Positions 1 to 38,737 of a stretch of 38,737 nucleotides of DNA are shown piece by piece (position 1 is the first letter of the stretch; the number at the start of each line of letters is the position of its first letter). The DNA comes from Saprospiraceae bacterium. Lineage in GTDB: Bacteria > Bacteroidota > Bacteroidia > Chitinophagales > Saprospiraceae. Position numbers and translations under genes: made by a program. The DNA lies in the NCBI GenBank assembly GCA_020629915.1, contig JAHDCK010000003.1:1-38737 (forward strand), given 5' to 3'. The notes under the pieces were generated by a model. The model did not search any database and had not been told where the DNA came from. It was given only the letters and a program-made list of their open reading frames with translations.

Positions 1-94
1 AATCAAAAACTCATTTCAAATTAAATTTAACATTATTATGTCCAGTTACTTAAAATGAAAATATCAGGAGTTATTTTTTAACTGCTCTTATCTG

Positions 95-102
95 TATTTT
101 TG
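95..102 (+). promoter_or_regulatory. Possible Bacteroidota -7 box
   Basis: The octamer TATTTTTG fits the Bacteroidota -7 consensus TAnnTTTG and lies 34 bases before the ATG of the plus-strand sulfotransferase. No clear TTG -33 element is seen at the expected distance, so the call is weak. The remaining bases of 1-136 are AT-rich and show no gene. Confidence 0.3.
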
Positions 103-136
103 CAATGTTTTTTAGAATTGCAAATGTAAATTAAAA

Positions 137-1051
137 ATGATAAAACGACCTATTCTGTTTATTGGTACTGGAAGAAGCGGTTCTTCACTTATCTATGAGC
201 ACTTTGTACGGCACGAAGCAGCGGGGTGGTTGTCTAATTATGTGAATCGCTTTCCCTGGTGGCCACAGTTTGGTTATATCAATCGGGTTTTTGATAATTA
301 TTTTTTATATACAAAAGGCGAACGGAAGAAAAGCGATCAGATGGTCAACCTGAATTATAATTTTGTTCCAAAACCCACTGAGCCATATATTTTTTTTGAT
401 TATTATACAGGAATAAATTTTTCAAAAGATTATTTGTTAAAGAGAAGTGCGCCACTTATTGTTCAACAAAAAATAAATAAAACCTTATATAAGGTTTTAA
501 GATATCAAAATAAGAAACGGCTAGTTCTCAAAATTACAGGCCCTTCCAGAATAGAATATTTACAGAGCATTTTTCCTGATGCCATTTTTATTGATGTTGT
601 CCGGGACGGCCGAGCTGTGGTGGCTTCTCTGCTGCAGGTAGATTTCTGGAAGCAAGGAGGCGGATATGAAAAACCGTGGTGGCAAAATGGTCAAATGGAT
701 CACTTACTTAATGAATTTTGGGTTGGAGAATTTAAGAATCCAAGTGTATTAGCTGCGGTACAATGGCGAAATATTATAGAAAAAACGGCTCTTGAAAAAC
801 AAATGTTACCCAAAACAAATTATTATCAATTAAAATATGAAAAATTTTTACTAAATCCTTTGGAAGAATTGAATAAGATGTATGCTTTTTGTGGTTTGGC
901 TGCTTCAGAGCGGAGCCGGACAGGCTTGGGAAGTGTGGATGCTTCCAAAGCAACTTCTAAGAAATATTTAGATAAATTTTCTAACAAAGATTTGAATAAA
1001 ATAAATGAGATTATGAAAAATAATTTAATAAATTTAAAATATGATTTTTAA
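137..1051 (+). CDS. Sulfotransferase family protein
   Basis: A 304-residue protein predicted to move a sulfuryl group from PAPS to a glycan in the cytoplasm. The N-terminus has the 5'-phosphosulfate loop (FIGTGRSGSS, about residues 8-17), and a 3'-phosphate motif VVRDGRAVVAS lies near residues 154-164, both diagnostic of the family. It is the only biosynthetic gene on the plus strand here, and its stop overlaps the stop of the facing glycosyltransferase by 4 bases, so it is transcribed separately from, and against, the main operon. The start is the ATG that places the P-loop near the N-terminus, as in relatives. The acceptor is unknown; a role in the same sulfated glycan is inferred from position only. 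Confidence 0.85.
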   Translation: MIKRPILFIGTGRSGSSLIYEHFVRHEAAGWLSNYVNRFPWWPQFGYINRVFDNYFLYTKGERKKSDQMVNLNYNFVPKPTEPYIFFDYYTGINFSKDYLLKRSAPLIVQQKINKTLYKVLRYQNKKRLVLKITGPSRIEYLQSIFPDAIFIDVVRDGRAVVASLLQVDFWKQGGGYEKPWWQNGQMDHLLNEFWVGEFKNPSVLAAVQWRNIIEKTALEKQMLPKTNYYQLKYEKFLLNPLEELNKMYAFCGLAASERSRTGLGSVDASKATSKKYLDKFSNKDLNKINEIMKNNLINLKYDF

Positions 1052-2097
1052 TCTTTTGTTGCTTTTTGATAGAGGTTTTCGTGAGTTTTAACAATATTTC
1101 CAAGATCAAATTTTTCTTTTATATCTATTCTTAATTGTTCTCCTTTTGCCTTTGCCTCCTCATAGTTATTATAGACATACTCCATTTTATTTACAAAATC
1201 TTTAAGGGAAGCCAAATAACCATTTTCAGGTGTAATGACAGAGGGGATACTTCCTACTGGGGTTGTTATTACAGGCAATCCACTTGCACCTGCCTCCAAT
1301 AAAGAAATAGGAAGTCCTTCCCAAAGAGAAGGCATGATAAAAGCATGGGCTTGATTACATAGAATCGGAATATCCTTTCTGAACCCCAAAAGGAAAACAT
1401 ATTTTTCAAGGTTTAGTTTTTTTATTTTGTCTTTTAAGGTATCCATTAAATTGCCTTCCCCTACAATATTCACCTTAAAATTATATCCTTTATTTTTTAA
1501 TGTTTCTGCAGCTTCAATGATAAACTCATGGTTTTTTACTTTATCCATTCGGCCAATGTTGATAAAAGTAAATATGGAATCTTTTTGAATGTTTTTTTTG
1601 TACTCAATAGTGTTTATCCCATTCCCCATAGTTATTATGTTTTTAATATAAAAGAATTTTACAATTTCTTTAGAGAACAAAATATCCGTGTGGCGAAATG
1701 GTCTGCATAACCATAATATGAACTCGCGGTGCCATCCTCCAACATTAATATTGTGAGGAGTAAAGATAATTTTTAAAGAAGGGTTGAGTATTTTTAGTAT
1801 AACAGCAAAATAAACAGGGTGAGCCATATGAGCATGAATAACATGTATGTTGTTTTTTTTGATATGCCTGTTTAAGATACTAACTGATTTTATAAAAGAA
1901 ACGGGATTTTTTTTAGTAAATAAAGGTGTTGTAGGGATATTGCTTGCTTCAAATTTTGGAAGGAGAGTGACTATTTCGCTGATACTACATACGGTACAAT
2001 TAAACTTTGTTTTGTCTATCTTACGGCAAATATCAAATATGACTTTTTCTGCTCCTCCTGGCCCTAAGCCAGTTACTAATTGTAAAATATTGATCAA
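1048..2097 (-). CDS. Family 4 glycosyltransferase
   Basis: A 349-residue GT-B glycosyltransferase, expected to add one sugar from a nucleotide-sugar donor on the cytoplasmic side. The N-terminus LVTGLGPGGAE (residues 7-17) is the glycine-rich acceptor-side loop typical of GT4 enzymes. The second half carries NIGRMDKVKNH (about 180-190) and the E-x7-E motif at E260 and E268 (EGLPISLLEAG). The start is TTG at 2097; no ATG fits and the family begins just there. It is the last gene of the operon and converges on the plus-strand sulfotransferase. Donor and linkage cannot be told from sequence. Confidence 0.88.
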   Translation of the reverse strand: MINILQLVTGLGPGGAEKVIFDICRKIDKTKFNCTVCSISEIVTLLPKFEASNIPTTPLFTKKNPVSFIKSVSILNRHIKKNNIHVIHAHMAHPVYFAVILKILNPSLKIIFTPHNINVGGWHREFILWLCRPFRHTDILFSKEIVKFFYIKNIITMGNGINTIEYKKNIQKDSIFTFINIGRMDKVKNHEFIIEAAETLKNKGYNFKVNIVGEGNLMDTLKDKIKKLNLEKYVFLLGFRKDIPILCNQAHAFIMPSLWEGLPISLLEAGASGLPVITTPVGSIPSVITPENGYLASLKDFVNKMEYVYNNYEEAKAKGEQLRIDIKEKFDLGNIVKTHENLYQKATKD

Positions 2098-2111
2098 GTG
2101 TGAGTAATGAT

Positions 2112-2870
2112 TTATTTTTTTGAAAATAAATATTGAAAAAAAGTTGGGTGACTCCAGAGGTGTGACTCTGTTGTGAGGGGTTCTTGTTCCTCTACAGATT
2201 TATCGATTACCGCTTCAAGGAAATCGTCTAGTAATTGTAATCCCAACCCTTGCTGTATATAGGGGTAAGTTATATAATTATCAATTTTTTTCGGCAATAT
2301 GGTTTTTTGCCCAATGATCTTTCCGGTATCTATTCCCTCATTGACAAAGTGTAAGGTGGTTCCAAAAAGATGAGGTTCCTTATTGACCACAGACCAGTAT
2401 CCTCCATGTACTCCCCGATACTTTGGGGTGATGCCAGCATGGAGGTTGATGAAAGGAGTAGCTGAAGCTCTAAGTACCTTTTTTGAAATAATGCGTGTTC
2501 CATTAATGATTATAAGATCTGGATTGTGCTTTTTAATATAATTAATACAATTGTTTGAATTGACAGAAATAACTCTTTGAATTTTATCTTCGGGAATAGG
2601 AGTATTATTTAAATTATATTTTCCGCATATTTTTTTTATTCTATTTTTGTAAAAGAATTTCAAAAAAGGAACAATTCCTGCCAGAAAAAATAGTTGTCCA
2701 ATGACCGTCCTATATCCAAGTTTGTTTATTCTTCTGGAGAAAAACTTTTTTTTGGGAACGCTTTCCTCAATGATAACCTGAGGTGGGTATTTTTGGATGA
2801 GGTAATTATAGAGGATAGCCGTAGATTCCCCTTCTCCTGCTAATAATAATATTTTAGGTTGTTCTTTCAC
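2112..2870 (-). CDS. Formyltransferase-family protein, possibly sugar N-formyltransferase
   Basis: A 252-residue protein with a formyl-transferase N-terminal fold. Residues 120-185 hold the catalytic set of the family: N142 and H144 in INLHAGITPKYRG, followed by D181 in NEGIDTGKIIG. Enzymes of this fold use N10-formyltetrahydrofolate to formylate an amine. In polysaccharide loci they usually act on a 4-amino or 3-amino sugar nucleotide, which would fit the PerA-like aminotransferase upstream; that pairing is inferred. It is too short, and wrongly placed, to be the housekeeping methionyl-tRNA formyltransferase. The start is GTG at 2870, overlapping the deacetylase gene by 17 bases. Confidence 0.75.
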   Translation of the reverse strand: MKEQPKILLLAGEGESTAILYNYLIQKYPPQVIIEESVPKKKFFSRRINKLGYRTVIGQLFFLAGIVPFLKFFYKNRIKKICGKYNLNNTPIPEDKIQRVISVNSNNCINYIKKHNPDLIIINGTRIISKKVLRASATPFINLHAGITPKYRGVHGGYWSVVNKEPHLFGTTLHFVNEGIDTGKIIGQKTILPKKIDNYITYPYIQQGLGLQLLDDFLEAVIDKSVEEQEPLTTESHLWSHPTFFQYLFSKK

Positions 2871-3846
2871 TTAGGATTTGTTCTCCCAGATCTCCCATAG
2901 TAATACTTTGCATATTATAAGTTTTTCTAAGAGAAATGAAGTGTTGAATTATATTATTTAAAATATTAAAATTTTCATCGATATTGACCCCAAAATTATG
3001 AGGGTGCCACCACAAGTGATAAATGTGTCCTTTTTGAGCCGCATGAGTCATTTCCGATTTTATTCTGGATAATTTTAAGGGTTCAAAAAAGCGAAGTTTT
3101 TTAGAAAAAGGCCGTAGAAAACGACTGGCCGGAATATTAAAAGGAAAGGATTGTTTTACCTGCTGGATAGGAACAGAATGATAACCACTGAGGTTTAAAT
3201 AGCTATCCAATAATCGCAAAAATCTTCTTCCCAAAGTTTCATTTTCATCTGAGAGAGCTTCATATATTTTAGACTTTTGATTACCACGATAGGTAATTAT
3301 ACCTTGTTCTTGACAGAGTTTTAAATATCCAGCGTTGGTCTGGTTGCGAGGAAAAACAAGACTTTTTATGGTTGTGTTCAGTTTTTTTGCTGCCTGATTG
3401 AAAGCATTGAGATCCGCTTTAAATTCTTCAGGAGTTTGTCCTTCCTCAAGACAATAATAATGGGCATAAGTATGACTAGCCAATTCCTGTCCTGGTGTTT
3501 TTAGAATTTTTTGCACTAACTCATAAGCGTAGTGGCAGGGATCTTCGCTCTCATTTTCTCCGATGTGTTTTATTTTGGGGTAGGCGGACAGTTTTTTATT
3601 TAGGTATCCGGGCAAGTGTTTAGGTTGATTGCTTAGCAGGTCAGATTTGTCTTTTGCGAGTAAAAAACCAACAGTCGCCCAGGTTGCATTAATTTTATTT
3701 TTATTAAAAATATTCAAAAGTTCAGGGACAATAATATGAACATCTTTTATGTGTTGTCCATAAGCCTCTAAAGATAGCTTATCAAAAACTCCCCAATACA
3801 ACTCAAAATCAAGGGAGATAATAAAATAAGGTGTTTGGGAATCCAA
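2854..3846 (-). CDS. Polysaccharide deacetylase (NodB-like, CE4)
   Basis: A 330-residue NodB-homology protein. Motif 1 is SLDFE (D13, E15), motif 2 is SHTYAH (metal ligands H125 and H129), FPRN near residue 215 resembles motif 3, and the late HLWWHPHN supplies the last histidine. These enzymes remove N-acetyl or O-acetyl groups from glycans using a divalent metal. No signal peptide is visible, so it may act on precursors in the cytoplasm. The start is TTG at 3846, since the fold begins at once and no ATG is available. It follows the beta-helix lipoprotein gene with an 8-base gap. Confidence 0.82.
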   Translation of the reverse strand: MDSQTPYFIISLDFELYWGVFDKLSLEAYGQHIKDVHIIVPELLNIFNKNKINATWATVGFLLAKDKSDLLSNQPKHLPGYLNKKLSAYPKIKHIGENESEDPCHYAYELVQKILKTPGQELASHTYAHYYCLEEGQTPEEFKADLNAFNQAAKKLNTTIKSLVFPRNQTNAGYLKLCQEQGIITYRGNQKSKIYEALSDENETLGRRFLRLLDSYLNLSGYHSVPIQQVKQSFPFNIPASRFLRPFSKKLRFFEPLKLSRIKSEMTHAAQKGHIYHLWWHPHNFGVNIDENFNILNNIIQHFISLRKTYNMQSITMGDLGEQILSERTT

Positions 3847-3854
3847 AAGGAAAA

Positions 3855-5066
3855 TTAATATTCTTGGGTTGATCGTCGGATAACCTTTTCAAGTTTTTTA
3901 TTATCCAGTGTATTGTTACTTTGGTTGAGATTTTTTACGGAACCATGAAAGTCTGCCAACACTTTTTTGCCAGATGTTTTAATGGTATTCCCCTTGATTT
4001 TTATACCATTAATTTTAGGTAAGTGATTTCTGCTGGATTGAACAGGGATGTGGAATTTTGTGAATGTATTATTTTCAATAGTTATATTTTGAGCACTATC
4101 TACCAAGAAGATACCTTTACTTCCCGTTTTGCTGCTTCCAGAAAGTATATTGTTTTTTATGGTTAAATTTTTAAGTGCTCCTTTAGAAAGAATAACGCCA
4201 TTTACGACAGAAGCTTTTCCTGTCACACTAAACTGATTGCCTTCGATCAAAATATTATTTCCAAAGACAGCAACAAAAGTTAGCATCTGACAAGCAGGTG
4301 CAGATGAAGTTCCTTTGTTATTTCTTATTTGTGCACCGGAGGCATTGACTTTGATAAACCGTTTGGGATTATCTTTAAATTGATTATTTTCGATAACTAC
4401 ATTGATATCTGTTTGTTTTGGAGATTCCACATAAATTCCATCTCCATCTTTTCTGGGGAGTATTTTTCCTATTTTGTTATTTTGTATAAAAACATTTTTA
4501 CTTTGAGGTAGTTTTGTATCTACAACTGCTATTGCTCTGGCTCCCTTTTTGGCAACCAAATTTTCAAATTCGTTTTTTCGAATGATAACATCGGGAGTAT
4601 TATTTACTGCAATGCCTCTAATGTTTTTTGAACCATCCCCTAAATTTTTAAAAGAACAGTTTTCTACTTTTATTTTTTTAGATTTTCTGATTTTAATAAA
4701 ACCTACAGGTTTAGCATTTTTCTTGGCATCAAAATGCACCTCATCAAAAGAAATATTTGAAGCATTGTCTATTACAAAGGTGAAATAAGGGGAGTTAGTA
4801 TTTATACGGGCATTTTTAAATTGAAGATTGGATTCTCCCTTTAGTTCTATTGAACGCACAATATTGAGTACCTGATTGTTGAAGTCCAATACAACTATTT
4901 TGCCGGCGGAAGATACTTTTACATTCTTCTGAATCTGGTCATAGTTTTGAATACTACCTTTTAAATTATTTTGAAAACTTTTATTCATATTCTTTAAAGA
5001 ATTTGAAGTTTTACAACCAAATGTAAAAAGGAGGAGGACACTAATCAGTATTTTTGGGAATGGCAT
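3855..5066 (-). CDS. Lipoprotein with right-handed beta-helix repeats
   Basis: A 403-residue exported lipoprotein. The N-terminus has a short hydrophobic stretch ending in a lipobox, LFTFGC, with the acylated cysteine at residue 18. From about residue 60 to the end there are repeated short strands of the type 'ITIENNTF' and 'VIRKNEF', the pattern of right-handed parallel beta-helix proteins, which include polysaccharide lyases, epimerases and glycan-binding proteins. No catalytic residues can be assigned by eye. It overlaps the O-antigen ligase gene by 26 bases and precedes the deacetylase, so a role in binding or remodelling the exported polysaccharide is likely but inferred. Confidence 0.8.
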   Translation of the reverse strand: MPFPKILISVLLLFTFGCKTSNSLKNMNKSFQNNLKGSIQNYDQIQKNVKVSSAGKIVVLDFNNQVLNIVRSIELKGESNLQFKNARINTNSPYFTFVIDNASNISFDEVHFDAKKNAKPVGFIKIRKSKKIKVENCSFKNLGDGSKNIRGIAVNNTPDVIIRKNEFENLVAKKGARAIAVVDTKLPQSKNVFIQNNKIGKILPRKDGDGIYVESPKQTDINVVIENNQFKDNPKRFIKVNASGAQIRNNKGTSSAPACQMLTFVAVFGNNILIEGNQFSVTGKASVVNGVILSKGALKNLTIKNNILSGSSKTGSKGIFLVDSAQNITIENNTFTKFHIPVQSSRNHLPKINGIKIKGNTIKTSGKKVLADFHGSVKNLNQSNNTLDNKKLEKVIRRSTQEY

Positions 5067-6309
5067 ATATGGATAAAATTATAAACAAAAAGAAAAAAAT
5101 GGGAAAATTTCCTCCAAGATCTGCTGTACTCAACGCCTTAAAAAAGAAAAAATAGTATAGCATAAAAAGGGATGAGAAGTGAACGGGATCTCTTATCTTC
5201 CACTGCATATAAAAAGGTATTAATGTAATATAAGAAAATAAAACAAGCCCTGCAATGCCCACTTCATAAAGAATTTCTAGCTGGATGTTGTGTGGGTACA
5301 TTCTTCTGTCTTTTCCTCCGGAGTACAAATACCCAAACGCGCCAAAACCATGTCCGAAGAATTTTTTGTGCACCGGAGCTTCCTTAAATCCACGCCAGGT
5401 TTTGGCGTACAGCAAGCGTCGAATATCTATAGATTCCCCAGATCGCTCTGCATAGAACCGCTTTAGGATAAACAAGTGAGACCATTTTGGGGTAACAGAT
5501 AAAACGAGTTCCTGAGAATTATAATTTTTGAGGAAAGGGTAGGCTAATGCACTTAATAAAAGAAAAAATATAAGAAGGGGGGGGGCAAATTTTATTTTAA
5601 AAAAATAAAAAGCAAAAATAGCCATTATGATAGCCAACATAACCCCGCGTGAACCAGTAAAGAATAAAAACATTCCCACTGCAATTAACATACTTAAAAA
5701 TATTATGTTTTTAATTTGAATGGAAAGATTCGAAACAAAATATCTGGAAATTTTAAGTTGAATTTTATCAAATAAAAGAATAAAGCCCACAGCAAAAAGC
5801 GTGGCGACTACAATGGGGTTGGTATTTTCTGTGAGAGCCAAACGTCCACCCACCTCATTTTCTAAAACCTGAGTAATCATATCTTGCGGGAAGAAAATGG
5901 AATAGGTACCCAGAATCAGGACAGTCCAAAAAACTAAGGAGTTTGCAAAATAAGTATAATATTTAGCCAAATAAAAACGATAGATATACCCAATACCTCC
6001 AAAGGTCACAATAAAGAATAGTTTGTTGAGAGCATATCTTGGAGTAGGGGTAAAAACACTCAAACTCATTATAAATAAAAGAGAGAAAAACAGAACAATG
6101 GCTACAAATGAAGGATAGGTTTTTTCTTCTTTAAAATATTTAAAACCAAAAAACCGGAATCCCAATAAGCTGACTACAATCAGATAAACAAAGGTCAGGT
6201 TAAATGGAAGGAAATCTCCGGAGTACCTCATGACTATCAATAATGCAATGACAAGACAAAGCACTTGATCCAGATGAGGTTTCACTATGGATTTTGGAAT
6301 AGTAATCAT
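5041..6309 (-). CDS. O-antigen ligase/polymerase (WaaL/Wzy-like) membrane protein
   Basis: A 422-residue polytopic membrane protein with about ten to twelve hydrophobic segments. A soluble loop near residues 285-345 ends in YPHNIQLEILYEVGIAG, the H-N...E...G signature of the Wzy_C/O-antigen ligase family (H340). Members either join polymerised glycan to lipid A-core or polymerise repeat units in the periplasm; sequence alone does not separate the two. With an ABC exporter in the same operon and no Wzx flippase, the ligase role is the simpler reading. A run of nine C on the coding strand (plus-strand G9 at 5577-5585) lies in codons 242-245. Confidence 0.85.
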   Translation of the reverse strand: MITIPKSIVKPHLDQVLCLVIALLIVMRYSGDFLPFNLTFVYLIVVSLLGFRFFGFKYFKEEKTYPSFVAIVLFFSLLFIMSLSVFTPTPRYALNKLFFIVTFGGIGYIYRFYLAKYYTYFANSLVFWTVLILGTYSIFFPQDMITQVLENEVGGRLALTENTNPIVVATLFAVGFILLFDKIQLKISRYFVSNLSIQIKNIIFLSMLIAVGMFLFFTGSRGVMLAIIMAIFAFYFFKIKFAPPLLIFFLLLSALAYPFLKNYNSQELVLSVTPKWSHLFILKRFYAERSGESIDIRRLLYAKTWRGFKEAPVHKKFFGHGFGAFGYLYSGGKDRRMYPHNIQLEILYEVGIAGLVLFSYITLIPFYMQWKIRDPVHFSSLFMLYYFFFFKALSTADLGGNFPIFFFLFIILSIYAIPKNTD

Positions 6310-6312
6310 GGA

Positions 6313-7089
6313 CTAATTAAAAAAGTGTTCCCATTGTGTTCCATGAAAATGAGTCTTTAGTTCAGTGTAGTTTTCTATGGTTTTTGAAAGATCTTTTTTC
6401 CGTTGTTTTTTCAAATTGCTTGTCAAATGCTGGGTGAAAACAGGCACTTCAAGATATTGTTGTAAACGTTGGAGGCTATCTGCCTGCTGGTGGATGAGTT
6501 CGTTATAAGTGACCTCTAAACAATCCTTGTCAACAATACGGTCTTTAAAAGTTTTCTCCCACTCCTGAGTTTGCAAAAACTGTGCTTCACAATCCTGAGG
6601 ATCTATGTAAAGTAATTTTCCTGAAGTACCATTCCGTGCTTTCTTTTCACTAGACCAGCTTCCTGTCATCACGGCTTTTTCCCTTGAGGCGATAACATGC
6701 AATAAGTTCTCTCTCTTTAAATGAATAAATTTCATATTTTGAATACTCATAATGTAACTCCAAACTCTTTCGGGGTTGTCATCCAGTGGGTGGTAATAAA
6801 AAATTTTGAATCCTGCAGCCTGTATTCCTTTTGGTTGTAAAAAATAATATTTGTCAAAAACAGTTTTGATGTTTCTGTTTAATAATCGATTTACTTCTTC
6901 TCCTCTGGCATAAATATTTGGATGTGCATCCAGTAGAGACATCAGAAGATTGGAGCCGGAACGGGAACGCGTTACTACTAAAAACCGGGTAAAGGAATCA
7001 TGATGAGCAATCCATTTTTTTCTGGCGAGATAACAGGTCAGGTTTTCTTTCTCTCTCTTTATTTTTCGTGTTACTCTTCCGATGTTCAA
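6313..7089 (-). CDS. Stf0-like sulfotransferase
   Basis: A 258-residue PAPS-dependent sulfotransferase. The 5'-phosphosulfate loop VTRSRSGSNLL lies near residues 38-48, followed by DAHPNIYARGEEV. HLKRENLLHVIASREKA gives the 3'-phosphate side, and a C-terminal ENYTELK closes the protein. The same order of motifs recurs in the genes ending at 12981, 13890 and 15743, so the four are one paralogous family. The start is TTG at 7089; no ATG occurs before the P-loop. It sits directly after a glycosyltransferase gene (gap 7 bases). The acceptor sugar is unknown. Confidence 0.85.
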   Translation of the reverse strand: MNIGRVTRKIKREKENLTCYLARKKWIAHHDSFTRFLVVTRSRSGSNLLMSLLDAHPNIYARGEEVNRLLNRNIKTVFDKYYFLQPKGIQAAGFKIFYYHPLDDNPERVWSYIMSIQNMKFIHLKRENLLHVIASREKAVMTGSWSSEKKARNGTSGKLLYIDPQDCEAQFLQTQEWEKTFKDRIVDKDCLEVTYNELIHQQADSLQRLQQYLEVPVFTQHLTSNLKKQRKKDLSKTIENYTELKTHFHGTQWEHFFN

Positions 7090-7096
7090 GGGATAA

Positions 7097-8167
7097 TTAA
7101 ATTAAAGTGAGTAGTGGGGAAGTATTGTTTTTTTTGAAATGTTCTGACCAAGTATAATCTATAGAAAAATCATATAATTCCTGGTGTATAGTATTTGAAT
7201 TATAATATTTTAAAATAGCTTCTTTTGAAACTAAAGTTTCAGGGGAGTCTAAAACAATACCAAGGTTTTTACTAGCAATGTGCATAGAAAAATCTCCTAT
7301 ACCTTTTGTCATGATAGGGACAACACCCTGACTAGTGTATTCCAATAGTTTTATCGGAGAGGCTACATTATTCAGTGGTACATCATCCCGAAGCAAAAAA
7401 CCAAAATCAAACTTCCTTAGATAAGGAAGCACTTCATTTTGTTGTAATGAAATAATATGTATATCTTTTCTTACTTTGCCGGTAATAGATTTAATAATTG
7501 ATGCTGCTTCGGATTTATTGCGGGTGATGATGGTTAGTTCACTTTGCTGTAGTGTTTCATGCAAAGCAATGTACTGCCGCATAGTTTGTTCAAATAATTG
7601 CCATTTACTCAACCCTCCCAGATAGACAAAACGTATAAGTCTATTGTTTTTTTGTTTGTTCATTTTTTTGAACACATCTGAAGTACAGCACGGAGTAAGC
7701 CAAACCTCTCTTTCTGATCCAAAAGTAGCGCTCAATCTTTTTATCAAATTTTGAGAAACGGCTTCCAGAAAATCTGCTGAACGGTAAGCATGTTTTTCTA
7801 ATAACTTTATACACTTTTGGTGAAGTCCTGAAAAACCTCTGTAGGCTGCTTCTTCATAGTTTAGGGCTCTAAAAGAATAATACACAGGAGTTTTTATTGA
7901 AAAAATTTGTTTTATTATTGATATATATAAAAAATTTGTTTTACTTCTGGTATAAATTAAACTCGCAGTCCGCATAGTTTGAGATAACTCCCTTAAAGCT
8001 TTATAAGTTTTAATTTTGATTCCTGAAGGTGCGTTTATCTGGCCGGAAAATGAAGCAGAAACAGCAAGAGTAACGGGTCTGTTTTGATATATGATTTTTG
8101 CAGGCTCCACAATCTGAGAATGAATAACTCCCAGACTCAATCCTTCTGGTATTATCATTAAAAGCAT
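7097..8167 (-). CDS. Glycosyltransferase, GT4-like
   Basis: A 356-residue protein with a GT-B layout. The N-terminal half is divergent; the C-terminal half has FVYLGGLSKW (near 190), and then FGFLLRDD and SPIKLLEYTSQGVVPI (about 275-310), where the conserved glutamate of the donor site and the following glycine/proline turn are visible. The classic first glutamate of E-x7-E is not clear, so the exact family is uncertain. It is likely to add one residue to the chain and sits between two sulfotransferase genes. Start ATG at 8167; another ATG lies three codons later. Confidence 0.75.
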   Translation of the reverse strand: MLLMIIPEGLSLGVIHSQIVEPAKIIYQNRPVTLAVSASFSGQINAPSGIKIKTYKALRELSQTMRTASLIYTRSKTNFLYISIIKQIFSIKTPVYYSFRALNYEEAAYRGFSGLHQKCIKLLEKHAYRSADFLEAVSQNLIKRLSATFGSEREVWLTPCCTSDVFKKMNKQKNNRLIRFVYLGGLSKWQLFEQTMRQYIALHETLQQSELTIITRNKSEAASIIKSITGKVRKDIHIISLQQNEVLPYLRKFDFGFLLRDDVPLNNVASPIKLLEYTSQGVVPIMTKGIGDFSMHIASKNLGIVLDSPETLVSKEAILKYYNSNTIHQELYDFSIDYTWSEHFKKNNTSPLLTLI

Positions 8168-8177
8168 TCCTTAATTG

Positions 8178-9137
8178 TTAAACCGGATAATTGAATTTCG
8201 ATAATAAATTTCCTGCGGCTTTTTCAAAATTTTGACGAATGCCTTTTTCTAACCCTGTTTTCCATTTATAAGAAGGCGCATGAATATTTTTGGCATTTAT
8301 CCTGGAAGAATTTCCTCCGACCATGTGTGATTCAGTTGTGAGATCTAATGCATCAACATTTAGCTGAAGCCCGAGTTGATCACTCATTTTTTGAAAGGTT
8401 TTTTGAGGGGTTGCAGCAAAGTCTTCATGGCGAATAAGATAGCTGCTTTTAGGGGACAAGAAATACTTGAAATAATAGTATAAAAAAGTATTCAATCTTT
8501 TCCAGTTTTTAATGATGGTATGAGGGTTACTTTCTTTTCGCTTGTATTCTCGTGTTTGTAATTCCCCGGCTTCATCAGTTGATATCACCTTATATGTTTT
8601 TTTAAGATAAGAAAAAATTACTGCTCTGCCATCGCGAATCAAATGCAGGAAAATACTTTTGTTTTTTAATTTATTTTTGAGGAAGAGTGCCCTGCGAAAA
8701 TTTTTGCTACTGTCTATTAAATAATCTATTTGTGTTTCATGCTGAAATAGATCGAAAACAAATATGTTGTTTTTTATTATCTTTTTGTTTTCATTGTTCA
8801 ATAAAATTGAAAAGCCCAATAAGTTGAGAGTAAGATCTATGGTATCAAGCAGGCGATAAAAAATACCTCCTTCCCCAAAGGGAAGAAGGTGCATGCGAAA
8901 TTTTTTTATACTTTCTTCTTTTATGGAATGTTTGGTGCAAAATAGTTTGCGCTTTGTTTTCCAAAAAGGACAGTGACTATATTTTTTGCCACAACTGCAT
9001 AGGGTGTCACTGGTTATAATTCTGGAAAAGAAAAAAATCTCTCCCAGAGAATGGCTCCTAGGAAAACTTCCTAGAGCTTTATCTAAAACTGTTGAACCAC
9101 TATGACCGCTACCTAAGATAAATATAATTTTCTTCAT
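8178..9137 (-). CDS. Sulfotransferase with CSCG...CPFW motif
   Basis: A 319-residue sulfotransferase. The P-loop ILGSGHSGSTVLD lies at about residues 7-19, and HLIRDGRAVIFSYLKK carries the 3'-phosphate-binding Arg and Ser. A short cysteine motif, CSCGKKYSHCPFW (about 47-59), is common in a bacterial subgroup and may bind metal or form disulfides. It is clearly a different lineage from the four Stf0-like copies in this operon. The ATG start overlaps the upstream stop in ATGA, indicating translational coupling with the preceding glycosyltransferase gene. Acceptor unknown. Confidence 0.87.
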   Translation of the reverse strand: MKKIIFILGSGHSGSTVLDKALGSFPRSHSLGEIFFFSRIITSDTLCSCGKKYSHCPFWKTKRKLFCTKHSIKEESIKKFRMHLLPFGEGGIFYRLLDTIDLTLNLLGFSILLNNENKKIIKNNIFVFDLFQHETQIDYLIDSSKNFRRALFLKNKLKNKSIFLHLIRDGRAVIFSYLKKTYKVISTDEAGELQTREYKRKESNPHTIIKNWKRLNTFLYYYFKYFLSPKSSYLIRHEDFAATPQKTFQKMSDQLGLQLNVDALDLTTESHMVGGNSSRINAKNIHAPSYKWKTGLEKGIRQNFEKAAGNLLSKFNYPV

Positions 9138-10384
9138 TTTAAATTTGTGGTTTTGGCCACTGTGTCAGGTTTTTGTTCTAAGATTGGGTTCAATAGAGTT
9201 TTACTGAAAATTTCAGGTGTCTTATCTTCCAAAAATTTTTTTCCATACTGCAAATTATCTTGCTGATGAAAGATTTTAATAATTGCGTTTTTTATAGCCA
9301 CAGAATCATGGCCATTAGTAGAAATACCTAATTGAAATTGATCCATGAGTTCACTTATCAAACCTTTATCAGGGCCAATGACAGGTTTTTTAAATTTTGT
9401 AGCATGTCCTAAAATTCCGCTGGAACCGTAAAAATTAATATAAGGCATTAGGACAAAATCCGTTAACCAAAATAGTGCATCTCTAACACTATCTTCCACA
9501 AAAGAGGGTTCAAAAAATATATCTAAAGTTGTCGGAATTGCTTCTAACTTTTTTTCAATTTGATTCAAATATGCGGGAGAAGCATGGCCACAAATAATTA
9601 GTTTGACCTGATTTAGGAAAAAGGGGTCAATCTGCCTAAAAGCTTCCAGAACGTTCAGTACATTTTTTCGAGGATCAAGCCCACCAAAAAGTAAATATAT
9701 TTTTTTGTTCTGATTAATATTAAAACGCTTTTTAGTGGTTTCCAAAATTTCAGGAGTAAATCCAATGCTCTCTGGAATGGGATCTGGCAAGTAATGAAAA
9801 ATATCTCTGTGGGTCAATTGATTTAGCCGGGTTGCTGTACTCTGATCATTTAGTAAATATACGTTTTTTAGATTTTTTTGACGAGCGAGTACCAAAACCT
9901 GTCGCCTCTTCCATTGTTTTTTTAACCACACTCGACTAAAAAAACTTTCTACAGCCATCCGGCAATAAGGAATGAAAAATATACCTGAAAAAAATAAATT
10001 CGAGTTTTCTTTATGGTTGCCGAGTGCGTGGAGATACGGATCGATAGTTAGAAAAAAGAGATGCCTGATATTTTCCTTTTTACAAAAATCTAAGATGTGG
10101 GGAAGTTCCTGCTCTCCTCGCTTGAGTTGATGCAAACCAGCCTCATAAATTTTTATTATAGCATCATTTATGATGTGAATAGTGCGCTTGAAAGGGTTTT
10201 TGATTTGCTCAGCGGCTTTAGGGTGGATAAGAAATGAAAAGTTAACCTCTGTTTGGTATTGCAACAGATGATTCAGGTATTCGATGTGATGACCCGTATA
10301 GGCCGAATCGTAGAATAGGATTTTTGGAGAATTAGTTTTCAATTTTGCGAATAAATTTGGCAGGATTACCTCCCCAAATCTCAT
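9134..10384 (-). CDS. Glycosyltransferase, GT4-like
   Basis: A 416-residue GT-B-type glycosyltransferase. The N-terminal SAYTGHHIEY (about 27-36) looks like the acceptor-side loop, and LLFGGLDPRKN with later MPYINFYGSSGILGHA marks the donor domain. The usual first glutamate of E-x7-E is not seen, which points to a divergent GT4 branch. The ATG at 10384 overlaps the preceding acetyltransferase gene by 53 bases; an in-frame TTG at 10342 would cut this to 11 bases and is a realistic alternative start. It is coupled by ATGA overlap to the following sulfotransferase gene. Confidence 0.75.
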   Translation of the reverse strand: MRFGEVILPNLFAKLKTNSPKILFYDSAYTGHHIEYLNHLLQYQTEVNFSFLIHPKAAEQIKNPFKRTIHIINDAIIKIYEAGLHQLKRGEQELPHILDFCKKENIRHLFFLTIDPYLHALGNHKENSNLFFSGIFFIPYCRMAVESFFSRVWLKKQWKRRQVLVLARQKNLKNVYLLNDQSTATRLNQLTHRDIFHYLPDPIPESIGFTPEILETTKKRFNINQNKKIYLLFGGLDPRKNVLNVLEAFRQIDPFFLNQVKLIICGHASPAYLNQIEKKLEAIPTTLDIFFEPSFVEDSVRDALFWLTDFVLMPYINFYGSSGILGHATKFKKPVIGPDKGLISELMDQFQLGISTNGHDSVAIKNAIIKIFHQQDNLQYGKKFLEDKTPEIFSKTLLNPILEQKPDTVAKTTNLK

Positions 10385-10895
10385 TGTCAGGAATAGATTT
10401 TGCTACTACCGATCTGGCTGCTACAATACTTCTTTTACCTATAGTGACTCCTTTTAATACTAAAACATCCATACCCAAAAATGCCCCTTCCCTGATAAGA
10501 ATGGGGGCTGTTTTTTTGGCACGATCTCCTTTGTGAATGCGTTCTTCATAATCCAGTGAGTGAAAATCTGAATCGTAGATTTGGCACCCTCCTCCAATCA
10601 ATACATTGTCTTCAATGGTTAGGGAGGTTTTAATATAAAAAAGGGTATTTGAAATGCCTACATTATTTCCAATGGAAAGAGTGGCATCATTACTAATGAT
10701 AAAACAAGTACCATCTGCACGACCCACCGGATTGGCAGAGAATGCAGATTTAATTTGAACATTTTTACCCATAGTAATTTTTCCTTTTCCTTTAATAGTT
10801 AACCTTCCTTTTATACTTGGATAGTTGATATACGATACATTTCTGTATTTTAGAATAAGAAAGTTGAGAAGAGAAGGAAAAGGATTAATGTTCAT
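10332..10895 (-). CDS. Hexapeptide-repeat acyltransferase (WcaF/MAT-like)
   Basis: A 187-residue left-handed beta-helix acetyltransferase if started at the ATG at 10895. The frame is open upstream to 11027, but that part lies inside the preceding glycosyltransferase gene and shows no homology, so the shorter form is preferred (11-base overlap). Hexapeptide turns such as VLIGGG and VLVLKGVTIG run through the protein, and the end ARSVVAKSIPDNEIWGGNPAKFI is the standard C-terminus of the maltose/galactoside acetyltransferase group. It probably O-acetylates a sugar of the repeat unit from acetyl-CoA. Confidence 0.85.
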   Translation of the reverse strand: MNINPFPSLLNFLILKYRNVSYINYPSIKGRLTIKGKGKITMGKNVQIKSAFSANPVGRADGTCFIISNDATLSIGNNVGISNTLFYIKTSLTIEDNVLIGGGCQIYDSDFHSLDYEERIHKGDRAKKTAPILIREGAFLGMDVLVLKGVTIGKRSIVAARSVVAKSIPDNEIWGGNPAKFIRKIEN

Positions 10896-11877
10896 TATCC
10901 GTTGGGAGAGGAATCTTTTTTTGTATATAAATTTTGTACGGGACTTGTTTTGAAATTGTTTCTTTAAGGCGTTGTTTCCAGGTTGGTTTGGGTTTGGGAG
11001 AATTGAGTTGTTTTTTGGCTTTGTCAATTAGATCAACTGGATAGCCATATTTTTTTAGCCGCTCATTTAATCGTTCAAAATAAGGAAAAAGACAAGTGTC
11101 AGAGCCTTGCAGAAAATGACTAAACTTACTCCGTGCAAAATGATAAAAAATGATAGGGTATGTTTGCTCCTCATCAGAGACATAGGCCACTTTATTTTTT
11201 ACGGAGCGAGTTAAAAGTTCTGTATTCCAGTAAGCCACATTACATCCTTTATGTCTCATTATTTTTACCTCAGGAAAATAAATGGGCATCAAATCCAAAT
11301 AACCCTGATCATCATGAAAGTGATAAGGAATATCCTCACATAACTCAGAACAGACTTTTGACCACCAATTTAGTACAGGAAGTCCTTTTTTAGAGGCAGC
11401 TACAAATCCGGCATTGAATAAACCAACCCGATGCATGGAATGTAATTTTTTAAAATTATTGATATCTAACCAATGCGGGGTGATCAGCATAGAATGTTTT
11501 TCCAGTTCTTTCCACATAAAACTGAAATCATTAAAAAATTGAATATCAGGATCGCAGTATATGACTTTGTTATATTCATTTTGTTCCATAAGCAGAGAAA
11601 TTAATTCTCCCTTCATCGCCCAACGAATTCTATCCTTGTCTTTGTGCTCATATTTTTTCATGATAACCTGAGCAAGAGGTCTGTGTGTTAATTGTTCTAA
11701 TGTCAGTAACTGTATATTGGAGGAATAAAACTCCTCCGGAATCTTAGGATTAGATTCATCTGCTACTAAAACATATAACTTAATACTTTTATCTTGTTCT
11801 TTAATCGAGTCATACAAAGCTAATGCCCAAGGTAAAAAATTATAGGTGATTATAGTGCAGAAACAGTTATTTGACAT
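10885..11877 (-). CDS. GT-A glycosyltransferase, nucleotide-diphospho-sugar transferase type
   Basis: A 330-residue GT-A fold protein. The N-terminus CTIITYNFLPWALALYDSI resembles GT8-type enzymes, and VIYCDPDIQFF (residues 105-115) contains the DPD (DXD) metal and nucleotide-sugar site at 109-111. HWLDINN and the later FHDDQGYLDLMP are typical of the group. It is likely to transfer a sugar in a retaining or inverting reaction that cannot be decided here. The ATG start is clear. Its 3' end overlaps the acyltransferase start by 11 bases. Confidence 0.8.
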   Translation of the reverse strand: MSNNCFCTIITYNFLPWALALYDSIKEQDKSIKLYVLVADESNPKIPEEFYSSNIQLLTLEQLTHRPLAQVIMKKYEHKDKDRIRWAMKGELISLLMEQNEYNKVIYCDPDIQFFNDFSFMWKELEKHSMLITPHWLDINNFKKLHSMHRVGLFNAGFVAASKKGLPVLNWWSKVCSELCEDIPYHFHDDQGYLDLMPIYFPEVKIMRHKGCNVAYWNTELLTRSVKNKVAYVSDEEQTYPIIFYHFARSKFSHFLQGSDTCLFPYFERLNERLKKYGYPVDLIDKAKKQLNSPKPKPTWKQRLKETISKQVPYKIYIQKKIPLPTDNEH

Positions 11878-11901
11878 TTATTCTTGTGTTCATTTTTTGA
11901 A

Positions 11902-12984
11902 TCAGGACTGTAATACTTTATTATATGCTTTAATAGTTAAATTGCTTATATTATTCCAATCGAGTTCTTCTGCTTTTTTTCTGGATGCTTCTCCCATTTT
12001 GACTCTTTTGTCTCTTTCTCGGGATAATTGTTCTATATGATTTACAAATATGTTAAATTCTCCATGAGGGATATAATAGGATCCTTCCGGGCTTGTATAT
12101 TCTCTTGCGGCACCCACATCATTAATTAATATGGGGAGCCCTGAGGACATCGCTTCCAGTAATGCATTATTAGCTGTACAATTGAGTAAAGGCAATATAA
12201 AAATATCTGATTCCCGATAGATGGAAGCTAAATCTTCATTGGAAATTCCGGAATGCCAGTTGACATTATCAAAATGAGAAATGCTAAACAAAGGCCCCTT
12301 TTTTCTGCCGGAATAAGGGATAATGAGATCGAACTGGACGTTTAAGTTTCGTTCATGGGATTTTCGGATTACTTTAATCAAAGTATCTATATCCCTCAGC
12401 CATGCCCCTGCAAAAACACATCTGATTTTTTCATTACTCTGCTCCGAAACAGTTGGAGTTTTAAAAAAATCTGTCTTTACCCCATGGGGAATCACAAAAA
12501 TTTTTTCTTCAGGGAAAAATTGTTTAAAGTAATCTACTTCATTTGCAGACAATAAAATAAGTCCATCCAGACAGGATAGGACAGAAGTCGGTTGGTGATG
12601 AAACTTCCACCAGCCTCCGGGTTGGTGTGCAGTGGCTATTAGTTTAGTAGAACCGAGAACCGTTTTGTTTTGAGCTAAATAACCTAAGTTATTTTCGAGA
12701 TATGCAATATGAAAAATATCAGCCTTGATTTTTTTATTCTCTTGGATGGACTTTTGTTCCACTACATAACTGTTATAATTGTACCCGGCCAATTGTCCAT
12801 ATTTTTTTTTGATATGAGGATGCCGTATTTTTCTGTCCCAAAGATTTAATTTTTTTAAATCTCTAAAATTCGAATATAGCTTCAAATCTTCTCGTTTTTC
12901 CATCGTATCAAATAAGCAATCATATCCACTGACATTGCCCATGTGGGCGAAGCGTTCTCTGATGGCAATGATGGATAAGCTCAA
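11902..12984 (-). CDS. Family 4 glycosyltransferase
   Basis: A 360-residue GT-B enzyme. The N-terminal domain has the HMGNVSGYDCL loop (about 14-24); the donor domain has VIPHGVKTDFF (about 163-173), CVFAGAWLRDIDTL and LLNCTANNALLEAMSSGLPI, where the second glutamate of the E-x7-E motif is kept but the first is replaced. The start is TTG in a TTGA overlap with the stop of the upstream sulfotransferase, so the two are translationally coupled. An ATG at codon 15 is a less likely start because it would remove the acceptor loop. Confidence 0.82.
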   Translation of the reverse strand: MSLSIIAIRERFAHMGNVSGYDCLFDTMEKREDLKLYSNFRDLKKLNLWDRKIRHPHIKKKYGQLAGYNYNSYVVEQKSIQENKKIKADIFHIAYLENNLGYLAQNKTVLGSTKLIATAHQPGGWWKFHHQPTSVLSCLDGLILLSANEVDYFKQFFPEEKIFVIPHGVKTDFFKTPTVSEQSNEKIRCVFAGAWLRDIDTLIKVIRKSHERNLNVQFDLIIPYSGRKKGPLFSISHFDNVNWHSGISNEDLASIYRESDIFILPLLNCTANNALLEAMSSGLPILINDVGAAREYTSPEGSYYIPHGEFNIFVNHIEQLSRERDKRVKMGEASRKKAEELDWNNISNLTIKAYNKVLQS

Positions 12985-13742
12985 TTTATGTTTAATTCTT
13001 TTGTGTATTTCGCATAAACACTTCCCTCTAAAGTGCGGATGACTTCCTGAAGATTTGTCACCAGATCATATCCATTGCCGGAAATGATTTTTTTTGTAGC
13101 AGGCTGGAGAGGATGTTCGGTTACCTGAAGTGCCTGTTGAATCGTGCTTAATTCATTGCTGAATTGGGAAGGTTGAATAAGATTTTCATAGGCAATACTT
13201 AAGCCACTAAATTGCTGGGCGAAAGCATCCAGTTCTTCGTTTTCTAATTGATAGTTCTTCAAATTTTTCAAAAGTTGGTTCGTATTAATTTTCAATCGAA
13301 CATCCTCTTTTTTTATATCTTTTTTTGTTGCCCATGTTCCGGTGGCCTTTGCTCTTTCATGAGAAATAAACCGTTTGAGAATATGTTGTCTTTTTAGGAT
13401 AACTACAAATATATTTTCTTTTTGAATAAATTTCAGCACTTCCGGATATTTCTGCAATTGGTTGAGCATTATTTTAAATCCGCGAGCCCCTTTGGGCTGA
13501 TAGAATTGTTTTAAAAAGGGGGTAACATATCTTTTTATACGATATCGGTGTGCCCATTTTTTGAAAGGGCTTTCTGAAAGATATTGATAAAAGGAACATT
13601 CCGGGTGTCGGATTTGGAGCGCTTTGGGATTGAGAGATTTCAAGATTTCTCCGGCACAAAATATTTGAGGATGCTCATCCAGTGTGTTGATGAGCATTGT
13701 AGATCCAGATCTTTGAGTTGTTATTATTATAAATTTTTTCAA
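12981..13742 (-). CDS. Stf0-like sulfotransferase
   Basis: A 253-residue sulfotransferase whose P-loop IITTQRSGSTMLI begins at residue 6, followed by DEHPQIFCAGE. The 3'-phosphate region is VILKRQHILKRFISHERAKATGTW in type, and the C-terminus has a TNLQEV motif matching its three paralogues. The start is TTG (MKKFIII); an in-frame stop lies four codons upstream and no ATG is available. The 147 bases in front of it contain the stub of another sulfotransferase, so this gene may have acquired its present start when that neighbour was deleted. Confidence 0.85.
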   Translation of the reverse strand: MKKFIIITTQRSGSTMLINTLDEHPQIFCAGEILKSLNPKALQIRHPECSFYQYLSESPFKKWAHRYRIKRYVTPFLKQFYQPKGARGFKIMLNQLQKYPEVLKFIQKENIFVVILKRQHILKRFISHERAKATGTWATKKDIKKEDVRLKINTNQLLKNLKNYQLENEELDAFAQQFSGLSIAYENLIQPSQFSNELSTIQQALQVTEHPLQPATKKIISGNGYDLVTNLQEVIRTLEGSVYAKYTKELNIN

Positions 13743-13799
13743 AATGTCAAATCATTTAAAAAACACAGCACTCTTAAACAATTGAGCTGTAATTCAAAT

Positions 13800-13889
13800 T
13801 CAGAAAGTTCTGTAAGGCGTTGATAAAAGCCAGGATATTCCGGCTTTTTGAGCTCCAATTCCAATGAAATTAACTTTTTGATTAGCCAT
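13800..13889 (-). pseudogene. Remnant N-terminus of a ninth sulfotransferase
   Basis: An ATG directly after the upstream stop codon opens 29 codons containing NFIGIGAQKAGISWLL (residues 7-22). This is the 5'-phosphosulfate loop of Sulfotransfer_1 enzymes, usually written IGAQKAGTTWL. The frame then stops at TGA and the rest of the domain (about 200-250 residues) is missing; the next intact gene begins 58 bases later. It is best read as the stump left by a deletion. It belongs to a different branch from the neighbouring Stf0-like genes. Confidence 0.65.
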
Positions 13890-14687
13890 TTAAAACAAAT
13901 ATCCCCATTCTGTATCGTCAAACGCATCTTTCAATTCTGCGTAATTTACCACCAATTGATCCAGAGGTTCTTTATTTTGTTTTTTAAGTTTTGTTTGAAG
14001 TGGATAAGATTTTACTTCCAGTGCATCCCAAATTTTTTGCATTTCCTCATTCGGATGTTTAGCCAGGTTTTCATAGGTTAGAGAAATCCATTGACTTTTT
14101 GGGAAATAATCTGGTATTTCTTTTTTGTATTGAGCCTGTTTGATGAAAAAGTCCCTGCAGGTTTTGACGGGTAAGGTAATGCGTTTGTCAATCTGACTAC
14201 TTTGTTCTTTTGTTTTAGCCCACTGATTGGTCTTTCGGGCAACCTCCAGAGAAACAAGTATTTTAAATATATGTTCTCTCTCTAAGTGTATGATATGCAG
14301 ATCTGTACCAAGAGATTTCAGATGATCCCACAATTGCTTCCAGCTTCCTTCTCTGGCATGATAGTAGAATAGTTTAAAACCTACTGCTTTTATGCTATGC
14401 GACTGAGGTCCATAGACAAATTGATTGAGAAAATCTGTAACATTATTCCGACGATGATTTTCAATTTGCTCATCGCTCTTGTTTTTTGAATATGTTTTAT
14501 TTTCATTTTTCCAGGCAACGGATTGTTGTTCATTAAAAATCTCTCCAAAGCAATATAATTCAGGGTGTCCGTTGAGGTAGGAGCGAAGCAGATTTGTTCC
14601 TGTTCGGGCATGGCCCAACAGAACAAATTTTTTATAGTTCTGATTGGTTTTGCCTCTAAAAATATCTTTAAGCCAGGCGGAAGTCAT
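13890..14687 (-). CDS. Stf0-like sulfotransferase
   Basis: A 265-residue sulfotransferase. The PAPS loop VLLGHARTGTNLLRS lies at about residues 22-36 and NGHPELYCFGE follows it. IIHLEREHIFKILVSLEVARKT corresponds to the 3'-phosphate segment, although the usual Arg-Asp pair is Arg-Glu-His here, as in the other Stf0-like copies. The C-terminal VNYAELKDAF matches the gene at 6313-7089. It begins with ATG one base after the WbsX-like gene and is followed at once by the sulfotransferase stub. Likely substrate: the sugar added by a neighbouring transferase (inference). Confidence 0.85.
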   Translation of the reverse strand: MTSAWLKDIFRGKTNQNYKKFVLLGHARTGTNLLRSYLNGHPELYCFGEIFNEQQSVAWKNENKTYSKNKSDEQIENHRRNNVTDFLNQFVYGPQSHSIKAVGFKLFYYHAREGSWKQLWDHLKSLGTDLHIIHLEREHIFKILVSLEVARKTNQWAKTKEQSSQIDKRITLPVKTCRDFFIKQAQYKKEIPDYFPKSQWISLTYENLAKHPNEEMQKIWDALEVKSYPLQTKLKKQNKEPLDQLVVNYAELKDAFDDTEWGYLF

Positions 14688-14688
14688 T

Positions 14689-15750
14689 TTATGAAATTAG
14701 AGCTTTTTTAGTTTGATTTAAAAACTCATGGCCAAATTCTCTACAGGGTTCCAGATAATTTCCTTCAGCCCATTCATTCCAGGATTTGATAAATACAATT
14801 CGCTCTTCTTTAGGGCGATGCTGGACTTTCTGAACAGCATCATTTAACCACTTACCATATTTTTCCGGGGTACTGCCCCAGAGAATACGTCCCTTGTTTC
14901 CTGATCGCGGAGTATTGTCCCAGTTAGGTACAACTAATGGACATTCTTTTAGGTGGAGTGGTTGACTGGTTCGGAGAGAGACGTACTTTTCGTAATCATA
15001 TATAAAAGGTCTTTCTGTTCCCAAGGCTGCTAAAATTCTATGGGAATTTTTAAACTTTCTGGCAGGGAAGATTTTTCCGGCCCAAGGTGCATTGGTGACA
15101 GATGCGGAAAATCCATATTCTTCTGGTTCCCATTTGTTGTCTACCCCTACAAAATAAATTCCTGGTAATCCGGCTTCTTTTGCTAGTTGTTGCCAATAGT
15201 TTGTAAAAGAAACGGGTTCAGGAATTTGTCTGGGATTGTAAATTAAAAAAAGAGGCTGGCCATTCACCGTAAAATATCGTTTGTCTTTAAATGCAGGTAA
15301 GACTGTATTAAAGTGAGCTTTGAAGTCTTTTTGCCCTGGGTAGATTTGTTTGAATAAAAATTCATCATTCATACCATGCCATTTTCCTGTCCAGCTTTCA
15401 TTTGCCCATCCGAGACAAAATGGAAAATCAGGTTGCTTGGATGTAAGGACTTCATCAAAGATTTTTTCTAAAACCCGCACCCCGTTTCCAAACCAATAAT
15501 GCCAGTAACAAAAAGCTTCAATGCCTGCATCTTTGGCCAATTGAGCTTGTTGTGCTCTTACTTCTGCTACTCTTAAATCATAAAATCCCAAATCAGCAGG
15601 AAGTTTAGGTTGTTTATGACCCTTAAATAAGGGCTTGGCTTTTGTAACATTTGTCCATTCTGTAAAGCCTTTTCCCCAGAATGCATCATTTTCCGGAACG
15701 GGATGATATTGGGGCAGATAGAAGGCTATAGCTCGGGCTTTTTTACTCAT
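14689..15750 (-). CDS. WbsX-family glycosyltransferase / GH99-like protein
   Basis: A 353-residue protein of the WbsX family found in O-antigen and capsule loci. It has the full signature: FYLPQYHPVPEND near the N-terminus, FWGKGFTEWTNV, then FCYWHYWFGNG, GWANESWTGKWHG and the C-terminal KSWNEWAEGNYLEP. The fold is related to GH99 endo-mannosidases and the family is annotated as glycosyltransferase, although the reaction is poorly established. The ATG at 15750 is chosen over an upstream TTG (15783) because the homology starts there; it gives an ATGAGTAA overlap with the preceding sulfotransferase gene. It lies between two sulfotransferase genes. Confidence 0.88.
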   Translation of the reverse strand: MSKKARAIAFYLPQYHPVPENDAFWGKGFTEWTNVTKAKPLFKGHKQPKLPADLGFYDLRVAEVRAQQAQLAKDAGIEAFCYWHYWFGNGVRVLEKIFDEVLTSKQPDFPFCLGWANESWTGKWHGMNDEFLFKQIYPGQKDFKAHFNTVLPAFKDKRYFTVNGQPLFLIYNPRQIPEPVSFTNYWQQLAKEAGLPGIYFVGVDNKWEPEEYGFSASVTNAPWAGKIFPARKFKNSHRILAALGTERPFIYDYEKYVSLRTSQPLHLKECPLVVPNWDNTPRSGNKGRILWGSTPEKYGKWLNDAVQKVQHRPKEERIVFIKSWNEWAEGNYLEPCREFGHEFLNQTKKALIS

Positions 15751-16531
15751 TAGTTTCCAGGTAAGTTTCCATCTGATTATCAATAAGCACTGTTTTGATT
15801 TCCTGAAAATTGGAAATCATTTCACGCAGAGAAAAGGGGTTTTGTTTTTTTTGACTGTGTTTTAATTTGATGTTTTTTAGTTTCGTCCCTAAAAATTTTT
15901 CAACTTTATCTGTAGGAAATTTTGAGGTAATTTCTTCGTAGGAAAGTTCTAAAAAAGATTGTTGGGTTTGCCTTAGTTTCTCTTGTTTGTATTCAAAAAA
16001 ATCCTCTCTGTTTTTTTTATAGTTTAAAAATGTACTCAATTCTACTTTGGTAGAATTAAGACGAACTTCTTCCTGATTAAGTCGATCCCATCTTCCGGTT
16101 TCCATTGCGATTTGCTCTGAAACAAAACTTTTTAGAAGATTGTCTCTTTTTAAAAATATTTTTTTAATATACTTATTATGAATCAGGTGCTCCATTGCCC
16201 AGGGATGTTGATGCTGAAATATTTTAAACCCAATTGCATCGTAACTATTTTTGTTATAAACTCTTTTTAGATATGATTTGGGATTTCTCCGCTTTAATCT
16301 CCGCAGTGCATGAAAATCATCTTCTGAAAACCAGCGGTAATACCAGGGAGCTTTAGGCATATCTTTTTCAGAAAGAAAAGCGCGCTTAAAAGCATTAGGG
16401 TTTCGATGAAAAATTTCGGAATGACAGAGAATGTTTGCACAACTATTGAGTGTCTTTACAAAAAAGGTGCTACCCGTACGGGGGTAGCTGATTATAACAA
16501 AAAAAATAGTTTCAGGGTAAATACGAGTCAA
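15743..16531 (-). CDS. Stf0-like sulfotransferase
   Basis: A 262-residue sulfotransferase with the P-loop VIISYPRTGSTFFV at about residues 12-25, the IFLKRDNLLKSFVSEQIAMETGRW segment near the middle and a C-terminal SNFQEIKTVL. The motif order matches the paralogues ending at 6313, 12981 and 13890. The start is TTG; an in-frame stop lies two codons upstream. It follows a family 4 glycosyltransferase gene and overlaps the WbsX-like gene by 8 bases, so it is translationally coupled to the latter. Acceptor not known. Confidence 0.85.
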   Translation of the reverse strand: MTRIYPETIFFVIISYPRTGSTFFVKTLNSCANILCHSEIFHRNPNAFKRAFLSEKDMPKAPWYYRWFSEDDFHALRRLKRRNPKSYLKRVYNKNSYDAIGFKIFQHQHPWAMEHLIHNKYIKKIFLKRDNLLKSFVSEQIAMETGRWDRLNQEEVRLNSTKVELSTFLNYKKNREDFFEYKQEKLRQTQQSFLELSYEEITSKFPTDKVEKFLGTKLKNIKLKHSQKKQNPFSLREMISNFQEIKTVLIDNQMETYLETNE

Positions 16532-16544
16532 GTTTTAGATTAAA

Positions 16545-17750
16545 CTATTTCCAAGCACTACGGATATGAAGTGCTTTTTTCAATTCACTTATCAGAATGT
16601 TCATAGCATTATCTACATTATTTTCTCCATTAAAAAAACAATGATAAGCTTCTTCGGCTTTTTGTTTTCTGTAGTCAGGAGATGTCGCCAGCCTTTTCAT
16701 AAGATTTGCTAGTTGGGTAGAATCAGAGGGATCACAGTAAAGTATAGTTTGTTGACCCATTTCTTTATGGCCCCCATGATCTGAGCAGATTACCGGGCAC
16801 TTTAGTGCCATTGCCTCAAGGATAGGCATATTAGTTGGCCCAAGGTAAGTAGGCATAGTCAACGCAATTGCATTTTTGTAAAGGGTTGCTAATTCCGGCT
16901 CACTGACAAATCCAATAAATTGTACTTTTTCATTTAAATTATAATCTTTAACAATTTGCTTTATATAGTCCAGGTTACCTTTATCTACACCTGAAAAAAC
17001 TAATTTTTTATCTGTGAAATTAGCAATTCTAAAAGCTTCGATTAATGTATAATGATTTTTGATTCTCCAAAAATTAGCTGGATAAAAAAAGTAAGAATTA
17101 GGGGTAAGATTAAAAGAGTTTAGAATTTTTTGCTGGGTAATATTATCGGGATTTTCGTTTATTACACTACCAGGAAACATAGGAGAAACGACGACTTTAT
17201 CTTCAGGTATTCCACAATAATCCAATAATTCTTTTTTTCCGGTTTCAGATTCGGCAATAATGCGAATAGCTCTGGGCATAATATCCCTATACCATTGTTG
17301 TCGAACTTCATAGTTTCCTTCTACATCAGGAAAGGAAGATGTTGTAATATGAGCTAAATCCCAGTTATTTAAAATAAAGGGTATTGAGGGGGTAAGAAAC
17401 TGATGTTGCATTGGATAATAAATTAATCCAATTTTTTCTTCCCTCAAAAATGCTGACAGTTCGTGTTCTAAGTCTATTTTCTTTGAAGTACTTTTTCCTA
17501 AAAAACTAAAAAAGGGTTTTGCCCTTTTTTTCTTCTTAATATAGCGATTAGGAATCTGTATAACTTTCTCAATTTTAAAATGATCTTTTAACCAATTAAA
17601 ATAAGTTTCATCCTGAGATTCAGGAACAATTAAAGCTAAACGATCTTTCAATTCACTATTAAAAAGATACTGAAAGAGTTGATCTAAATAAGCAAAACCA
17701 CCTCCTTTTTCTTTTTCAAATTTTCCTTTATAGTATATTCCTATATACAC
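16545..17750 (-). CDS. Family 4 glycosyltransferase
   Basis: A 401-residue GT-B enzyme. The N-terminal EKGGGFAYLDQL (about 14-25) is the glycine-rich acceptor loop. The donor domain has FFYPANFWRIKNHYTLI (about 222-238) and TYLGPTNMPILEAMALKCPVI, a variant of the donor site seen in mannosyltransferase-like GT4 proteins, with the second glutamate retained. The start is GTG, overlapping the methyltransferase gene by 10 bases. It is followed after 13 bases by an Stf0-like sulfotransferase. Confidence 0.85.
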   Translation of the reverse strand: MYIGIYYKGKFEKEKGGGFAYLDQLFQYLFNSELKDRLALIVPESQDETYFNWLKDHFKIEKVIQIPNRYIKKKKRAKPFFSFLGKSTSKKIDLEHELSAFLREEKIGLIYYPMQHQFLTPSIPFILNNWDLAHITTSSFPDVEGNYEVRQQWYRDIMPRAIRIIAESETGKKELLDYCGIPEDKVVVSPMFPGSVINENPDNITQQKILNSFNLTPNSYFFYPANFWRIKNHYTLIEAFRIANFTDKKLVFSGVDKGNLDYIKQIVKDYNLNEKVQFIGFVSEPELATLYKNAIALTMPTYLGPTNMPILEAMALKCPVICSDHGGHKEMGQQTILYCDPSDSTQLANLMKRLATSPDYRKQKAEEAYHCFFNGENNVDNAMNILISELKKALHIRSAWK

Positions 17751-18520
17751 TTATCTTTTTTTAAGACAACAACACCATGCCATGGAAACTCATTATTTTC
17801 CTGAAAAGTATTCCATATATATGATTTTTCCTTTTTCAAGTTTAATTTTTTGCTGTATTCATGAATTTCAGGCAGGAACAAGTATCTCATTTTGTGTGTT
17901 TCTTTAATTTCTTCGACCTCCCCTGACTGTTTATTTTTTATAAATACTGTATATTTTACATCTACCGTATTTTGCTCAGGATGCATAATAGGTTCAGCTA
18001 TTCTTGTAACAAATATATCTTCATTTTCCAAGCGTTTTGCTCGTACAACAGGAGGATCAGTCAAAACTCCGGGACCATACCAAAAATCAAATATAAATAT
18101 TCCATCCTCTTTTAAGTGGAGTGCAGCTGTTTTAAATGCAGCCTCTAAATCTGAGTTTGTAGTTTGATAACTCATTACATGAAACAAAGAAACTACAATA
18201 TCATATTTTTTGCTATTTCTGAAAGTTCTAATATCTCCTTGAGAAAAAGAAAGGTTTTCTACTTGAGAGTTAAAAAGAGTTTGAAGATTGTTTTGAGCAA
18301 TATCAATCATACTAGCCGATAAATCAACGCCATCTACTTCATAATTTAATTGGGATAAATGAAAGTCATGTCTTCCTGTTCCACAACCCAGGTCTAAAAT
18401 GGACTTAGCACCAGGGGCAACTGACGAAATTAGTTGATGGATATAGTTGGCTTCTCCAACATAATCTTTATTGCTATATAATAAGTCGTAATAAGATGAA
18501 TATTTATTAAATACACTCAT
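17741..18520 (-). CDS. Class I SAM-dependent methyltransferase
   Basis: A 259-residue methyltransferase when started at the ATG at 18520, one base after the AlgJ-like gene; the frame extends to a TTG at 18550 but that would overlap the upstream gene. The N-terminus FNKYSSYYDLLYSNKDY is typical, followed by motif I ILDLGCGTGRHD (about 46-57), VDGVDLSASMI (motif II) and GDIRTFRNSKKYDIVV (motifs III/IV). It probably methylates a hydroxyl or amino group on the glycan. In ABC-exported O-antigens, methylation at the non-reducing end can stop chain growth, which is possible here but unproven. Confidence 0.85.
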   Translation of the reverse strand: MSVFNKYSSYYDLLYSNKDYVGEANYIHQLISSVAPGAKSILDLGCGTGRHDFHLSQLNYEVDGVDLSASMIDIAQNNLQTLFNSQVENLSFSQGDIRTFRNSKKYDIVVSLFHVMSYQTTNSDLEAAFKTAALHLKEDGIFIFDFWYGPGVLTDPPVVRAKRLENEDIFVTRIAEPIMHPEQNTVDVKYTVFIKNKQSGEVEEIKETHKMRYLFLPEIHEYSKKLNLKKEKSYIWNTFQENNEFPWHGVVVLKKDKCI

Positions 18521-18521
18521 G

Positions 18522-19676
18522 TTATTTTTTAGATTTTGATAGCATATCAAGGTTTCTTTCTACTATTTCATGAATAACAATATCAGGCTTTTCCTGTTCA
18601 ATCAATTGTTCATTAAAATGGTGGGCCCAAATAAAAAGAGTTTCACCAAATGTTTCACTTATAAATGGCAGAAAGGCAGATCCATAGGAATCTCTAAAAA
18701 TCAAAACTTTTAATTTTTTGTTTTTTGTTGTATATCTTTTTTCGTAGTCTGAGGGGGATTTTTTATAGTTTTTTGGTATTGGAATTTTTTTCTCTTCAAT
18801 ATCTTTATAAGTAAAAGGAGTTTTAGGAATTAGTGTAACTCTTTTCTCCAAAACTTCCTGCTGCAGCATTTTCGTCAAATCTTCCTGATAGCTAGTATCA
18901 ATAGTTATATCAAAATCATCCAGAGATAATATTGGGATGTCTTTATAAATTTTAGAGATAGGCTCCATTAAAGAAAGGTATCCATAAAAAGCCCCTAAGT
19001 CGTTCCAATGTGTATTTGTTTTATGGAATAAATAATACTGATTAGATGGAAATTTAGATTTTAGATCTACAATATGTACCGGGATATTATCGGAGTATTC
19101 TAATAATTGCTCTAGCTTTGTCTTATTACTACTTTTTTTAATAGACAAATAATCCCCATATACGGTATGTTTGTTTGGAGCAACAGCAAAAAAATAATGA
19201 ATTCCTCGTTTGTCCAAAAACGTTTTTCGTTTTGTTAGGGTTGATCCAATTCTTTCCAGATCCTCTTTAGAAAAAGTAATTAAGCCCTTAGATTCTTTTA
19301 CAGTATTGCTATAACTATCGCCAAGAAAATACCATCCTTCATTACCTTCAATGACTTTATTGGGAATAGGATTGGTTTTGAATAAATTTAATTTGATTTC
19401 TCGGTAAATAGAGAAAAAGAAATTTCTTGCAAAAAAGTTTCTTTGGCTATAATTTTCAATATTTTTAATATATTTATTTAAAGACTGAACAAATGAAGTT
19501 ACTTGTTTAACTATTGGTTTCTGTTTTTTGTGAAATGTAAATTTTGGGAACTCTGGGATTTTACTATTTTCTATATTCTTATTTTGTAATTGAATCCCAA
19601 ATAGTTGCAAAATCAAGGGCATAGAAATCAAAATACAAAATCCAATTACAAGACTTTTTTGTGCGGGATTATTCAT
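18522..19676 (-). CDS. AlgJ/AlgX-like SGNH-hydrolase O-acetylation protein
   Basis: A 384-residue protein with one N-terminal membrane anchor (about residues 9-28) and a periplasmic SGNH-like domain. GWYFLGD (114-120), TNTHWND (220-226) and FRDSYGSAF (327-335) are the AlgJ/AlgX landmarks; S330 is the likely nucleophile and H223 part of the triad. The position that is usually Asp two residues before this His is Asn (N221), which is unusual. It follows the MBOAT gene with a 3-base gap, the normal AlgI-AlgJ arrangement for moving acetyl groups across the membrane onto a polysaccharide. Confidence 0.82.
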   Translation of the reverse strand: MNNPAQKSLVIGFCILISMPLILQLFGIQLQNKNIENSKIPEFPKFTFHKKQKPIVKQVTSFVQSLNKYIKNIENYSQRNFFARNFFFSIYREIKLNLFKTNPIPNKVIEGNEGWYFLGDSYSNTVKESKGLITFSKEDLERIGSTLTKRKTFLDKRGIHYFFAVAPNKHTVYGDYLSIKKSSNKTKLEQLLEYSDNIPVHIVDLKSKFPSNQYYLFHKTNTHWNDLGAFYGYLSLMEPISKIYKDIPILSLDDFDITIDTSYQEDLTKMLQQEVLEKRVTLIPKTPFTYKDIEEKKIPIPKNYKKSPSDYEKRYTTKNKKLKVLIFRDSYGSAFLPFISETFGETLFIWAHHFNEQLIEQEKPDIVIHEIVERNLDMLSKSKK

Positions 19677-19679
19677 ACA

Positions 19680-21119
19680 TTAAAAGCGAAAGTATATAAA
19701 AGGATTATAGGATTCACTTACAACAAAAATCGTTGAAGTAAAAAACAATAAGAATAAAGTTGTAACCCTTAAATACTGAAAAATCGCCAATTTTTCTTTT
19801 TGTGATTGAATTTGTTTGTAAAAAAATTCTTTAATAAAGTGATAAGTTGGCATCGAAAAGATAATAGCACAGCAAACCATTATTAATAATTCCATATTCA
19901 TAAAATGATAGTACAAATAACTGGAAGTAGCTATTGAGCCAGTATTAAAAACGAATAAAACCTGTAAATAATTTAAAGCATCAGGAAGTGTTTCTGCTCT
20001 AAAAAATACCCATCCAACCACAACTACAAGTAAGGCATAAAAGTGAGCTAGTGGTTGCCACATCTTATTCAGGATTTTATCTAAGCCTATCCGTTCTAAG
20101 ACTATAAATAAACCATGAAAAAGTCCCCACACCACAAAATTCCAACTTGCACCATGCCATAAACCTGTTACAAAAAAAACAATAAAGAGGTTAAGATAAA
20201 TTCTGGAAACTTTCACACGACTCCCTCCTAATGGGATATAGAGGTAATCACGAAACCAACTAGATAAAGAAATGTGCCATCGCCGCCAAAACTCTTTTAT
20301 CGATCTTGATATATATGGGTAATTAAAATTTTCTAAAAAGTCAAACCCAAACATCTTACCTAGCCCTATAGCCATATCCGAGTATCCAGAAAAATCAAAA
20401 TATATTTGAAAAGTATAGGCTATAATTCCTATCCAGGCCCAACTTGTCGCAAGTTCGTTTGTTGGTGTAGCAAATACCGTATCTGCAATAATAGCAAAAG
20501 AGTTGGCAATGAGTACTTTTTTTGCCAGGCCAATAACAAAGCGTTCTATCCCTTGGTTAAAATTAGCAATGCTTATATTTTTTTTCTTGAGCTGCTTATG
20601 AATATCAATATACCGTACAATTGGTCCAGCAACTAATTGAGGAAACATTGTTACAAATGCAGCAAATTCAATAAAATTTCTATTGGCTTTTACATTGCCT
20701 CGATAAACATCTATTGTATAGGACATAGTTTGGAAGGTGTAAAAGCTAATACCAATAGGTAAGGCAATATTGGGGACATTCCTGAAACGCTCAGAATTAA
20801 TATCCAGCCAGTTTAATATTATATTAAAATTATCAAAGGTAAAATTAAAATATTTGAAAAACCCTAGAAATAATAAATTGGAACAAATTGAAATAATTAG
20901 TCCGGTTTTTTTTCTTCCACTTTCAATAATTAACCCGCATAAAAAATCAACTACCGCAGATGTGAGCATTACAAAAACAATAATTGTTTCTCCCCATGCG
21001 TAAAAAAATAAACTGGCGAATAATAAAATTAAATTTTTATATCTATTTGAAGATAAATGATAGATTAATAGAACAATAGGTAAGAAAAAAAATATAAAAA
21101 TAACGCTACTAAAAACCAA
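19680..21119 (-). CDS. algI: MBOAT-family O-acyltransferase (AlgI-like)
   Basis: A 479-residue polytopic membrane protein of the MBOAT family. RRWHISLSSWFRDYLYIPLGG (from 279) and FFVTGLWHGASWN (316-327) contain the two conserved histidines, H282 and H322. AlgI-type proteins pass acetyl groups from a cytoplasmic donor to periplasmic partners. The AlgJ-like gene directly downstream supports this role. The start is TTG (MVFSSVIFIFFFLPIVLL), as no ATG precedes the first membrane segment; relatives begin with the same sequence. The gap to the aminotransferase gene is 3 bases. Confidence 0.9.
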   Translation of the reverse strand: MVFSSVIFIFFFLPIVLLIYHLSSNRYKNLILLFASLFFYAWGETIIVFVMLTSAVVDFLCGLIIESGRKKTGLIISICSNLLFLGFFKYFNFTFDNFNIILNWLDINSERFRNVPNIALPIGISFYTFQTMSYTIDVYRGNVKANRNFIEFAAFVTMFPQLVAGPIVRYIDIHKQLKKKNISIANFNQGIERFVIGLAKKVLIANSFAIIADTVFATPTNELATSWAWIGIIAYTFQIYFDFSGYSDMAIGLGKMFGFDFLENFNYPYISRSIKEFWRRWHISLSSWFRDYLYIPLGGSRVKVSRIYLNLFIVFFVTGLWHGASWNFVVWGLFHGLFIVLERIGLDKILNKMWQPLAHFYALLVVVVGWVFFRAETLPDALNYLQVLFVFNTGSIATSSYLYYHFMNMELLIMVCCAIIFSMPTYHFIKEFFYKQIQSQKEKLAIFQYLRVTTLFLLFFTSTIFVVSESYNPFIYFRF

Positions 21120-21122
21120 GGA

Positions 21123-22250
21123 CTAAGAGACTTTAATATTTTGGTTTAAAATTGTTTCAGTTAATACATTTGCAACTACTTCTATTTCCTTTTTAGATAT
21201 ACCCAACCCTGCTGGAATGTAAAACCCACAACGCGCCAAGTTTTCTGCTACAGGATAAGACTCCTTTACAAATAAACCCATTTTTTTAAAAACGGGTTGC
21301 TCATGCATACACCAGAAAAATGTTCGGGTACCGATTTTTTGCTCACTACATTTCATTATTAAGTGGTCTCGTTCTTCTGAACTACTTGCTACTAATCCAT
21401 AAACCCAATATATGTTTTCAGAATAATCTGTTGTAGCTAAAGGCAGTTGAATTTTATCTTTTACAGATACTAATTTCTCATTGTAAAGCCGACCAATAAT
21501 TCGCTTCTTTTCTATGTGTTTTTCGATATTTTCCAGTTGAGCGACGCCAAGTGCAGCTTGAAGATTTGTCATTCTATAATTCCAACCTAACTCTTCATGG
21601 ACATAACGTTGACCTTTTTTAAAACAGAGATTCCGTAAAGATTGACAACGTTCAGCTAAATTTTCGTTATCTGTAACAATCATCCCTCCCTCTCCTGTAG
21701 TAATGTGTTTATTTGGATAAAAACTAAAAATGCTAATATCCCCAAAGGAACCACATTTTTTCCCATTATACTCCTGACCATGCATTTCAGCTGCATCTTC
21801 AATAATTTTCAAGTTGTACTTTTCTGCCAACTCTAAAATTTTATCCATTTCCACAGGTAATCCATATATATGAACCACTAATATAGCTTTTGTTTTATCT
21901 GTAATTTTAGCTTCTATCTGACCAACATCCATATTCCATGTATCTGGTTTAGAATCCACCAAAACAGGTTTTAAATTTGAGTAGATCAGGGAGGCCGCTG
22001 GTGAGATAATTGTGAAGGTTGGCATAATTACTTCACTTCCTTTAGGCAAATCCAATGCCCTGACTGCAATATCAAGAGCAGCAGAGCCATTAGCGACAGC
22101 AATTCCGTATTTTCGATTATTATAGTCTGCAAATTCCTTTTCAAATCGCTTCACAAAAGGTCCTTCACTAGAAATCCATTGGGTATCAATACACTCCTGA
22201 AGGTACTTCCCTTCATTTCCTGAAAGCAGTGGTGTGTTTACTGGTATCAT
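21123..22250 (-). CDS. DegT/DnrJ/EryC1/StrS sugar aminotransferase, PerA-like
   Basis: A 375-residue PLP-dependent aminotransferase that makes an amino sugar nucleotide from a keto sugar. The N-terminus IPVNTPLLSGNEGKYLQECI, ANGSAALD (53-60), EDAAEMHG (151-158) and SFYPNKHITTGEGGM (176-190) are characteristic; K181 is the expected PLP lysine. The SFxxNKxITTGEGG form is that of perosamine synthase-type 4-aminotransferases rather than WbpE. The ATG overlaps the cupin stop by 4 bases. No partner dehydratase is in the window, so the substrate is uncertain; the distal formyltransferase could act on its product. Confidence 0.87.
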   Translation of the reverse strand: MIPVNTPLLSGNEGKYLQECIDTQWISSEGPFVKRFEKEFADYNNRKYGIAVANGSAALDIAVRALDLPKGSEVIMPTFTIISPAASLIYSNLKPVLVDSKPDTWNMDVGQIEAKITDKTKAILVVHIYGLPVEMDKILELAEKYNLKIIEDAAEMHGQEYNGKKCGSFGDISIFSFYPNKHITTGEGGMIVTDNENLAERCQSLRNLCFKKGQRYVHEELGWNYRMTNLQAALGVAQLENIEKHIEKKRIIGRLYNEKLVSVKDKIQLPLATTDYSENIYWVYGLVASSSEERDHLIMKCSEQKIGTRTFFWCMHEQPVFKKMGLFVKESYPVAENLARCGFYIPAGLGISKKEIEVVANVLTETILNQNIKVS

Positions 22251-22675
22251 TTTATTATTGCTTCTTCTGATTTTATTGGATTAAATCTCACTTTATCTTT
22301 TTCCCCACAGTAGGGGCCTTGTTTCACCTCAATAATTTCTGAATCTTCAATCATCTCAAACCCATGCCCTCCTGCCGCAAGCAGTATGACATCTCCCTGA
22401 TGCAAAATTGAACTTTCAAGGTAAGTCTGACTATCATCATAAAAATCAACTCGGACTTTACCGGATTTTATATATAAAACCTCCTGAGTTAAAACTACCT
22501 CCCTTGGCACTAAATTATGTCGATGAGGAGCAATAATATAGCCTTTGGGGCGGTTCATATATCCCAATTGTTGGGAGAAGTCATCTGGTGTGAAAAATTC
22601 GATACCTTCTTTTTTAAAGTTTGATCGAATAATAATTGCCAAAGAAATACCTTGGTGTTCTATTTTTTGTAACAT
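22247..22675 (-). CDS. Cupin-domain protein
   Basis: A 142-residue single-domain cupin. APHRHNLVPREVVLTQEVLYIKSG holds the first cupin motif (H...E type, about residues 49-72), and HQGDVILLAAGGHGFEMIED the second (about 92-111). Similar small cupins are often found beside DegT aminotransferases in O-antigen loci, and this gene overlaps one by 4 bases. A role as isomerase or epimerase, or as a binding protein for a sugar nucleotide, is possible; no specific activity can be named. It overlaps the upstream sulfotransferase gene by 16 bases. Confidence 0.75.
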   Translation of the reverse strand: MLQKIEHQGISLAIIIRSNFKKEGIEFFTPDDFSQQLGYMNRPKGYIIAPHRHNLVPREVVLTQEVLYIKSGKVRVDFYDDSQTYLESSILHQGDVILLAAGGHGFEMIEDSEIIEVKQGPYCGEKDKVRFNPIKSEEAIIK

Positions 22676-23634
22676 AGACTCCTAGTTTTTATTTTAGCCT
22701 TTGAAATAATTAATTGATTCAGCGATTGTCCCTTACCAAAATTGTTGCTGGTTTGCCGGAGTGATAAGGTTAATAGCTCTTTATTTACTTTATGTTCCTG
22801 AAGAGCAGAAAGTGTTCCTGAATAATCATAGTTTAATTTTTCAAATATTACTTCGCCCAATTTTTCTAAATATTCCTTTGCCAATCTCTTTTTTTGGCTA
22901 GTTGTAATACTTTTTTTCCATGAATACAGATAATCATCTACGGGTTTTGAATGCTTGTGTAAGCTCTTGTTATCCTTAAAATCAGACTTCAAAAAATTCT
23001 CAGAAAGTTCATAATGTGATTTAATGTCCTCAATACCCAAATATTCTGCAATTCGATTTAGTTCTATTTCTTTTTGTTGCACTAAGTTTTCATACTTTAC
23101 CCAAAGTATAGAATCATCGCTGATATAATCAGCTATTAATTTTGGGGCTTTAAAAATATCTGCTAGGCGATCCTTTTGACTAAGCCAGGTAATTTTTCCT
23201 TTGAAATTATAATCCAAAATAGAAGCAAAAACAGCTAATGGATTTCTGGTAAGTAGAATAATCTTAGCCTCTGGAAAGCTTATTTTTAACTCTGGGATTA
23301 TATGATAATATCTTGGAGTTTTATCTAGGAAATAGTCAGCCTTGGAGTTTTGCTCAAAGGCTTTTTGGTAAAATATCATCCCAAATTCTCTCACCTGTTT
23401 TAAATAAAAGTATTTTGTTTCACCAATTAAATTTAAATAATTATTAAAATTAATACTAATATATTTGTTATTATACAAGGTGTTGGAATCCTCTGATTCA
23501 ATAGCTTGCATAAAAGCTAACATCATCCAAGGTTCAGGTAGTGTATAAATTTTTTTTGAAGAAGCTAATATTTGTTGAAGCAAAGAAGAGCCTGATCGGG
23601 GGGCAGAGATTAAAAAGATTAGGTTTTTATTCAT
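22660..23634 (-). CDS. Sulfotransferase family protein
   Basis: A 324-residue sulfotransferase. The PAPS loop LISAPRSGSSLLQQIL lies at residues 7-22, LDKTPRYYHIIPEL is the conserved KTP segment, and IILLTRNPLAVFASILDYNF provides the 3'-phosphate site. The KTPRY and RNPLAV motifs put it with Sulfotransfer_3-like bacterial proteins, a different branch from the Stf0-like set. It is longer than its neighbour because of a C-terminal helical extension without clear motif. The ATG start overlaps the upstream sulfotransferase stop by 8 bases. Confidence 0.87.
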   Translation of the reverse strand: MNKNLIFLISAPRSGSSLLQQILASSKKIYTLPEPWMMLAFMQAIESEDSNTLYNNKYISINFNNYLNLIGETKYFYLKQVREFGMIFYQKAFEQNSKADYFLDKTPRYYHIIPELKISFPEAKIILLTRNPLAVFASILDYNFKGKITWLSQKDRLADIFKAPKLIADYISDDSILWVKYENLVQQKEIELNRIAEYLGIEDIKSHYELSENFLKSDFKDNKSLHKHSKPVDDYLYSWKKSITTSQKKRLAKEYLEKLGEVIFEKLNYDYSGTLSALQEHKVNKELLTLSLRQTSNNFGKGQSLNQLIISKAKIKTRSLCYKK

Positions 23635-24382
23635 ACCCTAATCTGGTCAGCACATTTTTATTTGTTGAATAAAAGTGATTTAATTCTTTTTCTTTGAAAT
23701 AACCCTGCCACTGGTTTGAAGTACCTTTTCTAAAAAAATTAACTTTTTTACCATCAATATCTATTCCTTCCTGTTGTTCCTGTTTTTTTTTAAGTTGTCC
23801 AAATGAAGACTGTTGAACAGAGAAGTTTATTATATCATCATTGTAAGGGACAGATAAAAAATCTGCTATTTGTGAGAGTAGCATAGCCGTATCCATTAAG
23901 AGGCTTTCGTATTTAATGACCAAAATTTTGCTTGGATTCTTTGATTGAAACTCAAAAGCTTTTTTTACATGAATACCCCATTCGCCTATCGCTGTATTTT
24001 TTTTATGCCAATAGAAATCTTCAAATGTGCCTTTGAAATTTTTTGTGTCCTGAAAAAAGTGATAATAGGAAACCAAAGCATCCCTACCATCCCGAACTAT
24101 ATATAATACTTTTGGTAAATTACTGATATCCGCATGGTGCGTTTTAATAATCCTACGAGATTTCGCCTGGTTAATTTTTTCTAAAGAACGGTACATTGAA
24201 GGAATAAATGTTTCCAGCTCTGAATACTTTACAGGTTCTTTTTTTAACAAATGAGCAATAAGAAACCGAGTCCATGTATTCCCTGACTTTGGGTAACTTG
24301 CTAAAAATACATCGTCTGTCCTGATTTCTATTCCGTGGAAAGAATTGTTAGGGGTTTTCTTTTTTTTAAAAAAACTAAACAT
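23627..24382 (-). CDS. Classical Sulfotransfer_1 sulfotransferase
   Basis: A 251-residue enzyme that keeps all signatures of cytosolic SULT-type sulfotransferases: ASYPKSGNTWTRF (28-40) for the 5'-phosphosulfate, KTHHAD (80-85), VRDGRDALVSYYHFF (96-110) for the 3'-phosphate, and FFRKGTSNQWQGYF (216-229), the RKG loop over the PAPS adenine. It is the most canonical of the eight sulfotransferases here. It follows the Wzt gene by 4 bases and is coupled to a second sulfotransferase. Its placement next to the exporter suggests it acts late on the chain, for instance at its end; this is inference. Confidence 0.9.
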   Translation of the reverse strand: MFSFFKKKKTPNNSFHGIEIRTDDVFLASYPKSGNTWTRFLIAHLLKKEPVKYSELETFIPSMYRSLEKINQAKSRRIIKTHHADISNLPKVLYIVRDGRDALVSYYHFFQDTKNFKGTFEDFYWHKKNTAIGEWGIHVKKAFEFQSKNPSKILVIKYESLLMDTAMLLSQIADFLSVPYNDDIINFSVQQSSFGQLKKKQEQQEGIDIDGKKVNFFRKGTSNQWQGYFKEKELNHFYSTNKNVLTRLGYE

Positions 24383-24386
24383 ATAA

Positions 24387-25619
24387 TCAGTTGCTATATA
24401 CTTTAAACTCGGTTTTTATAGGCAAGTACCCATGTGTCTTTTGTGTATGAATAATACCTGTATTATATATATCTTTTCCTTTTATTTCAAATTGTTTGAT
24501 ATTATCATAATAATTTAATATCTGAAGTCTTGGCACAGAAAACCAAATATCAAGAAAGTATTTTCCCGATGATAATATCGAATCTAATTCAGGAAGGACA
24601 AAGGCACAACGAAAATTATCACTGGAAAATTTTATTATAAAATTTGTCAGTTTAGGAGATATTGAAGTCAAAACAACTCCTTCCTGAGATTTTATTTTTA
24701 TTCCAACACCTATCATCTTCAAGTTCTTATCCCTATTCATCCCCTGTATTAAAACCTTCGTATGGTTATCTTCTCTAATTATTTCACAATCTTTCAGAAC
24801 TACATCTTTTCCTTTTCCTTTCTCCAATATATCCAGATTTATGCCTTTATCATTGCGGGTATTTGAAGGATTCATATATCTTTCTATAATATCAGTAGTG
24901 CTGCCTTCTTGTATAATCCTACCCGATGAAAGCAAAATGCATCTGGAACACAAATTTTTTACTGCTGGCATATTATGGCTAACAAAGAGAACGGTTCGTC
25001 CACTTTGAGCAACTTCTCCCATCTTACCAATACACTTTGCCTGAAATTCCATATCCCCTACACTCAACACTTCATCTACAACTAAAATCTCAGGTTCTAA
25101 ATGTGCAGCAACAGCAAAAGCAAGCCGGACATACATTCCTGATGAATATCGCTTAACAGGTGTATCTAAAAATTTTTCAACACCAGAAAAATCTACGATC
25201 TCATCAAATTTCCTTTTTATTTCTACTCGGGTCATTCCTAAGATAGAACCATTTAAAAATATATTTTCCCGACCAGATAATTCAGGGTGAAATCCAGTCC
25301 CCACTTCTAGTAGTGAAGCTATTCGCCCATTTACGGTAATTCTTCCGGTTGTTGGTTCTGTGATTCGGGAAAGGACTTTAAGCAAAGTACTTTTACCCGC
25401 ACCGTTTTTTCCTATTATACCAACAACTTCTCCATGTTTTACCTCAAAATTTATATCCTGTAATGCAAGGAACTCATTTGCTTCATCCACTTTTTTCTTA
25501 CCTCCTCCCTTCAATTTATCTAAATAATACCATAGAGTGTGATAGAAAGTACTAGTTCCTATTACCCCTAATTCAAATTTTTTGGAAACATTTTCAACTT
25601 TTATTGCAAAACCACTCAT
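24387..25619 (-). CDS. wzt: Wzt-like polysaccharide ABC transporter ATPase
   Basis: A 410-residue ATPase of the O-antigen/teichoic acid exporter class. Walker A is GKNGAGKS (70-77), the signature YSSGM lies at 158-162, and Walker B ILVVDE at 178-183. After residue 250 a 150-residue beta-rich extension corresponds to the Wzt C-terminal domain, which in known systems binds a modified non-reducing chain end before export. With eight sulfotransferases and a methyltransferase in the operon, the recognised mark could be sulfate or methyl. The gene follows wzm directly, with no gap. Confidence 0.92.
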   Translation of the reverse strand: MSGFAIKVENVSKKFELGVIGTSTFYHTLWYYLDKLKGGGKKKVDEANEFLALQDINFEVKHGEVVGIIGKNGAGKSTLLKVLSRITEPTTGRITVNGRIASLLEVGTGFHPELSGRENIFLNGSILGMTRVEIKRKFDEIVDFSGVEKFLDTPVKRYSSGMYVRLAFAVAAHLEPEILVVDEVLSVGDMEFQAKCIGKMGEVAQSGRTVLFVSHNMPAVKNLCSRCILLSSGRIIQEGSTTDIIERYMNPSNTRNDKGINLDILEKGKGKDVVLKDCEIIREDNHTKVLIQGMNRDKNLKMIGVGIKIKSQEGVVLTSISPKLTNFIIKFSSDNFRCAFVLPELDSILSSGKYFLDIWFSVPRLQILNYYDNIKQFEIKGKDIYNTGIIHTQKTHGYLPIKTEFKVYSN

Positions 25620-26444
25620 TTAAAGAATATCTGCCATTTTACGCTGAACGCTATTAAAATAATAAATTCCTCCAATAAAAATAAAACAAATTACAACAAA
25701 GGATATGTAAGCATAGGGGCTTGGGGGAGTTCCTCCAATAATACTCCATCGAACACCCTCTACAACTCCTGCCATTGGATTTAAATAGAATAATAATTGA
25801 TATTTTTCAGGTACAGCACTAGCTGGGAAGGCAATAGGTGTTGCATACATACCAACGCGAAGTAGGAGAGGGGTTATGTGTACAAAATCTCGAAACCGAA
25901 CAGTTAGAGCACTCATCCATATTCCACCTGCTAACCCCGCAATTATAGCCATTAATAAAAAGAAAGGCAAATAAAGTATATTTTCAGTTGGTAATATCTG
26001 AAAAAACAACATTAATAAAGCTATACATAATAAAACAATAGCCAAGTCAATAAATGATGTGATAGCTTTGGATAGAGGAATAACCAATCTGGGGAAATAG
26101 ATTTTCTTTACCATATTTTGGGCACCAATAATAGAATTACCAGCCCCGCCTAATACAGCTGAAAAATAAGTCCACCCACACATTCCAGCAGTTGTATAAA
26201 GGATATGAGGAACATTAGCGTCTCCTGTTCCTACTTTGGCAATCGTACCAAAAACAAAACTCAGTATAAGAATAGAGAATATTGGATTTATAAAAGCCCA
26301 AGCAAATCCAATTGCTGTCTGAGCATATTTTACACGAAAATCTCTATAAGTTAATGTCCATAGTAATTCCCGATATTGCCAGACTTCCCGTAAATTTAGG
26401 GAAAACCTGCTTTTTTGGGGTTGGATAATTAGTTGGTGAGCCAT
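25620..26444 (-). CDS. wzm: Wzm-like polysaccharide ABC transporter permease
   Basis: A 274-residue inner-membrane permease of the ABC-2 family with six hydrophobic segments. The N-terminal WTLTYRDFRVKYAQTAIGFAWAFINP (residues 28-53, in part) is the amphipathic region and first helix typical of Wzm/TagG/RfbD. It pairs with the Wzt ATPase gene that follows immediately, forming a complex that moves finished, lipid-linked glycan to the periplasm. Upstream lies a perfect 26-bp inverted repeat only 10 bases from its ATG, so expression of this and the downstream genes may be controlled separately. Confidence 0.92.
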   Translation of the reverse strand: MAHQLIIQPQKSRFSLNLREVWQYRELLWTLTYRDFRVKYAQTAIGFAWAFINPIFSILILSFVFGTIAKVGTGDANVPHILYTTAGMCGWTYFSAVLGGAGNSIIGAQNMVKKIYFPRLVIPLSKAITSFIDLAIVLLCIALLMLFFQILPTENILYLPFFLLMAIIAGLAGGIWMSALTVRFRDFVHITPLLLRVGMYATPIAFPASAVPEKYQLLFYLNPMAGVVEGVRWSIIGGTPPSPYAYISFVVICFIFIGGIYYFNSVQRKMADIL

Positions 26445-26454
26445 AAGGTTTTTG

Positions 26455-26512
26455 TTTAATGCTAAAAATTAATTATTACTTATTCGAGTAATAATTAATT
26501 TTTAGCATTAAA
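26455..26512. repeat. Perfect 26-bp inverted repeat before wzm
   Basis: Arms 26455-26480 and 26487-26512 are exact reverse complements with a 6-base loop (tattcg). The arms are very AT-rich and no T-run follows on either strand, so it is not a standard terminator. In RNA made from the minus strand the hairpin ends 10 bases before the wzm start codon. Confidence 0.8.
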
Positions 26513-26514
26513 AC

Positions 26515-26556
26515 AGAAGAAAAAGGCTGTCCAATTTTTAGTGAACAGCTTTTTTT
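26515..26556 (-). terminator. Intrinsic terminator after the IPTL-CTERM-like gene
   Basis: Plus-strand arms 26521-26530 and 26545-26554 form a 10-bp stem with one G-U pair and a 14-base loop. Read on the minus strand it ends in TTTTTCTTCTGTTTT. It overlaps the stop codon of the gene ending at 26556 and should separate that gene, at least partly, from wzm. Confidence 0.65.
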
Positions 26557-27638
26557 TATGCTTTTATTTCCTGGATTTGTGGATTAATTTCAATTCGCAA
26601 ATTATGAATAAACCAAGATAATATTGGAATAACAATTGCCGCTCCAATTAAATCAATGGAGGAAATAGTACCATAAAGGAAAATATTTAATCCTCCTACC
26701 AAAAGTGCTAATCCCAAACTCCATATTAAACTATTGAAATATAAGTTTTTATCAAAATTTAAAATTAGCGAATTTAATGTGAAAGTTTGACTGCGGAAAC
26801 CAAGAACAATTAGTCCTAACAAACTAAGACATAAAACTATTAATCCCCATTCCCCAACAGTAGGGATAGTAATGACTGGGGGAGCAGCACTTGGACAACT
26901 CGCACCATCATTATTACTAGAAGGAGCCGTTGTTGTAGATAAAAATACCTGATAACCAATACTTGGGGCAATCGTAAAAATATCTCCAGTAGCATTATTA
27001 AAGGCATAAACATTACCATCTGATGCAGCCCATACTGCTCCATAGTCCCCTGCAGGGATAGTAATGCCAAAAGAACTAACTATTCCTGTAGCTGGGTCAA
27101 TAATGATTAAACTTGAAGCTCCAGCTTCAATTCCATATAATAACCCATCAACTGGATTAAACGCTAAATCAAATACATTTACAGAGGAAGAAAGAGTTAG
27201 AGTAGTAGAAGTTAACCCAACGACATCAATTACCTCAATTGTTCCAATAGAACCTCCTAGCATGACATAAAAATTGCCTGCTAAATCAAAATCACCAGCA
27301 TTATAATTAGGAACTCCAGACACAGGTAACCCTGCCACTGCTCCAAGATTAGTTACTGTACCTGTAGCATCAATTAATAATAAATTATCATCTGGATCTA
27401 GTCCATAAATCAAATTATCTAATACATTATATCCAATTGCATTATATCCGGGGTTTACTCCCCCAATATTAGCAAAAGTACTTGTCGCTACATCCAACTC
27501 AGTCAACTGACCACTCAGCACCTGATAAAATCCAGCCTGACAAGTAAAAGGCGTTTGCCCGTAACTCTGACCAAATAAAATAAGACTCAAAAAAAGTGTA
27601 AAGGTTTTGGGGTTTAATAAAGATAAAAACTTTTTCAT
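26556..27638 (-). CDS. Exported protein with IPTL-CTERM-like motif and C-terminal membrane tail
   Basis: A 360-residue protein with a signal peptide (residues 1-28, ending SYGQ). Residues 35-245 are made of weak repeats such as NLIYGLDPDDNLLLID and GLLYGIEAGASSLIII, resembling the propeller-like DUF6923 domain. IPTVGEWGLIVLCLSLLGLIVLGFR (258-282) resembles an IPTL-CTERM sorting tail, in which the hydrophobic helix and Arg normally end the protein. Here another 78 residues with two more membrane segments (about 303-321 and 327-345) follow. It sits between sugar-nucleotide genes and the exporter with its own terminator; its role in the glycan system is unknown. Confidence 0.7.
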   Translation of the reverse strand: MKKFLSLLNPKTFTLFLSLILFGQSYGQTPFTCQAGFYQVLSGQLTELDVATSTFANIGGVNPGYNAIGYNVLDNLIYGLDPDDNLLLIDATGTVTNLGAVAGLPVSGVPNYNAGDFDLAGNFYVMLGGSIGTIEVIDVVGLTSTTLTLSSSVNVFDLAFNPVDGLLYGIEAGASSLIIIDPATGIVSSFGITIPAGDYGAVWAASDGNVYAFNNATGDIFTIAPSIGYQVFLSTTTAPSSNNDGASCPSAAPPVITIPTVGEWGLIVLCLSLLGLIVLGFRSQTFTLNSLILNFDKNLYFNSLIWSLGLALLVGGLNIFLYGTISSIDLIGAAIVIPILSWFIHNLRIEINPQIQEIKA

Positions 27639-27760
27639 AGTTAATATTTTAGTGATGAAAAACGGTTTTGGGGTGCAAAGAAAGCCTTTTTTTGCCTTTT
27701 TTGCTATACATAATACGTTTGTTTTTGTATTGTGCTGCCTGCAAGTTATATATTAATGTG

Positions 27761-28798
27761 TTAAATTTTGGGAAGCTGGATAAATTCTGCCTCCATCCGT
27801 TCTATCATCTCCACAACTTTCATGCCTTCTAATGCATTTGTGGTTATGCTCTTTTTTCCCCTCAGTACATCTACTACATTTTGGATGACCTGGTGGTGAT
27901 TATTTGCCGAACCTTTATAGGTTCCGTAGTCATTGGCTGGGTTAGAAGGAGACAACTCTGGCATTTTATAGTTTTCTATATGACAATATTCTACTTGATC
28001 CATATATTGCCCTCCAATTTTTACCGTTCCTTTTTCTCCAAGAATAGTCAGGCTACTCTCAAAGTTTTTATCCCAAACTGCCGTGGAATAATTAAAGCAA
28101 CCCATTCCACCCTCATTAAATTCAAACTGTACCATCCCCGTATCAGGGAAAGGCGTGCTGTGCTGGTGCTTGTAATTCGCAGATTGACTTTTTATATTTG
28201 AAATGTCTCCAAACAACCAGTACATCATATCTATAAAATGTGAAAATTGGGTATATAATATTCCGCCATCTAAAGTCTCGTCTCCATGCCAGGCATGTTT
28301 TACGCCATCGGGAAAGTAATACCGATCATCCCGGTTCCAATAGCAATTGATTTGCACTAATAATATTTTACCTAATATTTTATCATCAAGCACTTGCCTG
28401 ATCCATTGGGCAGGAGGGGAGTAGCGATTTTGCATCACACAAAACACCTGTTTGCCTGCAGTCAAAGCTGTATGAATCACTTCTTCACAATTAGCCCGAC
28501 TCAACCCCATTGGTTTTTCGATAACGACGTGTTTGCCAGATTGTAAAACTTCAATAGCTTGTTCGGCGTGAATACCATTGGGCGTACAAATACAAACGAC
28601 TTCCAATTCGGGATGCGCTTCCAGCATTTCAGATACCTTATTATAATAAGGTAGGGGAGAAGTGGCTAATTGCGATGTTGTTTTAGGTAGAATATCGCAC
28701 AAAGCAACAACTTCACAGTCGGGATGGGAAGCAACGGTTTCCGCATGGCGTTTGCCGATATACCCACAACCAATGATTCCGAATGAAATTTTATTCAT
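27761..28798 (-). CDS. Gfo/Idh/MocA oxidoreductase, WbpB-like
   Basis: A 345-residue NAD(P)-dependent oxidoreductase. GIIGCGYIGKRHAE (7-20) is the Rossmann motif and VIEKPMG (92-98) carries the conserved Lys (K95). NCYWNRDDRYYF, DGGILYTQFSHFIDMMYWLFGDI and NHHQVIQNVVDVLRG are typical of the WbpB/WlbA group, which oxidises the C3 hydroxyl of UDP-GlcNAcA. With the dehydrogenase at 31154 and the WbpD-like acetyltransferase it would supply steps of UDP-2,3-diacetamido-uronic acid synthesis; a clear WbpE aminotransferase is missing in the window. The gap to galE is zero bases. Confidence 0.85.
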   Translation of the reverse strand: MNKISFGIIGCGYIGKRHAETVASHPDCEVVALCDILPKTTSQLATSPLPYYNKVSEMLEAHPELEVVCICTPNGIHAEQAIEVLQSGKHVVIEKPMGLSRANCEEVIHTALTAGKQVFCVMQNRYSPPAQWIRQVLDDKILGKILLVQINCYWNRDDRYYFPDGVKHAWHGDETLDGGILYTQFSHFIDMMYWLFGDISNIKSQSANYKHQHSTPFPDTGMVQFEFNEGGMGCFNYSTAVWDKNFESSLTILGEKGTVKIGGQYMDQVEYCHIENYKMPELSPSNPANDYGTYKGSANNHHQVIQNVVDVLRGKKSITTNALEGMKVVEMIERMEAEFIQLPKI

Positions 28799-29812
28799 TT
28801 AGAACAATTGCTGTTTTTTTTCTTCCCACGTCCAGGCAGACTGCATGATGTCATCAATATTTCGTTCGGGTATCCAGTTGAGCAGGGTGCGGGCTTTTTC
28901 ATAATTAGCATAAATCGCAATGACATCCCCGGCACGGCGATCGCCGATTTTATAATTTAGTTTTTGACCTGTTGTTTTTTCAAAAGCTGTAATCGCTTCC
29001 AAAACGCTCACGCCATCCCCACTGCCCAAATTAAATATTGTATAATTATCATTTGTATTTGTAGCGAACTCCATCGCTTTGGTATGGGCATCAGCCAGAT
29101 CTTCTATATGGATATAATCCCGAATACAAGAGCCATCTCGGGTCGGATAATCATCTCCAAATACAGTCAGGTGACTTCGTTGCCCAGTCGCAGCTTCCAT
29201 AATCACCGGCACCAGATTTTGAGCTGGATTGATAGGAGATTCGCCTAGCTCTCCACTATGATGTGCCCCTGCCGGATTGAAGTAGCGAAGGATAATTGCA
29301 TTTAAATCAAACGAATTTAAAGTATCTCTTATAATTTCTTCGCACATTTGTTTGGTGCGAGCGTAGGGAGATTCAGCTTGTTGAATGGGCGTTTCTTCCG
29401 TAGCTGGCAATTTTTCAATATTGCCATAGACAGAGCAGGAAGATGAAAAAATTAAATTTCTCACCTTGTATTTTTTCATATTTTTTAAAATACTCAGTAA
29501 GCTGTTCAGGTTGTTTTGAAAATAGAGTAGGGGCTTTTCTACCGATTCCCCAACTGCTTTTAAAGCCGCAAAATGTATGATCCCTTTTATATCCGGATGG
29601 TCTTCAAAGATTTGTTCAGTTGCTTCTGCATCCGTCAAATCAATATTATAATTATGTATTTGTTTGTTTGTTATTTTATTGATGCAATCCAAGATTACCG
29701 GACTGGCATTGATAAAATTATCCACGGAAACAACTTCATATCCTTTACTCACCAAATCGAGAATCGTGTGACTCCCGATATATCCGCAACCGCCTGTGAC
29801 TAAGACTTTCAT
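28799..29812 (-). CDS. galE: UDP-glucose 4-epimerase
   Basis: A 337-residue short-chain dehydrogenase/reductase. The Rossmann motif TGGCGYIGSH (6-15), DNFINAS (31-37), the catalytic Ser in FSSSCSVYGN (122-131) and Y150-x3-K154 match GalE, as do RYFNPAGAH and the C-terminal GSGDGVSVLEA. It interconverts UDP-glucose and UDP-galactose, or the N-acetyl forms, in the cytoplasm, providing donor for the glycosyltransferases. It directly precedes the WbpB-like gene on the same transcript. Annotation is secure; preference for Glc or GlcNAc cannot be read from the sequence. Confidence 0.93.
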   Translation of the reverse strand: MKVLVTGGCGYIGSHTILDLVSKGYEVVSVDNFINASPVILDCINKITNKQIHNYNIDLTDAEATEQIFEDHPDIKGIIHFAALKAVGESVEKPLLYFQNNLNSLLSILKNMKKYKVRNLIFSSSCSVYGNIEKLPATEETPIQQAESPYARTKQMCEEIIRDTLNSFDLNAIILRYFNPAGAHHSGELGESPINPAQNLVPVIMEAATGQRSHLTVFGDDYPTRDGSCIRDYIHIEDLADAHTKAMEFATNTNDNYTIFNLGSGDGVSVLEAITAFEKTTGQKLNYKIGDRRAGDVIAIYANYEKARTLLNWIPERNIDDIMQSAWTWEEKKQQLF

Positions 29813-29871
29813 TTAAATCCTAATTATTTTTTTTCATATGGAAGTAATCATTCTAATAAAATACCTCTTTT

Positions 29872-30459
29872 TCAGGAAGTTGTCAAGTGGGTCGTTTTTA
29901 CCACCTGTCCATTGTTTAAGGAATAATGTTCCCCACTCTCCGGGCAAACTGCCATCCCATTCCCATCAAATTCCAACCGATGCCCGTATTCGCTGATCCA
30001 ACCGATTTGCTTAGAAGGATTTCCGACAACGAGTGCATAAGGCTTCACAGCTTTGGTCACAACAGCTCCTGCTCCGATGAAAGCGTATGCCCCAATATCA
30101 TTCCCACAAACTATTGTCGCATTGGCTCCAATGGAAGCTCCTTTTTTAACTATTGTTTTTTGATATTCATTTTTTCTATTCACTGCACTTCTTGGGTTGA
30201 TAACATTAGTAAAAACCATAGAGGGACCGAGAAAAACATCGTCCTCACAAATCACACCCGTGTAGATGGACACATTGTTTTGCACCTTGACATTTTTACC
30301 TAGGACGACCTGCGGAGAAACCACGACATTTTGTCCAATATTACAATTTTCCCCTATCATACAATTTGGCATAATATGGGAGAAGTGCCAGATTTTTGTG
30401 CCGCTTCCAATTTGGCAACCTTCATCAATAATGGCTGTTTCATGGGCAAAATAACTCAA
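29872..30459 (-). CDS. wbpD: WbpD-like UDP-amino-sugar N-acetyltransferase
   Basis: A 195-residue left-handed beta-helix acetyltransferase if started at the TTG at 30459, where the family sequence ([17 protein letters not shown]) begins. The frame stays open to a GTG at 30513, but the extra 18 residues come from a hairpin region and lack homology. [36 protein letters not shown] (in part) and [10 protein letters not shown] are the hallmarks of WbpD/WlbB enzymes, which acetylate the 3-amino group of UDP-GlcNAc3NA. It forms a likely pathway with the WbpB-like and TviB-like genes nearby. Confidence 0.85.
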
Positions 30460-30502
30460 TTTTTTATATAAAATTTTAATAAAAAATACGGCTCCGCCTT
30501 CG

Positions 30503-30520
30503 ATAAGTCGCACGACTTAT
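30503..30520. repeat. Hairpin at the 5' edge of the wbpD-like gene
   Basis: ATAAGTCG-CA-CGACTTAT forms an 8-bp perfect stem with a 2-base spacer. The alternative GTG start of the wbpD-like gene (30513) lies inside it. No T-run follows in the minus direction. Confidence 0.5.
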
Positions 30521-30547
30521 AGTCTAAAAAATGATATGTTTTATTCA

Positions 30548-30565
30548 AGAACAAGGTTTTGTTCT
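30548..30565. repeat. Small hairpin between upxY and wbpD-like genes
   Basis: AGAACAA-GGTT-TTGTTCT makes a 7-bp perfect stem with a 4-base loop. It is the middle of three hairpins within about 100 bases downstream of the UpxY gene. Confidence 0.45.
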
Positions 30566-30574
30566 GGTATTTTA

Positions 30575-30605
30575 GTCATAAGGTGACTTCAAGTCACCTT
30601 ATGAC
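30575..30605. repeat. 14-bp perfect hairpin just after the upxY gene
   Basis: Arms 30575-30588 and 30592-30605 (GTCATAAGGTGACT and its complement) leave a 3-base loop. On the minus strand it lies 5 bases after the UpxY stop and is followed by TAAAATACC, a poor T-run. A T-rich flank exists only on the plus strand. It could be a weak terminator, a pause site or an RNA-processing hairpin. Confidence 0.6.
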
Positions 30606-30610
30606 TTCTT

Positions 30611-31147
30611 TTATTTTATTCTCCTCAAATACTGAGGTTCAATATTTACCTTTAAAGAATAACCAAGGGTTTCCATTTCAATAATCACCTGGCGATTCGT
30701 TTTATCTATTAATTTACCTCGTAGTCCTGTCAATCCTCCACCAATCACCTCTACTTTATCTCCTTTATTAAAAATACCTTCCTCTACTTCCAATTCGGTT
30801 TTTTCTCCAATCACCCTACGCATAATATCCATCTCTTCTTCTGGGATAGAAATAAGGTTTTGAGAAAAGCGCACAAATTTAACCACATGTTCGGTTTTTA
30901 AAACTTCTAAGTACTCTTGTTTTAAAATTTTCACGAAAATGTAGCAACTGATTAGGGGTAGTTGCACTTGTTTCACCTTTTTGGAGTAGCGTCGGGTAAA
31001 ATGCTGAATGGGTAAATAGACTTCAATCTCTTTATCTGTCAATAATTTTAAAACGAGCTTTTCCCGTTTGTAGCGGGTATAAACCGCAAACCATTTCGCG
31101 TCTGTTTCACTCAAATGGTTAATAGATATATTTTCAGATTTCTCCAT
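30611..31147 (-). CDS. UpxY-family NusG-like transcription antiterminator
   Basis: A 178-residue NusG paralogue. The NGN domain starts with KWFAVYTRYKREK (18-30) and includes YLPIQHFTRRYSKK and ISCYIFVKI. A KOW motif follows at FNKGDKVEVIGGGLTGLRGKLID (about 126-148, in part). UpxY proteins in Bacteroides allow RNA polymerase to read through the long capsule operon in which they are encoded. Here it is third in a 33-gene operon, 6 bases after the dehydrogenase gene, and a terminator lies upstream of that gene, so an operon-specific antitermination role is likely. Confidence 0.9.
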   Translation of the reverse strand: MEKSENISINHLSETDAKWFAVYTRYKREKLVLKLLTDKEIEVYLPIQHFTRRYSKKVKQVQLPLISCYIFVKILKQEYLEVLKTEHVVKFVRFSQNLISIPEEEMDIMRRVIGEKTELEVEEGIFNKGDKVEVIGGGLTGLRGKLIDKTNRQVIIEMETLGYSLKVNIEPQYLRRIK

Positions 31148-31153
31148 ATTGTA

Positions 31154-32449
31154 CTACAATCGCCAATAGAGAATCCCGTTATCTTTTTCATTGGGGTAAA
31201 GGCTTTTCAAATCCATAAGAATGGAGTTTTTCTTAGTTATAGATTTAAAATATTCAAAATCATGAGATTTATATTCATCATGTGCTACGGCCACAACAAC
31301 GGCATCGTAGTCATCCGAAATTTTATCTACTAAGGTGAGATTATATTCATGAGCGACTTCATTAGGGGAAGCATAAGGATCTGCCAGATGAACATTGACA
31401 GAATATTGCATCAATTCCTTTACCAGATCCACCACTTTACTATTTCTAATATCTGCCACATTTTCCTTAAAGGTAATTCCTTTTACCAGCACCTTTGTTG
31501 CCTTCGGACTTTTCCCTTGTTTGATGAGTAATTGCACCAATCGCTTAGCCACATAAGCCGGCATCCCGTCATTGATCCTCCGACCACTCAATATCACCTG
31601 AGGATCATAGCCCAGTTGTTTGGATTTGTGTAATAAATAATAAGGATCCACTCCTATACAATGCCCACCTACCAGACCTGGATAAAATTTCAGAAAATTC
31701 CATTTCGTCCCTGCCGCCTTAATCACCTCTTGCGTATCAATATCCATTTTATCAAATATGATTGCCAACTCATTCATAAAAGATATATTCAAATCTCTCT
31801 GAGTATTTTCAATCACCTTTGCGGCTTCTGCCACTTTTATAGAGCTGGCTTTATATATACCCGCCTCTATTATAGAATCATATACTTTGGCAATTTCTTC
31901 CAGAGCTTCTTCATCACTTCCGGATACTATTTTTAAAATTTTAGTCAGCGTATTCACTTTGTCTCCGGGATTGATTCGCTCTGGAGAATATCCTATCTTA
32001 AAATCTTCTCCGAGTTTCAACCCAGATAACTTTTCTAAAATAGGCAAACAATCTTCTTCAGTACACCCTGGGTATACAGTTGATTCATATATTATATAAT
32101 CTCCTTTTTTTAAAATTTTCCCGATACTTTCCGACGCACTCAGGACAGGTTTCAGATTGGGTACTTTGTGGTCATCTACAGGTGTGGGAACAGCTACAAT
32201 GTGAAAGTGTGCTTCTTCCAAATCAGCAGGGTTGGAAGTAAATTTTATATCTGTATTTTCAAATTCTTCAGCCTCAAGTTCCTGAGAAGGATCTTCTCCA
32301 CGTTGCATCATTTCCACCCGAGGCTGACTAATATCAAAACCAATAACACTATACTTTTTGGCAAATTCTAAAGCCAAAGGTAGCCCAACATACCCCAAAC
32401 CAATGACGGAAATTTTGGCTTTTTTGTTTTGGATTTTTTCGAATATCAT
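31154..32449 (-). CDS. tviB: UDP-N-acetyl-hexosamine 6-dehydrogenase (TviB/WbpO type)
   Basis: A 431-residue nucleotide-sugar dehydrogenase that oxidises C6 of UDP-GlcNAc or UDP-GalNAc with two NAD+ to the uronic acid. The Rossmann motif SVIGLGYVGLPLA lies at residues 14-26, VPTPVD at 88-93, ESTVYPGCTEE at 122-132, and the catalytic Cys C264 in GLVGGHCIGVDPYYL. The GLVGGHCIGVDPYY form is that of TviB/WbpO rather than WbpA (GLGGHCIPIDP). The uronic acid adds negative charge to the polymer and may feed the WbpB-like gene. The ATG lies downstream of a terminator hairpin. Confidence 0.9.
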   Translation of the reverse strand: MIFEKIQNKKAKISVIGLGYVGLPLALEFAKKYSVIGFDISQPRVEMMQRGEDPSQELEAEEFENTDIKFTSNPADLEEAHFHIVAVPTPVDDHKVPNLKPVLSASESIGKILKKGDYIIYESTVYPGCTEEDCLPILEKLSGLKLGEDFKIGYSPERINPGDKVNTLTKILKIVSGSDEEALEEIAKVYDSIIEAGIYKASSIKVAEAAKVIENTQRDLNISFMNELAIIFDKMDIDTQEVIKAAGTKWNFLKFYPGLVGGHCIGVDPYYLLHKSKQLGYDPQVILSGRRINDGMPAYVAKRLVQLLIKQGKSPKATKVLVKGITFKENVADIRNSKVVDLVKELMQYSVNVHLADPYASPNEVAHEYNLTLVDKISDDYDAVVVAVAHDEYKSHDFEYFKSITKKNSILMDLKSLYPNEKDNGILYWRL

Positions 32450-32460
32450 TATTGTTGCTT

Positions 32461-32519
32461 AGTTTCAATAAAAAGAAAGAGGCAGGACAATACCCTATGA
32501 CAAAAAAATGCCCTGCCTC
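32461..32519 (-). terminator. Intrinsic terminator/attenuator after the first operon gene
   Basis: The minus strand has GAGGCAGG (32519-32512) and CCTGCCTC (32486-32479), an 8-bp GC-rich stem with a 25-base loop, followed by TTTCTTTTTATT. It lies between the winged-helix gene and the dehydrogenase gene, whose ATG is 12 bases beyond this element. Read-through would be needed to express the rest of the operon unless a second promoter exists. Confidence 0.65.
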
Positions 32520-32520
32520 C

Positions 32521-33054
32521 TTAATCTTTACTCCATAACAGGAGTGGTTTGGGATTATATCCGCCCCAATCGATTCCCCTCAATTCATCATTACTATAAA
32601 TCAAATACCGAATCTTCCGCTGGATAAGTTCCTCGGCTTTATCCACCAGTTTCAACAGGTAATGCTTATCTATATCTCCTACAAAGATCAAATCAATAAT
32701 TCCGCTATCCAGGCCTTTGGCCAATTCACCCACTACAAAAACTTTCTCCACATCTCCTAACCGCTCTATCACCTCCTCAACTATTCTATCAAAACCTATA
32801 TATTTTAATAGAATATTATGAACTTCATTAAATAACGGATGCTTGGTATTGGCTCGAAAATACTTGCGGTTGCCTTTTTTAAAAGACTCCAGCATTCCCG
32901 CTTCTTCAAATTTATTTAACTCCAACCGAATACCATTTGTGGACTCGCCAAACTCTCCCTCCAAATGTCGCAAATAGGAAGTCGTATTGCTGTTGAGGAA
33001 AAACTTCAACAACAACTTAATCCGCGTTTTGGAAGATATGAGTGCTTCTATCAT
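32521..33054 (-). CDS. Winged-helix regulator with nucleotidyltransferase-like domain
   Basis: A 177-residue protein. Residues 1-75 form an ArsR-like winged helix (KTRIKLLLKFFLNSN, then GIRLELNKFEEAGMLESFKKGNRKYFRAN in type), the rest resembles a minimal nucleotidyltransferase fold. VFVVGELAKG with IDLIFVGDID replaces the usual GSxxRG and SDxDL motifs, so the active site seems degenerate. It is the first gene of the polysaccharide operon and has a good promoter in front, suggesting a DNA-binding regulator of the locus. Its ligand is unknown. Confidence 0.7.
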   Translation of the reverse strand: MIEALISSKTRIKLLLKFFLNSNTTSYLRHLEGEFGESTNGIRLELNKFEEAGMLESFKKGNRKYFRANTKHPLFNEVHNILLKYIGFDRIVEEVIERLGDVEKVFVVGELAKGLDSGIIDLIFVGDIDKHYLLKLVDKAEELIQRKIRYLIYSNDELRGIDWGGYNPKPLLLWSKD

Positions 33055-33079
33055 CTGTATTAAAATGATAATTGAGTAA

Positions 33080-33108
33080 CAAATTTACTCATTATTCGGA
33101 AATTTCAA
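33080..33108 (-). promoter_or_regulatory. Bacteroidota-type promoter for the polysaccharide operon
   Basis: On the minus strand TTG (33108-33106) and TAAATTTG (33087-33080) match the -33 and -7 elements of Bacteroidota primary sigma factor, spaced 18 bases. A start near 33073 would leave a leader of about 20 bases before the ATG at 33054. It is in the divergent gap shared with the DUF2490 gene. Confidence 0.55.
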
Positions 33109-33189
33109 TACTCAAACTTCTTTTTTTTCATGGTTTTTTTCAATTTTACATTCAAATCCAACAAAATCAAACACTTATAGACCCTATCT

Positions 33190-33936
33190 ATGAAAAAAAT
33201 ATTATTACTCTTTATTTGGACTTTTCCTCTCTCCATAATCGCACAGGAAAATCCCGAAGTTTTCAGCTCTTTCAATGCCTGGCATAACCTAAACATTGGA
33301 TTAAAACTTCCCCAAAATACCACCCTTTTTGTGGAAGGTCATTGGAGGGTAGCTGAAACCTATAGCACAAATCTCCAATTTCTTTGCCGTCCCGGCTTTC
33401 GATGGAGTCCTTCTAAAAAAATCACCCTTGATGCAGGCTATACTTATATTAAAACATATCCCTATGGAGATCTCCCTGTTCCAATTCCAGTCATTCAACA
33501 CAACATCTGGGAACGTCTCAACTTCAAACAAAAGATAGGGAAGATTTCATTAAGTCATCGCTTTTGGGTAGAACATCGCTGGAATTCTATCATCGTTACA
33601 CAAGAGGAAGATTTAATCTTGGATGGTTATAACTTTGATCACCGGGGCCGTTACCGAATCACCGGAAGTACTCCCGTCCCAAAAGTTAAAGAAAATGCAC
33701 TGAGTTTTTATCTCTTCTATGAACCCATGATGATTTTTTATAAAAATACAAGGCCAAAAAAGTTTGACCAACACTGGATAGGGACGGGTCTTAATTATAA
33801 AATAAATCCTAATTTAAAAGTAAATCTAGGCTATATGCACCAAACCATCAGAAAAGGAGATGGCAGCCAATATGAAAGTAATCCGACCCTTACTTTTGGG
33901 GTTTTCCTTTCTATTTCTCCTTTTAGTGCCCCTTAA
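33190..33936 (+). CDS. DUF2490 outer-membrane beta-barrel protein
   Basis: A 248-residue protein with a signal peptide (residues 1-19, ending SIIAQ) and alternating hydrophobic strands typical of a small outer-membrane barrel. SSFNAWHNLNIGLKLPQNTTLFVEGHWR, then LFYEPMMIF, QHWIGTGLNYKINPNLKVNLGYMHQ and the final FGVFLSISPF fit DUF2490 proteins, which are common in Bacteroidota and have no known function. It is transcribed away from the glycan operon from a 135-base shared gap, and may be an unrelated neighbour. Confidence 0.8.
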   Translation: MKKILLLFIWTFPLSIIAQENPEVFSSFNAWHNLNIGLKLPQNTTLFVEGHWRVAETYSTNLQFLCRPGFRWSPSKKITLDAGYTYIKTYPYGDLPVPIPVIQHNIWERLNFKQKIGKISLSHRFWVEHRWNSIIVTQEEDLILDGYNFDHRGRYRITGSTPVPKVKENALSFYLFYEPMMIFYKNTRPKKFDQHWIGTGLNYKINPNLKVNLGYMHQTIRKGDGSQYESNPTLTFGVFLSISPFSAP

Positions 33937-34363
33937 ACGATGTAAGAATTTACCTAAATTTGTATTTAAAAAATAAAACGAAAACCACTGATTTTTATTA
34001 ATTTAACACGAATTTAAACTGTATTACTCAGCCCTTTCCAAATTTTATGTAGAATTTTAATTTCATTATTAAAATTCTGAGAGCATGTCTAGTTTTAGGT
34101 TTTTTAAAATATTTGAGGCTGCTTTTAGTCCAGACAAAGGTGCTTTTTAAGTGCGTACCTTAGCTACGGGCGAAAAAAGACCTGAAGTATAGGCTTAAAA
34201 GAGTCCAAATATTCAGAAAAGATTAAATTTAGACATGCTCTAACTTTCTTTTGATTGTACAAATCAATTATTAAAAATTTCCAAAATCAGCCTCTCTCCT
34301 GATTTTCTGGAAAAAACTGTTGTACCCAGACATTTAACACAAACTTAGACACCTGTACAAATT
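33937..34363. other. Non-coding gap between DUF2490 gene and giant repeat protein
   Basis: No gene is visible in these 427 AT-rich bases. They hold an 11-bp AT hairpin (arms 34051-34061 and 34068-34078), the MITE-like palindrome at 34080-34241, and a small hairpin at 34283-34306 (8-bp stem). A TAAATTTG octamer at 33955 matches a -7 box but is 400 bases from the next start and lacks a -33 element. Confidence 0.7.
34080..34241. repeat. 162-bp imperfect palindrome, MITE-like
   Basis: The ends are exact inverted repeats, AGAGCATGTCTA (34080-34091) and TAGACATGCTCT (34230-34241). The two halves remain alignable inward as an imperfect stem: AATATTTG, CTTTTA and AGGT-CTTTTT blocks recur in inverted order, meeting at a palindromic centre around GTGCGTACC/GCTACGGGCG. 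No coding sequence is inside and no target duplication is clear. This is the structure of a miniature inverted-repeat element or its relic. Confidence 0.6.
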
Positions 34364-37300
34364 ATGAAAAACTGTTACACCTTAGCCTGGTTGATAATCC
34401 CAGCCCTTCTATCCTTTTTTCATTTCGATACCCAAGCCCAGCCTTGTCATGAAGATGGAGGATTAATGATTAATGAATTTTCCAATGGTACTGCCGGTGC
34501 TCAGGAATATGTAGAATTTGTAGTAGTAGGAAGTCCTTCCGCACCAGGCGACCCCGTCAACCTCAGTGGATGGATTATTGATGATAATAATATTGACCAA
34601 TCCAGTCAAGGAACTGCTCAGGGGTATTTATACTTCGGCGACTGCTACACAGATGTCCCTCCAGGCTCTATCATGGTAATCTACAACGCCAATGACCCAA
34701 ATCCTGCTCTCCCCGCCGATGATCCACTGGATAGTAATGGAGATAATGTCTATGTCATCCCTCATGATCATAGTTGTATGCTTTCTTGCAATAGTAACCC
34801 TACTGCCAGCAGTCCGGCAAGCAGTGAATACTGTGTATGCAATGATCCAGATCAAAACCCAACCGGATATCAAATCGGTCTTTCCAACGGAGGTGATATG
34901 GTACAAGTTAGAGATATGTGCCAAACTGTTATACATGCTATTTCTTATGGAAATGTAAATGAAACCACAGATGTTTCTACTTCTGGAGTTTTCATTGATG
35001 ATATTAGTGGAAATATGGGAGGTGATGTAGCTTACTTTAACTCTGGCGACTGGACTTCCTCTACTAACTTTACCGTAGCAGCAGCAGCTTCAAATCAAAC
35101 ACCAGGTACTCCTAATAATGCTGCTAATAGTACATTTATAAGTAATTTGAGTGGCAGTTCTCCTTGTACAAGTTCTATTGCAAACTGCTCTGATGCCGAT
35201 GTTTCTCCACCTGTTCTGCTTGAAGGAGAGACTATAAATCTAACAGCAAATGGCGGCACAAGTTATAGTTGGTCTGGCCCCAATGGTTATACCTCTACTA
35301 GTGCTAATAATAATATTACAAATGTAACGACAGCAAATGCAGGAGTTTATTCTGTTACTATAACTCTGGCAGGGAATTGCGAAGTCATTCGTTACTTCAA
35401 TGTAGAAATAAATACCTGTCCGGGAGCTATTACTGGCTTCACTACGATTTGTCCCGGTGAAACAACCACCCTAACTGCATCTGGAGGAAACTCTTATAAT
35501 TGGAGTACCGGTGGAGGTGGATCTTCTATTTCTGTTGGTGCTGGAAATTATACTGTTACAGTTTCAACAGGCGGCTGTACTGATGTCGTTTCTGTAACAG
35601 TAGTGGAAGATGCAAATTGCGAAACCAACGTTTACCAACATTGTCAAACCGTAAATGAATCTCTCATAGCTCCGGATAGAAATGACTATGTGCACAACCT
35701 AAATCCCCCTACCGTAAGTGAAGGGTATTTACATAACTTCTCCCAGGAAGTTCCTGCCTTTTGTGGAACTACACTTACAGGTGTTTTAGTTACAATTGAT
35801 TTATTAACTTATGATGACAATACAGTTGCCCCCTGTAGTTCAAATGGTGCCTTTGGAAATATACTTATTAACTGTCCCCTTACATCAAGTTCCGTTTGCC
35901 CAATTACACAAGATGCACTTACTACTGGCTGTAATGCTTTTGGAGGAGGAACAACTACCCCTGGAGTTTATACCATGGATTTTTTGACCTGCAATCCCCC
36001 TGGAGCAACTGGAGTTACAACTACAGATATAATTGGTGTGGATATTATTCCCTCCATGATTTTTGATAATGGCTGCGCTTCCAACGAAACAGCCATCACA
36101 GATGGGCTGATGAATCTATCCTATGTTGTTTGTGTAGATTTCACCTATGATATTCCTCCACCCGTGGAACCAGATGCAGGGCCAGACCAAACCGTTTGTG
36201 CAGGTCAGTCTGTAACTATTGGAGCCAACCCCGTTTTTAATCAAAATGACGCAACCTACGTTTGGACAACCGGAGATAATGGCACTTTTAATTCGGGTGG
36301 AAATCCAAATGACGATGATAATGGTCAAATAACAGTTACTCCTGCAAGTACAACCACTTATACCGTTACAGTTACAGATATAAATGGTTGCACAGGAACG
36401 GATGATGTGATAATTACTGTAGGTGGAATTACTGTTACACTCGTCCCTACAGATCCTACTTGCCCAAACTTAGATAATGGAGAGATCTCAATTACTACTT
36501 CCTCTGGAACAGTTGCCAGTTACGACTGGGAAAATACAACCCTAACCACTTCTGGTTCCGGGACTTCCAACCCTATAATAGGGTTGGAACCCGGAAGTTA
36601 TTCTGTTACAGTAACTGATGCTAGCGGTTGTACCGGAGTCCAAACAACTACCCTTAATAGCCAACCCTGTTGTAATGCCCTTTCGGGAAGTGTTACAAAT
36701 CTAACGAGTCCTGTTTGCCCAGGAGCAAGTATTGATGCTGATGTTACGGGAGACCAAACAAATGCAGGTTACACAACCGTATTTATATTAGCGGAGGGAG
36801 ATAATGTGGTGGCAATCAATGGTACTGGAGTATTCACCCTGCCTGCCGATGGAGATTGTTCAGATACGTATACTATATATAGTTATAATTACGAAGATGC
36901 GGATAGTGGGGTGGATCAAAACCCCACAACGATAAGTGGCATTGTTTGCCAACCAACAAATTGCTGCGAGTTATCAACCGGATTTAATGTAGTAGAAGGA
37001 GATACAGAGTTACCTGTAATTTCGACAACAGCCACAGATGGAGATGATTTAGGTTGTGATCCTGCAACAATAACAGCACCAAGCTTCACTGGTTTAGACA
37101 ATTGTGATGGAGTATTTACCCCAATTGTAAATACTGTAGGACCAACAAATACAAACTGTAATTTCAGTCAAACATGGACAGCAGATTATACAGATAATTG
37201 TGGAAATGTAGCAGTTCAAAGCAGCATAACCTATGTTTGGATAGAATCTGAACTGGCGACAATCACGGCAGATGTAACGGATGCAGATTTGGGCTGTGTA

Positions 37301-38737
37301 GCCGCCCCAGCCACGCCCACATTTAGTGTAAGTGACCCCTGTGATACAGGCGGCAGTGCCACGGTAACAGCTGGTACGCCAAGTACAGTAGGCTGCGAGA
37401 CAACGCAAAGCTGGACAGCGACGTACACAAACGGATGTGGAACAGCGAGTACACCAGTAACAACGACCTTAACGTGGACAACAGACCAGGCAGCGCTAAT
37501 CACAGCAGATGTAACGGATGGGGATTTAGGCTGCGTAGCAGCGCCATCGGCCCCGACGTTTAGTGTAAGCGATCCGTGTGATACAGGCGGCAGTGCAACG
37601 ATAACAGCAGGAACACCGAGTACGGTAGGCTGTGAGACGACGCAGAGCTGGACGGCGACCTATACTAATGGTTGTGGTACGGCAAGTACTCCGGTAACGA
37701 CGACGCTGACGTGGACAACAGAAGCGGTTGCCACAATCACAGCAGATGTAACGGATGAGGATTTGGGCTGTGCAGCCGCCCCAGCGACCCCAACGTTTAG
37801 CGTAAGCGATCCTTGTGATACAGGCGGCAGTGCAACGGTAACAGCAGGTACGCCAAGTACAGTAGGTTGTGAGACAACACAAACCTGGACAGCGACCTAT
37901 ACTAATGGATGCGGCACGGCCAGTGCACCCGTCACAACGACCTTAACCTGGACAACAGACCAGGCAGCGCTAATCACAGCAGATGTAACGGATGGAGACT
38001 TAGGCTGCGTAGCAGCGCCGGCAACACCGACGTTTAGCGTAAGCGATCCTTGTAATACAGGCGGCAGTGCAACGATAACAGCAGGAACACCGAGCACGGT
38101 AGGCTGTGAGACGACACAAACCTGGACGGCAACCTATACTAATGGTTGTGGTACGGCAAGTACTCCGGTAACGACGACTTTAACGTGGACAACAGAAGCG
38201 GTTGCGACAATAACAGCAGATGTAACGGATGAGGATTTGGGCTGTGCAGCCGCCCCAGCGACCCCAACGTTTAGCGTAAGCGACCCTTGTGATACAGGCG
38301 GCAGTGCAACGATAACAGCAGGAACACCAAGTACAGTAGGTTGTGAGACAACACAAACCTGGACAGCGACATACACCAATGGCTGCGGAACGGCAAGTAC
38401 ACCAGTCACGACGACCTTAACCTGGACAACAGACCAGGCAGCGCTAATCACAGCAGATGTAACGGATGGAGACTTAGGCTGCGTAGCAGCGCCGGCAACA
38501 CCGACGTTTAGCGTAAGCGATCCTTGTAACACAGGCGGCAGTGCAACGATAACAGCCGGTACACCGAGCACGGTAGGCTGTGAGACGACGCAGAGCTGGA
38601 CGGCGACCTATACTAATGGATGCGGCACAGCCAGTGCCCCGGTCACGACGACCTTAACATGGACAACAGAAGCTGTTGCCACAATCACAGCAGATGTAAC
38701 GGATGAGGATTTGGGCTGTGCAGCCGCTCCAGCCACA
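34364..38737 (+). CDS. Giant secreted multi-domain repeat protein (5' part, open at window edge)
   Basis: An uninterrupted frame of 1458 codons with no stop before the window ends. Residues 1-26 are a signal peptide (cleavage after TQAQ). Residues 33-165 resemble a lamin-tail domain (MINEFSNG, LSGWIIDDNN). Then come Ig/PKD-like domains (GETINLTANGGTSYSWSG; GETTTLTASGG), GPDQTVCAGQSVTIGA, and a SprB-like repeat ending GSYSVTVTDASGCTG. From residue 970 there are cysteine-rich HYR-like 79-residue repeats. Such proteins are exported surface adhesins or matrix proteins in Bacteroidota, usually through the type IX system, whose C-terminal signal would lie beyond the window. Confidence 0.85.
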   Translation, partial: MKNCYTLAWLIIPALLSFFHFDTQAQPCHEDGGLMINEFSNGTAGAQEYVEFVVVGSPSAPGDPVNLSGWIIDDNNIDQSSQGTAQGYLYFGDCYTDVPPGSIMVIYNANDPNPALPADDPLDSNGDNVYVIPHDHSCMLSCNSNPTASSPASSEYCVCNDPDQNPTGYQIGLSNGGDMVQVRDMCQTVIHAISYGNVNETTDVSTSGVFIDDISGNMGGDVAYFNSGDWTSSTNFTVAAAASNQTPGTPNNAANSTFISNLSGSSPCTSSIANCSDADVSPPVLLEGETINLTANGGTSYSWSGPNGYTSTSANNNITNVTTANAGVYSVTITLAGNCEVIRYFNVEINTCPGAITGFTTICPGETTTLTASGGNSYNWSTGGGGSSISVGAGNYTVTVSTGGCTDVVSVTVVEDANCETNVYQHCQTVNESLIAPDRNDYVHNLNPPTVSEGYLHNFSQEVPAFCGTTLTGVLVTIDLLTYDDNTVAPCSSNGAFGNILINCPLTSSSVCPITQDALTTGCNAFGGGTTTPGVYTMDFLTCNPPGATGVTTTDIIGVDIIPSMIFDNGCASNETAITDGLMNLSYVVCVDFTYDIPPPVEPDAGPDQTVCAGQSVTIGANPVFNQNDATYVWTTGDNGTFNSGGNPNDDDNGQITVTPASTTTYTVTVTDINGCTGTDDVIITVGGITVTLVPTDPTCPNLDNGEISITTSSGTVASYDWENTTLTTSGSGTSNPIIGLEPGSYSVTVTDASGCTGVQTTTLNSQPCCNALSGSVTNLTSPVCPGASIDADVTGDQTNAGYTTVFILAEGDNVVAINGTGVFTLPADGDCSDTYTIYSYNYEDADSGVDQNPTTISGIVCQPTNCCELSTGFNVVEGDTELPVISTTATDGDDLGCDPATITAPSFTGLDNCDGVFTPIVNTVGPTNTNCNFSQTWTADYTDNCGNVAVQSSITYVWIESELATITADVTDADLGCVAAPATPTFSVSDPCDTGGSATVTAGTPSTVGCETTQSWTATYTNGCGTASTPVTTTLTWTTDQAALITADVTDGDLGCVAAPSAPTFSVSDPCDTGGSATITAGTPSTVGCETTQSWTATYTNGCGTASTPVTTTLTWTTEAVATITADVTDEDLGCAAAPATPTFSVSDPCDTGGSATVTAGTPSTVGCETTQTWTATYTNGCGTASAPVTTTLTWTTDQAALITADVTDGDLGCVAAPATPTFSVSDPCNTGGSATITAGTPSTVGCETTQTWTATYTNGCGTASTPVTTTLTWTTEAVATITADVTDEDLGCAAAPATPTFSVSDPCDTGGSATITAGTPSTVGCETTQTWTATYTNGCGTASTPVTTTLTWTTDQAALITADVTDGDLGCVAAPATPTFSVSDPCNTGGSATITAGTPSTVGCETTQSWTATYTNGCGTASAPVTTTLTWTTEAVATITADVTDEDLGCAAAPAT
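37271..38737 (+). repeat. Tandem 237-bp coding repeats with alternating A/B types
   Basis: The sequence GATGTAACGGAT recurs at 37271, 37508, 37745, 37982, 38219, 38456 and 38693, always 237 bases apart (79 codons); the last copy is cut by the window edge. Each repeat has four cysteines (DLGC, DPC, GCETTQ, NGCG). Types alternate between DVTDEDLGCAAAPATP and DVTDGDLGCVAAPA, giving a 474-bp higher-order unit. The array is visibly richer in G+C than the surrounding DNA. It continues beyond the window. Confidence 0.92.

Follow-up and report, generated by a model that had tools for sequence, protein, structure and literature searches.

Four NodH/Stf0-like sulfotransferases of one polysaccharide locus in a Saprospiraceae bacterium probably descend from separate old lineages

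The window analysed here is a stretch of 38,737 nucleotides (contig JAHDCK010000003.1, positions 1 to 38,737) from a Saprospiraceae bacterium. It carries four related sulfotransferase genes (S1, S3, S4 and S5) among the following features:

137..1051, plus strand (opposite to the rest): S0, a sulfotransferase of another kind (PF13469, 56 bits)
1048..2097, minus strand: GT4 glycosyltransferase (PF00534, 116 bits)
5041..6309, minus strand: Wzy_C / O-antigen ligase family membrane protein (PF04932, 50.2 bits)
6313..7089, minus strand: S1, NodH/Stf0-like sulfotransferase, 258 aa (PF13469, 41.2 bits; PF00685, 25.8 bits)
7097..8167, minus strand: presumed glycosyltransferase upstream of S1, named by position and from the preliminary description (no Pfam match at E 0.01)
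8178..9137, minus strand: S2, a sulfotransferase of another kind (PF13469, 41.7 bits)
9134..10384, minus strand: GT4-like glycosyltransferase (PF00534, 36.4 bits)
10885..11877, minus strand: possible GT8-like protein (PF01501, 20.6 bits, below the cut-off of 24.3)
11902..12984, minus strand: GT4 glycosyltransferase whose start overlaps the S3 end (PF00534, 50.6 bits)
12981..13742, minus strand: S3, NodH/Stf0-like sulfotransferase, 253 aa (PF13469, 28.3 bits; PF09037, 27.0 bits)
13821..13889, minus strand: remnant of a ninth sulfotransferase gene (N-terminus 52% identical over 21 aa to L071:10294-11205)
13890..14687, minus strand: S4, NodH/Stf0-like sulfotransferase, 265 aa (PF13469, 51.7 bits)
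14689..15783, minus strand: WbsX-type glycosyltransferase (PF14307, 445 bits)
15743..16531, minus strand: S5, 262 aa, the most divergent of the four (PF13469, 18.1 bits, cut-off 27)
16545..17750, minus strand: GT4 glycosyltransferase upstream of S5 (PF00534, 90.3 bits)
22660..23634, minus strand: S6, a sulfotransferase of another kind, distantly NoeE-like (PF13469, 95.4 bits)
23627..24382, minus strand: S7, Sulfotransfer_1 type sulfotransferase (PF00685, 125.7 bits)
24387..25619, minus strand: ABC exporter ATPase, Wzt-like (PF00005, 83.3 bits)
25620..26444, minus strand: ABC exporter permease, Wzm-like (PF01061, 68.3 bits)

Eight sulfotransferase genes in the window are intact, the four studied here and S0, S2, S6 and S7. 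S6 scored 76.3 bits against the NCBIfam NoeE model (cut-off 500). For the exporter ATPase the highest-scoring NCBIfam models, those of teichoic acid and galactan exporters, stayed under their cut-offs. Genes for sulfation, glycosyl transfer and export lie together as in a sulfated-polysaccharide cluster, and an APS kinase gene was found on another contig of the genome (G000:C405, 206.6 bits). The sulfotransferase genes lie in an ABC-exporter polysaccharide locus with a predicted sulfated product. The four genes had been described as lying beside different transferases, which held for S3 (GT4), S4 (WbsX) and S5 (between GT4 and WbsX); for the "GT4-like" gene at 7097 Pfam gave no match. The remnant of the ninth gene has its start codon directly after the S4 stop, 23 recognisable codons and a stop six codons on. 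The protein it resembles is a PF00685 protein, matched at E 0.002 in a search of a small set of ORFs with composition correction off. The 24-aa piece alone gave no Pfam match and the stretch following it no convincing match, and the claim is limited to the N-terminal part.

All four genes are intact open frames. As first described, their products share a common length (253-265 residues) and are strongly diverged, pairwise blastp matches ranging from E 4.5e-31 (S1/S4, the top-scoring pair, 27% identity) to E 1.3e-9 (S1/S5) at 24-31% identity. S1, S3 and S4 passed the PF13469 cut-off of 27 bits; S5 missed it and was grouped with the other three because of direct similarity (E 4.5e-16 to S3), motifs and its predicted model, not by Pfam. 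The label Stf0-like applied loosely to the set, and in the strict sense of PF09037 (cut-off 22 bits) to S3 only; S1 fell just short (21.1 bits) and S4 and S5 had no match at E 1. At E 0.001 PF09037 gave no match in the window's own genome, but none in any of 14 control genomes either, so this negative carries no information. Against NF047724, the trehalose 2-sulfotransferase equivalog (cut-off 400 bits), three of the four scored 24.4, 23.6 and 17.3 bits and S5 had no listed match. By this curated model none of the four is a trehalose 2-sulfotransferase, and the proteins are NodH/Stf0-like in a broad sense only. A four-row profile searched against the own genome (97% complete) at E 0.01 found no fifth member, the only weak match being in S6 (E 0.0015).

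Of the segments noted earlier, K/E-R-x-N/H and the C-terminal N-x-x-E were found in all four proteins. The H-P...GE segment after the P-loop was absent from S5, which reads ...CANILCHSEIF..., and is not common to the set. In an alignment of 116 family members, R28, G30, E49, R137, S146, Y205 and N248 (S4 numbering) were each present in at least 109, the four included. The 5'-phosphosulfate loop RxGS/T and the 3'-phosphate R...S pair had their R, G, R and S in all four, with RxG in 113/116 rows and R...S in 116/116. Judged from sequence, the genes are real, intact and mutually related, with predicted PAPS-binding and core motifs kept. The motifs they have in common mark a family spread over many phyla and are not specific to these four.

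The fold was assessed on predicted models of two of the four, S4 (pLDDT 89.8) and S5, and both had the sulfotransferase fold. VIA-align to Stf0 (1tex) gave Z 13.8 for S4 and Z 11.2 for S5, and all of the best 50 rows were sulfotransferases for each model. Ordered by Foldseek E-value, heparan sulfate 3-O-sulfotransferase came first for S4, with Stf0 at rank 22. For S5 tyrosylprotein sulfotransferases came first, Stf0 appeared from rank 15 and other P-loop proteins from rank 18.

The preliminary description had proposed that the four arose by duplication followed by specialisation, and would have them group together relative to outside homologues. A quick tree covered 116 rows; 64 of these were used for a careful tree and for every AU test, 52 being omitted as long-branched or near-duplicate. 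The genome-contigs sample of homologues was confirmed with S1 alone and is therefore rich in S1-like rows. In both trees S1, S3, S4 and S5 fell in four separate places. A single clade of all four was rejected (AU p 1.8e-6), as were S3+S5 (p 4.5e-4), S3+S4 (p 0.002), S4+S5 (p 2.7e-4), S1+S3 (p 9.1e-4), S1+S5 (p 3.1e-4) and the one trio tested, S1+S3+S4 (p 3.4e-4). The pair S1+S4 was not rejected (p 0.086) and was absent from the best tree. Since the four fall apart among outside homologues, duplication in this lineage is unsupported, and duplication of all four is rejected by the trees and AU tests. The support goes to separate recruitment, or to very old paralogy combined with transfer.

Each protein had its own foreign relatives. 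S1 was sister to L108 from the same family of bacteria as the window (support 100/95), in a 16-row clade from nine named phyla. S3 grouped with proteins of Parafilimonas and of family f20, which belongs to the window's order (96/97), and the sister of S5 was L100, whose family is a different one of the phylum (99/88). By path S4 lay nearest to Chloroflexota, Planctomycetota and Mesorhizobium proteins, a placement without starred support. When each was ranked against 109 outside proteins and the remaining 3 of the window, the highest-placed window protein appeared at rank 60 of 106 matches for S1, 26 of 109 for S3, 57 of 108 for S4 and 29 of 104 for S5, so that each resembles foreign proteins more closely than it does the other three. 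The distance from the conserved Glu to the GF motif was 25-31 residues in all 17 rows of the S1 clade (28 in S1), 53 in S4, 55 in S3 and 61 in S5; a short stretch (25-29 residues) was also seen in 6/80 rows outside the named clades. No direct repeats of at least 25 bases joining the four genes were found. The nearest kin are distant, at most about 40% identical, so old duplications with losses elsewhere would look the same as transfer.

Gene order was compared with other genomes. In L146, which represents a different family in the phylum, the nearest kin of S5 is followed by homologues of WbsX (49% identical to 14689..15783) and then of GT4 (25% identity to 11902..12984, E 2.9e-34), the order of the window. 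This hints that S5 arrived as a module with its neighbours, one common gene order being weak proof. Among 58 genome-contigs loci of at least 10 kb, homologues of any of six glycosyltransferase genes of the window occurred in at least 15 and homologues of its other sulfotransferases in at least 8, and a WbsX homologue was found in none at E 1e-8. These counts used window proteins as the only queries at a cut-off of E 1e-8, and they are lower bounds because 6/73 loci lost the family member, apparently through overlapping-frame removal. The setting of S4-type genes was considered for what it might tell about the acceptor. Such a gene is flanked in L049 and L059 by membrane acyltransferase-like, SDR epimerase-like and GT2-like proteins and a presumed glycosyltransferase; of these names only SDR comes from a computed match, to window 28799-29812, and the others were given by eye from sequence. 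Homologues of the four L049 neighbours occur somewhere in 18, 16, 16 and 15 of 72 other genome-contigs loci and are not always adjacent, two of them lying 6 kb off in L030. The window is without the L049/L059 gene order, and therefore no acceptor could be read from it. A sulfotransferase-rich genome is not unusual: 109/148 genomes, the window's own included, had a PF13469 match at E 0.001, and one contig (G500:C134) had at least five within about 9.5 kb. By contrast, a Shark Bay mat study reports the Bacteroidetes genomes there as without such a gene (PMC9723792).

Because the four occupy separate old branches, the cluster was probably assembled by recruitment and not by in-place copying. We consider it likely that four old lineages of the NodH/Stf0-like Sulfotransfer_3 branch were separately recruited into one ABC-exporter cluster, presumably by horizontal transfer. 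That one ancestral gene of the cluster gave rise to all four by local tandem duplication and specialisation is hardly credible. The genes do belong to one family, lie on one strand within 10.2 kb and encode proteins of similar length, and at E 1e-12 the four-row profile, which favours its own rows, had at most two matches in any other genome among the matches listed. The rejection of a single clade, the closer foreign relatives of every member and the differing stretches after the Glu, where the length in S1 is that of its foreign clade, all speak against it. A narrower version, in which S1 and S4 are local duplicates and S3 and S5 were recruited separately, is unlikely. It would explain why this pair scores best in blastp and passes the AU test; however, the free tree joins S1 to L108, forcing the pair costs 22.9 log-likelihood, 59 foreign proteins rank above S4 for S1, and the 28 residues after the Glu in S1 stand against 53 in S4.

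The four may also be very old paralogues, from early duplications in the family whose lineages were carried together in a cluster inherited or transferred whole, with losses elsewhere. Four loci (L089, L090, L091 and L093) each keep two family members adjoining, beside another sulfotransferase, so small sulfotransferase sets do travel together. The S5-WbsX-GT4 order kept in L146 fits as well, as does G099:C26, where a strong member (L008) is accompanied within 12 kb by two weaker matches of 32.0 and 24.5 bits, both left out of the tree. Against this, the genomes compared, with 6 to 8 candidates scored in each, had no more than the two profile matches given above, and kin of S5 occurred in 1/92 genomes of the family of G204, namely G204 itself. 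We regard such joint descent as very improbable.

Under separate recruitment, the products of the four genes would be PAPS-dependent carbohydrate sulfotransferases from a single broad bacterial family, at least S5 having probably been recruited together with its WbsX and GT4 neighbours. The APS kinase would supply PAPS, which each enzyme would bind through its RxGS/T loop and R...S pair, with the conserved Glu after the P-loop helix (E64 in S1, E32 in S3, E49 in S4 and E39 in S5) as the putative base. Each would then sulfate its own polysaccharide residue in the cytoplasm before export. Different acceptors for the four enzymes are likely and compatible with their old divergence, intact motifs and different neighbours. 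More tentatively, the cluster may grow by capturing single sulfotransferases or small modules such as S5-WbsX-GT4, each with its own acceptor specificity, and also discard them, as with the truncated ninth gene. Up to eight separately placed sulfates could result, in a code rewritten by exchange and not by duplication.

Acceptor assignment of bacterial polysaccharide sulfotransferases is hard. If cluster neighbours of the same family are not recent copies, the foreign relatives of each, with the glycosyltransferases adjoining them, can serve for its annotation, which would be a usable route to acceptor prediction. The case is also a caution that a tree test should precede any claim of duplication for "paralogues in a cluster".

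The literature search found nothing on exopolysaccharide sulfotransferases in Saprospiraceae and, among the matches listed, nothing on the general base of Stf0 or Glu36. The best sequence match among solved structures was PDB 9vki ("LPS sulfotransferase NodH"), with E 5.4e-13 for the four-row profile and E 1.5e-23 for a 38-row profile over most of its length. It was absent from the fold-search matches listed for the S4 and S5 models, and the search found no paper describing it. The 38-row profile also linked the family to Stf0 (PDB 1tex, E 3.9e-8), which was not singled out by fold, heparan sulfate 3-O-sulfotransferase (Z 13.1, S4) and CurM sulfotransferase (Z 11.5, S5) tying with it.

The synechan cluster xss of Synechocystis 6803 resembles the window in that a single exopolysaccharide cluster combines sulfotransferases with glycosyltransferases. 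It has two sulfotransferases, of distinct subfamilies, and Wzx/Wzy, whereas in the window eight sulfotransferase genes are intact and the exporter is of the ABC type; sugar and sulfate numbers there roughly fit gene numbers (PMC8205485). In Pontiella sulfatireligans F21 a sulfotransferase likewise lies in a glycosyltransferase-rich cluster, with 1/3 putative glycosaminoglycan sulfotransferase genes inside it (PMC7356697). The cluster for the sulfated capsule in Vibrio sp. KMM 8419 shares with the window an ABC exporter and sulfotransferases of different origin, its authors relating the three sulfotransferase genes to different bacterial orders. It differs in having three such genes, one O-antigen-linked, against eight, and PAPS genes within the cluster, whereas the APS kinase gene of the window's genome is on another contig (PMC11641403). 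Published clusters already include some whose sulfotransferases differ in origin, and the present four-gene case is ordinary in kind and moderately informative on the evolution of such clusters.

The window is contig C246 of a genome of 4.69 Mb in 547 contigs, and a polysaccharide cluster mostly fills roughly its first 32 kb. The cluster holds eight intact sulfotransferase genes, of which 137 alone lies on the opposite strand. Genes are named by their starts:

137: sulfotransferase gene
1048, 9134, 11902, 16545: GT4-type glycosyltransferases
5041: Wzy_C protein
6313, 12981, 13890, 15743, minus strand: the four NodH/Stf0-like sulfotransferase genes under study
7097: presumed glycosyltransferase, without family assignment
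8178, 22660, 23627: further sulfotransferase genes
10885: weak GT8 match
13821-13889, minus strand: start of a ninth sulfotransferase gene, beginning MANQKVNFIGIGAQKAGISWLLS... directly past the 13890 stop, with a stop six codons later
14689: WbsX
18522-21119, minus strand: AlgX/MBOAT pair (AlgX-like gene with MBOAT adjoining)
21123: aminotransferase
24387-26444: ABC exporter
further along: GalE, nucleotide-sugar dehydrogenase and UpxY antiterminator (UpxY above the cut-off)

Lying between two intact genes, the ninth has decayed or been deleted. PF13469 matches were also present on five other contigs of this genome, and an APS kinase gene elsewhere in it could supply PAPS. Gene content, with UpxY as one example, and the kin suggest Bacteroidota as the phylum. 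The AlgX-like gene beside MBOAT suggests that the same polysaccharide is O-acylated. At the right end of the window (34628-38571) GC rises to 0.51, and the frames there are all short, lie on the minus strand and contain recurring words. They could be part of a single long repetitive gene that continues beyond the contig, though this is a guess.

The four genes under study are real and related to one another (pairwise E values of 4.5e-31 to 1.3e-9). Each retains the RxG loop and the R...S pair, together with the conserved Glu, the Tyr and the C-terminal Asn. Across 116 aligned proteins the R...S pair was invariant, the Glu was found in 109 and the Asn in 115. The motifs that the preliminary description had listed as shared by the four are family-wide in this alignment, and one of them, H-P...GE, was absent from 15743. 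The other four sulfotransferases were weakly similar to these (best E 3.7e-5, 6313 vs 22660), and a genome search with a profile of the four at E 0.01 detected no fifth member beyond a weak match to 22660 (E 0.0015).

Fold comparison used predicted models of 13890 (pLDDT 89.8) and 15743 (pLDDT 81.7). With VIA-align the best match of 13890 was Stf0 (1tex; Z 13.8, rmsd 3.9, 200 aligned), with heparan sulfate 3-O-sulfotransferase (Z 13.1) and others tied within 1 of it. For 15743 three matches were tied: the CurM sulfotransferase at Z 11.5 and, both at Z 11.2, an olefin synthase domain and Stf0 (rmsd 4.1, 188 aligned). The Foldseek order differed for both models, with tyrosylprotein sulfotransferases at the top and Stf0 from rank 15 for 15743, and 3-O-sulfotransferase at the top and Stf0 at rank 22 for 13890. 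The best solved relative by sequence was 9vki, 'LPS sulfotransferase NodH'. Together with the structural ties, this places the four as NodH/Stf0-like in the broad sense and not as Stf0 proper. We applied to them the superfamily rule given in a review, PMC11625862 (phosphosulfate loop Lys or Arg, 3'-phosphate helix Ser, base His or Glu), from which we infer that E49 of 13890 and its equivalents are the base Glu.

Outside homologues came from 73 loci in many phyla found by a GTDB genome scan with the alignment, which confirms candidates by 6313 alone and is biased toward 6313-like proteins; three plasmid loci were added. Whole-genome profile searches, own genome excluded, gave matches in 10 of 99 relatives at E 1e-5. 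At E 1e-12 they gave matches in 6/394 genomes of the phylum, 9/294 of the class and 15/395 of the order, overlapping samples with just 6 to 8 candidates scored per genome. Ranking used 109 outside proteins out of 126 hits, all of them distinct and scoring 25 bits or more. The first window protein appeared at rank 60 among 106 hits for 6313, 26 among 109 for 12981, 57 among 108 for 13890 and 29 among 104 for 15743; the top-scoring foreign hits were the homologues L108 (40% identity), L104 (30%), L046 (35%) and L100 (39%), respectively.

A quick tree of 116 rows was built after removal of 19 more hits for low score or short coverage, and a careful tree kept 64 of these rows, the other 52 being omitted by the author as long-branched or near-duplicate. 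In the careful tree 6313 paired with L108 (100/95) within a clade of 16 rows (97/89), the named members of which span nine phyla. 12981 was placed with Parafilimonas proteins and others from genomes of family f20, which belongs to the window's order (96/97; the clade of ten rows 100/98). 15743 paired with L100 from another family of the phylum (99/88), and 13890 was the basal branch of a group drawn mostly from Chloroflexota, a placement that had no starred support. The preliminary description had suggested duplication followed by specialisation of the four. The duplication part of this reading does not stand, as the four fall in separate places and a single clade of all four, the hypothesis fixed before the tree, had an AU p of 1.8e-6 (64 rows). 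Groupings picked after the tree was seen gave, on the same rows, p values of 4.5e-4 (12981+15743), 0.002 (12981+13890), 0.086 (6313+13890), 2.7e-4 (13890+15743), 9.1e-4 (6313+12981), 3.1e-4 (6313+15743) and 3.4e-4 (6313+12981+13890). A separate character agrees with the tree: the stretch from the Glu to the GF motif spans 25-31 residues in 17/17 rows of the 6313 clade and 53-61 in 12981, 13890 and 15743; a length of 25-29 residues also occurs in 6 of the 80 rows that belong to none of the named clades. Loci L089, L090, L091 and L093 (two Parafilimonas, two Bacteroidetes) each carry two tandem family members with another sulfotransferase adjoining. Their tandem members fall into two sister clades, an old duplication that persisted, in contrast to the window.

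Gene order was shared in one case. Genome G204 (locus L146) carries a 15743 homologue, an opposite-strand block, and then, on the strand of the 15743 homologue, a WbsX homologue 49% identical to 14689 and a homologue of glycosyltransferase 11902 (25%, E 2.9e-34). The window has the same order, with 13890, the remnant and 12981 between WbsX and 11902. The block (L146:10458-15810) has five frames and looks like an insertion, at a guess. Among 92 genomes of the family of G204 only G204 itself matched 15743 at E 1e-10, a patchy pattern; a single shared order does not establish a mobile module. The surroundings of L108 in genome G577 have a hexapeptide protein, a GT4 and an aminotransferase in common with the window (28-41% identity), which is usual polysaccharide-cluster content. 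Two other loci (L049:130-5256 and L059:4856-9947) share one gene order around a lone 13890-type sulfotransferase. Its neighbours there are acyltransferase-like, SDR epimerase-like and glycosyltransferase-like genes, and homologues of these occur again in 15-18 of 72 other loci.

The most likely history of these genes is that four old lineages were recruited separately. The observation of divergent sulfotransferases among different glycosyltransferases stands in the main, and the four likely differ in function. Dense sulfotransferase sets are also carried by relatives. Another genome of the order has at least five PF13469 matches in about 9.5 kb (G500:C134:6710-16240), a dense sulfotransferase array. 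Sulfotransferases of mixed origin in one cluster are already known, as two papers describe two from distinct subfamilies in the synechan cluster (PMC8205485) and, in a cluster of Vibrio KMM 8419 that has an ABC exporter, three with relationships to different orders (PMC11641403). The window has more sulfotransferases than either of these clusters as described there.
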